Shown here piece by piece: positions 1 through 39,947 of a stretch of DNA of 39,947 bases (positions are counted from its first letter, which is position 1; each line of letters starts with the position of its first letter). The stretch is taken from NCBI GenBank assembly GCA_913020495.1, contig CAJWBJ010000027.1:1-39947 (forward strand), given 5' to 3'. The notes under the pieces are model-generated. The model worked only from the letters and a program-made list of their open reading frames with translations. It was not told the origin of the DNA and searched no databases. The position numbers and the translations under genes are program-made. This DNA is from an uncultured Oleiphilus sp. GTDB taxonomy: Bacteria; Pseudomonadota; Gammaproteobacteria; Pseudomonadales; Oleiphilaceae.

Positions 1-822
1 ATGGTGTTTTTGAACTGGACAGAATTACCTTGGTTTTGGCAGGGAATGGATCAATTTTGGTTTGCGATGATTATGGTTGCGGTAGTGCCGGGCTTATTAG
101 CTTTTGTCTTTGGCTGGTTAGCGTTCCGTTCACGTGTCACGGGCGTATATCTATCGATCATTACGCAGGCTCTCACTTACGCTTTAATGTTGTCATTCTT
201 CCGAAATGAAATGGGCTTTGGTGGTACCAATGGGCTAACAGATTTTAAAGAAATTCTTGGTTTTAGTCTGCAAGAAGACAGTACGCGTATTGGGCTATTT
301 ATCGCGACCTCAACTTTGCTCTCAGTTGCACTGGTATTAAGTCATTTTATTTTCAAATCACGTTTCGGTAAGGTGATTATCGCCATTCGGGATGGTGAAA
401 ATCGAGCACGCTTTATCGGTTACCGTGCTGAACGTTATAAAGTATGGCTGTTTGTCTATTCAGCGGTTATTGCGGGTGTGGCGGGTGCTTTATATGTACC
501 GCAAGTAGGGATTATTAACCCTGGTGAGTTCTCACCAATCAACTCGATTGAAATTGTTATCTGGGTTGCTGTGGGTGGTCGTGCCACATTAATTGGTGCC
601 GTTGTAGGAGCTCTATTGGTGAATTATGCGAAGACTCGTTTTACTGCAATTATGCCTGAAGCTTGGTTATTTGCTCTAGGTGCTTTATTCGTATTAGTGA
701 CTTTATATTTACCAAACGGACTAATGGGTTTAAGGGCGCAGCTGCAAGACCGTAAAACCAAGCGTGAGCAGCTAGCGAGCAGTCTATCTGCACAAGAAAG
801 TTCTCAGGAGAAAGCATCATGA
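1..822 (+). CDS. urtC: Urea ABC transporter permease UrtC (5' partial)
   Basis: This is one of two inner-membrane permease subunits of the urea uptake ABC transporter of the branched-chain amino-acid (HAAT) type. The reading frame is open from the first base and gives 273 residues, whereas UrtC is usually about 350-380, so the N-terminus lies outside the window; the ATG at base 1 is most likely an internal methionine. Several hydrophobic segments are visible, together with the family segment VGGRATLIGAVVGA near residues 190-205 and a charged cytoplasmic tail. Its stop overlaps the start of urtD by four bases (ATGA at 819-822), implying translational coupling. urtA and urtB are expected upstream, outside the window. 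The identity is supported by the UrtD and UrtE genes that follow and by the urease genes beyond them. Confidence 0.93.
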   Translation: MVFLNWTELPWFWQGMDQFWFAMIMVAVVPGLLAFVFGWLAFRSRVTGVYLSIITQALTYALMLSFFRNEMGFGGTNGLTDFKEILGFSLQEDSTRIGLFIATSTLLSVALVLSHFIFKSRFGKVIIAIRDGENRARFIGYRAERYKVWLFVYSAVIAGVAGALYVPQVGIINPGEFSPINSIEIVIWVAVGGRATLIGAVVGALLVNYAKTRFTAIMPEAWLFALGALFVLVTLYLPNGLMGLRAQLQDRKTKREQLASSLSAQESSQEKAS

Positions 823-1667
823 GTATTTTAGATAGTCATCTATTGGATGACACCCGAGAGCTATTTCGACGTGATAAAGTTTGGTCGTTCATGCAGCCAC
901 ATGAACCGATGGTTGATGTTTCAAAAAACGTCATTCTGTATATCGAAGGATTATCGGTCAGCTTTGATGGCTTTAAAGCATTAAATGATATGAACTTATA
1001 TATCAATGACGGTGAGTTACGCTGCTTAATTGGCGCGAATGGCGCGGGAAAAACAACCTTAATGGATGTGATTACCGGTAAAACACAGTGTGACGAAGGT
1101 TCTGTTTACTTTGGACAGACGCATAACTTGTTAGAAAAAGATGAGGCCGAAATATCGCAACTGGGGATTGGGCGAAAATTCCAGAAGCCAACAGTTTTTG
1201 AAGCGCATACGGTTTTAGATAATTTAGAATTAGCACTAAAAACGAATAAATCGGTTATCCCTACATTATTTGGCAAGCTAAGTTCGACCGATATAGACCG
1301 TATTGACCATGTTTTGAAAACGATTGGTTTGAAAGAAAACCGTATGTTATTAGCGGGATCTTTATCTCATGGCCAAAAACAATGGTTAGAAATTGGCATG
1401 TTGTTAGTCGCAGAACCGCGTTTGTTGTTGGTCGATGAACCCGTTGCAGGTATGACGGCTCAAGAGACTGAGCGGACTGCCGAACTACTGAACTCGCTAG
1501 CGGGTGAGCACACCGTGGTTGTAGTTGAGCATGATATGGAATTTGTACGCTCTATTGCTAAAACAGTAACGGTTTTGCACCAAGGCGCAGTATTGGCTGA
1601 AGGCACGATGGATGAAGTGCAAAATAATAAAGATGTACGTGAAGTGTACCTTGGTGAAGAGGAATAG
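819..1667 (+). CDS. urtD: Urea ABC transporter ATP-binding protein UrtD
   Basis: This is an ATPase subunit of the urea importer, 282 residues, acting at the cytoplasmic face of the membrane. Walker A is GANGAGKT at residues 72-79, the ABC signature is the LSHGQ variant in the middle of the protein, and Walker B is LLLVDEP followed by VAGM. The roughly 40-residue extension before the ABC fold is usual for UrtD compared with LivG. The gene starts inside the end of urtC (4-bp overlap) and is followed after 8 bp by urtE, so the three genes are one transcription unit. No motif is missing. Confidence 0.95.
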   Translation: MSILDSHLLDDTRELFRRDKVWSFMQPHEPMVDVSKNVILYIEGLSVSFDGFKALNDMNLYINDGELRCLIGANGAGKTTLMDVITGKTQCDEGSVYFGQTHNLLEKDEAEISQLGIGRKFQKPTVFEAHTVLDNLELALKTNKSVIPTLFGKLSSTDIDRIDHVLKTIGLKENRMLLAGSLSHGQKQWLEIGMLLVAEPRLLLVDEPVAGMTAQETERTAELLNSLAGEHTVVVVEHDMEFVRSIAKTVTVLHQGAVLAEGTMDEVQNNKDVREVYLGEEE

Positions 1668-1675
1668 GGTGAAGC

Positions 1676-2386
1676 ATGATTTCAATTAAAAAAGTTAATC
1701 AACATTACGGCGGCACGCAGATCCTTTGGGATTTAGATCTTGATATCGAACCTGGTTCACGTACTTGTATTATGGGTCGTAATGGAGTCGGTAAATCGAC
1801 GTTATTACAGTGCATGATGGGTTTACGGCCAATCACGAGTGGTGAAATTTTAATGGATGGCTCACCCATGCATACTAAATCTGCCGAAGCGCGTGCGCCT
1901 GCAGGTATTGGTTATGTTCCGCAAGGGCGTGAAATTTTTCCATTGTTGACAGTAGAAGAAAACCTGAGACTGGGTTTACCGATTCGTGCTCAGCGCTTAG
2001 GCAAGGATGAAGCGAAAGAAATTCCGAAAAAAATATTTGATTTGTTTCCCGTATTAGGCGAAATGATGCATCGCCGTGGAGGTGATTTATCGGGTGGTCA
2101 GCAGCAGCAGTTAGCGATTGGTCGAGCCTTAGTGATTGAGCCTAAAGTATTGATTTTGGACGAACCAAATGAAGGTATTCAGCCCAATATTGTTAAACAA
2201 ATTGGTGATGTTATTCTGAAACTAAACGAAGAAGAGGGCATGACTGTCATATTAGTTGAACAAAAATTAGGCTTTGCCAGACGAATCGGTCAATCATTTC
2301 GACTGATGGAACGTGGAAAAATAGTTGCTCAAGACAGTATGGATAAATTAAGCGATGACTTGATTAGTAAATATCTGGCAGTATAG
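1676..2386 (+). CDS. urtE: Urea ABC transporter ATP-binding protein UrtE
   Basis: This is the second ATPase of the urea importer, 236 residues and LivF-like. Walker A is GRNGVGKST near residues 35-43, the signature is LSGGQQQQ, and Walker B is VLILDEPNEGIQP; the EPNEGIQP form is characteristic of UrtE. The start is preceded by a good ribosome-binding sequence (GGGTGAAG). It is the last transporter gene; a 170-bp gap with decayed repeats separates it from ureD. Uptake by UrtABCDE delivers urea at low external concentration to the urease encoded just downstream. Confidence 0.95.
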   Translation: MISIKKVNQHYGGTQILWDLDLDIEPGSRTCIMGRNGVGKSTLLQCMMGLRPITSGEILMDGSPMHTKSAEARAPAGIGYVPQGREIFPLLTVEENLRLGLPIRAQRLGKDEAKEIPKKIFDLFPVLGEMMHRRGGDLSGGQQQQLAIGRALVIEPKVLILDEPNEGIQPNIVKQIGDVILKLNEEEGMTVILVEQKLGFARRIGQSFRLMERGKIVAQDSMDKLSDDLISKYLAV

Positions 2387-2419
2387 ATGGCCTTGTATTT
2401 TGTCATCTCGGTAGACTAA

Positions 2420-2505
2420 TACTCTGTCATGCTGGAAGGTGAGTACTCTGTCATCAGGAAGGTGAGTTCTATGTCATACCGGTAGTGTTTTGAGCCGGTA
2501 TTCAT
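2420..2505 (+). repeat. Imperfect tandem repeats ending in a REP-like hairpin
   Basis: In the urtE-ureD gap, two near-identical units of 24 bp (2420-2443) and 23 bp (2444-2466), each of the form TACTCTGTCAT-GGAAGGTGAG, are followed by a third diverged unit that runs into a stem-loop: ATACCGG (2475-2481) pairs with CCGGTAT over a 12-base loop. A further TGTCAT..CGGTAG fragment lies just before, at about 2400. The hairpin matches the arms of the larger dispersed element found elsewhere in the window, so this looks like decayed and partly duplicated repeat DNA. No convincing promoter was seen in the gap. Confidence 0.7.
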
Positions 2506-2556
2506 AACCCAGATGAATTAACGCTAATAACGATAAATGGTAATAATCATAATAAA

Positions 2557-3465
2557 ATGAATATCCCGTTAGATCCCAAGTTAATCGATACTGCCGCTGT
2601 TGTAAATAATAAATGCCCGGTAGAAAGTTCAAGCTGGCAAGCTCGATTGGACTTGTCATTCGCTCAACGCAGTCGTGGCGTGCGCTTGGTGAAATGTGAA
2701 CATGAAGGGCCTTTGTATGTGCAAAAAGCTTTCTACCCTGAAGGACCTGATTGTGCTCATGTTTACCTTCTACACCCGCCAGGCGGACTTGTCACGGGTG
2801 ATACATTAACGATTTCTGTTGAAGCTCAAGCGGGTAGTCATGCCTTATTAACAACGCCAGGGGCAGGGCGCGTTTATAAGGCTCGTGAGGAAGAAGGTGT
2901 TCAGGCACAAAACTTACAGATTAGCGTACAAAAAAATGCCACCGTTGAGTGGTTTCCCTTAGAAACCATTCTTTTTCCCTCTGCACAAGCACGCATGAAA
3001 ACTCGCGTTGATTTAAGTGATAATGCGAATTTTATTGGTTGGGAGGTGACTTGTTTTGGTTTACCGGCTAACAATATTACTTTTGATTCGGGCTCCGTGT
3101 CACAGAATATGCAGATTTGGCGAGATGGTCGTATTCTCTTAAATGAAAATTTGGTGATAGATCAAGGTGATAGCGCTTTATTAAACGCCAATGCTGGGCT
3201 GCGCTCTTTACCTGTTCATGGTTTGATGATTGCGGGGCCCTTCAAAGACAATCGACTAGGTTTGATTGATGCCCTACGCTTGCTTCAAGCACAAACGGAT
3301 ACCAATGAATTTTTTGCCACCAGTCAGAGCGGTGAATTTATGACAGTTCGTTATCTGGGAAGCTGCACTGAAAAAGCACGTAAACTATTTACTCAGGCTT
3401 GGGTTTTAATTCGTCCTGAGTTAATTGAAAAACAAGTAGTAGCGCCCAGAATTTGGGCGACTTAA
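2557..3465 (+). CDS. ureD: Urease accessory protein UreD (UreH)
   Basis: This is a urease maturation factor of 302 residues. It binds the UreABC apoenzyme and, with UreF and UreG, lets nickel and CO2 reach the active site. Family segments visible are PPGGLVTGD near residues 74-82, LLTTPGAGRVYK near 97-108 and the central WFPLETILF. Length is typical (about 270-310). The first in-frame ATG is used; the ribosome-binding sequence in front of it is poor, so the exact start is less certain than the gene. It opens the urease cluster in the usual order ureD-A-B-C-E-F-G. Its last codons form a GC-rich hairpin (see 3443-3494). Confidence 0.95.
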   Translation: MNIPLDPKLIDTAAVVNNKCPVESSSWQARLDLSFAQRSRGVRLVKCEHEGPLYVQKAFYPEGPDCAHVYLLHPPGGLVTGDTLTISVEAQAGSHALLTTPGAGRVYKAREEEGVQAQNLQISVQKNATVEWFPLETILFPSAQARMKTRVDLSDNANFIGWEVTCFGLPANNITFDSGSVSQNMQIWRDGRILLNENLVIDQGDSALLNANAGLRSLPVHGLMIAGPFKDNRLGLIDALRLLQAQTDTNEFFATSQSGEFMTVRYLGSCTEKARKLFTQAWVLIRPELIEKQVVAPRIWAT

Positions 3466-3494
3466 AAATGCTATAGGGTGTGCAAGCGCACCTT
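3443..3494 (+). promoter_or_regulatory. Two adjacent hairpins after ureD
   Basis: Two stem-loops lie in series between ureD and ureA. The first pairs CGCCCA (3443-3448) with TGGGCG (3454-3459) over a 5-base loop and covers the end of ureD. The second pairs AGGGTGTG (3475-3482) with CGCACCTT (3487-3494) over a 4-base loop with two G-T pairs. Neither is followed by a run of T, so neither is a standard intrinsic terminator. They could be an mRNA-stability or processing element, or an attenuating barrier between accessory and structural genes; that role is inference. Confidence 0.4.
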
Positions 3495-3531
3495 ATGAAC
3501 AAATTTATATCAAAATAATACCGAGGCTAGG

Positions 3532-3834
3532 ATGGAACTTTTACCAAGAGAAAAAGATAAGCTGCTAGTGTTTACTGCCGCCTTGCTAGCTGAAAGACGT
3601 TTGAATCGTGGGCTGAAGTTGAATTATCCAGAAGCCATGGCCTATCTGACGATGGAAATAATCGAAGGTGCTCGAGATGGTAGAACTGTCGCTGAATTAA
3701 TGAGTTACGGTAAAACTTTGCTAACTGAAGAGCAGGTCATGGAAGGGGTATCAAGCCTAATACATGAAGTGCAGGTCGAAGCCACGTTTCCTGATGGTAC
3801 TAAACTGGTCACTGTTCACGACCCAATCTGCTAA
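3532..3834 (+). CDS. ureA: Urease subunit gamma
   Basis: This is the smallest structural subunit of urease, 100 residues, the standard length for bacterial UreA. It begins [11 protein letters not shown] and contains the family stretches [10 protein letters not shown] near residues 25-34 and DGRTVAELM near 49-57. It packs with UreB and UreC into the (UreABC)3 cytoplasmic enzyme that splits urea into ammonia and carbamate. The start is preceded by GAGG about ten bases upstream. ureB follows after 12 bp. Confidence 0.97.
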
Positions 3835-3846
3835 GGAGATATTCTG

Positions 3847-4206
3847 ATGATTCCAGGTGAAATACAAACTGCTGCAGGCGATATTGAATTAAATGTTGGC
3901 CGAGAAACGCTCTCTTTACGTGTTGAAAATATTGGCGATAGACCTATTCAGGTCGGGTCGCATTATCATTTTTATGAAACCAATCTTGGTCTTCAGTTTG
4001 ACCGTGAAAAAACCAAAGGCTTTCGGCTTAATATTATTTCAGGTACAGCCGTAAGGTTCGAACCAGGGCAAGGCCGTGAAGTTGAGTTAGTAGCTTATGC
4101 GGGGGATCGTCAGGTATATGGTTTTCGAGGCGATGTGATGGGCTTTTTGGATGATTCTTCTATTAACAGTAATACTGGTACGGATCAAAATGGAGGAGCT
4201 GTCTGA
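3847..4206 (+). CDS. ureB: Urease subunit beta
   Basis: This is the beta subunit of urease, 119 residues, slightly longer than the usual 101-106 because of a polar C-terminal tail after the [12 protein letters not shown] segment. It begins [19 protein letters not shown], the canonical N-terminus, and carries [12 protein letters not shown] near residues 36-47. A strong ribosome-binding site (AAGGAGAT) precedes it, and its stop overlaps the ureC start by one base (TGATG), so the two are translationally coupled. Confidence 0.97.
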
Positions 4207-5912
4207 TGGCTAAAATGGATAGAGCTAGTTATGCACAAATGTTTGGCCCAACCACGGGTGACAAAGTACGCTTAGCGGATACAGACCTTTGGATTCAAGT
4301 CGAAAAAGATTACACCACTTACGGCGATGAAGTGAAATTTGGCGGTGGTAAAGTAATACGTGACGGCATGGGGCAAAGTCAGCGACCTAGTGCAGAAACT
4401 GCTGACTTAGTCATCACTAATGCCTTGATTTTAGATCATTGGGGTATCGTTAAAGCCGATGTTGGTATCAAAGAAGGCCGTATTGACGGTATAGGCAAAG
4501 CGGGTAATCCGGATATCCAGGATAATATCGACATTATTATTGGCCCTGGAACCGAAGTGATCGCCGGTGAAGGCTCTATTCTGACCGCAGGTGGCATTGA
4601 TGCCCATATTCATTTTATTTGTCCGCAGCAAGTCGAAGAAGCGCTGATGTCAGGGGTCACCACCATGATTGGTGGCGGAACAGGCCCAGCAACGGGGACT
4701 AATGCCACAACCTGTACGCCAGGCCCGTGGTATATCGGAAAAATGCTGCAGTCGACAGATTGCATGCCGATGAACTTTGGCTTCTTAGGAAAAGGAAATG
4801 CTAGTTTACCGGAAGGTTTACGTGAGCAGTTAGAAGCAGGTGCTTGCGGCTTAAAATTACATGAAGATTGGGGCACGACACCCGCTTCAATTGATTGTTG
4901 TTTATCTGTCGCTGAAGAATACGATGTGCAGGTAGCGATTCATACCGATACACTGAATGAGTCAGGTTTTGTTGACGACACAATTGGTGCATTTAAAGAT
5001 CGCGTCATACATACCTACCATACTGAAGGTGCGGGCGGTGGTCATGCACCGGATATTATTCGAGCGTGTTCACATCCAAATGTATTACCGTCTTCAACGA
5101 ACCCAACGCGCCCTTTTACCCGTAATACCGTTGATGAACATTTAGATATGCTGATGGTATGTCATCACTTGGATAGCAGTATTCCAGAAGATGTGGCGTT
5201 TGCTGATTCACGTATTCGTAAAGAAACCATTGCCGCCGAAGATATATTTCATGACCGTGGTGCTTTCAGTATGATTTCTTCAGACTCTCAAGCCATGGGG
5301 CGAGTAGGTGAAGTGATCACACGTACTTGGCAAACAGCACATAAAATGAAACAACAGTTTGGCTTATTGGAAGAAGATAAAGCAACCGGGGCTGATAACT
5401 TCCGTGCCCGCCGTTATATTTCTAAGTACACCATTAACCCTGCGATTGCTCATGGTATTTCTCATGAAGTTGGCTCGATTGAAAAAGGTAAACTGGCCGA
5501 TTTAGTGTTATGGAAACCTGCTTTCTTTGGTATTAAACCGTCCGCCATTATAAAAGGCGGCATGATTGCCGCAGCGCCGATGGGCGACCCTAATGCCTCA
5601 ATACCTACGCCTCAGCCAGTGCATTATCGACCGATGTTTGGTGCTCAAGGTTTAGCGGCCGCTAAAACCTCGGTGACTTTCGTCTCTGAAGCCGCTATGA
5701 AAAATGGTATTGGTGAAAAACTGGAACTCTCACGAAATTTGAGCTCTTGTAAAAATACCCGAAATATTCGTAAAACCGATATGGTATTGAATGATTGGAT
5801 GCCAGAAATAACGGTTGATCCACAAACGTATGAAGTACGTGCAGACGGTGAATTACTTACATGTGAACCAGCAACAGAGTTACCATTATCTCAGCTCTAT
5901 ACCTTGTTTTAA
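4206..5912 (+). CDS. ureC: Urease subunit alpha (catalytic, dinickel)
   Basis: This is the catalytic subunit of urease, 568 residues. All metal and catalytic residues are present and fall at the same numbers as in the Klebsiella enzyme: H134 and H136 in DAHIHF, the carbamylated K217 in GLKLHED, H246 in AIHTDT, H272 in TYHTEG, D360 in SSDSQA, and the flap C319 and general acid H320 in MVCHHLD. The enzyme should therefore be active once matured. It starts on the last base of the ureB stop with GGAGGAG just upstream. A 160-bp gap with a decayed REP-like hairpin separates it from ureE. Confidence 0.98.
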
Positions 5913-5920
5913 TGATGTTT

Positions 5921-5951
5921 TGTCATGCCTAGTGTTTTGAACCGGCATCCA
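5921..5951 (+). repeat. Decayed REP-like hairpin downstream of ureC
   Basis: TGTCATGCC-TAGTGTTTTGAACC-GGCATCC can fold by pairing ATGCC with GGCAT. It has the layout of the dispersed hairpin seen at 2472-2505 and inside the MITE-like elements, but the stem bases have changed on both sides together. It lacks the outer inverted repeats. The rest of the ureC-ureE gap (to 6072) shows no further clear signal. Confidence 0.6.
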
Positions 5952-6072
5952 TAGGGCAAAAGAATGGGTCCCCGAATAGATACTTTGGGAATGATCGGGT
6001 GGAACTTTGAAATGATAGGGTAAAGCTTTTAAATGACAGTGAATGAGAAACAACGAGAGGTAGAAAAAACAG

Positions 6073-6531
6073 ATGTTAGAAGTCTATGAACGTCTCGGCA
6101 TGCATTGTCATGACCCTGTTGCTGAAACGATAACCTTAAATCATGATCAGCGAAATAAGGGTCGAATAAAGGCAATGAGTTTATCAGGTACTGAAGTTCG
6201 TATCTTTTTGGAGCGTGGTAATCCATTGCTTGTTGGCGAATTTCTAAAAACTGAATGTGGAAAAGTTGTACAAGTTGAAGGTGCTGTCGAAGCAGTCGCC
6301 CATGCAAGCTGTGACGATTGGCATAACTTTTCGCGTGCTTGTTATCACCTAGGTAATCGACATTCAAAGATAGAGATCGGTGATCGATGGTTACGTATTA
6401 AACCGGATCATGTTTTAGAAGAAATGGTGCATTTATTAGGCTTGGTAGTCTCGCATGAAGAGGCGGTATTTGCACCCGAGTCAGGTGCTTATAATCTTGG
6501 TCGACATGTAGGTGGTCACAACCACAATTAA
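6073..6531 (+). CDS. ureE: Urease accessory protein UreE (nickel metallochaperone)
   Basis: This protein of 152 residues is the dimeric nickel carrier that hands nickel to UreG and the urease pre-activation complex. The central metal-binding segment CYHLGNRH holds H92, the residue equivalent to the conserved nickel histidine, and H97; PDHVL places another likely ligand at H113. The C-terminus ends HVGGHNHN, a short histidine tail compared with the long tail of Klebsiella UreE. The ATG chosen follows a GAGAGG stretch about 18 bases upstream, so initiation may be weak. A 7-bp inverted repeat straddles the stop (6513-6519 with 6534-6540). Confidence 0.95.
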   Translation: MLEVYERLGMHCHDPVAETITLNHDQRNKGRIKAMSLSGTEVRIFLERGNPLLVGEFLKTECGKVVQVEGAVEAVAHASCDDWHNFSRACYHLGNRHSKIEIGDRWLRIKPDHVLEEMVHLLGLVVSHEEAVFAPESGAYNLGRHVGGHNHN

Positions 6532-6584
6532 CGGTGACCATTAATGAATCATGATCACTTATGTCAGGCATGAAGGGATAAAAA

Positions 6585-7271
6585 ATGAGTAATTCTTTGG
6601 CTTTAGCGCGGTTACTACAACTAAGCAGCGTTAGCTTACCTGTGGGTGGTTATGCTTTTTCGCAAGGGTTGGAGTATGCCATTGAATGTGCTTGGATTAA
6701 AAAATACGAGGATGTTGAGGAGTGGATCAAGCTACAATTAAAAGAAAATCTAGCGCGTGTTGATTTACCGATACTTAGAGGCGTGATGGAAAGTTGCCAA
6801 GCGTTGGATTGGTCACGTTTTCGTTATTTGAATGATTTAGCCATCGCCTCACGTGAAACTAAAGAGCTGCGCTTGACCGATACTGCGATGGGTGAAGCCC
6901 TATATCGGCTGTTAAAGAGTTTAGATTTCACTTTTCCTTTTGAAAGCGAAGGTGCAGGTATTGTGAAGAATGAATTGAGTTTTGTTAGCTTATTTGCCTA
7001 TGCGGCCCAATGTTGGGATATTCCATATGAAGAAACCGCTACGGGTTTTACTTGGTCATGGCTAGAGAATCAGGTTGCAGCAGCAACTAAGTTGGTCCCA
7101 TTAGGGCAAACTCAGGCTCAGCAGTTACTGACCCTCTTTCAGCCTGCAATCGCTCAGACGATTGAGCAGGCCGAACGTACTTTAGAAGATAATATTGGCG
7201 GAGGCTTACCCGCTTTGGCAATTGCGAGTGCTTTGCATGAAGCACAGTACAGTCGGTTATTTCGATCGTAA
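6585..7271 (+). CDS. ureF: Urease accessory protein UreF
   Basis: This is a urease maturation factor of 228 residues, all-helical in known structures, which bridges UreD-bound apo-urease and the UreG GTPase. The characteristic N-terminal segment LARLLQLSSVSLPVGGYAFS is present at residues 7-26, followed by SQGLEYAIE, and a central SRETKELR near residues 88-95. Length matches the family. It has a good ribosome-binding site (AAGGGA). It is separated from ureG by a 147-bp gap with another repeat fragment. Confidence 0.95.
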   Translation: MSNSLALARLLQLSSVSLPVGGYAFSQGLEYAIECAWIKKYEDVEEWIKLQLKENLARVDLPILRGVMESCQALDWSRFRYLNDLAIASRETKELRLTDTAMGEALYRLLKSLDFTFPFESEGAGIVKNELSFVSLFAYAAQCWDIPYEETATGFTWSWLENQVAAATKLVPLGQTQAQQLLTLFQPAIAQTIEQAERTLEDNIGGGLPALAIASALHEAQYSRLFRS

Positions 7272-7274
7272 AAA

Positions 7275-7306
7275 TGGATGCTGGCTAAAAAGTCTACCGG
7301 AATGAC
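7275..7306 (-). repeat. Half-copy of the dispersed REP-like repeat
   Basis: Read on the - strand this is GTCATTCCGGTAG-ACTTTTT-AGCCAGCATCC, which matches one arm of the repeats at 26162-26320 and 33402-33558. The outer inverted repeats are absent. A second GTCATTCCCGAGG fragment follows at about 7319 on the + strand. It lies between ureF and ureG. Confidence 0.6.
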
Positions 7307-7418
7307 AACCCCTTATAGTCATTCCCGAGGTATTTTAATTGGGGGCCGATAGGGTGAGAAAGAAATTTAGTGCATTCTACATTTTACAAATAAAAGAAGT
7401 TTATTATTAGGAATAACT

Positions 7419-8063
7419 ATGTCAAAAAAACAAACTTTACGAATAGGTGTCGGTGGCCCGGTTGGCTCAGGTAAAACAGCTTTGTTACGTTCTCTTTGTG
7501 CCACAATGAAGGACCATTACAATATTGCAGTGGTAACAAATGATATTTACACCCAAGAAGATGCCTTGTTTTTAACCAAGCATAAAGCCTTGGAAGCCGA
7601 CCGTATTATTGGTGTTGAAACGGGAGGGTGCCCACACACCGCTATTCGTGAAGATGCCTCAATGAATTTGGCTGCCATTGATCAGTTAATGGCCCGACAC
7701 GGTGAACTGGATGTCGTGTTTGTAGAGTCGGGGGGAGATAACCTCAGTGCCACCTTTAGTCCGGAGCTGTCTGATCTGACCATTTATGTCATTGATGTTT
7801 CAGCAGGCGACAAAATACCCCGTAAAGGCGGGCCGGGTATTACCAAATCTGATTTACTGATTATCAATAAAATAGACCTAGCTCCTTTGGTGGGCGCCTC
7901 TTTAGAGGTGATGGATCAAGATGCAAAGAAAATGCGAGGGGATCGACCTTTTGTGTTTTCAAATTTGAAGAAAGCTCAAGGATTGGATGATATTATCCAA
8001 TTTATTCTGACAGAAGGGATGCTTGAGGTGAAAACCTTACCACCGGCTAAATCTGTTATTTAA
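7419..8063 (+). CDS. ureG: Urease accessory GTPase UreG
   Basis: This is the SIMIBI-class GTPase that carries nickel as a GTP-bound dimer and drives its delivery into urease, 214 residues. The P-loop is GGPVGSGKT at residues 12-20, the nickel-binding CPH motif is residues 71-73 in [13 protein letters not shown], and the guanine-specificity motif is NKID at 150-153. All three are intact. It is the last gene of the urease cluster. A small hairpin (CCCTTA with TAAGGG) follows the stop without a T run. The signalling pair downstream is on the same strand after 56 bp and may be read from the same transcript. Confidence 0.97.
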
Positions 8064-8119
8064 AAATTTGCCCTTAAGGGATTCTAAGGGTGTGATTATC
8101 AAACTTTGCTTAAACCTCT

Positions 8120-11100
8120 ATGACAGCTAGACAGAAAATATTAAAGGTTCGACGTCACTATAATCAGTGGGTGGCGAACCAAACGATGGAGGATTACGCG
8201 CTTAGGTTTACTGCTCGAAAAGCACGCACGATGAGCATTAGTCGTGTCGGTAAAACGGCTCTTGGAGCGACGGCATTTTTAGCGCTTGAAAGTATCGCTG
8301 CCGCTGTGACATTAAGCTACGGTTTCGTAAATACCATTGTGGCAATGTTGGTGGTTGCGGCTGTCTTCTTTATCACAGGTTTTCCCATTGCTTACCATTC
8401 AGCTAAACATGGTTTGGATATTGATTTACTTACTCGTGGAGCAGGGTTTGGCTATTTGGGCTCAACGATTACCTCGCTTATTTATGCTTCGTTTACCTTT
8501 ATTTTCTTCGCTATTGAGGCCGCCATTCTGGCGTCAGCCTTAAATGCACTGCTTGGTATTCCTCTATTCGTTGGTTACTTTCTCTGTGCTGTTGCAGTAA
8601 TTCCTATTGTGATGAAAGGCATCACCACGATTAGCCGCTTTCAGGTTGGTACACAAACACTGTGGCTGGTTCTTCAAATAAGCGCCATCTTTATAGTTGT
8701 GTTTTATGAGTTCGAACGCTTAGAAGGCTGGACAGCGTATACACCCCAAGTGCTTCCCGCAGCAAATGAATTCAGTTGGTTGCTATTTGGTGCTGCGGCA
8801 TCCGTTTTTTTTGCTTTAGTCGCTCAAATTGGCGAGCAAGTTGATTATTTACGTTTCTTACCTCCAAAGACTGAAAAAAATAAGCGTGAGTGGTGGTTCT
8901 GGTTGACCCTTGCTGGGCCGGGCTGGATTTTTATTGGTGTGATAAAAATGCTATTCGGCTCATTTGTTGCCTATCTAGCGATTACCGAAGGTGCAGGGTA
9001 TTTCACCGCGAGTGATCCTACTTATATGTATGAACGGGTGTTTAATTACTTAACGCAATCGCCAACGCTTGCCTTGGTTTTAGCTGCCATTATGGTGATT
9101 ATTTCGCAGATGAAAATTAATGTGACGAATGCCTATGCGGGCTCTATTGCATGGTCAAATTTCTTCTCCAGAGCAACGCATAGTCATCCTGGGCGAGTTG
9201 TTTGGCTGGTATTTAATGTGACTATCGCGTTAATTTTGATGGAGCTAGGAATTCATGAGGCCTTGGAAGCTATCTTAGGTGTCTTTGCGATTGTTGCGGT
9301 TAGCTGGTTAGGTTCACTCTCTGCCGACTTACTTATCAATAAACCTTTGGGTTTAAGCCCTTCTTTTGTCGAGTTTAAACGAGGCCATTTGTATGACATT
9401 AACCCCGTAGGGGTTGGCTCAATGTTTCTAGCGACATCGTTAGGTATGATCAGTTATCTGGGTGTTTTTGGTGAGTTAACACGTAATTTAAGTCATTTTG
9501 TTAGTCTGTTGGTTTGTTTTATTGCTGTGCCAGGCATTGCCTGGTTAACGAAAGGTAAATACTACCTAGCTAGACAATCACCTGAACTCATTTCTCTGAT
9601 TGAAAAACACCCCGTTGAAAACCAGAGTCCGGGCTTATTAAAAACTCATCAGTCGATAACCTGTGGTATTTGTGAAAATACCTTCGAATTAGAAGATATG
9701 AGCTATTGTGGCGTTTATGCTCAACCAATCTGTTCTTTATGTTGTTCGCTTGATGTCCGCTGTTTAGATGGCTGTAAACCACACGCTCGTTTGTCTCGTC
9801 AGTTTGCGAACTTCTTAAGGCGGTTTATTTCAGGTAAAGCGGTTCGTTTTGTAAATTCCAGGTTAGGACGTTTTATGGGCTTGTTGTTCATTACGAACCT
9901 GATCAATGCCGCATTACTTGCTTTAGTATATGAGCATATGAGGCCTGCTATTTTGTCAGAACAAGTGGTGCTACAAGAAAGTTTAGTGACCTTGTTTTTT
10001 ATTTTCCTGATCGTAAGTGGCGTCATTTCATGGTTGTTTTTACTTGCACATGAGAGTCGTGTGATTGCCCAGATGGAATCAAACCGACAAACAAGAAAAC
10101 TTATGCGTGAAATTGATGCTCATCAACAGACTGATATGGAGCTACAGGACGCAAAAGAGTCAGCTGAAAAAGCAAACGATGCAAAGAGCCGGTATTTATC
10201 AGGTATCAGCCACGAATTAAGAACCCCTTTGCAGTCTATTCTAGGTTATGCACAGTTACTGTCAGATAAGTCCGATCTGACCGAATCTCAAACCCGAGGC
10301 TTAAACATTATTCATCGGAGTGGGCAGCATTTAGCTGACTTAATCGAAGGCTTATTAGATATCTCTAAAATAGAAGCAGGGCGTTTGGACCTGTATCGTA
10401 ATCGAGTGCAGCTTCCAGAGCTATTAGAGCAACTTGCCAATATGTTCAAAATGCAGGCAACAAATAAAGGTGTTCAACTCAACTTCATCATTCATGACCG
10501 ATTACCTAGCGTGGTGATGGCGGATGAGAAACGGCTTCGCCAGATATTGATTAACCTACTTTCAAATGCTGTTAAATATACTCAGGAAGGTGAAGTTAGT
10601 TTTGAAGTTAGTTATCGCTCACAAGTTGCTGAGTTTACGATCAAGGATACTGGTGCCGGTATTGACGAAGAATATCTGTCTAGAATTTTTGACCCCTTTG
10701 AGCGTGTTAGAAATCTGCAAACGCCCAATGTACAAGGAACGGGTTTGGGTCTTACTATTGTTAAACTATTGACTGAGATTATGGGGGGAGAATTACGGGT
10801 AGATTCTAAGCTAGGTGAGGGGAGTGTTTTTAAAGTATCTTTGATGTTACCTTGGATCAATACGAAAGAAAAAGAAGAGTCTGTGAAAGCTAAAGTTGTG
10901 GGGTATGAGGGCTATCAGCGAATAATTTGCTTAGTTGACGATGACCCTGTTTTACGAGGTTTCCTATCAGATTTACTCATACCATTAGGATTTACAACTT
11001 TAGAAGCATTTGATGCTGAATCTTGTTTGAACTTGCTTGATCAGGCCAAACCTGATTTGTTTTTGATGGATGTTTCCATGCCTGGCAAAAATGGTTTTGA

Positions 11101-11569
11101 ATTGGCAAAAATGCTTCGTGAGCGAGGGGTTCAAGCGCCTATTTTGATGCTATCGGCGAATGCCCACTTACCTAATCAAAGGGCGCCTGACCAGAAGTCT
11201 AATAATTGTGTAGCTTATAGTGACTATTTGGTGAAGCCCATTAGCAATACTGCATTGCTAGATAAATTAGCAGAATATCTAAAACTGAATTGGATCACAC
11301 AGGGGCATCATAGTGATTTGGAATCTGATTTTTCTGATATTGATGATCAGAAGAAGAATAAAAAAGCTTTTGTGATACCTGATCATGCTTTAGTTCGTGA
11401 GCTTAAAGCTTACGCAGAGATGGGCTATCGTAAAGGTGTAGTGCAAACGTTAATACAAGTGCTGGAAGAAGATATAATTAACTCTGAATTGCATAAACAC
11501 CTAGCAGACCTAAGTGCTAACTTTCAATTTGAACAGCTTGCTGCTTGTTTGGAACCGGATAAAAAATGA
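8120..11569 (+). CDS. Hybrid sensor histidine kinase with NCS1-permease-like sensor domain
   Basis: This 1149-residue inner-membrane sensor starts with NQTMEDYALRFTARKAR and about a dozen hydrophobic segments (to about residue 490) that resemble NCS1 nucleobase/cation symporters. It continues with a cluster of eight cysteines (515, 518, 530, 538, 541, 542, 548, 552) plus H555, two more membrane helices (about 584-606 and 622-645), a coiled coil, and HisKA with phospho-acceptor H698 in SGISHELRTP. HATPase_c follows with an N box near 811-822 and GTGLGLTIVK near 873. A receiver with D984 in LFLMDVSMPG and a helical tail complete it. The layout parallels CbrA, where an SLC5-like transporter is fused to a kinase. 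Its place after urtCDE-ureDABCEFG suggests it detects urea, or a purine or hydantoin-type precursor; that is inference. Initiation is poorly marked. It overlaps the response regulator by 4 bp. Confidence 0.88.
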   Translation: MTARQKILKVRRHYNQWVANQTMEDYALRFTARKARTMSISRVGKTALGATAFLALESIAAAVTLSYGFVNTIVAMLVVAAVFFITGFPIAYHSAKHGLDIDLLTRGAGFGYLGSTITSLIYASFTFIFFAIEAAILASALNALLGIPLFVGYFLCAVAVIPIVMKGITTISRFQVGTQTLWLVLQISAIFIVVFYEFERLEGWTAYTPQVLPAANEFSWLLFGAAASVFFALVAQIGEQVDYLRFLPPKTEKNKREWWFWLTLAGPGWIFIGVIKMLFGSFVAYLAITEGAGYFTASDPTYMYERVFNYLTQSPTLALVLAAIMVIISQMKINVTNAYAGSIAWSNFFSRATHSHPGRVVWLVFNVTIALILMELGIHEALEAILGVFAIVAVSWLGSLSADLLINKPLGLSPSFVEFKRGHLYDINPVGVGSMFLATSLGMISYLGVFGELTRNLSHFVSLLVCFIAVPGIAWLTKGKYYLARQSPELISLIEKHPVENQSPGLLKTHQSITCGICENTFELEDMSYCGVYAQPICSLCCSLDVRCLDGCKPHARLSRQFANFLRRFISGKAVRFVNSRLGRFMGLLFITNLINAALLALVYEHMRPAILSEQVVLQESLVTLFFIFLIVSGVISWLFLLAHESRVIAQMESNRQTRKLMREIDAHQQTDMELQDAKESAEKANDAKSRYLSGISHELRTPLQSILGYAQLLSDKSDLTESQTRGLNIIHRSGQHLADLIEGLLDISKIEAGRLDLYRNRVQLPELLEQLANMFKMQATNKGVQLNFIIHDRLPSVVMADEKRLRQILINLLSNAVKYTQEGEVSFEVSYRSQVAEFTIKDTGAGIDEEYLSRIFDPFERVRNLQTPNVQGTGLGLTIVKLLTEIMGGELRVDSKLGEGSVFKVSLMLPWINTKEKEESVKAKVVGYEGYQRIICLVDDDPVLRGFLSDLLIPLGFTTLEAFDAESCLNLLDQAKPDLFLMDVSMPGKNGFELAKMLRERGVQAPILMLSANAHLPNQRAPDQKSNNCVAYSDYLVKPISNTALLDKLAEYLKLNWITQGHHSDLESDFSDIDDQKKNKKAFVIPDHALVRELKAYAEMGYRKGVVQTLIQVLEEDIINSELHKHLADLSANFQFEQLAACLEPDKK

Positions 11570-12477
11570 ACACATTGACACATACAGATATTGTACTTGT
11601 GGTGGACGATTCGCCAGATGCGCTTAGTTTAATTAATGATGCATTAGAAGTTGAAGGTTTGGATGTACTTGTCGCACTAGAGGGGCGTCAAGCTTTAACA
11701 ATCGCTAAACGAATTCGCCCTGATGTCATATTGCTTGATGCTGTCATGCCCGTTATGGATGGCTTTGAAACCTGTAAACAGTTGAAATTAAATTCAGACC
11801 TTGCGGATATTCCTGTTATTTTTATGACCGGTTTATCTGACACAGATGATATTGTAAAAGGTTTAGAAGTGGGTGGTGTTGATTATTTAATAAAACCTAT
11901 CAACCCGGCAGAACTTATCGCAAGGATGAAGGTTCATTTAAAAAATGCGAGGCTGACCAAAAGTGCACAGTCAGCATTGGATAGTACTGGTCAACACTTA
12001 TTTACTGCCACAAATGAGGGGGAGGTCCGGTGGGCAACTCCTCAAACCTATGCTTTGTTTGCAAAGGCTAAAGTTGACGGGTATGACTTAAGTGGCACTT
12101 TTGTTTCGCAATTAGCGGCATGGATGTTCGGCACTCTTAAGCCGGGTGACATATTGATATTAAAGGGCTTGGATTACCCTCTTTCAATTCGTTTTGTCGG
12201 CCAGCATAGTAGTGGGGATCGTTTGATAAAATTGATAGATGGTAATCGGCCTATTGAAGCAGCGTTGCTCAGGGCTAAACTGGACTTAACTGAACGTGAA
12301 GCAGAAGTACTATTCTGGATTGCGAATGGGAAAACAAATCGTGATACTGCTGAAATACTTGCTATGAGTCCTCGTACAGTAAATAAACATCTTGAAATGA
12401 TTTTCCCTAAACTAGGTGTCGAAAACAGAACCGCTGCAGCAGGTATTGCACTCAGGTTACTATCAGAGAGTTTCTAG
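11566..12477 (+). CDS. LuxR-family response regulator (REC-linker-HTH)
   Basis: This is the cognate response regulator of the upstream hybrid kinase, 303 residues. The N-terminal receiver has the acidic pair D14-D15, phospho-acceptor D58 in VILLDAVMP and conserved K110 in YLIKP. Residues about 125-235 form a middle region of uncertain fold, possibly PAS-like. The C-terminus is a LuxR/GerE helix-turn-helix: LTEREAEVLFWIANGKTNRD then RTVNKHLEMIFPKLGVENR. The start overlaps the kinase stop (ATGA), so the two are co-translated. It is likely to control the adjacent urea genes, but no operator could be identified. Its TAG stop lies in a CTAG that is also the stop of the convergent gene. Confidence 0.9.
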   Translation: MNTLTHTDIVLVVDDSPDALSLINDALEVEGLDVLVALEGRQALTIAKRIRPDVILLDAVMPVMDGFETCKQLKLNSDLADIPVIFMTGLSDTDDIVKGLEVGGVDYLIKPINPAELIARMKVHLKNARLTKSAQSALDSTGQHLFTATNEGEVRWATPQTYALFAKAKVDGYDLSGTFVSQLAAWMFGTLKPGDILILKGLDYPLSIRFVGQHSSGDRLIKLIDGNRPIEAALLRAKLDLTEREAEVLFWIANGKTNRDTAEILAMSPRTVNKHLEMIFPKLGVENRTAAAGIALRLLSESF

Positions 12478-14570
12478 TCGCCTTCGCTAAAATCATAATT
12501 CATTTCAGCAGCGGGTGCTTGTAAGTAATACCCTTGAATATAGTTTACTCCTGCCTGCCATAAAGTTGATAACAATGATGCGCTTTCAACTAAAGGAACA
12601 ATGGTTATTTTACCCATTGATTGTAGCGTTTGAATCATTTCTTTAGCGTGTTCTTTTTCTTCATCACCTTTTTGCATATCTTTAGTAAAAGAACCTTCCA
12701 GTTTAATGTATTCAGGCTCAATGTGCTTAAGTAAATTAAAGGGTTTTAAAGCGTGCCCGAATTGGTTGATTGACATTTTACAGTGCAAAGTATTAATGCC
12801 TTTTGCAAATTCTTTTGCTTGTTTCATATAGCTGATAGCACTGGCTTCTGAGACCTGGAAGATTAGTGAGTCTCCAGGGAGTCTCGCTGCTTTCAAGGCC
12901 ACATTCAGCCATGATGTAAAGGTTTTGTCTTGTAGTGTTTCTGAGGTCAGGTTAATAAATAGCTTTGTTTCATGACCTTTGGATCTATGCTCGCTAAGGT
13001 GCTTGATAGTTTGTAATATTACCCATTTATCAACTTTGTTGGCCATCATGCTTGGACCTGTTGGCGGCAAGAAATCATAAGGTGATATCTCTTCTCCTTC
13101 ACTATTAAGCATTCTGATGAATGCCTCGTAATGCTCATCTCCTTGGCCTCGGAGGCTAATAATAGGCTGAAAAAGTAGTTTAAATTTATTACTATCCAAA
13201 GCGTCCTGAATTAGGCTTGTGGCAATGTCATGATCATCTGAGAATGAATCTTTCTTTGGTGTATAAAGACGTACGCCATTGCCATTTTCATGGCCTTCCT
13301 GTTCTTTAACTTCTTGTGCCGCAGTTTGTGCCCGGCCAAGAATATCATTGCTGTCAGGGGCATTCTCAGTAATTAAGGTGGCACCAATACTCAGTGTAAT
13401 CTGTAAGGTTTTTCCTTCAATTTCGAATAGGTGGTCTTCGATTGTTTTTCGGTAAATTTCAGCTAATTCCAGCATGTCATTACTGTTTTTTGTTGATGCA
13501 ATAACACCAAATACGTCATCACTTAATCGTGCTAATGAGTAAGTTTCATTCGTATGCTCATCTAAAGTATGAGCTAGGTCTCGAAGCATTAAATCCGCAT
13601 CTGCCATACCCAAATCTGTTTTGATCTTTTGGAACTTATCAATAGATAAATACAGCACGGCTGCAGGTGTATGATTATGTACCGCTATTTCTTTGGCTGT
13701 GTGTAGGTGCTCCATAAAATACTGGCGATTGTGCAGACCGGTTAATAAGTCTTGCTGGCTCATTTCTTTTATTTTTTCTTGTAACTCAACGCTATCTTGC
13801 TCTGGCCTGATAATAACCTGTAAGCAACGTTCTCCATCATAGCTTGCTTCCGATAAACTCATCGTTACATTAATTTCGGTACCATCTTCTCTAACTGTGG
13901 TGCTATTAATTTCAGCGATTGGTTCAAAAGTATTACTTTCGGTAAATAGTTTGGAGAAATCTTTAAAGCTTTTTTGAGCATCAGATGACAAGGTATCCAG
14001 AACAGGTACGCAGATCATTTCATCGATATCGTCATAACCCAAAAAATCCATATATGATGTATTCGCGTAAATGTGCATGCCATCACTAATATAGGCAATT
14101 GCATCTTTTGAACTGTCTAGCAATAATTCACAGCGGTGCTCTACATCGTGAATTTGGACTTCCATCAAATGTAATTTTTTGCGGATTATACGATTTTCTA
14201 GTTCTCGTCGAATGGCAACCACAATATGTTTTTCATTTTCGAAAGGGATGACATCTTTTGCCCCCGCTTTTATATGATTAACAGTATTGTCGTGATCATA
14301 GTTTTGGCTAAGGACAATAAAAGGGATGTCCCGATCTTTTTTCTGAATATAAATTAATGCCTGATCTAAATCGAAGTCAGCTTCTTCTTCTCTTGCGAGA
14401 AATAAGTCCCAAGATTGTTCTTCAAGTGCTGCGATTAAATCTTCTTCATCATCAATGCGTTTTGCGCGCGTCGGTATCCCGGCGTTGCGTAGCAAGCTGA
14501 CCATTTTTTCGGCATCATTCTCTGATTTATCGAGAATTAATAAAAATATAGTTTCTTTTGTTCTGCTCAT
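12474..14570 (-). CDS. FimX-like REC-PAS-GGDEF-EAL protein, degenerate catalytic motifs
   Basis: This cytoplasmic signalling protein has 698 residues, close to the 691 of Pseudomonas FimX and with the same domain order. Residues 1-125 resemble a receiver but have no aspartate where phosphorylation would occur (AREEE at 59-63). A PAS domain follows at about 145-260, then a GGDEF domain whose active-site motif is LSDDVF (349-354) and an EAL domain with EAF (482-484) and NQFG (602-605) in place of DDFG; K623 is kept in IKLEGSF. Neither c-di-GMP synthesis nor hydrolysis is expected; c-di-GMP binding and control of type IV pili, as in FimX, are likely by analogy. The gene upstream in the same orientation encodes a PilZ-like protein. 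Confidence 0.82.
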   Translation of the reverse strand: MSRTKETIFLLILDKSENDAEKMVSLLRNAGIPTRAKRIDDEEDLIAALEEQSWDLFLAREEEADFDLDQALIYIQKKDRDIPFIVLSQNYDHDNTVNHIKAGAKDVIPFENEKHIVVAIRRELENRIIRKKLHLMEVQIHDVEHRCELLLDSSKDAIAYISDGMHIYANTSYMDFLGYDDIDEMICVPVLDTLSSDAQKSFKDFSKLFTESNTFEPIAEINSTTVREDGTEINVTMSLSEASYDGERCLQVIIRPEQDSVELQEKIKEMSQQDLLTGLHNRQYFMEHLHTAKEIAVHNHTPAAVLYLSIDKFQKIKTDLGMADADLMLRDLAHTLDEHTNETYSLARLSDDVFGVIASTKNSNDMLELAEIYRKTIEDHLFEIEGKTLQITLSIGATLITENAPDSNDILGRAQTAAQEVKEQEGHENGNGVRLYTPKKDSFSDDHDIATSLIQDALDSNKFKLLFQPIISLRGQGDEHYEAFIRMLNSEGEEISPYDFLPPTGPSMMANKVDKWVILQTIKHLSEHRSKGHETKLFINLTSETLQDKTFTSWLNVALKAARLPGDSLIFQVSEASAISYMKQAKEFAKGINTLHCKMSINQFGHALKPFNLLKHIEPEYIKLEGSFTKDMQKGDEEKEHAKEMIQTLQSMGKITIVPLVESASLLSTLWQAGVNYIQGYYLQAPAAEMNYDFSEGD

Positions 14571-14623
14571 TGCTTAGTAATATTCTCAGTATTGTTCAAG
14601 TTCGGTTGGTGATATTCAGAAAT

Positions 14624-16423
14624 TTATAGTGTTGGCCATAGAGAATCGAAATCATCTTCAGACTCTTTAGGGCTATTAGTTTTGTTAAGCATATTTTCAC
14701 CTTTGAATTGAGCACTTTCTGATAATTCAAACTGGCTAAAGCTACCCGTAGCAGAAACTCGTTTTTCTAACTGGCATTTGTTTTCAGTATCGCTTAATTT
14801 TATTGACACTTTATGACCTGATTGAAAAGGAAGTCGAGGCGTGATTAATGTCGCCGGTTGGCCTATTCCACTTAATTCAGGCAATAGCATGCCTCGTAAA
14901 AATTCACTAGGGTCGCCAGTTCGGTTTAATAACTGAACCCCACAAGGTTGTGCATTGGGTGCTAATAATTCAATGCCAATTTGGGTGCCTTTTTTCTTAA
15001 TGTGACGAATCCAACGGACTACAGCAATGCTCCAAGCCTGATTGTCTGTTTCTCTTAAACATATGATTTCACCAGCCTGAATATTTTTAGGTACTTCGCC
15101 TGACCATTGAAGGCAGTATCCGCCGGGGCTTGTATTGATTAGTGGTATAGAATAATGAGGGTAGCTTTCGTTGCTTTTATCAACAGGGCGGTTAAACGAT
15201 ATGTCAGAACCTACAGGTGTTGTTGGGCTTGCAGAGTGCCCACCAGTATCATAAGCCCCTGACCAGGCATCACCTTGATGTTTAGCTCGAGTTAGAAAAA
15301 TATTGTCATCACTATTAATTTTTGAAACATTTCGATGCAGCATTTGAGTATGAAACTCGACTTCTCCTGAAGTATAAAAATGAGACGCACTTAAACCAAT
15401 ACATAAATTTAGCGAACCCTGATTAGCAATGCGTTTAAATGTTCGTTTGGTAAGGATGCCGAATGCTTGATTCAGATGATTGATCAGCACATCAGATAAG
15501 CCCTTAGGGGATGTTAGATGAGAGCTGCCATCACCTTGTTTCTTCTGGAGTGAACTGAGGTGTTCTGTTAACCGATCAACTAGCTCTGCTGTGTCAAAAC
15601 CATAGTAATGCTCAGTTAAGGTATTGTGTAGCAAGCTACGATATCGTGGTGGTAAGTCTTGTTCCATATTAATAACGAAGACAGAGTTCGCAGAGTATTC
15701 AGCGCCTGCTTCAACATAATCGGACCAAATTTCAAATGCGTCATAAACTAATTGAATATCAGATTGTCTGAGTTGGTTAGGTCGACAGCAGCTTAGTAAT
15801 AGATTTTGCTTATATGCCTGATCTATGCGTGTTTCTTGAAGGTGCTTGTTTTCTTCATCGGTAATAATATATTTAAGTAGGCTAACGGTTTCAGCAAATT
15901 TAAAAACAAGATGCATATCAAGCCAAATACCTTTTGGCGGAGGCGAATACAGCTGATTAGCCCTCAGTAATACCACTCCGTACTCAGAGATCATTCTGTG
16001 AGCAGCGCAGGAGAAATTTCTTCGAGTTTTTTCATTTGCTATTTGAGGTGCTGAATCAAACATGACTATTTTATAGCCACTCGCTAAATGTATTTGTATT
16101 GCTTGAGCTAAATTAGCAACTTTTTGCTGTTTGTCTGATAAAACAATTGATTGATTGAGAAAATGTTTTGAAAGTTCCTGGCAAACATAATGGATGGGCT
16201 TACGCATTATTTCCAATAGCTGAGAGCGGATATTTGGTGAAATTATTAGCTTATTGAGTTCTATAATTGCTTGATATAATTGGCGAGAAGTTTCGCCGAT
16301 ATTTGCCATGGGCAAGTTTTTTACCCACAGCTTCATTGCCGTTGGTGTGTGGTCGGTAAAAGATAAACTCGTTAGAGTTTGTTCTGGTACGGATATGTTT
16401 AATTTTATTTCAGGGCCAAGCAT
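14624..16423 (-). CDS. PilZ-like domain protein next to the FimX-like gene
   Basis: A protein of 599 residues with no signal peptide or membrane helix. The first 380 residues are mostly helical and I recognise no catalytic domain in them. Residues about 405-490 look like a PilZ barrel: NTSPGG (430-435) fits the [D/N]xSxxG motif, and WSIAVVRWIRHIKKKGTQIGIEL fits the strands that follow. The usual RxxxR motif before it is not apparent, so c-di-GMP binding is uncertain. A low-complexity acidic tail ends DSLWPTL. The gene lies 53 bp upstream of the FimX-like gene on the same strand, an arrangement I recall from Pseudomonas (PA4958-PA4959). A role in c-di-GMP-linked motility is inference. Confidence 0.7.
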   Translation of the reverse strand: MLGPEIKLNISVPEQTLTSLSFTDHTPTAMKLWVKNLPMANIGETSRQLYQAIIELNKLIISPNIRSQLLEIMRKPIHYVCQELSKHFLNQSIVLSDKQQKVANLAQAIQIHLASGYKIVMFDSAPQIANEKTRRNFSCAAHRMISEYGVVLLRANQLYSPPPKGIWLDMHLVFKFAETVSLLKYIITDEENKHLQETRIDQAYKQNLLLSCCRPNQLRQSDIQLVYDAFEIWSDYVEAGAEYSANSVFVINMEQDLPPRYRSLLHNTLTEHYYGFDTAELVDRLTEHLSSLQKKQGDGSSHLTSPKGLSDVLINHLNQAFGILTKRTFKRIANQGSLNLCIGLSASHFYTSGEVEFHTQMLHRNVSKINSDDNIFLTRAKHQGDAWSGAYDTGGHSASPTTPVGSDISFNRPVDKSNESYPHYSIPLINTSPGGYCLQWSGEVPKNIQAGEIICLRETDNQAWSIAVVRWIRHIKKKGTQIGIELLAPNAQPCGVQLLNRTGDPSEFLRGMLLPELSGIGQPATLITPRLPFQSGHKVSIKLSDTENKCQLEKRVSATGSFSQFELSESAQFKGENMLNKTNSPKESEDDFDSLWPTL

Positions 16424-16462
16424 TCAGTGTTCCGACTCATGTTCAAAATATTGGTAAGTATG

Positions 16463-16507
16463 TTGCGACTCTTCACTCTAAATATGTTAGAAAAAAATGA
16501 GTCGCAA
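16463..16507. promoter_or_regulatory. 9-bp perfect inverted repeat upstream of the PilZ-like gene
   Basis: TTGCGACTC (16463-16471) and GAGTCGCAA (16499-16507) are exact inverted copies separated by 27 AT-rich bases. They lie 40-84 bases before the start of the 599-residue protein gene and about 100 bases after epmB (both - strand). There is no T run after the stem on either strand, so it is not a standard terminator. An operator made of two half-sites or a leader hairpin is possible. Confidence 0.35.
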
Positions 16508-16605
16508 AAGCGCTTATAGTTAGCATAGCAGGGATTACAATAAAGTCTTGAAGTTGAGGAATAATCTTAAGAAAAAATTAGTGGCGTAATTAATGGCTGT
16601 TTGTA

Positions 16606-17652
16606 TTAGAGGTTAATGATTTGGTTAGTGTTATGGCTTATCGACGTTTTTGACTCCTGTCCGGGAACTTCAATTGTTAACCTTGGAACTAAGTAACCCG
16701 GTAATGAGGCTTGGAGTGCTTGGTGAATTTTTTTTGCTTCAGATATTGAAATTTCAAAGTGTGCAGTACCGGTTACTTTATCTAATATAAATAAATAGTA
16801 TGGCAATACACCGATTTCAAAAAGCCCTTCACTTAGCTGTTTGAGTATTTCTGCCTGATCATTGATTGAACGTAATAGTACAGACTGGTTTAACAAGGTA
16901 ACGTTCAGATCACTGAGCTGTTGTGTTGCCAGGGCGAGCTCATCTCCTAGTTCGTTGGGGTGATTACAGTGCATAACAATAATGATTGGTTTGTTAATCT
17001 CTCCAAGCGCTTTAATGAACTCTGCATCAATTCGCTGAGGTAAAGAGACAATTAAGCGTGAATGAATTCGAATTCGTTTTACATGTGTAAGCTGGTCAAT
17101 TTCGCCAAGAAGCCAGAATAAATAATTATTACTGTGTATCAAGGGGTCGCCACCACTGAGAATGACTTCAGTGATGGAGTCATTTTTTCTAATATAATCC
17201 AAAGCCTCTTGCCAGTCAGACTTTGATTGCGTGTGTTCAGAGTAAGGGAAGTTTCGTCTAAAACAGTATCGACAATTAATGACACAGGTGCTGCTAGCAA
17301 TCAGTAAAACACGGTTTTCATATTTGTGGATTACTCCTTTAACTGGAGAGTATTTCTCTTCCTCAAGAGGGTCATTAGTGAACCCTGCCGTATTAGTGTG
17401 TTCTGCTAGTTGAGGTAATATTTGTAATAATAGCGGGTCATCAGCTTTCCCTTTCTCAATTTTATCCAGATAAGGTTTTGGAACGCGTAGTTCAAATAAC
17501 TTTTCAGCTGACTCAGATGCTAATGGATGTTTTTCCAAACGGACTAACTTAAGCAGGTCTTGTGTGCTGAGTTTAGATTGGCTTAGTAGTTCTTTCCAGT
17601 CAGGCGTTATCACAGTCTTATCTTCGACAGGAATGGTGGATAGATGTATCAT
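16606..17652 (-). CDS. epmB: EF-P (R)-beta-lysine pathway enzyme EpmB (lysine 2,3-aminomutase family)
   Basis: This is a radical-SAM, PLP-dependent aminomutase of 348 residues that converts (S)-alpha-lysine to (R)-beta-lysine, the group attached to elongation factor P. The radical-SAM cluster motif CVINCRYC places the [4Fe-4S] ligands at C123, C127 and C130. The segment EVILSGGDPL, typical of the family, follows, and ILDKVTGTAHF near the C-terminus carries the likely PLP lysine. It is shorter than clostridial lysine aminomutases, as expected for EpmB. It is transcribed divergently from efp, with 99 bp between the starts, so the two may share a regulatory region. Confidence 0.95.
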   Translation of the reverse strand: MIHLSTIPVEDKTVITPDWKELLSQSKLSTQDLLKLVRLEKHPLASESAEKLFELRVPKPYLDKIEKGKADDPLLLQILPQLAEHTNTAGFTNDPLEEEKYSPVKGVIHKYENRVLLIASSTCVINCRYCFRRNFPYSEHTQSKSDWQEALDYIRKNDSITEVILSGGDPLIHSNNYLFWLLGEIDQLTHVKRIRIHSRLIVSLPQRIDAEFIKALGEINKPIIIVMHCNHPNELGDELALATQQLSDLNVTLLNQSVLLRSINDQAEILKQLSEGLFEIGVLPYYLFILDKVTGTAHFEISISEAKKIHQALQASLPGYLVPRLTIEVPGQESKTSISHNTNQIINL

Positions 17653-17751
17653 GAGCGCCTTTTATTGAAATGAGTCTTATCTGGACGGCTAATTTACACT
17701 GTCAATGCTAGTTAAGGCAATACCACGATATATGCTTATCAGTGAGGAAAT

Positions 17752-18324
17752 ATGGCAAATTATTCTACCAGCGAATTGCGCTCAGGTTTGAAAGTAATGT
17801 TGGATGGCGACCCTTGTGCTGTGGTCGCAAATGAACTCGTAAAACCAGGTAAGGGTCAAGCATTTAGCCGTACCAAATTACGGAATCTTCGATCAGGTCG
17901 TATTTGGGAGCGAACCTTCAAGTCTAATGAATCACTTGAAGGTGCAGACGTCATGGATTATGACATGGAGTACCTTTATACCGATGGTGAATTCTGGCAC
18001 TTTATGATGACTGATGGTTCTTTCGAGCAGCATGCTGCGGATGAAAATGCGGTAGCAGATAGCGTGAAATGGTTAAAAGAGCAGGAAGTATACGAGGTAA
18101 CGTTATTTAATGGTGCTCCGCTTTCTGTAACACCACCTAATTTTATTGAACTGGAAGTTGTTGAAACTGACCCTGGTCTTAAAGGAGATACAGCTCAAGG
18201 CGGCACAAAACCCGCTACATTTTCAACCGGTGCAACCGTAAACGTCCCACTGTTTGTGAATATTGGTGAAGTACTACGCCTTGATACACGTACTAATGAA
18301 TACGTTAGTCGCGCTAAGTCGTAA
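17752..18324 (+). CDS. efp: Translation elongation factor P
   Basis: This is EF-P, 190 residues, which binds ribosomes stalled at polyproline stretches and promotes peptide bond formation. The modification loop is KPGKGQAF at residues 31-38, so the lysylated residue is K34, as in E. coli; this matches the EpmA/EpmB genes on either side. The three-barrel length and the C-terminal segment [20 protein letters not shown] are standard. A clear ribosome-binding site (GAGGAAAT) precedes the ATG. epmA begins five bases after the stop. EpmC, the hydroxylase for the same lysine, is not in this window. Confidence 0.97.
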
Positions 18325-18329
18325 AACGT

Positions 18330-19298
18330 ATGACTATGTGGCGTGCGAGTTGTTCGCTATCCAACTTAAAAGCCCGAGCAGAATTATATGCATTGATCCG
18401 GGCTTTTTTCGTTGCACGAAAGGTGCTTGAAGTTGAAACGCCGATATTAAGCACCTCCACTGCAACGGATCCCCAGTTAGAAAGCATTAGCGCTTCAGTT
18501 CGTAAAAATATGGGCTCAGAGGCAGAGCCATATTTTTTGCATACATCTCCAGAGTTTCCGATGAAGCGACTTCTTGCATCAGGAAGTGGTGCTATTTATC
18601 AAATCTGTAAGACTTTTCGAAATGGCGAAAGTGGGCGGAAACATAATCCTGAATTTTCTATGCTGGAGTGGTACCGACCTGGCTTTTCTTTATCTGAGTT
18701 AATGCAAGAGCTTGAGTTGCTCATGAGTGATGCCTTAGGTACTAATTCTGCAGAAAATTTGAGTTATAGGGATGCTTTTCTACGTTATGTTGATATTGAT
18801 CCGTTTGAGATTACTGATGAACTGCTTGCGATTAAAGCAAGGGAGCTAGCCGAGTATGCTGGTCCGAAATTGTCACGTGATGATAATTTAAACCTTATTT
18901 TAAGTATTTGTATTGAGCCATTCTTAGGAGCAGAAAACCCCTGTTTTTTGTGTGAATACCCACCAAGCCAGGCTTCTTTAGCGCAAATTTGTTTGTCGTC
19001 AGCAGGGCATCTAGTTGCACAACGATTCGAACTGTATATTAACGGCATGGAACTGGCGAATGGTTATTATGAACTCACTGATGCGCAAGAGCAGTCTAAG
19101 CGTTTCGATCAGGATAATCAGGAACGATGTTTAGCTGGCTTGCCTGCTATTCCGCCTGATGAAAACCTTGTTGCCGCCATGGCGCATGGTTTGCCAGCTT
19201 GTTCTGGAGTTGCTGTAGGATTAGATCGCGTGCTAATGCTAAAAGTAGGTGTTCAGTCAATTGATGAAGTGCTCACCTTTCCCATTTCCCGAGCCTAA
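18330..19298 (+). CDS. epmA: EF-P lysine ligase EpmA (PoxA/GenX)
   Basis: This 322-residue class II lysyl-tRNA synthetase paralogue lacks the anticodon-binding domain and transfers (R)-beta-lysine to K34 of EF-P rather than to tRNA. Class II motif 2 is FRNGESGRKHNPEFSMLEWY at about 96-115, and motif 3 is GVAVGLDRVLML near residues 293-304 with the invariant arginine R300. Only 5 bp separate it from efp, so they are one operon. No strong ribosome-binding site precedes the chosen ATG; an in-frame ATG two codons later is equally possible. Confidence 0.95.
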   Translation: MTMWRASCSLSNLKARAELYALIRAFFVARKVLEVETPILSTSTATDPQLESISASVRKNMGSEAEPYFLHTSPEFPMKRLLASGSGAIYQICKTFRNGESGRKHNPEFSMLEWYRPGFSLSELMQELELLMSDALGTNSAENLSYRDAFLRYVDIDPFEITDELLAIKARELAEYAGPKLSRDDNLNLILSICIEPFLGAENPCFLCEYPPSQASLAQICLSSAGHLVAQRFELYINGMELANGYYELTDAQEQSKRFDQDNQERCLAGLPAIPPDENLVAAMAHGLPACSGVAVGLDRVLMLKVGVQSIDEVLTFPISRA

Positions 19299-19499
19299 AC
19301 TTAGTATTTTAAGTTATTCTATTTGCTCTCATTTCATTTGATCACCTTATCAATTCGCTGGAATTAACATTTAGAGCATTTCAAATGCCTTCATTTTAGG
19401 ACTTCGTTTATGGCAAACCCGGCTTTTGTTTCCTATACTTTTTTCGGTAATCGCTTGTGAACTACTTCAGTTCATTTCTAGAAAATAAGGTGAATTAAG

Positions 19500-20774
19500 A
19501 TGGTTGCTGAAAGTATGAAAAAAGGTTTTGTACTCACCTCAAGTACAATTTCTTTTACAGTCTGTTTTATGATTTGGATGATGTTTGCCGTCATTGGTAT
19601 TCCGATCAAAGAATCACTTGGTTTAAATGAAACCCAGTTTGGTTTGCTGGCTGCAACGCCCGTTTTGACCGGGTCATTAACACGTCTTCCTTTGGGAATG
19701 ATGACGGACCGTTTTGGTGGGCGCATTGTTTTATTCTGCCTAATGCTTTCGACTGTTTTACCCATTTACTTAGTCTCAATGGCCACTGAATTTTGGCACT
19801 TTTTAGTTGTCGGCTTATTTGTAGGTTTGGCAGGTGGTTCTTTCTCTGTTGGTATTGCCTATGTTGCAAAATGGTTTGACCGTAAAAATCAAGGTCTTGC
19901 TATGGGGATTTTCGGTGCCGGAAATGCGGGAGCGGCATTAACAAAACTAATAGCACCCGCAATTGTTGTCGCTTTTGGCTGGCAGATGGTTCCCAAAGTT
20001 TACGCACTGATTATGTTGGTTGCAGCGATACTCTTTTGGTTTTTCAGTTTCGATAATAAGGAGCATAGAATCCACTCAGAAGTAAGCTTTAGAGATCAGT
20101 TAAGCGTATTGAAAGACCCGAATATTTGGCGCTATTGTCAGTACTATTCGTTTGTGTTTGGTGGTTACGTGGCTTTAGCGTTATGGATGACCAAGTATTA
20201 TGTTGGCGAATATGGTTTTGACCTTAAAACAGCCGCCTTATTTGCTGCGGCTTTTTCTTTGCCTGGAGGGATATTAAGAGCGCTTGGTGGTTGGTTTTCA
20301 GATAAATATGGTGCGCATTCAGTTACTTGGTGGGTGATGTGGGTTTGCTGGATTTGTTTGTTTATTATGTCTTACCCAGAAACAGAGTTCACGATTAAAA
20401 CGGTAAATGGCCCACAATCTTTTAATCTTCATCTTAGCCCAACTGTTTTCACCATACTATTGTTTACTGTGGGGGTTGCAATGGCCTTCGGAAAGGCTTC
20501 TGTCTATAAGTATATTTCAGATGAGTACCCCGATAATATCGGTGCCGTCTCAGGGATTGTTGGTTTAGCTGGAGGCTTGGGCGGGTTTATTCTGCCGATT
20601 ATGTTTGGTGTTTTACTAGACCTTACTGCGGTGCGTTCGTCAGCATTTATGTTGATGTACGGGATAACATGGGTGTCACTAATTTGGATGTATTCGATTG
20701 AAGTCAGGCGTATGAGCTTAATGGGAAGCAGGGGGTCTAAAGTTGAATCGCAACAAGATAAAATAGATTCATAG
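19500..20774 (+). CDS. NarK-type nitrate/nitrite transporter (MFS)
   Basis: This is an inner-membrane major facilitator transporter of 424 residues with about 12 hydrophobic segments. Nitrate-porter signatures are visible: GAGNAGAALT at 139-148 and the matching glycine-rich GLAGGLGGF in the second half, plus the substrate-binding arginines expected in helices 2 and 8 (R62 in TRLPLG and R260 in ILRALGG). Nitrate uptake is therefore likely. The ATG has a good ribosome-binding site (AAGGTG). No nitrate or nitrite reductase gene is nearby, so it is an orphan here; whether it serves assimilation or respiration cannot be told. It converges on psd. Confidence 0.9.
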   Translation: MVAESMKKGFVLTSSTISFTVCFMIWMMFAVIGIPIKESLGLNETQFGLLAATPVLTGSLTRLPLGMMTDRFGGRIVLFCLMLSTVLPIYLVSMATEFWHFLVVGLFVGLAGGSFSVGIAYVAKWFDRKNQGLAMGIFGAGNAGAALTKLIAPAIVVAFGWQMVPKVYALIMLVAAILFWFFSFDNKEHRIHSEVSFRDQLSVLKDPNIWRYCQYYSFVFGGYVALALWMTKYYVGEYGFDLKTAALFAAAFSLPGGILRALGGWFSDKYGAHSVTWWVMWVCWICLFIMSYPETEFTIKTVNGPQSFNLHLSPTVFTILLFTVGVAMAFGKASVYKYISDEYPDNIGAVSGIVGLAGGLGGFILPIMFGVLLDLTAVRSSAFMLMYGITWVSLIWMYSIEVRRMSLMGSRGSKVESQQDKIDS

Positions 20775-20782
20775 GGATCATT

Positions 20783-20826
20783 TCGTGCACACTGATTAGC
20801 CGTTAGACGCTTCTATGTGTGCACGA
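20783..20826. terminator. Inverted repeat between convergent narK-like and psd genes
   Basis: TCGTGCACAC (20783-20792) pairs perfectly with GTGTGCACGA (20817-20826) over a 24-base loop. It lies in the 67-bp gap between two convergent genes, where a bidirectional transcription end would be expected. No T run follows on either strand, so intrinsic termination is not assured. Confidence 0.4.
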
Positions 20827-20841
20827 TAACCCATTACGGTG

Positions 20842-21702
20842 TTACTTATTTATAGAGCCAAAAGTTTGCCCCATTTGAACAGCAGAACCTGCCTTTAAAG
20901 ACTCTACAAACTCAGTTGCATTAGGTGGAAAAGCGAGTACAACCGTTGAACCTAACTTAAATCGGCCCATCTCTTCACCTTTCTCTATTTTAATTTCTTC
21001 ATTTGAAGGCCCATAAGAAGTGGTTTTAACATTGCGTTTGATAGGCGCGACTAGTCCAGACCAAGTTGTTTCAATGCTTGCAACAATCATTGCACCGACT
21101 AAAACCATAGCCATTGGGCCAAACTCAGTATCGAATATTGCCGCAACGCGTTCATTTCGTGCAAATAATCTGGGTACATTTTCAGCTGTGACCGGGTTCA
21201 CAGAAAATAGTTTACCTGGAATATAAACCATTTCACGTAAAGTCCCCGTACAAGGCATATGAATACGATGATAATCCTTCGGGGATAAGTAAATGGTTGC
21301 GAAGTCTCCGCCCATAAATGGTGCTGCACGTTCAGTATTGCCACCGAGGAGTTCGACGACGCTAAAACTTTGGCCCTTAGCTTGAAATATTTGACCCTGC
21401 TGAATGCCTCCCAATTGACTAATAGCGCCATCTACTGGCGAAATGATAGAGCTCGGGGACTGATCGATGCTACGAGCATCCTCTTTTAATTGACGAGTAA
21501 AAAAATCATTAAAACTTTTAAAGTCTTCAGCGGATCCCAATGCAGCTTCAGACATGTTGACGCCATATTGTTTAATAAACCAATTGATCAGCGGATTTTT
21601 AAAACTTGGGATTTCACAATCTGCGATTTTTCCAGCCGTTCGGGAAAGTAAGTGTTGAGGTGTGATGTACTGGCTATAGACAAAAAGATCATTCAAGTTC
21701 AT
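20842..21702 (-). CDS. psd: Phosphatidylserine decarboxylase proenzyme
   Basis: This membrane-associated enzyme makes phosphatidylethanolamine from phosphatidylserine. It has 286 residues, typical of the bacterial membrane-type enzyme. The self-cleavage motif LGST is present at residues 250-253; cleavage between G251 and S252 creates the pyruvoyl cofactor on the alpha chain. The DYHRIHMP segment in the middle carries conserved histidines of the catalytic site. It is the last gene of the - strand run rsgA, HDOD protein, rhdA, psd, with 41 bp between it and the sulfurtransferase gene. Confidence 0.96.
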   Translation of the reverse strand: MNLNDLFVYSQYITPQHLLSRTAGKIADCEIPSFKNPLINWFIKQYGVNMSEAALGSAEDFKSFNDFFTRQLKEDARSIDQSPSSIISPVDGAISQLGGIQQGQIFQAKGQSFSVVELLGGNTERAAPFMGGDFATIYLSPKDYHRIHMPCTGTLREMVYIPGKLFSVNPVTAENVPRLFARNERVAAIFDTEFGPMAMVLVGAMIVASIETTWSGLVAPIKRNVKTTSYGPSNEEIKIEKGEEMGRFKLGSTVVLAFPPNATEFVESLKAGSAVQMGQTFGSINK

Positions 21703-21743
21703 TGAGCTGATAATTCCTTGTAAGTAAAAAATTTAAAAACTGA

Positions 21744-22553
21744 TTAAGATTCAATAGGAGTATCCTGACGGTTTCCCCATTCGCCCCAAGAGCCGGAGTA
21801 AGCCAAAATATTTGGGAAGTCTAGTAGTTTAGCAATTAAATAAGTTAAACCCGACCGGTGATGGCTTTGGCAGTGAGTGACGATATTTTTATCGTGTGTA
21901 ATGCCAATTGCTTCTAGTTCAGATATGAGTTTTGGTAATGGTTTGAGCCGGTAATAGTTCTGTGGGTCCATAGCACGTGTCCACTCATAGTTAGCTGCGC
22001 CAGGGATATGTCCTGCACGAGCTGCATATCGTGCTTCACCAGTGTATTCCATGGGAGAACGTGCATCCCAAACTTGAGTGCTTTCTTTATTTATTGCTTT
22101 GCTGAGAGCTTCGCAACTAATGGTGTGCAGGTGGCTTGCTTTGACGGATACTTTAGAGGGTATTATGGACGGCATACCACTTTCTGTCGTAAATCCATCG
22201 CCTTTCCACGCAATCAGACCACCATTTAAGTAGCTATAGTGCCTATGGCCAATTTCATCGAGCATCCAAATGAATCGACCCGCCCAACCGCCGCCCTCGT
22301 CGTCGTAGACAATGACATGAGTATTTTCAGTGAGCCCAATTTTACGCATCAATATTGTTAATGATTCATTGCTGGGGATAAAGCCCGGAACAGGCGGCCC
22401 AGCTTGAGTTTCTGCTGGTGTAACTAAAACGGCACCAGGGATATGTTCGTTAAGGAAACGTGCTTCGCTACCTAGGTCAACGATGATCATCTCAGAAGGC
22501 TTTTTCTCGCAAGCTTTCTTAAGGTCATTGGGTTCAATAAGCAATGGAAGCAT
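21744..22553 (-). CDS. rhdA: RhdA-type sulfurtransferase (two rhodanese domains)
   Basis: This protein of 269 residues has two rhodanese domains. The N-terminal one (about 1-120) is non-catalytic. The C-terminal one has the active loop CQSHHRSG with the persulfide cysteine at C228, nearly identical to the CQTHHRSG loop I recall from the Azotobacter and Pseudomonas RhdA proteins. These transfer sulfur from thiosulfate to cyanide or a thiol acceptor. It sits between psd and the HDOD gene, the same neighbours as in Pseudomonas. The physiological acceptor is unknown. Confidence 0.88.
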   Translation of the reverse strand: MLPLLIEPNDLKKACEKKPSEMIIVDLGSEARFLNEHIPGAVLVTPAETQAGPPVPGFIPSNESLTILMRKIGLTENTHVIVYDDEGGGWAGRFIWMLDEIGHRHYSYLNGGLIAWKGDGFTTESGMPSIIPSKVSVKASHLHTISCEALSKAINKESTQVWDARSPMEYTGEARYAARAGHIPGAANYEWTRAMDPQNYYRLKPLPKLISELEAIGITHDKNIVTHCQSHHRSGLTYLIAKLLDFPNILAYSGSWGEWGNRQDTPIES

Positions 22554-22620
22554 TGTTTAGCGTCTCTTTTATGAAAATACTATGAAAAACGCTAATTATA
22601 TCAGATGAGGGAAAAGGACT

Positions 22621-24291
22621 CTATTTTTTAGCTTGATGCTGTAATGCATTACTAACAGCGCCGCATAAATATTTGAATTGTTTATATTGTTTTTCTGTGA
22701 GGCCTTTACCATTATGATTGTCAGCATAAAACACAGCAACGGGTTTTTTAGCTACAAAAACAGACATTAAAAAGAAGTCTTTCTCATCAATTACATGGCT
22801 AAAATTCATCGGAATAAGGTCTGTGATTTTCTTACTACTTGAAGCTTTGACCCATATACTCGCGGGCCGGGAAGAGAGCTTCTCAAAAATAGTGTTCTTG
22901 ACTATTTGTGTGCCAAAGTCTTTTAAGCTTTCGAAATCCTGACAGCCTACGGAATAATAGCTCTTCAGACGACTGCCATCTTTACTAATCAACGACACAG
23001 TGGCTCGTTTTAAATTGATACCGTAGGCAATACCTTGTGTGGCCGCATTCATTAATTCATGTAAATCCACGAACTCTTCGGGGCGATGAATCATAATTTC
23101 AGTTAGTTCATCGAACAAAGGGTTATTGTCAGAGGGTTCTTTCTGTGCTTGTTCTGCGGGTTGTGCTTGCTTGGTTGCCTTGGCTTGAGGTTCATTTGCT
23201 TGTTGGGCCAGTGCGTCAGACTGTTCTTTAGTTAATGCAGACTGTTCAGCAATTGTTTTAATTGGTTCGTCTTGATCAGTCATTCTTTCGGGTGGAGGGG
23301 GTGATGCTTGTGCTTTAGTTCTCTTTCTTGGCGGTACAAGCAGTTTAGCCGCAGGAAGCATTACAGTTGGCAATGGGTGAGATCTGGACATCTCCGCAGC
23401 GACCTCGTGAGTCATTCTGATAGCATCATCTAATGGAATATGTAAATAGGTCGCCAGCATTTTCTGGCTGCGCAAGGTCGCCTTTGAATACCAATCATAG
23501 GTTGCGAAATGAGCGACTAAATTGGCTAGCATGACTGGAAAGTACGGTGCTTGCATTGCCATTAATAAAGCACGATCTTCAATCCGGTTCGGCATGCCTT
23601 TGCTTGGCGTTGCGTGCGCTAATTGTATCCACTGCTTTTTACTTAATTGGTTTCTGGTTTTAAAACAATCTCCAACAAGATCGGGTAACGATAGATGTTT
23701 TGCTATTGCTGCGGTGACATTTATGATGGAATCACCTAAAACTTCTTTTTCGGCGACCTGCGGTAATTTAAAATTTGAACGAATAGCATAACGAATTAAA
23801 CGCATTTCAGGCGTCGCATATCGCCATAAGTGCCAGAGTGGGACCCCCATAAACAGACTGGACCAATAAATATCTTCAGGGTTACCTTTAGTTTTATGGA
23901 TGCTCATTGCCTTGCCTAGATGGGCGGCATACAAACTGGTGCTCATGACTCTAATATAGTAAAAGCTTTTAATATCTTTAGATGATGCACTTTGGAAGGG
24001 GAGGTTTTTGATGCTGTTTTTTAAGTCATCAACGCCTATCATGCTAATGGCTTGGCTGACTGTTTTATTACTTTCACTCCCTGGTATGCGTTCCTTGTTG
24101 GCCAATGACATTATAGTATAAGCGAGGATCGGGTCGTTGTTGATCGTGGCAGCTATTTTGGCGTAAGGTAAATTTTCACCCTCCACCTGGCGTAATACTA
24201 GCTGACCTACCCGAAAAGGAGTGGGTAGCTGTTTTTGGGCCAAATGCTGTGCCCAGTCCTGAGCATTGTTCGGCATTGATTCATTGGACAT
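22621..24291 (-). CDS. HDOD-domain protein with C-terminal GAF-like domain
   Basis: This cytoplasmic protein of 556 residues has three parts. Residues about 15-220 resemble an HDOD domain (PTPFRVGQLVLRQ at the start, then a helical core), a non-catalytic relative of HD phosphodiesterases found in signalling proteins. Residues about 310-380 form a disordered linker rich in Q, A, P and E. Residues about 390-556 look like a GAF domain. I see no HD metal-binding pair. The gene sits between rsgA and rhdA and is probably co-transcribed with them. Its function is unknown; a regulatory role is inference. Confidence 0.75.
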   Translation of the reverse strand: MSNESMPNNAQDWAQHLAQKQLPTPFRVGQLVLRQVEGENLPYAKIAATINNDPILAYTIMSLANKERIPGSESNKTVSQAISMIGVDDLKNSIKNLPFQSASSKDIKSFYYIRVMSTSLYAAHLGKAMSIHKTKGNPEDIYWSSLFMGVPLWHLWRYATPEMRLIRYAIRSNFKLPQVAEKEVLGDSIINVTAAIAKHLSLPDLVGDCFKTRNQLSKKQWIQLAHATPSKGMPNRIEDRALLMAMQAPYFPVMLANLVAHFATYDWYSKATLRSQKMLATYLHIPLDDAIRMTHEVAAEMSRSHPLPTVMLPAAKLLVPPRKRTKAQASPPPPERMTDQDEPIKTIAEQSALTKEQSDALAQQANEPQAKATKQAQPAEQAQKEPSDNNPLFDELTEIMIHRPEEFVDLHELMNAATQGIAYGINLKRATVSLISKDGSRLKSYYSVGCQDFESLKDFGTQIVKNTIFEKLSSRPASIWVKASSSKKITDLIPMNFSHVIDEKDFFLMSVFVAKKPVAVFYADNHNGKGLTEKQYKQFKYLCGAVSNALQHQAKK

Positions 24292-24404
24292 AAAGTTTTA
24301 ATAGTTTTAACAAGTTAGAGAGGTTGTATGGGCCTCTGAATAGTTTAACTATAGTCTGTGAATGCTAATTGTGTAGGTCTATTACCAAGACTTCACTTTA
24401 AAAT

Positions 24405-25445
24405 TTAGAGGTAAGTTTCCTTGTCCCCAAGTGTGTCTCTAATGCGGCGATAGCTGTCCATTCGGGTTTGGCTAATTTTACCTTCTCCTAAAGCACCTAA
24501 AATTGCACATTTAGGTTCACTGTTGTGTCGACAATCTCGAAAACGGCAATAACCTAAAAAAGGTCGCAGTTCGACAAAACCTTCAATTAGCTCTTGTTCA
24601 TTGATATGCCAAAGGCCAAATTCCCGAATGCCTGGAGAATCAACAATTTTACCACCGCCTGGAATATGAAAAAGTTTTGCGGTTGTGGTGGTGTGCATGC
24701 CTTTGCGCGACAGTTCAGATAAAGGTCCAATCCGAATTGATTTATCGCCTAAAATACTTCCAATCAGAGAGGATTTACCGACGCCGGATTGCCCAACAAA
24801 AATACTGGTGTAATTTTTTAACCATTCGAGAAGGGTTGATTCACATTGTTCGAGTTCGAAAGCAGAAGTTTTAAGAACTTCATAACCGAGCGATTCGTAG
24901 CTATCGCATAAAGAATCGATGGTTTCTCTATTTTCATCCGTTATCAAATCGCTTTTGTTGAATAACAATGCTGGTTGAATATTCAAGGTTTCAGCGGCAA
25001 CTAAATAGCGATCTATGAGGTTTGCATACGGTGTTGGCTCGGTTGCGACAACTATAATGATACGATCAATGTTGGCTGCAACAGGCTTTAACAGGCCATA
25101 ATTGTCAGGCCGTTGCAGTAAACTCGAGCGCTCCAAGCGCGCCTCTATAATACCGCTAAAGTCTTTGCCTGAGCGCCAAACTACTAAATCACCCGTGACG
25201 AGTGAATCGATATTTGCGCGAACATAGCAACTAAAAATTTTGCCTTTTTCTTCACCTTCAAGCGCTTCAACATCAAGGCGTTGCCCATAGTGAGCAATTA
25301 TCAAACCTTTTTGTTCGTCACTTAGATCACCAGCACATTGTTGTTTGCTGATTTGCTTCTCTTTTCGATCGGCGCGCGAGGCTTTTTCAGCTTGAATTTT
25401 TTCAATTCGCCACTGTTGGCGACGATTTAATTTACGTTTGCTCAT
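24405..25445 (-). CDS. rsgA: Ribosome biogenesis GTPase RsgA
   Basis: This is a circularly permuted GTPase of 346 residues that checks late assembly of the 30S subunit. After a basic N-terminal tail and an OB-fold, the GTPase motifs appear in permuted order: G4 NKSD at 163-166, G1 GQSGVGKS at 218-225 and G3 DSPG at 269-272. A C-terminal zinc site has C300, C305, H307 and C313. All are intact. It is divergent from orn, its usual partner in gammaproteobacteria, with 164 bp between the starts. Confidence 0.96.
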   Translation of the reverse strand: MSKRKLNRRQQWRIEKIQAEKASRADRKEKQISKQQCAGDLSDEQKGLIIAHYGQRLDVEALEGEEKGKIFSCYVRANIDSLVTGDLVVWRSGKDFSGIIEARLERSSLLQRPDNYGLLKPVAANIDRIIIVVATEPTPYANLIDRYLVAAETLNIQPALLFNKSDLITDENRETIDSLCDSYESLGYEVLKTSAFELEQCESTLLEWLKNYTSIFVGQSGVGKSSLIGSILGDKSIRIGPLSELSRKGMHTTTTAKLFHIPGGGKIVDSPGIREFGLWHINEQELIEGFVELRPFLGYCRFRDCRHNSEPKCAILGALGEGKISQTRMDSYRRIRDTLGDKETYL

Positions 25446-25555
25446 AGCCAGACTTGTTGTGTAGTGAAAATATGGGTTGAATATTGAAGAATAAACGCAT
25501 TCTAACAGTAAAATACCATCGGTAGCGCTTGTTTAAACATGATTTAGTCATTATC

Positions 25556-25586
25556 TTGTTTCGTTAAGTTTAAAGTTAAATATAAT
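25556..25586 (+). promoter_or_regulatory. Candidate sigma70 promoter of orn
   Basis: A perfect -10 hexamer TATAAT lies at 25581-25586 with TTGTTT at 25556-25561 as a possible -35; the 19-base spacing is longer than ideal. The predicted transcript would start about 17 bases before the orn ATG at 25610. Confidence 0.4.
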
Positions 25587-25609
25587 ATTTTGATTGCAAG
25601 GCAAAAATC

Positions 25610-26155
25610 ATGAGTCGTAAAAACAACTTAATTTGGGTAGACCTCGAGATGACGGGTTTAAATCCTGAAGAAGAACGGATTATTGAAATCGCATCAATTG
25701 TGACTGATGCTGATTTGAATATACTTGCAATTGGCCCTGTGATTGCTGTTCATCAGAGTGATGACTTACTCGATTCAATGGACGAGTGGTGTACGACAAC
25801 ACATGGTAAAACAGGGCTAACGAAGCGAGTTCAAGAAAGTACGGTAACTGAACAAACAGCTGAACAAGCAACTATTGAGTTCTTGAAAGAGCATGTCGAT
25901 GCGGGTTGTTCGCCTATGTGTGGTAACAGTATTGGGCAGGATCGGCGTTTTTTGGTCAAGTATATGCCTGAATTAGAAGAATTCTTTCACTATAGAAATC
26001 TGGATGTAAGTACTTTAAAAGAACTCGTTAAACGCTGGAAACCTAGCATTTTAAGTGGCTTCTCCAAAAAGAATATTCACTTGGCTTTGGATGATATTAA
26101 AGAGTCTATTGATGAATTAAGCTATTATCGTGAGCACTTTTTAGATCTTAAATAA
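25610..26155 (+). CDS. orn: Oligoribonuclease
   Basis: This is a DEDDh 3'-5' exonuclease of 181 residues that degrades very short RNAs and the dinucleotide pGpG, the product of c-di-GMP hydrolysis. Catalytic residues are all visible: D11 and E13 in [10 protein letters not shown]111 in GQDRRF, H157 and D162 in HLALDD, each one position from E. coli Orn. It is divergent from rsgA. The stop is followed two bases later by the 5-bp target duplication of a MITE-like element. Confidence 0.97.
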
Positions 26156-26161
26156 TTAACT

Positions 26162-26320
26162 AAATGCTTTGTACTACTCAAGCAGCTGTCATTCCGGTAG
26201 TTTTTTTAGCCGGAATCCAGTTCTTTAGAGCTATTTCGATATTAAAACAATGGATACCGGCTGAAAAACGCACCGGAATGACAAAGAAGTTTAAAGAAAC
26301 GGCTATCGTGCAAAGCTCTC
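26162..26320 (-). mobile_element. MITE-like element, copy A (159 bp)
   Basis: This non-coding element is bounded by imperfect inverted ends, AAATGCTTTG at the left and CAAAGCTCTC at the right, and flanked by exact direct repeats TAACT (26157-26161 and 26321-26325). Inside, two REP-like hairpins in opposite orientation (ATTCCGG..CCGGAAT near 26191-26216, and its inverted counterpart near 26254-26280) enclose a spacer. On the - strand the spacer reads CCATTGTTTTAATAT and matches copies B and C. It lies between orn and the crotonase gene. Confidence 0.8.
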
Positions 26321-26343
26321 TAACTATATAAATTGGTGAAATA

Positions 26344-27030
26344 ATGGAATTAGTAACAATTGAAATTGCAGAAAAAGTTGCAAAAATCTCTCTGAACAAC
26401 GGAAAAGTCAATGCTATCTCTCATCAGGTTCTTGAGGAGCTGAATGCAGCATTAGATCAAGCTGAAGAAGCAAAAGCGGTTGTTATTCTAAGCGGAAAAG
26501 AAGGTATTCTTTCCGGCGGGTATGATTTGAAAACAATGCAGAAAAGCATGAAAGATGCGATGGCATTAGTCACTGAAGGTTCAAAATTCACTCGTCGTAT
26601 GATGTCGTTTCCTTTTCCTATTATTGTCGCATGTACAGGGCATGCGGTTGCTAAAGGGGCATTCATTTTATTAAGTGCTGATTATCGAATTGGTATTGAA
26701 GGCCCATTTAAAGTTGGTTTAAACGAAGTCGCTATTGGTATGACCATGCATCATGCAGGTATTGAAATGGCGCGTAATAGAATGCCTGCTAATTACTTTA
26801 ACCGCTCTGTATTTAATGCTGAGATGTTTGGCCCTGAAGATGCCGTACTGGCAGGTTTTTTTGATCAAATCGTTGAAGCCGACCAGTTAATGGCGACAGC
26901 AGAAAAAGTGGCTACACAAATGAAGACGCTGAACATGCGTGCTCACCACGGCACAAAAATCAAAGCGCGTCAGGCTTATCTGGAAAACATGGATAAAGCC
27001 ATTGAGATTGACTCAACGAGTAGTCTTTAA
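26344..27030 (+). CDS. Crotonase/enoyl-CoA hydratase family protein
   Basis: A protein of 228 residues with the crotonase fold, a little shorter than typical enoyl-CoA hydratases (about 255-260). GILSGGYDLKTM near residues 54-65 and the glycine-rich stretch around GHAVAKGAF (99-107) fit the oxyanion-hole regions. E128 in GLNEVAIG occupies a catalytic glutamate position; a second catalytic glutamate is not obvious. The substrate is unknown. It could be a hydratase, isomerase or thioesterase-type member. mpl starts five bases after its stop, suggesting co-transcription, though no functional link is evident. Confidence 0.85.
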   Translation: MELVTIEIAEKVAKISLNNGKVNAISHQVLEELNAALDQAEEAKAVVILSGKEGILSGGYDLKTMQKSMKDAMALVTEGSKFTRRMMSFPFPIIVACTGHAVAKGAFILLSADYRIGIEGPFKVGLNEVAIGMTMHHAGIEMARNRMPANYFNRSVFNAEMFGPEDAVLAGFFDQIVEADQLMATAEKVATQMKTLNMRAHHGTKIKARQAYLENMDKAIEIDSTSSL

Positions 27031-27035
27031 CACTT

Positions 27036-28454
27036 ATGCATATTCATATTCTCGGTATTTGCGGCACCTTTATGGGGAGTCTGGCAATACTAGCAAAGGA
27101 AATGGGTCTGAAAGTCACAGGTTGTGATCAGGCGGTTTATCCACCAATGAGTACGCAGCTTGAAGAGCAGGGGATTGGCCTTATTTCAGGCTATGACCTG
27201 AAGCAGCTGGATCTTGGTGCTGACCTCTATGTGATTGGTAATGCGATTAGTCGGGGTAACCCTTTGTTAGAAGAAATTCTAAACCAAGGCTTGCCTTATA
27301 CCTCTGGTCCAGGATTGCTAGCAGATAAAATACTACCGGGGAAATGGGTATTAGGTGTTTCAGGTACTCATGGGAAAACAACAACCAGTAGCATGCTCGC
27401 TTGGATTCTGGAGTATGCGGGAATGAAACCAGGGTTCCTGATTGGTGGTGTCCCTGGTAATTTTGGCTATTCAGCCCGTTTAGGTGAAACCCCTTTTTTC
27501 GTTATTGAAGCGGATGAATATGACAGTGCCTTTTTCGATAAACGTTCCAAGTTTGTCCATTATCGTCCACGAACGTTTATTGTGAACAATCTTGAATTTG
27601 ATCATGCTGATATTTTTGCAGATCTAGCGGCAATTCAAACTCAATTTCATCATGTGATTCGCACCATTCCAACCAATGGGCGTGTGATTTATCCTGAAGG
27701 CATTGAAGCGATTGATCAAGTATTAGAAAAAGGTTGTTGGGCAGAAAAACAATCTTTTTCTCAAGAAGGTAATAAAAATGGAAAGCCTGCCTGGAAGCAA
27801 TTAGACACAGCCGGAAGCTCATTTGAAATTAGTCTTGGTGAAGAAAAACAATCTGTTAGCTGGACCTTAACGGGCAAGCATAATATTGAAAACGGGATTG
27901 CCGCTATGTTGGCTGCAAGGCATGTTGGCGTCACTTTGGCGCATAGTGCTGAAGCCTTATCATGTTTTAAAGGGGTAAAGCGGCGCATGGAGCGGATAGC
28001 AAAGCTCGGCGCTGTAACGATCTACGATGATTTTGCTCACCACCCGACAGCAATTAAAACAACCTTGGATGGTTTAAGGCGACAAGTAGGCGCAGCAAAG
28101 ATTATTGCGCTCATTGAGCCTAGATCTAACACGATGAAAATGGGCATCCATGCCCAAACCTTATTAAAGAGTGCCGAGCAAGCAGACCAGATAATCTGGG
28201 CTGACCTATCTGAAAAGAACCAAACTGAAATGAACTGGCTTGAACAGCAAATACAAGATGCAAATGGTAAACATGCGTTAGGTAAAACGACAGATACTTT
28301 GCTTGAACAAACTATTTCAGCGATCAACGGTGAAACGCACATCGTTATTATGAGCAACGGTGGTTTTTCTGGTATTCATCAAAAACTAATTGATGCCATT
28401 ACTAATAATATCTCAGCTAATAAAACTGCAACATATTCTGGAGGCGTTGAGTGA
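27036..28454 (+). CDS. mpl: UDP-N-acetylmuramate:tripeptide ligase Mpl
   Basis: This Mur-ligase-family enzyme has 472 residues (E. coli Mpl has 457). It attaches recycled L-Ala-D-Glu-meso-diaminopimelate tripeptide to UDP-MurNAc in the cytoplasm, bypassing de novo synthesis. The N-terminal Rossmann motif is HILGICGTFMG at 4-14, where Mpl and MurC share a GICGTFMG-type sequence, and the ATP-binding loop is GVSGTHGKTTT at 107-117. YDDFAHHPTAI in the C-terminal third is also typical. It overlaps ubiX by 4 bp. Confidence 0.95.
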   Translation: MHIHILGICGTFMGSLAILAKEMGLKVTGCDQAVYPPMSTQLEEQGIGLISGYDLKQLDLGADLYVIGNAISRGNPLLEEILNQGLPYTSGPGLLADKILPGKWVLGVSGTHGKTTTSSMLAWILEYAGMKPGFLIGGVPGNFGYSARLGETPFFVIEADEYDSAFFDKRSKFVHYRPRTFIVNNLEFDHADIFADLAAIQTQFHHVIRTIPTNGRVIYPEGIEAIDQVLEKGCWAEKQSFSQEGNKNGKPAWKQLDTAGSSFEISLGEEKQSVSWTLTGKHNIENGIAAMLAARHVGVTLAHSAEALSCFKGVKRRMERIAKLGAVTIYDDFAHHPTAIKTTLDGLRRQVGAAKIIALIEPRSNTMKMGIHAQTLLKSAEQADQIIWADLSEKNQTEMNWLEQQIQDANGKHALGKTTDTLLEQTISAINGETHIVIMSNGGFSGIHQKLIDAITNNISANKTATYSGGVE

Positions 28455-29071
28455 GTGAGAGTCTCGAGTTTTCTCAAACTATTACCGTTGCCATAACGGG
28501 GGCATCCGGTGTTCAGTACGGCCTTAAGTTGCTTGAGTGTTTGGTAAATGAAGGCTTACGTGTTTATTTGATGGTATCTAAAGCCGCTCACATAGTGATA
28601 ACAACTGAAACAGATTTGAAGTTGCCAGGCCAAGCCGCTCAGATGGAACAGGCTTTGAACGAGAAATTTAATGCCAGCTCTGGGCAAATACGTGTGTTTG
28701 GTAAAGAGGACTGGATGGCACCCGTTGCTTCAGGGTCAGGGGCACCTAGCCAGATGGTTGTTTGTCCATGCAGTACCGGCACGCTGTCAGCGATTGCCTG
28801 TGGTGCCAGCAACAACTTAATTGAACGAGCTGCTGACGTTGCTTTAAAAGAGCGCCGAAAGCTTATTCTTGTACCAAGAGAAACGCCATACTCAGAAATT
28901 CATCTTGAGCATATGCTCAAGCTCACCCGTATGGGGGCCGTGATCTTACCTGCTAGCCCGGGGTTTTATCACCAACCACAAAACCTTGATGACATAATTA
29001 AATTTATTGTTGCCCGAATACTTGACCAACTTGGTGTAAACCAATCACTAGTTGGTCGCTGGGGGCGTTAA
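28451..29071 (+). CDS. ubiX: Flavin prenyltransferase UbiX
   Basis: This 206-residue enzyme makes prenylated FMN from FMN and dimethylallyl phosphate, the cofactor of the UbiD decarboxylase in ubiquinone synthesis. The N-terminal flavin-binding motif is TGASGVQYG at 16-24, and VCPCSTGTLSAIACGASNNL and LVPRETPYSEIHLEHML are family hallmarks. The start is a GTG that overlaps the mpl stop (GTGA), implying coupling. ubiD is not in the window. Confidence 0.95.
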   Translation: MSESLEFSQTITVAITGASGVQYGLKLLECLVNEGLRVYLMVSKAAHIVITTETDLKLPGQAAQMEQALNEKFNASSGQIRVFGKEDWMAPVASGSGAPSQMVVCPCSTGTLSAIACGASNNLIERAADVALKERRKLILVPRETPYSEIHLEHMLKLTRMGAVILPASPGFYHQPQNLDDIIKFIVARILDQLGVNQSLVGRWGR

Positions 29072-29106
29072 CCATTTATATTTTCAATCATTAAAGGAAA
29101 TGATAC

Positions 29107-29547
29107 ATGGAAATTCTTTATTGGCACTGGATTGTTTTCGGTATTGGCTTAGTGTTGTTAGAGCTGATGATTCCATCCTTTACTGCTTTATGGTTTGGTT
29201 TGGGTGCGGTGTCTGTTGGTTTAATACTCATCATGATGCCTTCACTTACGCTCACCATCCAAATTACGATGTGGGCACTAATTTCGGCATTTTTGACCAC
29301 GCTTTGGTTCAAGTTTCTAAAGCCTGATTTAAAGCATGGCGGCCAAGTCGTGCTGAGTGATGTAGAGGGTGAGAAGGGGTTAGTGATTATCAAACCACTG
29401 GCCAGCCGATGTGGGAAGGTTCGTTTTTCTACACCTTTATTAGGGGTGGATGAATGGGAGTTTCAAACAGAAGGTGAGGTTGAAATTGGTGATCAGATTC
29501 AAGTGGTCGATGTAAAAAACAACATATTAATCATGCGTAAAAACTAA
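29107..29547 (+). CDS. NfeD-like membrane protein
   Basis: A protein of 146 residues with about three hydrophobic segments (residues about 5-70) and a C-terminal OB-fold-like domain with GEKGLVI and IQVVDVKNNILIMR. This is the short NfeD class that pairs with a stomatin-like SPFH protein, as here: the SPFH gene begins 18 bp downstream. Known pairs (YbbK/QmcA types) act in membrane microdomain organisation. The ATG at 29107 has a good ribosome-binding site (AAAGGAAA). Confidence 0.88.
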   Translation: MEILYWHWIVFGIGLVLLELMIPSFTALWFGLGAVSVGLILIMMPSLTLTIQITMWALISAFLTTLWFKFLKPDLKHGGQVVLSDVEGEKGLVIIKPLASRCGKVRFSTPLLGVDEWEFQTEGEVEIGDQIQVVDVKNNILIMRKN

Positions 29548-29565
29548 TCTAAAAGGAATCATGTC

Positions 29566-30447
29566 ATGAATGCAGGCTTATATATTGCGATAGCCGTCTT
29601 AATCGTTGTTTTAATTACTATTGCTCAGGGGGTTAGGTTAGTACCTCAAGGCTATCAGTGGGTTGTTCAGCGGTTTGGAAAGTATCAGAAAACCTTGATG
29701 CCAGGTTTGAATATCATTGTTCCGTACTTCGATCAGGTCGCCTATAAACTTACAACCAAACAAATTGTTTTAGACATACCTTCGCAAGAAGTTATTACCA
29801 AGGATAATGCGATCATTATTACCAGTGCGGTGGGTTATATATCGATTATAGACCCTCAAAAGGCTGTTTATGGTGTTGATAATTACAGCTTTGCGATTCA
29901 GACGAAAGTGCAAACGACATTGCGTTCAATTATTGGCGAAATGGATTTAGATAGTGCTCTAAGTTCACGAGACCAAATAAAGAGTAAATTGACAGAAACG
30001 ATTGCGGAAGAAATTGAGGAGTGGGGAATAAGCTTGCGATCTGTGGAGATTCAAGACATTAACCCTTCCCCAACGATGCAGCAGGCGATGGAAGAGCAAG
30101 CTTCGGCAGAGCGTGCGCGACGAGCAACGGTAACTAAAGCGGAAGGAAGCAAAGAAGCACAAATTCTTGAGGCAACCGGGCAGAAGCAGGCGCAAATTCT
30201 AGAAGCTCAAGGTCGAAAAGAAGCGGCTGAACAAGATGCTAAAGCTGAACTTGCATTAGCAGATGCGCGTCAAAAAGCGATTCAAATGGTCGCTGAACCC
30301 ATGAATGATAAGGATATGGCTGTCGTCTATTTATTAGGTGAAAAATATATTTCAGCTCTAGGCGACTTAGCATCGTCGGAAAACAGCAAGTCAATTGTTT
30401 TACCAGCAGATCTCCCAAATGCCATTAAAGGCCTAATTGGTAAGTAA
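29566..30447 (+). CDS. Stomatin/QmcA-like SPFH-domain membrane protein
   Basis: A protein of 293 residues. One N-terminal membrane anchor (about 3-20) is followed by an SPFH domain (GYQWVVQRFGKYQKTLMPGL through about residue 180), then an alanine- and glutamate-rich coiled coil with a repeated AQILEA-type segment, and a short C-terminal domain. It oligomerises in the inner membrane in known relatives. It forms an operon with the NfeD-like gene. The closest named family is QmcA; HflK/HflC are more distant because no protease-partner gene is present. Confidence 0.9.
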   Translation: MNAGLYIAIAVLIVVLITIAQGVRLVPQGYQWVVQRFGKYQKTLMPGLNIIVPYFDQVAYKLTTKQIVLDIPSQEVITKDNAIIITSAVGYISIIDPQKAVYGVDNYSFAIQTKVQTTLRSIIGEMDLDSALSSRDQIKSKLTETIAEEIEEWGISLRSVEIQDINPSPTMQQAMEEQASAERARRATVTKAEGSKEAQILEATGQKQAQILEAQGRKEAAEQDAKAELALADARQKAIQMVAEPMNDKDMAVVYLLGEKYISALGDLASSENSKSIVLPADLPNAIKGLIGK

Positions 30448-30460
30448 AGGGTGTTGGACA

Positions 30461-30491
30461 TGAAGTAGCTTGGTAAGACGAAGCTACTTCA
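30461..30491. terminator. Hairpin between convergent genes
   Basis: TGAAGTAGCTT (30461-30471) and AAGCTACTTCA (30481-30491) form a perfect 11-bp stem with a 9-base loop. It lies between the stomatin-like gene and the convergent HugZ-like gene and overlaps the last codons of the latter. It is well placed as a bidirectional end of transcription, but lacks a T run. Confidence 0.55.
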
Positions 30492-30960
30492 CCTGTGCAA
30501 TGTTTGTTAGTTGCTCACCAGACAACTTAAATGCCTGTCCAAAGCCTTTAACAAAACTACCTTTCTCTGGTGTTAGTTGAAACAAACAGAAGTCTGGTAG
30601 CGATTTAAGTAATTTAATGGTGGGGCCTTGGGCATTTTCAAGCTCAGCTAAAATCACCTCCCATTGTTTTTCATCTTTTGTAATCACGTGGCTATTGCAT
30701 TCAAGAATCAAACGCTGTCTAGCAAAAACTGTTTTACTTTTTACTTCATCCTCAATAAACATTAATGATAATTTTGGATTTAGTTTCAGGTTTTGAGTGT
30801 GTGAGGCCAATTCACTAATAAAAATATAAAAGGCCTCGCCTCTTTTTAAGTAAGGTGCATAGCTTATATTTGCTTGGTGTTCAGCATTGAGTGTGGCAAG
30901 TTGCACTGACTTTAGTGAGCTTATTAATGCATCAATTTCGTGTTGAACTTCATTCGACAT
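30484..30960 (-). CDS. HugZ/HutZ-like pyridoxamine-phosphate-oxidase-fold protein
   Basis: A protein of 158 residues with the split-barrel FMN-binding fold. It has SVQLATLNAEHQANISYAPY near residues 18-37, HTQNLKLNPKLSLMFIED in the middle and RQRLILECN, the pattern of the heme-utilisation HugZ/HutZ group. It lacks the C-terminal DUF2470 extension of longer members. A role in heme degradation is possible, but general flavoprotein or storage roles cannot be excluded. No heme-uptake gene is adjacent. Confidence 0.75.
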   Translation of the reverse strand: MSNEVQHEIDALISSLKSVQLATLNAEHQANISYAPYLKRGEAFYIFISELASHTQNLKLNPKLSLMFIEDEVKSKTVFARQRLILECNSHVITKDEKQWEVILAELENAQGPTIKLLKSLPDFCLFQLTPEKGSFVKGFGQAFKLSGEQLTNIAQVK

Positions 30961-31026
30961 TTAGAGTATGTACCTTTTATAGAAGGCGCTATTTTCACTG
31001 CTTCGATGTTTGGAGCAGACTAAAAA

Positions 31027-31671
31027 TTATTTACTGTGCATAGTTTTGGATTGAAGTATTTCAAGACCTGAGTGACCGTTATTCGCAGACTTGATTAGAG
31101 AGGTCGCCACATCCACGGTGTTAATGGCTTTATAATTTCCAGGTAACTGACTCATAACAAAACCACTCAAGTGCTCAACTAAGCGGTATTCTTTTCGTTT
31201 AGCAATTAACAAGCTTGGACGAGCTATTGCGATGTGTGAGTAGGGTTGTTCTTGGAGTTTTGCCTCCAGTCCCCCTTTCATTTTCAAATAGTTAGAAAGG
31301 GCCTTTTGACTGGCGCCATGAGAAGAAACTAATCCATAGAAGTTAGCACTATGCTGTGAACCTAATGCTGCAAAATTTAAAGGGTATTGGACATCAATTT
31401 GGTAATAAGCCTTTTTATCAGGCGTTTTTTTTGTAGTTGAGCCGAGCGCACAAAATAAATCATCTACTTGAGCCGCTTCTCCCTGAGGAACCTCAAGTTG
31501 CTCGTAATCAACGACCCATTGTTTAACTTTTGAAAAAGTCTCCCAGTTATTAGTAACCGGTTTGCGGACAAAAGCCACGACTTTATCGTATTCGGGGCTT
31601 TGGTTTAGTAATTTAACAAGTTGGTTTCCAATAGCGCCCGTGGCGCCAGCGACCCATGCAATTTTTCCCAT
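31027..31671 (-). CDS. NAD(P)-binding Rossmann-fold oxidoreductase (atypical SDR)
   Basis: A protein of 214 residues with an N-terminal dinucleotide-binding motif GATGAIGNQL at about 10-19, DDLFCALGSTTKKTPDK in the middle, and YGLVSSHGAS followed by YLKMKGGLEAKL, which supplies a Y-x3-K-like pair. This is the short HTATIP2/YwnB-like group of atypical short-chain dehydrogenases. Substrate and role are unknown. Its neighbours on the same strand give no functional clue. Confidence 0.78.
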   Translation of the reverse strand: MGKIAWVAGATGAIGNQLVKLLNQSPEYDKVVAFVRKPVTNNWETFSKVKQWVVDYEQLEVPQGEAAQVDDLFCALGSTTKKTPDKKAYYQIDVQYPLNFAALGSQHSANFYGLVSSHGASQKALSNYLKMKGGLEAKLQEQPYSHIAIARPSLLIAKRKEYRLVEHLSGFVMSQLPGNYKAINTVDVATSLIKSANNGHSGLEILQSKTMHSK

Positions 31672-31693
31672 ATATAGTCTCTTTGTTTTTTTT

Positions 31694-31854
31694 GAGTGTT
31701 TTACACGACAATCGTTTGACTAAACAACCTCATCATTCCTGTGTGCTTTTTAGCCGGAACCCATTGTTTTTATGTCTAAATAGCTAGAAAAGAGCTGGAT
31801 TCCAGCTAAAAAGACGACCGGAATGACAGAAGAGATGAGTCGTGCAAAGCTCTT
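31694..31854 (+). mobile_element. MITE-like element, copy B (161 bp)
   Basis: The ends are GAGTGTTTTA and CAAAGCTCTT, inverted with mismatches. The interior has the same plan as copy C in the same orientation: a long arm, ATTCC..GGAAC hairpin, spacer beginning CCATTGTTTTTAT, inverted hairpin ending CCGGAATGAC, and short arm ending GTCGTGCAAAGC. The flanks TTTTT and TAATT agree at only three of five bases, so the target duplication, if there was one, has decayed. It lies between the Rossmann-fold gene and the DUF3135 gene. Confidence 0.75.
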
Positions 31855-31882
31855 TAATTAAAGCGCTAGTTTGAGGGAAAAA

Positions 31883-32257
31883 TTAAGAGGATTCAATCTT
31901 TTGATTTTGAGGAAATAACGGGATAATCTCAGCGCTTGACCGTTTCTTGTTTGTTATCTGAATACTTGCTTGATGAGCACGTAAAAACTCTTCAGGGTTA
32001 GAAAGCACTTCTTTTAATTCAATCAGTGAATCATTCATCATACTTGATAATTTAAGGCAGGATGCCATGGCCGTTTTGGAACGCCTTCGCTCCATATCGA
32101 TTTTAAATTGTAAACCTTGTAAACGCCTGGCTATGTGTTCAGGTGCCTGACTTAAAATTTGATCGCATAAATGAGCGCGTAGAGCCTCAAACTCCTTAGG
32201 GTCTTCTTTTGCGAGTATGACTAATTCTTCAAAGCTGGGAATAGTATCTAATGACAC
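31883..32257 (-). CDS. DUF3135 family protein
   Basis: A small soluble protein of 124 residues. It begins with PSFEELVILAKEDPKEFEAL and has QAPEHIARRLQGLQFKIDMER in the middle, the pattern I associate with the gammaproteobacterial DUF3135 family. Mostly helical and highly charged; no signal peptide or membrane segment. Function unknown. It is followed on its own strand by MITE-like copy B. Confidence 0.75.
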   Translation of the reverse strand: MSLDTIPSFEELVILAKEDPKEFEALRAHLCDQILSQAPEHIARRLQGLQFKIDMERRRSKTAMASCLKLSSMMNDSLIELKEVLSNPEEFLRAHQASIQITNKKRSSAEIIPLFPQNQKIESS

Positions 32258-32492
32258 GATAAGAACCTCAATCCAATTGAATGTATCGTTATGTAACTGG
32301 AAATATTATCGGTTTGGTTATTTATTGTACAGTTTTGCTGGTGAAAAGTGTGAACAGAATGATGATGTTTTACATTCTTGTTGCATTTGAGTGAATTTTT
32401 TACGCTCTTTTTACAATTTTATGAAGAAATTGGTTTTATTACTCTAATTTTGTCCTTCAGACTATATAAGTATTCTAAATGAAGGTAAAAGT

Positions 32493-33371
32493 ATGATGAC
32501 TCCAGTGAACTATATGTATGATCTTGTGCAAGCCGGTGGGCCTGAGCCTGAACAATATGCAACCTTGAATCATACTCTGGGGGAATTTAACCTACTTGAG
32601 CGCCGTGGTGAATTTGACCGTTATGGCCCCGACTTTAAAGAAGACTTAATGGGTAAGTCTCTGACTTTCGACACTATGCAAGGTTTTGCTTATAGAAAAC
32701 CACATGGTCATTCGGGAGATTTCGAGTTAATAGAACGAATTTGCGGTGATTACCAAACGTCAGACCAAAGTTTAAAGAAGTGGGACAAGTTCTGGAATCA
32801 GCAACCATTTGTTCAAGCTTTTCAAAATAGTCAGAACTACTTCAAACGAACGATGCAGGAAGTAGAGCACACAGCAGGCAATGCAAATATTTTAAATGTT
32901 GCATCGGGTTCTTCGCGCTCAGTAGCTAATTACTTAAAAGCATCAGCGAGTAATGCCTCATTTTTATGTATGGATAATAATTGGAAAGCGCTAGATTATG
33001 CTCGTTTGCTGTGTAGAGAGCATATTGAGCAAGTCCAGTTTCAGCATGGTGTCGTGGCGGATTTAAAAACACCCGACCAATATCATTTAGTTTGGTCGGA
33101 AGGCTTGTTTGATTATTTGAATGATATTGTTTTCAAACAAACGCTTGAAAAATTACTGACGCAAACTCAAAAAGGTGGGCAGTTAGTGATTGGTAATTTA
33201 AGTACTGCCAACCCAAGCCAAAACTATATGGATTTTCTAAAGTGGCATGTTAATCCAAGAAGTGAAGCTCATTTATATTACCTAGCATCCTGTTGTGGGG
33301 TGAAACGTTCACAAATGCATGTCGTGAAAGATCCAAGCGGAGTGAATTTATTTCTACATATTGTTCGTTAG
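32493..33371 (+). CDS. SAM-dependent methyltransferase with N-terminal GxSGDF domain
   Basis: A protein of 292 residues. The C-terminal two-thirds are a class I methyltransferase: motif I NVASGSSRS at 135-143 and an acidic residue D161 in FLCMDNNW that should contact the SAM ribose. The N-terminal 120 residues carry GHSGDFELIERI (72-83) and KKWDKFWNQQP (95-105), a layout I recall from methyltransferases annotated with the 3-hydroxypalmitate methyl ester (PhcB) family. The substrate is unknown. The start has a ribosome-binding sequence (GAAGGT), and either of two adjacent ATG codons may be used. The gene is monocistronic, with a MITE-like copy after it. Confidence 0.75.
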   Translation: MMTPVNYMYDLVQAGGPEPEQYATLNHTLGEFNLLERRGEFDRYGPDFKEDLMGKSLTFDTMQGFAYRKPHGHSGDFELIERICGDYQTSDQSLKKWDKFWNQQPFVQAFQNSQNYFKRTMQEVEHTAGNANILNVASGSSRSVANYLKASASNASFLCMDNNWKALDYARLLCREHIEQVQFQHGVVADLKTPDQYHLVWSEGLFDYLNDIVFKQTLEKLLTQTQKGGQLVIGNLSTANPSQNYMDFLKWHVNPRSEAHLYYLASCCGVKRSQMHVVKDPSGVNLFLHIVR

Positions 33372-33401
33372 GCGTTATAATTAGCGCTTGAACTTTTATT
33401 T

Positions 33402-33558
33402 GAGAGCTTTGCATGACAGCTGCTGCTTAAACTACTTTGTCATTCCGGTGTGCTTTTCAGCCGGAATCCATTGTTTTAATATAAAATAGCCATATAAGAA
33501 CTGTATTCCGGCTCAAAAGACTACCGCAATACAGAGGCTTGGGTTATGCAAAGCACTC
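33402..33558 (+). mobile_element. MITE-like element, copy C (157 bp)
   Basis: The ends GAGAGCTTTG and CAAAGCACTC are inverted repeats with one mismatch and are flanked by exact direct repeats TATTT (33397-33401 and 33559-33563). The interior holds ATTCCGG-12 bases-CCGGAAT (33442-33467), the spacer CCATTGTTTTAATAT and the inverted partner hairpin. It is the best-preserved copy. It occupies most of the gap between the methyltransferase gene and rnr, ending about 45 bases before the rnr start. Confidence 0.82.
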
Positions 33559-33608
33559 TATTTCTCTTTTTATTTATCGATAGAAAGTCAACTCAAGCGC
33601 GGTCATTA

Positions 33609-36092
33609 ATGACAAAATCAAAACCTAAAAAAAGTCAGAAACAAGCGATTTCTTCTGACCCTCATCAAGCTCGTGAAGCCTCAAATTACACGAACCCCAT
33701 TCCAAGTCGAGAGTTTCTATCGAGTCATTTAGATGGCCGCAATGCTCCTGCTACGCACCCGGAATTAGCTGCAGAACTCAATTTAACAGATCCTGATAAT
33801 ATTGAAGCATTACGCAGGCGTTTAATTGCTATGTCGCGTGATGGACAGCTTGTCTGTAATCGTAGGGGGCAGTACCTGCCTGTTTCTCGGGTAAACTTGA
33901 TGAAAGGTGTTGTGATAGGGCATCGAGATGGCTTTGGTTTTGTAAAGCTGGATGAAGGTGGCTCAGATCTTTATTTATCTGCTCGTCAGATGCAAACCGT
34001 TTTTGATGGCGACCGTGTACTTGTTCGTGCAGATAGTGAAGACCATCGTGGTAAGCGACACGCCGTCATTATAGAAATATTAGAGAGAAATACCACGCAA
34101 CTGGTTGGGCGTTTATATAGAGAAGGTAATATAGTTCAGGTTGAAATTGAAAACACTCGAATTAACCAGCAAATATTAGTCGACTTTGATGATACTGCTG
34201 ATGCAGAACATGGTCAGTATGTGGTGGTAGAAATCCTGCATCAACCGACAAAACGAACACATGCAACAGGAAGAGTGATTGAAATTTTGGGTGACCACAT
34301 GGCTCCGGGAATGGAAATTGATGTTGCTATTCGTACTTATGGGGTTCCATTTGAGTGGCCGAAAGCACTTGAAATTGCTGTTGGAAAGCTAAAGCCAGAA
34401 GTGGCTGATGAAGATAAAGAGCAGCGTATTGATATTAGACACTTGCCACTTGTTACTATCGATGGTGAAGATGCACGTGACTTTGATGATGCTGTTTATT
34501 GTAAAAAACAAGCGTCGGGCTGGAAGCTGTATGTCGCTATTGCTGACGTTAGTCACTATGTACAGCCGGAGTCAACTTTAGATTTAGAAGCTAATAATCG
34601 CGGTACATCCGTTTATTTTCCAGATTATGTTGTGCCGATGCTGCCTGAAGTGCTCTCCAATGGCTTGTGCTCATTAAATCCTAAAGTAGACCGTTTATGC
34701 ATGGTTTGTGAAATGGATATCAGTAAAGAGGGCCGAGTGACAGGCTCCAGGTTCTATGAAGGTGTCATGTTTAGTCATGCTCGTTTGACCTATAATCAGG
34801 TTGGAACCATGTTAGAAGAACCAGAGTCATCTGATGGACTTCAACTTTGCGAAGATTTTGCTGAAGTATTGCCAGAACTTCAAAATTTATACTCGCTGTT
34901 TGGTGCATTAACAGAAAGACGAAAAGAGCGTGGTGCAATTGATTTTGATACCGTAGAAACCAGAATTATTTTTGGTGAAGAACGTAAAATTGATGCGATT
35001 GTCCCGACAGTCCGAAATGATGCCCACAAAATTATCGAAGAATGTATGCTGTGTGCAAACGTCGCCACGGCAGAATTTTTGTCGCGTCATAAAATTCCTG
35101 CGCTTTATCGAATTCATGAAACGCCAAGCGCTGTAAAGCTTGAGAATGTGCGTGCTTTTTTAGGTGAACAAGGTTTACAGCTTATGGGTGGAGACGAACC
35201 AAGCCCAGCTGATTACCAAGAAATTATTCGCCAAATTAAAGATCGCCCAGATTTCAGTGTGTTGCAAACAGTACTGCTTCGCTCAATGAGTCAGGCAGTG
35301 TATGGTCCAGAAGAAAAAGGCCACTTCGGCTTAGCATATGAACATTATGCTCATTTTACGTCACCCATTCGACGTTACCCGGACCTACTAGTACACAGAG
35401 CGATAAAATCGATTATTTACAGTGAAAAGGTGAGTGATGATGTCGTTCGCCCTGATGATTTGGACTTGTCACGATATGCTTACCCTTATGATTTGGCAAA
35501 GATGCTGGTTTTGGGAGAACACTGCTCGATGACAGAGCGTCGTGCTGACGAGGCAACGCGCGATGTGAACAGCTGGTTGAAGTGTGAATATTTACAGCAA
35601 CATTTAGGTGAAGTATTTGAAGGCATTATTTCTGGTGTAACCGGTTTTGGTTTCTTTGTCGAACTGGCAGATTTATATGTTGAAGGTTTAGTGCATGTCA
35701 CCTCTCTAAAAAGTGATTATTATCAATATGAAGCGGCGAAACATCGCTTAATAGGCGAGCGCTCAGGAATGAGCTATAGCTTGGGTGATAGTGTTGTTGT
35801 TGAAGTTGCAAAAATCGACTTAGAAGAACGTAAAGTCGACTTTATGTTAGTTAGTTCAGAGCCTAGTAAACGAACTAAACGTCGTTCAGCTAAAGGCCGA
35901 AATGTTGAGGGTAAAGAGAAAAAAATAGCTAAGAAACCCACAAAGCGTCAGGTTGTGAAGAACAAATCAGATAAACCAAAAACTGAAAAGAAAGCAGTAA
36001 AAAAGAAAACTCCTGCTAAGAAAACAAAAAAAACGGTAGCAGCATCAGATAAGCCAAGTGGTGTACGAAAGCGAAAGGTTAAAAAATCATGA
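33609..36092 (+). CDS. rnr: Ribonuclease R
   Basis: This RNB-family 3'-5' exoribonuclease has 827 residues from this start and digests structured RNA. Visible parts are an N-terminal helix-turn-helix-like region, cold-shock OB-folds (GVVIGHRDGFGFVKLDEGG), the RNB catalytic core with the aspartate cluster DGEDARDFDD at 285-294, an S1 domain near 690-780 and a lysine-rich tail. The frame stays open back to an ATG at 33546, but that codon lies in the end of a MITE-like element, and the added residues resemble no RNase R N-terminus. The ATG at 33609 is therefore preferred. It overlaps rlmB by four bases. Confidence 0.95.
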   Translation: MTKSKPKKSQKQAISSDPHQAREASNYTNPIPSREFLSSHLDGRNAPATHPELAAELNLTDPDNIEALRRRLIAMSRDGQLVCNRRGQYLPVSRVNLMKGVVIGHRDGFGFVKLDEGGSDLYLSARQMQTVFDGDRVLVRADSEDHRGKRHAVIIEILERNTTQLVGRLYREGNIVQVEIENTRINQQILVDFDDTADAEHGQYVVVEILHQPTKRTHATGRVIEILGDHMAPGMEIDVAIRTYGVPFEWPKALEIAVGKLKPEVADEDKEQRIDIRHLPLVTIDGEDARDFDDAVYCKKQASGWKLYVAIADVSHYVQPESTLDLEANNRGTSVYFPDYVVPMLPEVLSNGLCSLNPKVDRLCMVCEMDISKEGRVTGSRFYEGVMFSHARLTYNQVGTMLEEPESSDGLQLCEDFAEVLPELQNLYSLFGALTERRKERGAIDFDTVETRIIFGEERKIDAIVPTVRNDAHKIIEECMLCANVATAEFLSRHKIPALYRIHETPSAVKLENVRAFLGEQGLQLMGGDEPSPADYQEIIRQIKDRPDFSVLQTVLLRSMSQAVYGPEEKGHFGLAYEHYAHFTSPIRRYPDLLVHRAIKSIIYSEKVSDDVVRPDDLDLSRYAYPYDLAKMLVLGEHCSMTERRADEATRDVNSWLKCEYLQQHLGEVFEGIISGVTGFGFFVELADLYVEGLVHVTSLKSDYYQYEAAKHRLIGERSGMSYSLGDSVVVEVAKIDLEERKVDFMLVSSEPSKRTKRRSAKGRNVEGKEKKIAKKPTKRQVVKNKSDKPKTEKKAVKKKTPAKKTKKTVAASDKPSGVRKRKVKKS

Positions 36093-36829
36093 ACCAAGAT
36101 ACAGTATTTGGTTTGCATGCGGTTGAATCGCTGGTACGAAATGAGTCTGACTCAGTGTTATCTATTCAAGTTCAAGAAGGTCGTGATGATCAGCGCTTGT
36201 CAAAGCTGATTAACCTTATCAAGCAAAAAAATATTAAGCTTGAACTCGTACCTCGTAAATCATTAGATGCTTTGGTTAGCGGGCGCCACCAAGGCATTGT
36301 TGCACTGATCAAAGCAGAAATAGAAAAAACTGAAGGTGATTTAGAAGACATTTTACAAGGTTTATCTACACCGCCTTTTTTATTAATTCTAGACTCAGTT
36401 ACCGACCCTCATAACTTAGGGGCTTGTTTACGTTCTGCCGATGCTGCAGGTGTTCATGCTGTTATTGTGCCAAAGGATAAATCAGCGCCGCTTAACTCGG
36501 TAGCAAGAAAAGTGGCTTGTGGTGCATCTGAGCACGTACCTGTTATTCGTGTCACCAACTTGGCTCGCACGATGAAATGGTTACAGAATTTTGGCATTTG
36601 GATTACAGGGGCGGCAGGCGAAGCAGAGCAAAATATTTACCAGACAGACCTAAAAGGTTCAATGGCGATTGCAATGGGAGCAGAAGGGAGTGGCTTACGC
36701 CGTTTAACCCGAGAACATTGTGATCAATTGACTAAAATCCCTATGGAGGGAAGTGTTAGTAGTTTAAATGTTTCAGTGGCAACAGGTATTTGTTTGTTTG
36801 AAGCATTAAGGCAGCGAACTACAATATAA
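36089..36829 (+). CDS. rlmB: 23S rRNA (guanosine-2'-O-)-methyltransferase RlmB
   Basis: This SPOUT-class enzyme of 246 residues methylates G2251 of 23S rRNA (E. coli numbering). The N-terminal L30e-like domain begins VFGLHAVESL. The C-terminal knot has DSVTDPHNLGACLRSADAAG near residues 109-128, GAEGSGLRRL and SLNVSVATGI. It is coupled to rnr by an ATGA overlap, the same pairing as in E. coli. Confidence 0.96.
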   Translation: MNQDTVFGLHAVESLVRNESDSVLSIQVQEGRDDQRLSKLINLIKQKNIKLELVPRKSLDALVSGRHQGIVALIKAEIEKTEGDLEDILQGLSTPPFLLILDSVTDPHNLGACLRSADAAGVHAVIVPKDKSAPLNSVARKVACGASEHVPVIRVTNLARTMKWLQNFGIWITGAAGEAEQNIYQTDLKGSMAIAMGAEGSGLRRLTREHCDQLTKIPMEGSVSSLNVSVATGICLFEALRQRTTI

Positions 36830-36874
36830 AGCTAATAATTGACTGCTTATTCTCTTTCAACCTATTCCTTAGAG

Positions 36875-36902
36875 CTTATCTCTCACAACTTATCTCTCAC
36901 AA
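36875..36902 (+). repeat. Perfect 14-bp tandem duplication
   Basis: CTTATCTCTCACAA occurs twice in a row, at 36875-36888 and 36889-36902, just before the preferred start of the small orphan gene. The unit is not a multiple of three. Confidence 0.85.
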
Positions 36903-36919
36903 CAACAGGAGCATTAACA

Positions 36920-37300
36920 TTGGATTGGCGTATCTATGAAGAACTGCCATACATTATTCACTTTGCTAAACTAGATCCTCTCTCAGGTGAAAGAACAGAG
37001 TTTGCAATTCAGATGTCTATCGATAAAGCTGTTAGTCTTTTATCAGACAACATCAATGACAATTCACGATACTTTCTGGTTGAATGGGATGAAGTTAATT
37101 CAAACCTGAGAATTTTAGTCACCGATGATTCAAAACAAACAGACTCTAAGTATGTGGTGACTTGCCAGATACCACCACATACTTCAGATGATATAAAATA
37201 TTGGGTTAAAGATTACCTGACAACGTGTAGTGAGTTTTTTAAATTTTCCTTAGTGGCGGTATTTCAGTGTGGTACGAGAGACAAATTAGAGCTGTTATAA
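36920..37300 (+). CDS. Hypothetical protein (no recognised family)
   Basis: A soluble protein of 126 residues from the TTG chosen here; the frame is open back to another TTG at 36839 (153 residues). The downstream TTG is preferred because CAGGAG lies eight bases before it, and the stretch between the two TTG codons contains a perfect 14-bp tandem duplication (36875-36902), which is unlikely in constrained coding sequence. It has no signal peptide, membrane segment or catalytic motif; it starts with DWRIYEELPYIIHF and is beta-rich and acidic. It follows rlmB on the same strand and could share its transcript. Confidence 0.6.
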   Translation: MDWRIYEELPYIIHFAKLDPLSGERTEFAIQMSIDKAVSLLSDNINDNSRYFLVEWDEVNSNLRILVTDDSKQTDSKYVVTCQIPPHTSDDIKYWVKDYLTTCSEFFKFSLVAVFQCGTRDKLELL

Positions 37301-37345
37301 GGTGCTCTCTAAGTTAAAGTACTATACTTAAAAGTACCTTATGTT

Positions 37346-37441
37346 GAGAGATTTACACGCTTAAGCTATATGTCATTCCACTTTAGGAACACATAAGGGG
37401 AACGAAGTAGTTTAAACAGGTTGTTATCATACAAAGCTCTT
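37346..37441 (-). mobile_element. MITE-like element, deleted copy D (96 bp)
   Basis: The ends are GAGAGATTTA and CAAAGCTCTT, flanked by ATGTT and AAGTT (four of five bases the same). It retains both outer arms of the family, including TTTAAAC and GTCATTCC, but lacks the central spacer and the paired hairpins. It lies in the gap before the solute-binding protein gene, with its long arm on the right as in copy A. Confidence 0.65.
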
Positions 37442-37479
37442 AAGTTAAGTATTTTATACTCTTTTGAGGCACTAAAAAA

Positions 37480-38241
37480 ATGATCAAAAATTATATTTTT
37501 AGTTTAGCTTTTTGCTTTTGTGCTTCGTTTTCAATACATAGCTTTTCGCAATCGGTCGATGATATTTCCTTCATGACTGAAAACTACCCGCCATTTAACT
37601 TTGTTGAGAATAACAAATTACAAGGTGTTTCGGTTGATCTGATGGTTGAGATACTGAAAGCATTAAAATCAACCCAAACCCGCAACAGTATAGACCTTGT
37701 ACCCTGGGCTCGTGGTTACATGAATGTCTTGTCTAAAAAGAATGCATGCCTTTTTACGATGACCAGAACCAAGGAGAGAGAAAACAAGTTCAAATGGGTA
37801 GGGCCTATTACGTCAACGGTGTTCTCTTTAATCGCTAAAGTAGACCGTCATATAACAATCAACTCACTTGAAGAAATAAAACCATTTCATGTGGGAGTGA
37901 TAAAGAATGATTGGGGTGAGCGCTTTCTTGTTAACTCAGGCGTAGATGTAAATAAACTGGATAGCCTTGCAGGTACAAATGTCATTTTACGCTCACTACA
38001 AAAACTTGATCTGAAACGAATTGATTTATTTGCTTATAGCTTGAATGCTGTCAGGTGGGAGCTAAAGAAAAATAAAGTTAGTCAACTTGATTATGAATCT
38101 GTCTATACATTGCAAAAAAGCGATGTGTATTACGCTTTTAACAAAGATACTTCGGATGAACTAGTCCAAAAATTTCAACTAGCCTTGGATACACTCAAAA
38201 AACATGGCGGGCATCAGAAAATATTAAATCAATACTATTAA
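37480..38241 (+). CDS. Periplasmic solute-binding protein, family 3
   Basis: A protein of 253 residues with a signal peptide (about 1-24: basic start, hydrophobic core, cleavage near SFS-QS). The mature part begins like amino-acid-binding proteins, ISFMTENYPPFNFVENNKLQGVSVDLM, with the ligand-pocket pattern YPPFNF. It continues with LVPWARGY and MTRTKERENKFKWVGPI, which in this family contacts the ligand. No permease or ATPase gene is next to it, so it may serve a distant transporter or act as a sensor. The next gene on the same strand is a TonB-dependent receptor, 358 bp away. The start has a weak ribosome-binding sequence. Confidence 0.85.
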   Translation: MIKNYIFSLAFCFCASFSIHSFSQSVDDISFMTENYPPFNFVENNKLQGVSVDLMVEILKALKSTQTRNSIDLVPWARGYMNVLSKKNACLFTMTRTKERENKFKWVGPITSTVFSLIAKVDRHITINSLEEIKPFHVGVIKNDWGERFLVNSGVDVNKLDSLAGTNVILRSLQKLDLKRIDLFAYSLNAVRWELKKNKVSQLDYESVYTLQKSDVYYAFNKDTSDELVQKFQLALDTLKKHGGHQKILNQYY

Positions 38242-38599
38242 ATTGACGTTTTGAACGATAATAGTCTATGAGGGCTGCTTCATTATTCTGTGTGTGCTTC
38301 AGTCTAACGCTTAAGTTGCATCAGTCGATTTGATTAGGGTTAAAATGTCACCTTTAATATAAAAAAATCTGTTGTTGCAAGCATGAAACATTCCAGAAAC
38401 TTGGGGATGTTTACTTGGATATCTATTAAACAAAAACGTGGTAAATAGATCATTGACAAGCTGTAACATTGAGCTATTAATTAATAAGCATGTTTATTGT
38501 AAATCTAACAGTAGTTATTTTTTATTGACCTAAAGCAAGGTAGCTCTAGTCGTCGTATACAGCTGTCATACTTAGGAAGAGTGAAGGGAATCATAGGAA
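38242..38599. other. Gene-free interval before the TonB-receptor gene
   Basis: This 358-bp AT-rich stretch has no open frame of note. Apart from the candidate promoter at 38453-38480, and a long distance from it to the receptor start (about 110 bases of leader), I see no clear riboswitch, Fur-box-like palindrome or repeat. Confidence 0.5.
38453..38480 (+). promoter_or_regulatory. Candidate sigma70 promoter for the TonB-dependent receptor
   Basis: A consensus -35 TTGACA (38453-38458) is followed after 16 bases by TATTAA (38475-38480), a fair -10. It points at the receptor gene, starting at 38600, and would leave a leader of roughly 110 bases. Confidence 0.45.
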
Positions 38600-39947
38600 A
38601 TGTCGCAAATCTTTGCTAAGTACTATTTTTGTATCCTATTTATCTTATCTTTTTCGGCTGTTGCCGAGCACCCACACAATGAACTTAGCGATGAAGAGAC
38701 ATTATTTGGTCTTTATGGTGATGAAGAACTTATTAGTATTGCCACGGGAGTGCTTCAGCCTGTTTCTAAAGCCCCCTCAGTTGCCACGGTAATTACCGCA
38801 GCTGATATTCAAAATATGGGAGCGGCTGATATTGATGAAGTATTAGAAACTGTCCCCGGCCTTCATGTTTCTTATGACCCCTTTGGTTACCAACCCGCAT
38901 ACATTTTTCGTGGTATTTACTCAAAATATAATCCGCAAGTCTTAATGTTAATTAACGGCGTACCACTGACCAACTTATTTCAGGGTGACCGTGGTTTAAT
39001 TTGGGGCGGAATGCCTATAAACGCTATTTCACGGATCGAAGTCGTTAGGGGGCCTGGTTCGGCGGTGTACGGGGCCGATGCGTTTGCCGGCACCATTAAT
39101 GTGATTACTAAATCATATGATGATATTGATGGTACTCAAGCAGGTGTGCGTCTTGGCAGTTTTGACCATAAAGAGTTGTGGGTATTGAACAGCGTAAAAA
39201 TTAGTGATGGGAAACTCGCTGTATCCTTTGAGTTTACCCAAACTGATGGCCAACGTCAGATAATTGAGAGTGATAAACAAACTGTTCTAGATGGAATGTT
39301 TGGAACAAATGCCTCATTAGCCCCTGGGCAGGTTAATTTATCGAGGGAAAATATTGATCTACGCATTGACTATGAGATAGATGATTGGAAAATTCGTGCA
39401 GGCCTTCAGCGTCGTGCAGATTGGGGTAATGGTGTAGGTATTGGAGAAGCCTTAGATCCCCATAATCGCTACTTAAGTGAGCGTTGGAATGCAGATCTTA
39501 ACTATAAGAATAAACATAGTTTTGACGACTGGGAGTTGTCTGCTCAATTAAGTTACCTTGATACCAGTCAAGAAATTGAAAAAGATCTTATTATTTATCC
39601 TTCTGGTGTTGATTTAGGCTTTGGTGTTTTTCCAGAGGGGTTTATCGGTAACCCTGAAGTATTTGAGCGCCATGGGCGTGCTAATATTTCCAGTATATTT
39701 ACCGGACTTAACCTGCATAAAATCCGTTTAGGTTTTGGTTATTACTATGGAGATGTATACAAAGTTCAGGAAACAAAAAACTTCGGTATTGACCCTGCTA
39801 CTTGTATTCCTGCACCTTGTTCCGCCTTAGGGGCTGGTGCAGGACTGATTGATGTAACTGACACTCCTTTTGTATTTCTCCAAGAAAAAACCCGAAAAAA
39901 CAGATATGCAGTCATACAAGACATATGGGACTTTGCGGCAGACTGGG
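38600..39947 (+). CDS. TonB-dependent outer-membrane receptor (3' partial)
   Basis: Translation from the ATG at 38600 (preceded by AGGAA) stays open to the end of the window, giving 449 residues of a longer protein. It has a signal peptide ending SAVAEHP, a possible TonB box in EELISIATG, and a plug domain from about 55 to 165 with VLETVPGLHV, YIFRGIYS and IEVVRGPGSAVYGADAFAGT. The start of the beta-barrel follows. The barrel resembles BtuB/FepA-type receptors generally; the ligand (siderophore, heme, cobalamin or other) cannot be named. The solute-binding protein upstream could act on the same substrate. Confidence 0.92.
   Translation, partial: MSQIFAKYYFCILFILSFSAVAEHPHNELSDEETLFGLYGDEELISIATGVLQPVSKAPSVATVITAADIQNMGAADIDEVLETVPGLHVSYDPFGYQPAYIFRGIYSKYNPQVLMLINGVPLTNLFQGDRGLIWGGMPINAISRIEVVRGPGSAVYGADAFAGTINVITKSYDDIDGTQAGVRLGSFDHKELWVLNSVKISDGKLAVSFEFTQTDGQRQIIESDKQTVLDGMFGTNASLAPGQVNLSRENIDLRIDYEIDDWKIRAGLQRRADWGNGVGIGEALDPHNRYLSERWNADLNYKNKHSFDDWELSAQLSYLDTSQEIEKDLIIYPSGVDLGFGVFPEGFIGNPEVFERHGRANISSIFTGLNLHKIRLGFGYYYGDVYKVQETKNFGIDPATCIPAPCSALGAGAGLIDVTDTPFVFLQEKTRKNRYAVIQDIWDFAADW

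Follow-up and report, generated by a model that had tools for sequence, protein, structure and literature searches.

A hybrid histidine kinase with a predicted NCS1-type membrane domain is linked to urea and short-chain-amide genes in Pseudomonadota

Transporter-like sensors are known from the UhpC/UhpB system, in which the sensor is homologous to a transporter of the same substrate, a sugar phosphate, with separate proteins and the MFS fold. The SLC5/STAC histidine kinases CbrA, CrbS and RpuS, like the protein described here, combine a transporter domain of the LeuT fold with a histidine kinase in one protein, and the partner of CrbS is of the LuxR type. CrbS was described as a hybrid kinase (PMC5715377), and a preprint on CbrA called transporter-kinase fusions rare and reported a Lys in the Na2 site of that protein (PMC13022988). 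Ks-Amt5 of Kuenenia likewise joins a nitrogen-compound transporter domain to a kinase, but its domain is of the Amt type and its ligand is ammonium (PMC5764959). GrtK, an ammonia-sensing kinase (PMC12918730), was considered as a further counterpart and dropped for its PilS-like membrane domain. No NCS1-type transporter-kinase fusion was found in the open-access (PMC) literature. Two-component genes have nevertheless been listed beside urtABCDE in Dechloromonas aromatica, with products of 1131 and 308 aa (PMC2907700, Table 4), and a kinase and regulator beside the urt genes of Ectopseudomonas guguanensis (PMC13296017, Fig. 6); the passages on these genes describe no permease domain, operator or function for them.

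The locus analysed here lies in a 39,947-nucleotide stretch of an uncultured Oleiphilus sp. (the window), whose features are collected in Table 1. An earlier note, made from the sequence alone, had placed a kinase ORF downstream of ureG on the same strand, overlapping its response regulator and adjoining urt and ure genes. This layout was borne out, with 56 bp between the ureG end and the kinase start and a 4 bp overlap of the kinase and regulator ORFs, and the urt and ure identities were confirmed by Pfam and NCBIfam. The first ORF of the window, urtC, is truncated at its start, and its first 25 residues are the last 25 of an open UrtC frame on contig C67 (compared by eye); since the window urtC continues that frame, the cluster order is urtABCDE-ureDABCEFG-kinase-regulator. 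The kinase presents, in order, the membrane domain, an eight-cysteine module, HisKA, HATPase and receiver, which agrees with the full hybrid histidine kinase that the note had claimed, and the conserved His and Asp are present; the Pfam scan matched no Hpt family. By its domains the regulator is of the NarL/FixJ type (LuxR), and a comparable one adjoins the kinase in most relatives. The two D. aromatica products fit this family in their listed sizes (PMC2907700).

Table 1. Features of the urt-ure-kinase-regulator region, in window positions (residues in brackets).
Feature	Position	Strand	Support
urtC, start located on contig C67	1..822	+	NCBIfam TIGR03408 above cut-off; UrtC frame overlap with C67
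urtD	819..1667	+	TIGR03411 above cut-off
urtE, by position	1676..2386	+	ABC_tran and gene order
ureD	2557..3465	+	PF01774
ureA (urease gamma)	3532..3834	+	PF00547
ureB (urease beta)	3847..4206	+	PF00699
ureC	4206..5912	+	PRK13207 and TIGR01792 above cut-off
ureE	6073..6531	+	PF05194 and PF02814
ureF	6585..7271	+	PF01730
ureG	7419..8063	+	TIGR00101 above cut-off
Permease-like hybrid histidine kinase, 1149 aa	8120..11569	+	Pfam domains; 90-row alignment of N-terminal part
NCS1-like membrane domain (1-502)	8120..9625	+	AF2 model, structure comparison
8-cysteine module (C515, C518, C530, C538, C541, C542, C548, C552)	9662..9775	+	90-row alignment
HisKA (688-754)	10181..10381	+	Pfam; H698 unchanged in all 10 full-length kinases aligned
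HATPase_c (802-909)	10523..10846	+	Pfam
Receiver domain, Response_reg (936-1050)	10925..11269	+	Pfam; D984 unchanged in all 10 full-length kinases aligned
Response regulator, 303 aa: receiver (10-121), GerE/LuxR DNA-binding domain (241-293)	11566..12477	+	Pfam Response_reg and GerE
GGDEF/EAL gene	12474-14570	opposite to kinase pair	Pfam

Residues 1-502 gave no Pfam match even at E 10, PF02133 had no match in the window's own genome, and profile searches with the membrane domain returned nothing of use, so that its fold is known from a model. The AF2 model of residues 1-553, built on the 90-row alignment, reached a pLDDT of 87.0 and a pTM of 0.89, and superseded a mediocre first model from 13 rows (pLDDT 72.5). 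All of its top five Foldseek matches were CodB/Mhp1 structures; the Z score was 38.3 against CodB (rmsd 3.1 over 397 of 400) and 27-33 against Mhp1, versus 25.4 for the best non-NCS1 structure and about 22-24 for SLC5-type structures, all of which have the LeuT fold. On this model, the membrane domain has an NCS1-type LeuT fold, the one found in the NCS1 permeases (TC 2.A.39) CodB, Mhp1 and MetT, although it lies below PF02133 detection and is fused to a kinase. It would thereby differ from the CbrA type, being closest to NCS1 (CodB/Mhp1) rather than to SLC5 structures. Moreover, no STAC family was among the Pfam hits (Pfam may hold no STAC model) and the cysteine module follows instead. The note's NCS1-like assignment thus held on structure and through an intermediate relative, the kinase-free L152:9092-10708, which is about 40% identical and matches PF02133 at 31.8 bits (cut-off 23.5), but not by direct profile support; a second kinase-free relative, L151, had no match to PF02133.

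The comparison of the modelled pocket with cytosine permeases that the note had proposed revealed both retention and loss. Structure mapping showed that CodB Arg216, Tyr285 and Asn280 are kept as Arg245, Tyr339 and Asn334, while Gln105 is replaced by Thr126, Trp108 by Phe129, and Phe204 by an aliphatic residue, Val234 (or Leu233, the gap placement being unsure). Trp108 and Phe204 are the substrate-sandwiching residues of CodB (PMC9379551), and the two-aromatic sandwich of NCS1 permeases is absent from the kinase. The CodB Na2 residues Thr278/Thr279 map to Lys332/Ile333; Lys332 is invariant and recalls the Na2-site Lys of CbrA. Key mapped pocket residues are invariant and the mapped pocket is nearly identical in kinases of urea and amide loci. 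Among 163 rows (24 of them unlabelled, 'both' or 'noTM', and the 'urea' set including L152), the residues sought to split the two types did so no more than partially, position 232 (Ser/Ala) being one example, and no mapped pocket residue separated them cleanly; the pocket therefore does not account for any ligand difference.

The co-occurrence survey of the kinase with urea genes proposed in the note was carried out on several samples. Strong relatives occurred in 52 of the 398 sampled genomes of the phylum Pseudomonadota, and urea or amide markers were present at 52/54 phylum-sample loci, both misses being cut by contig ends, versus 0/20 control windows, i.e., hand-picked offset positions in the same genomes. 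This sample was fetched from matches to a kinase-free query and covers 54 of 57 strong places, the remaining three (G000, G029 and G164) being already included or in other sets. Markers were also found at all 12 loci of near relatives and at 67 of the 80 named loci (9 of the 13 misses are short stretches). When divergent forms were included, as in the class sample, they were found at 10/19 loci; 8/19 had no urea or amide neighbours, some of them with other kinase layouts. L055 and L082 are one contig and L153 and L154 overlap, and each is counted twice in the linkage counts as well as in the 76-site count given below.

The neighbours were either urt/ure genes or short-chain-amide genes (an Urt-like importer, formamidase and amidase), and the majority of relatives were located at amide rather than urease loci. 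The cargo of the amide-locus importers is not certain because their binding protein scores above the cut-off as UrtA. On a quick tree, urea versus amide linkage required three changes across the 78 rows that had a label, the other 12 of its 90 rows having none and being left out of the count, and four genomes (G562, G627, G648 and G780) carry a paralogue at a urea locus and another at an amide locus. The note's purine alternative found no support: in a non-systematic reading of locus ORFs, genes for purine or cytosine use were not conspicuous.

The kinase-free relatives were found in the same contexts: L152 follows ureG and precedes a nickel permease, and L151 is beside FmdA/FmdB/AmiE. These locations suggest urea or amide handling, and argue against the unlikely case that the pair controls urt/ure or fmd while its domain responds to something else, such as a nucleobase-like compound, a product, ammonium or the overall nitrogen status. 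A single common signal would predict the almost unchanged mapped pocket at urea and amide loci, and nitrogenous rings are the usual substrates of the bacterial NCS1 proteins characterized so far; yet one NCS1 protein, MetT, handles metformin, which is not a ring (both in PMC13390362), and the CodB positions that sandwich cytosine are Phe129 and an aliphatic residue here. A weak match, L014 (E 2.4e-4, 28% identity, residues 62-202), was dropped because the 461-aa ORF that contains it resembles, by eye, the alanine-symporter type.

The cysteine module was a feature absent from the earlier note. Against the PDB, RING-like zinc proteins matched it at E above 1 only. Alignment A3 was made without L103 (stop), L114 (N) and L055 (same contig as L082). 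A PDB resemblance of the L152 cysteine tail to tetrahaem cytochromes (E 0.0014) was judged a coincidence of cysteine pattern because its CxxC motifs have no following His. All eight cysteines are invariant across the 90 aligned rows and urease requires nickel, as would suit a module that itself reads a metal or redox signal while the membrane domain merely transports or anchors. This is improbable, given that the module is complete in L151 and reduced in L152, indicating that it travels with the permease and not with the kinase, and that formamidase loci have it too.

A candidate operator, the 16-base palindrome TACGTCA-N2-TGACGTA, is new in this analysis. Of 69 non-redundant intergenic regions from amide loci, 44 contained its dyad TACG-N8-CGTA, against 0.17 expected. 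All 76 sites of at least 13/14 (164 loci and 3.03 Mb, counted without L155) lay upstream of a binding-protein gene (SBP/urtA), the kinase or fmdA, and in amide loci the operator was mostly between kinase and importer (48/76 sites). In the window's own genome, the sole site with at most one mismatch was near-perfect and 149 bp before urtA; the window itself had none with at most two mismatches. Among the 30 urtA loci in the matches listed (43 genomes searched), a site of at least 13/14 stood upstream of urtA in 4/5 genomes with a urea-linked kinase versus 0/25 others, or 0/24 without L324 (G014), which failed the reading-frame check but was kept; the 25 include genus-mates. Moreover, in five genomes with no urt gene in the kinase-locus stretch, the sole site (at most one mismatch) was perfect and immediately preceded urtA elsewhere. 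For all its specificity, the operator is not present everywhere: sites of at least 12/14 occurred in 60/100 amide and 17/25 urea loci with a binding-protein gene in the stretch, and the amide loci missing it were largely from Bradyrhizobium and other Alphaproteobacteria where named. The distant urea-type genome G049 has only 10/14 before urtA, and among 25 hand-chosen genomes (15 with and 10 without the kinase) G433 had one unlinked site and G448, with the kinase, none with at most one mismatch.

The operator could belong to a different regulator, the kinase pair being a mere genetic neighbour, as its binding by this regulator is a prediction and a good site is missing from many loci that contain the pair. 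This is very unlikely, considering its absence before urtA in the 25 genomes lacking a urea-linked kinase, its persistence at urtA outside the kinase's locus, and its usual position between kinase and importer at amide loci. Control of c-di-GMP or chemotaxis through the next genes, also raised in the note, is more improbable still: a GGDEF/EAL gene does follow the regulator, but on the opposite strand, with no clustered counterpart in the locus stretches of 12 relatives and no operator with at most two mismatches in the window. The note's main proposal, a sensor controlling urt and ure, was thus supported by the gene linkage and by an operator tracking the kinase, but has to be broadened, most relatives being at amide loci.

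Drawing on the computed architecture, fold, linkage and operator co-occurrence, we consider it probable that the protein is a urea/amide 'transceptor' kinase controlling urt-ure through its regulator and operator. Its NCS1-fold domain, which may or may not still transport, would most likely bind urea in the present lineage and amides of the formamide/acetamide type in sister lineages. Binding would be relayed via the cysteine-rich module, and then via a further membrane/helical linker, to the kinase, which would control the LuxR-type regulator, predicted to bind TACGTCA-N2-TGACGTA upstream of urtA and thereby to control, presumably as an activator, the whole cluster from urtA to the pair. As the last genes of this cluster, the two probably exert feedback on their own expression. 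The predicted targets, urea/amide genes, would further distinguish the kinase from the CbrA type.

A broader reading, for which we see an even prospect, is that the NCS1 fold has a large branch, so far undescribed, which recognizes urea and short-chain amides and not nucleobases. Its kinase-free members would be unrecognized urea/amide permeases in urease and formamidase operons, and its kinase-fused members, present in roughly one of every eight phylum species sampled, would serve in Pseudomonadota as dedicated receptors for urea and amides, acting via the palindrome. The kinase is widespread, its operator is predicted and its target operon clear, and relatives without a kinase occupy operons of the same types. 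This makes three questions directly testable: by what means urea and formamide are sensed in bacteria, whether NCS1 folds accept amides that are not rings, and in what way a kinase is driven by a transporter fold. The use of urea and formamide is relevant to nitrogen cycling in sea and soil.

The window carries the 3′ portion of a cluster for urea uptake and urease. Behind it, in the same orientation, come a hybrid histidine kinase and a LuxR-type response regulator, an arrangement described in the earlier note and borne out by the open reading frames and by Pfam and NCBIfam profiles. The window is the whole contig, and the 5′ portion of the cluster (urtA, urtB and the first part of urtC) was found on C67, another contig of the same genome. 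At its open end, the last 25 residues are the first 25 residues of window ORF 1-822, which gives the order urtABCDE-ureDABCEFG-kinase-regulator. No Hpt domain was found by a Pfam scan of the window proteins. The GGDEF/EAL gene, whose 3′ end is convergent with that of the regulator and overlaps it by 4 bp, had no clustered counterpart in the stretches of 12 relatives.

Kinase, regulator and downstream genes in the window
Feature	Position	Strand	Evidence or remark
Hybrid histidine kinase, 1149 aa	8120-11569	+ (cluster strand)	ORF + Pfam
LuxR-type response regulator, 303 aa	11566-12477	+ (cluster strand)	ORF + Pfam
GGDEF/EAL protein	12474-14570	-	
599-aa protein	14624-16423	-	No Pfam or NCBIfam match at E 0.001
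EpmB, elongation factor P, class II tRNA-synthetase-like gene (EpmA-like, by position)	16606-19298		Ordinary EF-P modification set

Residues 1-502 of the kinase were unrecognised by Pfam and PDB sequence searches, made with the single sequence or with profiles of 13 or 90 rows. An AlphaFold model of residues 1-553, built from 90 rows (pLDDT 87.0, pTM 0.89), was submitted to Foldseek, and the five best matches were all NCS1 permeases. By VIA-align, the model matched CodB at Z 38.3 (rmsd 3.1 Å, 397/400 residues), Mhp1 at Z 27.4-32.5 and the top non-NCS1 structure at Z 25.4. A kinase-free relative at locus L152, ~40% identical, reached 31.8 bits for PF02133 (cut-off 23.5), and a second one, at L151, had no PF02133 match in the Pfam scan. 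Because the model best matches NCS1 permeases and the L152 protein passes the PF02133 cut-off, the NCS1 assignment first made from sequence is correct for the fold and probably also for the ancestry, although the membrane domain is a distant branch of NCS1.

Residues given for CodB in PMC9379551 were mapped onto the kinase family by sequence alignment, not from model coordinates. In this alignment, Gln105 and Trp108 correspond to Thr126 and Phe129, Phe204 to an aliphatic residue and the Na2 residues Thr278/Thr279 to Lys332/Ile333, with Asn280, Arg216 and Tyr285 kept; judged from these residues, the aromatic sandwich for ring substrates appears weakened. The replacement of a sodium ligand by Lys332 recalls CbrA, whose Na2 site likewise contains a Lys and whose uptake depends on proton motive force (PMC13022988). 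Thr126, Glu133, Gln236, Glu239, Lys332, Asn334 and Tyr339 were each a single residue in 139/139 labelled rows (38 urea, 101 amide), and the mapped pocket did not separate urea-type from amide-type members. After the membrane domain comes an eight-Cys module (residues 515-552), invariant in 90/90 rows.

Matches were present in 13 of 58 near genomes, 18 of 369 class genomes and 61 of 398 phylum genomes, 52 of the latter at E 1e-90 or better and with kinase-sized frames; a scan of genome contigs gave at least 574 relatives, the best 80 of which were kept as named loci. With fixed thresholds, urea or amide markers were counted near the kinase in 52 of the 54 loci from the phylum sample (amide in 36, urea in 16), the two others being interrupted by contig ends, in 67 of the best 80 (9 of the 13 without markers lie on stretches <12 kb), in 12/12 near-relative loci and in 10/19 class-sample loci, and in 0/20 offset control windows from the same genomes. 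Counting against a urea/amide reading, 8 of the 19 class-sample relatives were free of such neighbours. The linkage supports the idea of a sensor for urt and ure genes, widened to amide genes, beside which most relatives lie. Three marker-free relatives, one with PAS domains (L157), one without a receiver (L169) and L156, may sense something else. A shorter kinase (973 aa) in the cyanobacterium Okeania sp. (L133:6473-9394), outside Pseudomonadota, is a possible transfer, and the ~895-aa kinases of L216 and L226 adjoin FmdA, with neither an ABC importer nor a LuxR partner match.

Most amide loci consist of divergent operons that encode a Urt-like importer together with formamidase FmdA, the aliphatic amidase AmiE and an AAA protein of ClpB type, often also an FmdB-type zinc ribbon protein. 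In profile tests of representatives, the binding protein exceeded the UrtA cut-off and the permease the UrtB cut-off, and the enzymes scored above cut-off as aliphatic amidase and formamidase; therefore it is the enzymes that justify the amide label, and urea may be among the substrates of these importers as well. In an IQ-TREE quick tree of 90 membrane domains, urea versus amide took 3 changes over 78 labelled rows, and four genomes carry two paralogues, one per kind of locus.

When the intergenic regions between kinase and importer were compared across amide loci (69 after removal of redundancy), a single dominant signal emerged, the palindrome TACGTCA-N2-TGACGTA, a predicted operator scored over 14 fixed positions. 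TACG-N8-CGTA occurred in 44 of the 69 regions (0.17 expected), and sites of ≥12/14 in 47 of them and nowhere in 396 kb of control windows. In a set of 164 loci totalling 3.03 Mb, 76 sites reached ≥13/14, and every one of them lay ≤450 bp ahead of the binding-protein gene, the kinase or fmdA. Among loci whose stretch includes a binding-protein gene, 60/100 amide and 17/25 urea loci had a site of ≥12/14 at any position in the stretch (control windows, 0/20); the named amide loci without one belong largely to Alphaproteobacteria, in which the operator may therefore have drifted. Copies upstream of fmdA (L046, L048, L049, L050, L218, L243; 16 such sites among the 164 loci) suggest that control extends to a second promoter at amide loci. 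By eye, some urtA promoters (L139:10540-10570, L061, L065) show, after the main operator, a degenerate stretch resembling a palindrome, which may be a second site for the regulator.

No site with ≤2 mismatches was found in the window, as would be predicted for a cluster transcribed from a single promoter before urtA. In the organism's own assembly (3.99 Mb, 83% complete), the sole site with ≤1 mismatch was TACGTCAAATGACGCA, which begins 149 bp ahead of the start codon of urtA. Allowing 2 mismatches added six sites, no excess over the reversed control's 9. Among the urtA matches listed for 30 genomes, upstream scores were 10, 13, 14, 14 and 13 of 14 in the five genomes that have a urea-linked kinase, 8-10 in the seven whose kinase is amide-linked only and 7-10 in the 18 with no kinase, including the genus-mates G001 and G004. 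Comparison of coordinates in 15 kinase-bearing genomes placed 17 of 18 sites with ≤1 mismatch at the linked operon, the exceptions being G433, with one unlinked site, and G448, with none; 10 kinase-free genomes held 4 sites, and the reversed pattern gave 4 and 8 sites in the two sets, respectively.

A falsifiable check covered 12 genomes, most with a kinase locus showing no urt gene. Five from the window's clade (L058, L060, L066, L059, L071) each had exactly one site with ≤1 mismatch, which was perfect and lay ~175-250 bp before the urtA match; the first three loci were judged urt-free from flanks of 10 kb, but L059 and L071 from short stretches, and in L066 urtA may be merely ~13 kb off on the same contig. 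Of two genomes whose loci hold ure genes, L072 had a 1-mismatch site before urtA and L068 a perfect one 1.4 kb before it, each with one more elsewhere. The genomes of L064, L075, L086 and L137 had no site with ≤1 mismatch, a full urtA match being absent in L064 and L086 and present in L075 and L137, and cyanobacterial L133 had one site, not at urtA.

Transporter-kinase fusions are a known kind, as in CbrA, CrbS and RpuS (SLC5) and Ks-Amt5 (Amt). In the open-access literature searched, neither an NCS1-type kinase, nor this operator, nor such control of urea or amide genes was described; the available portions of two genome papers (PMC2907700, PMC13296017) list a kinase and a regulator beside urt genes, without analysis. 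The architecture, fold, linkage, operator and operator-kinase co-occurrence were established by computation. In the proposed mechanism, urea or a short-chain amide would bind the permease-like domain, which may or may not still transport, and the induced change would reach the kinase by way of the Cys module and linker. The regulator would then act on the operator before urtA and control, probably by activation rather than repression, uptake, hydrolysis and its own genes.

At L152:9092-10708 (-), the kinase-free NCS1-like permease (~540 aa, Cys tail reduced) lies in a urease operon, after ureG and before a NicO nickel permease (PF03824), and is a candidate for an unrecognised urea transporter. 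The one at L151:10267-11943 (+), of 559 aa and with a full Cys module, takes the usual place of the ABC importer, adjoins FmdA, FmdB and AmiE and is divergent from a kinase. The sensor domain therefore belongs to a family in which some members stand free, in operons for urea and amide use, and these two cases are the best evidence on its ligand.
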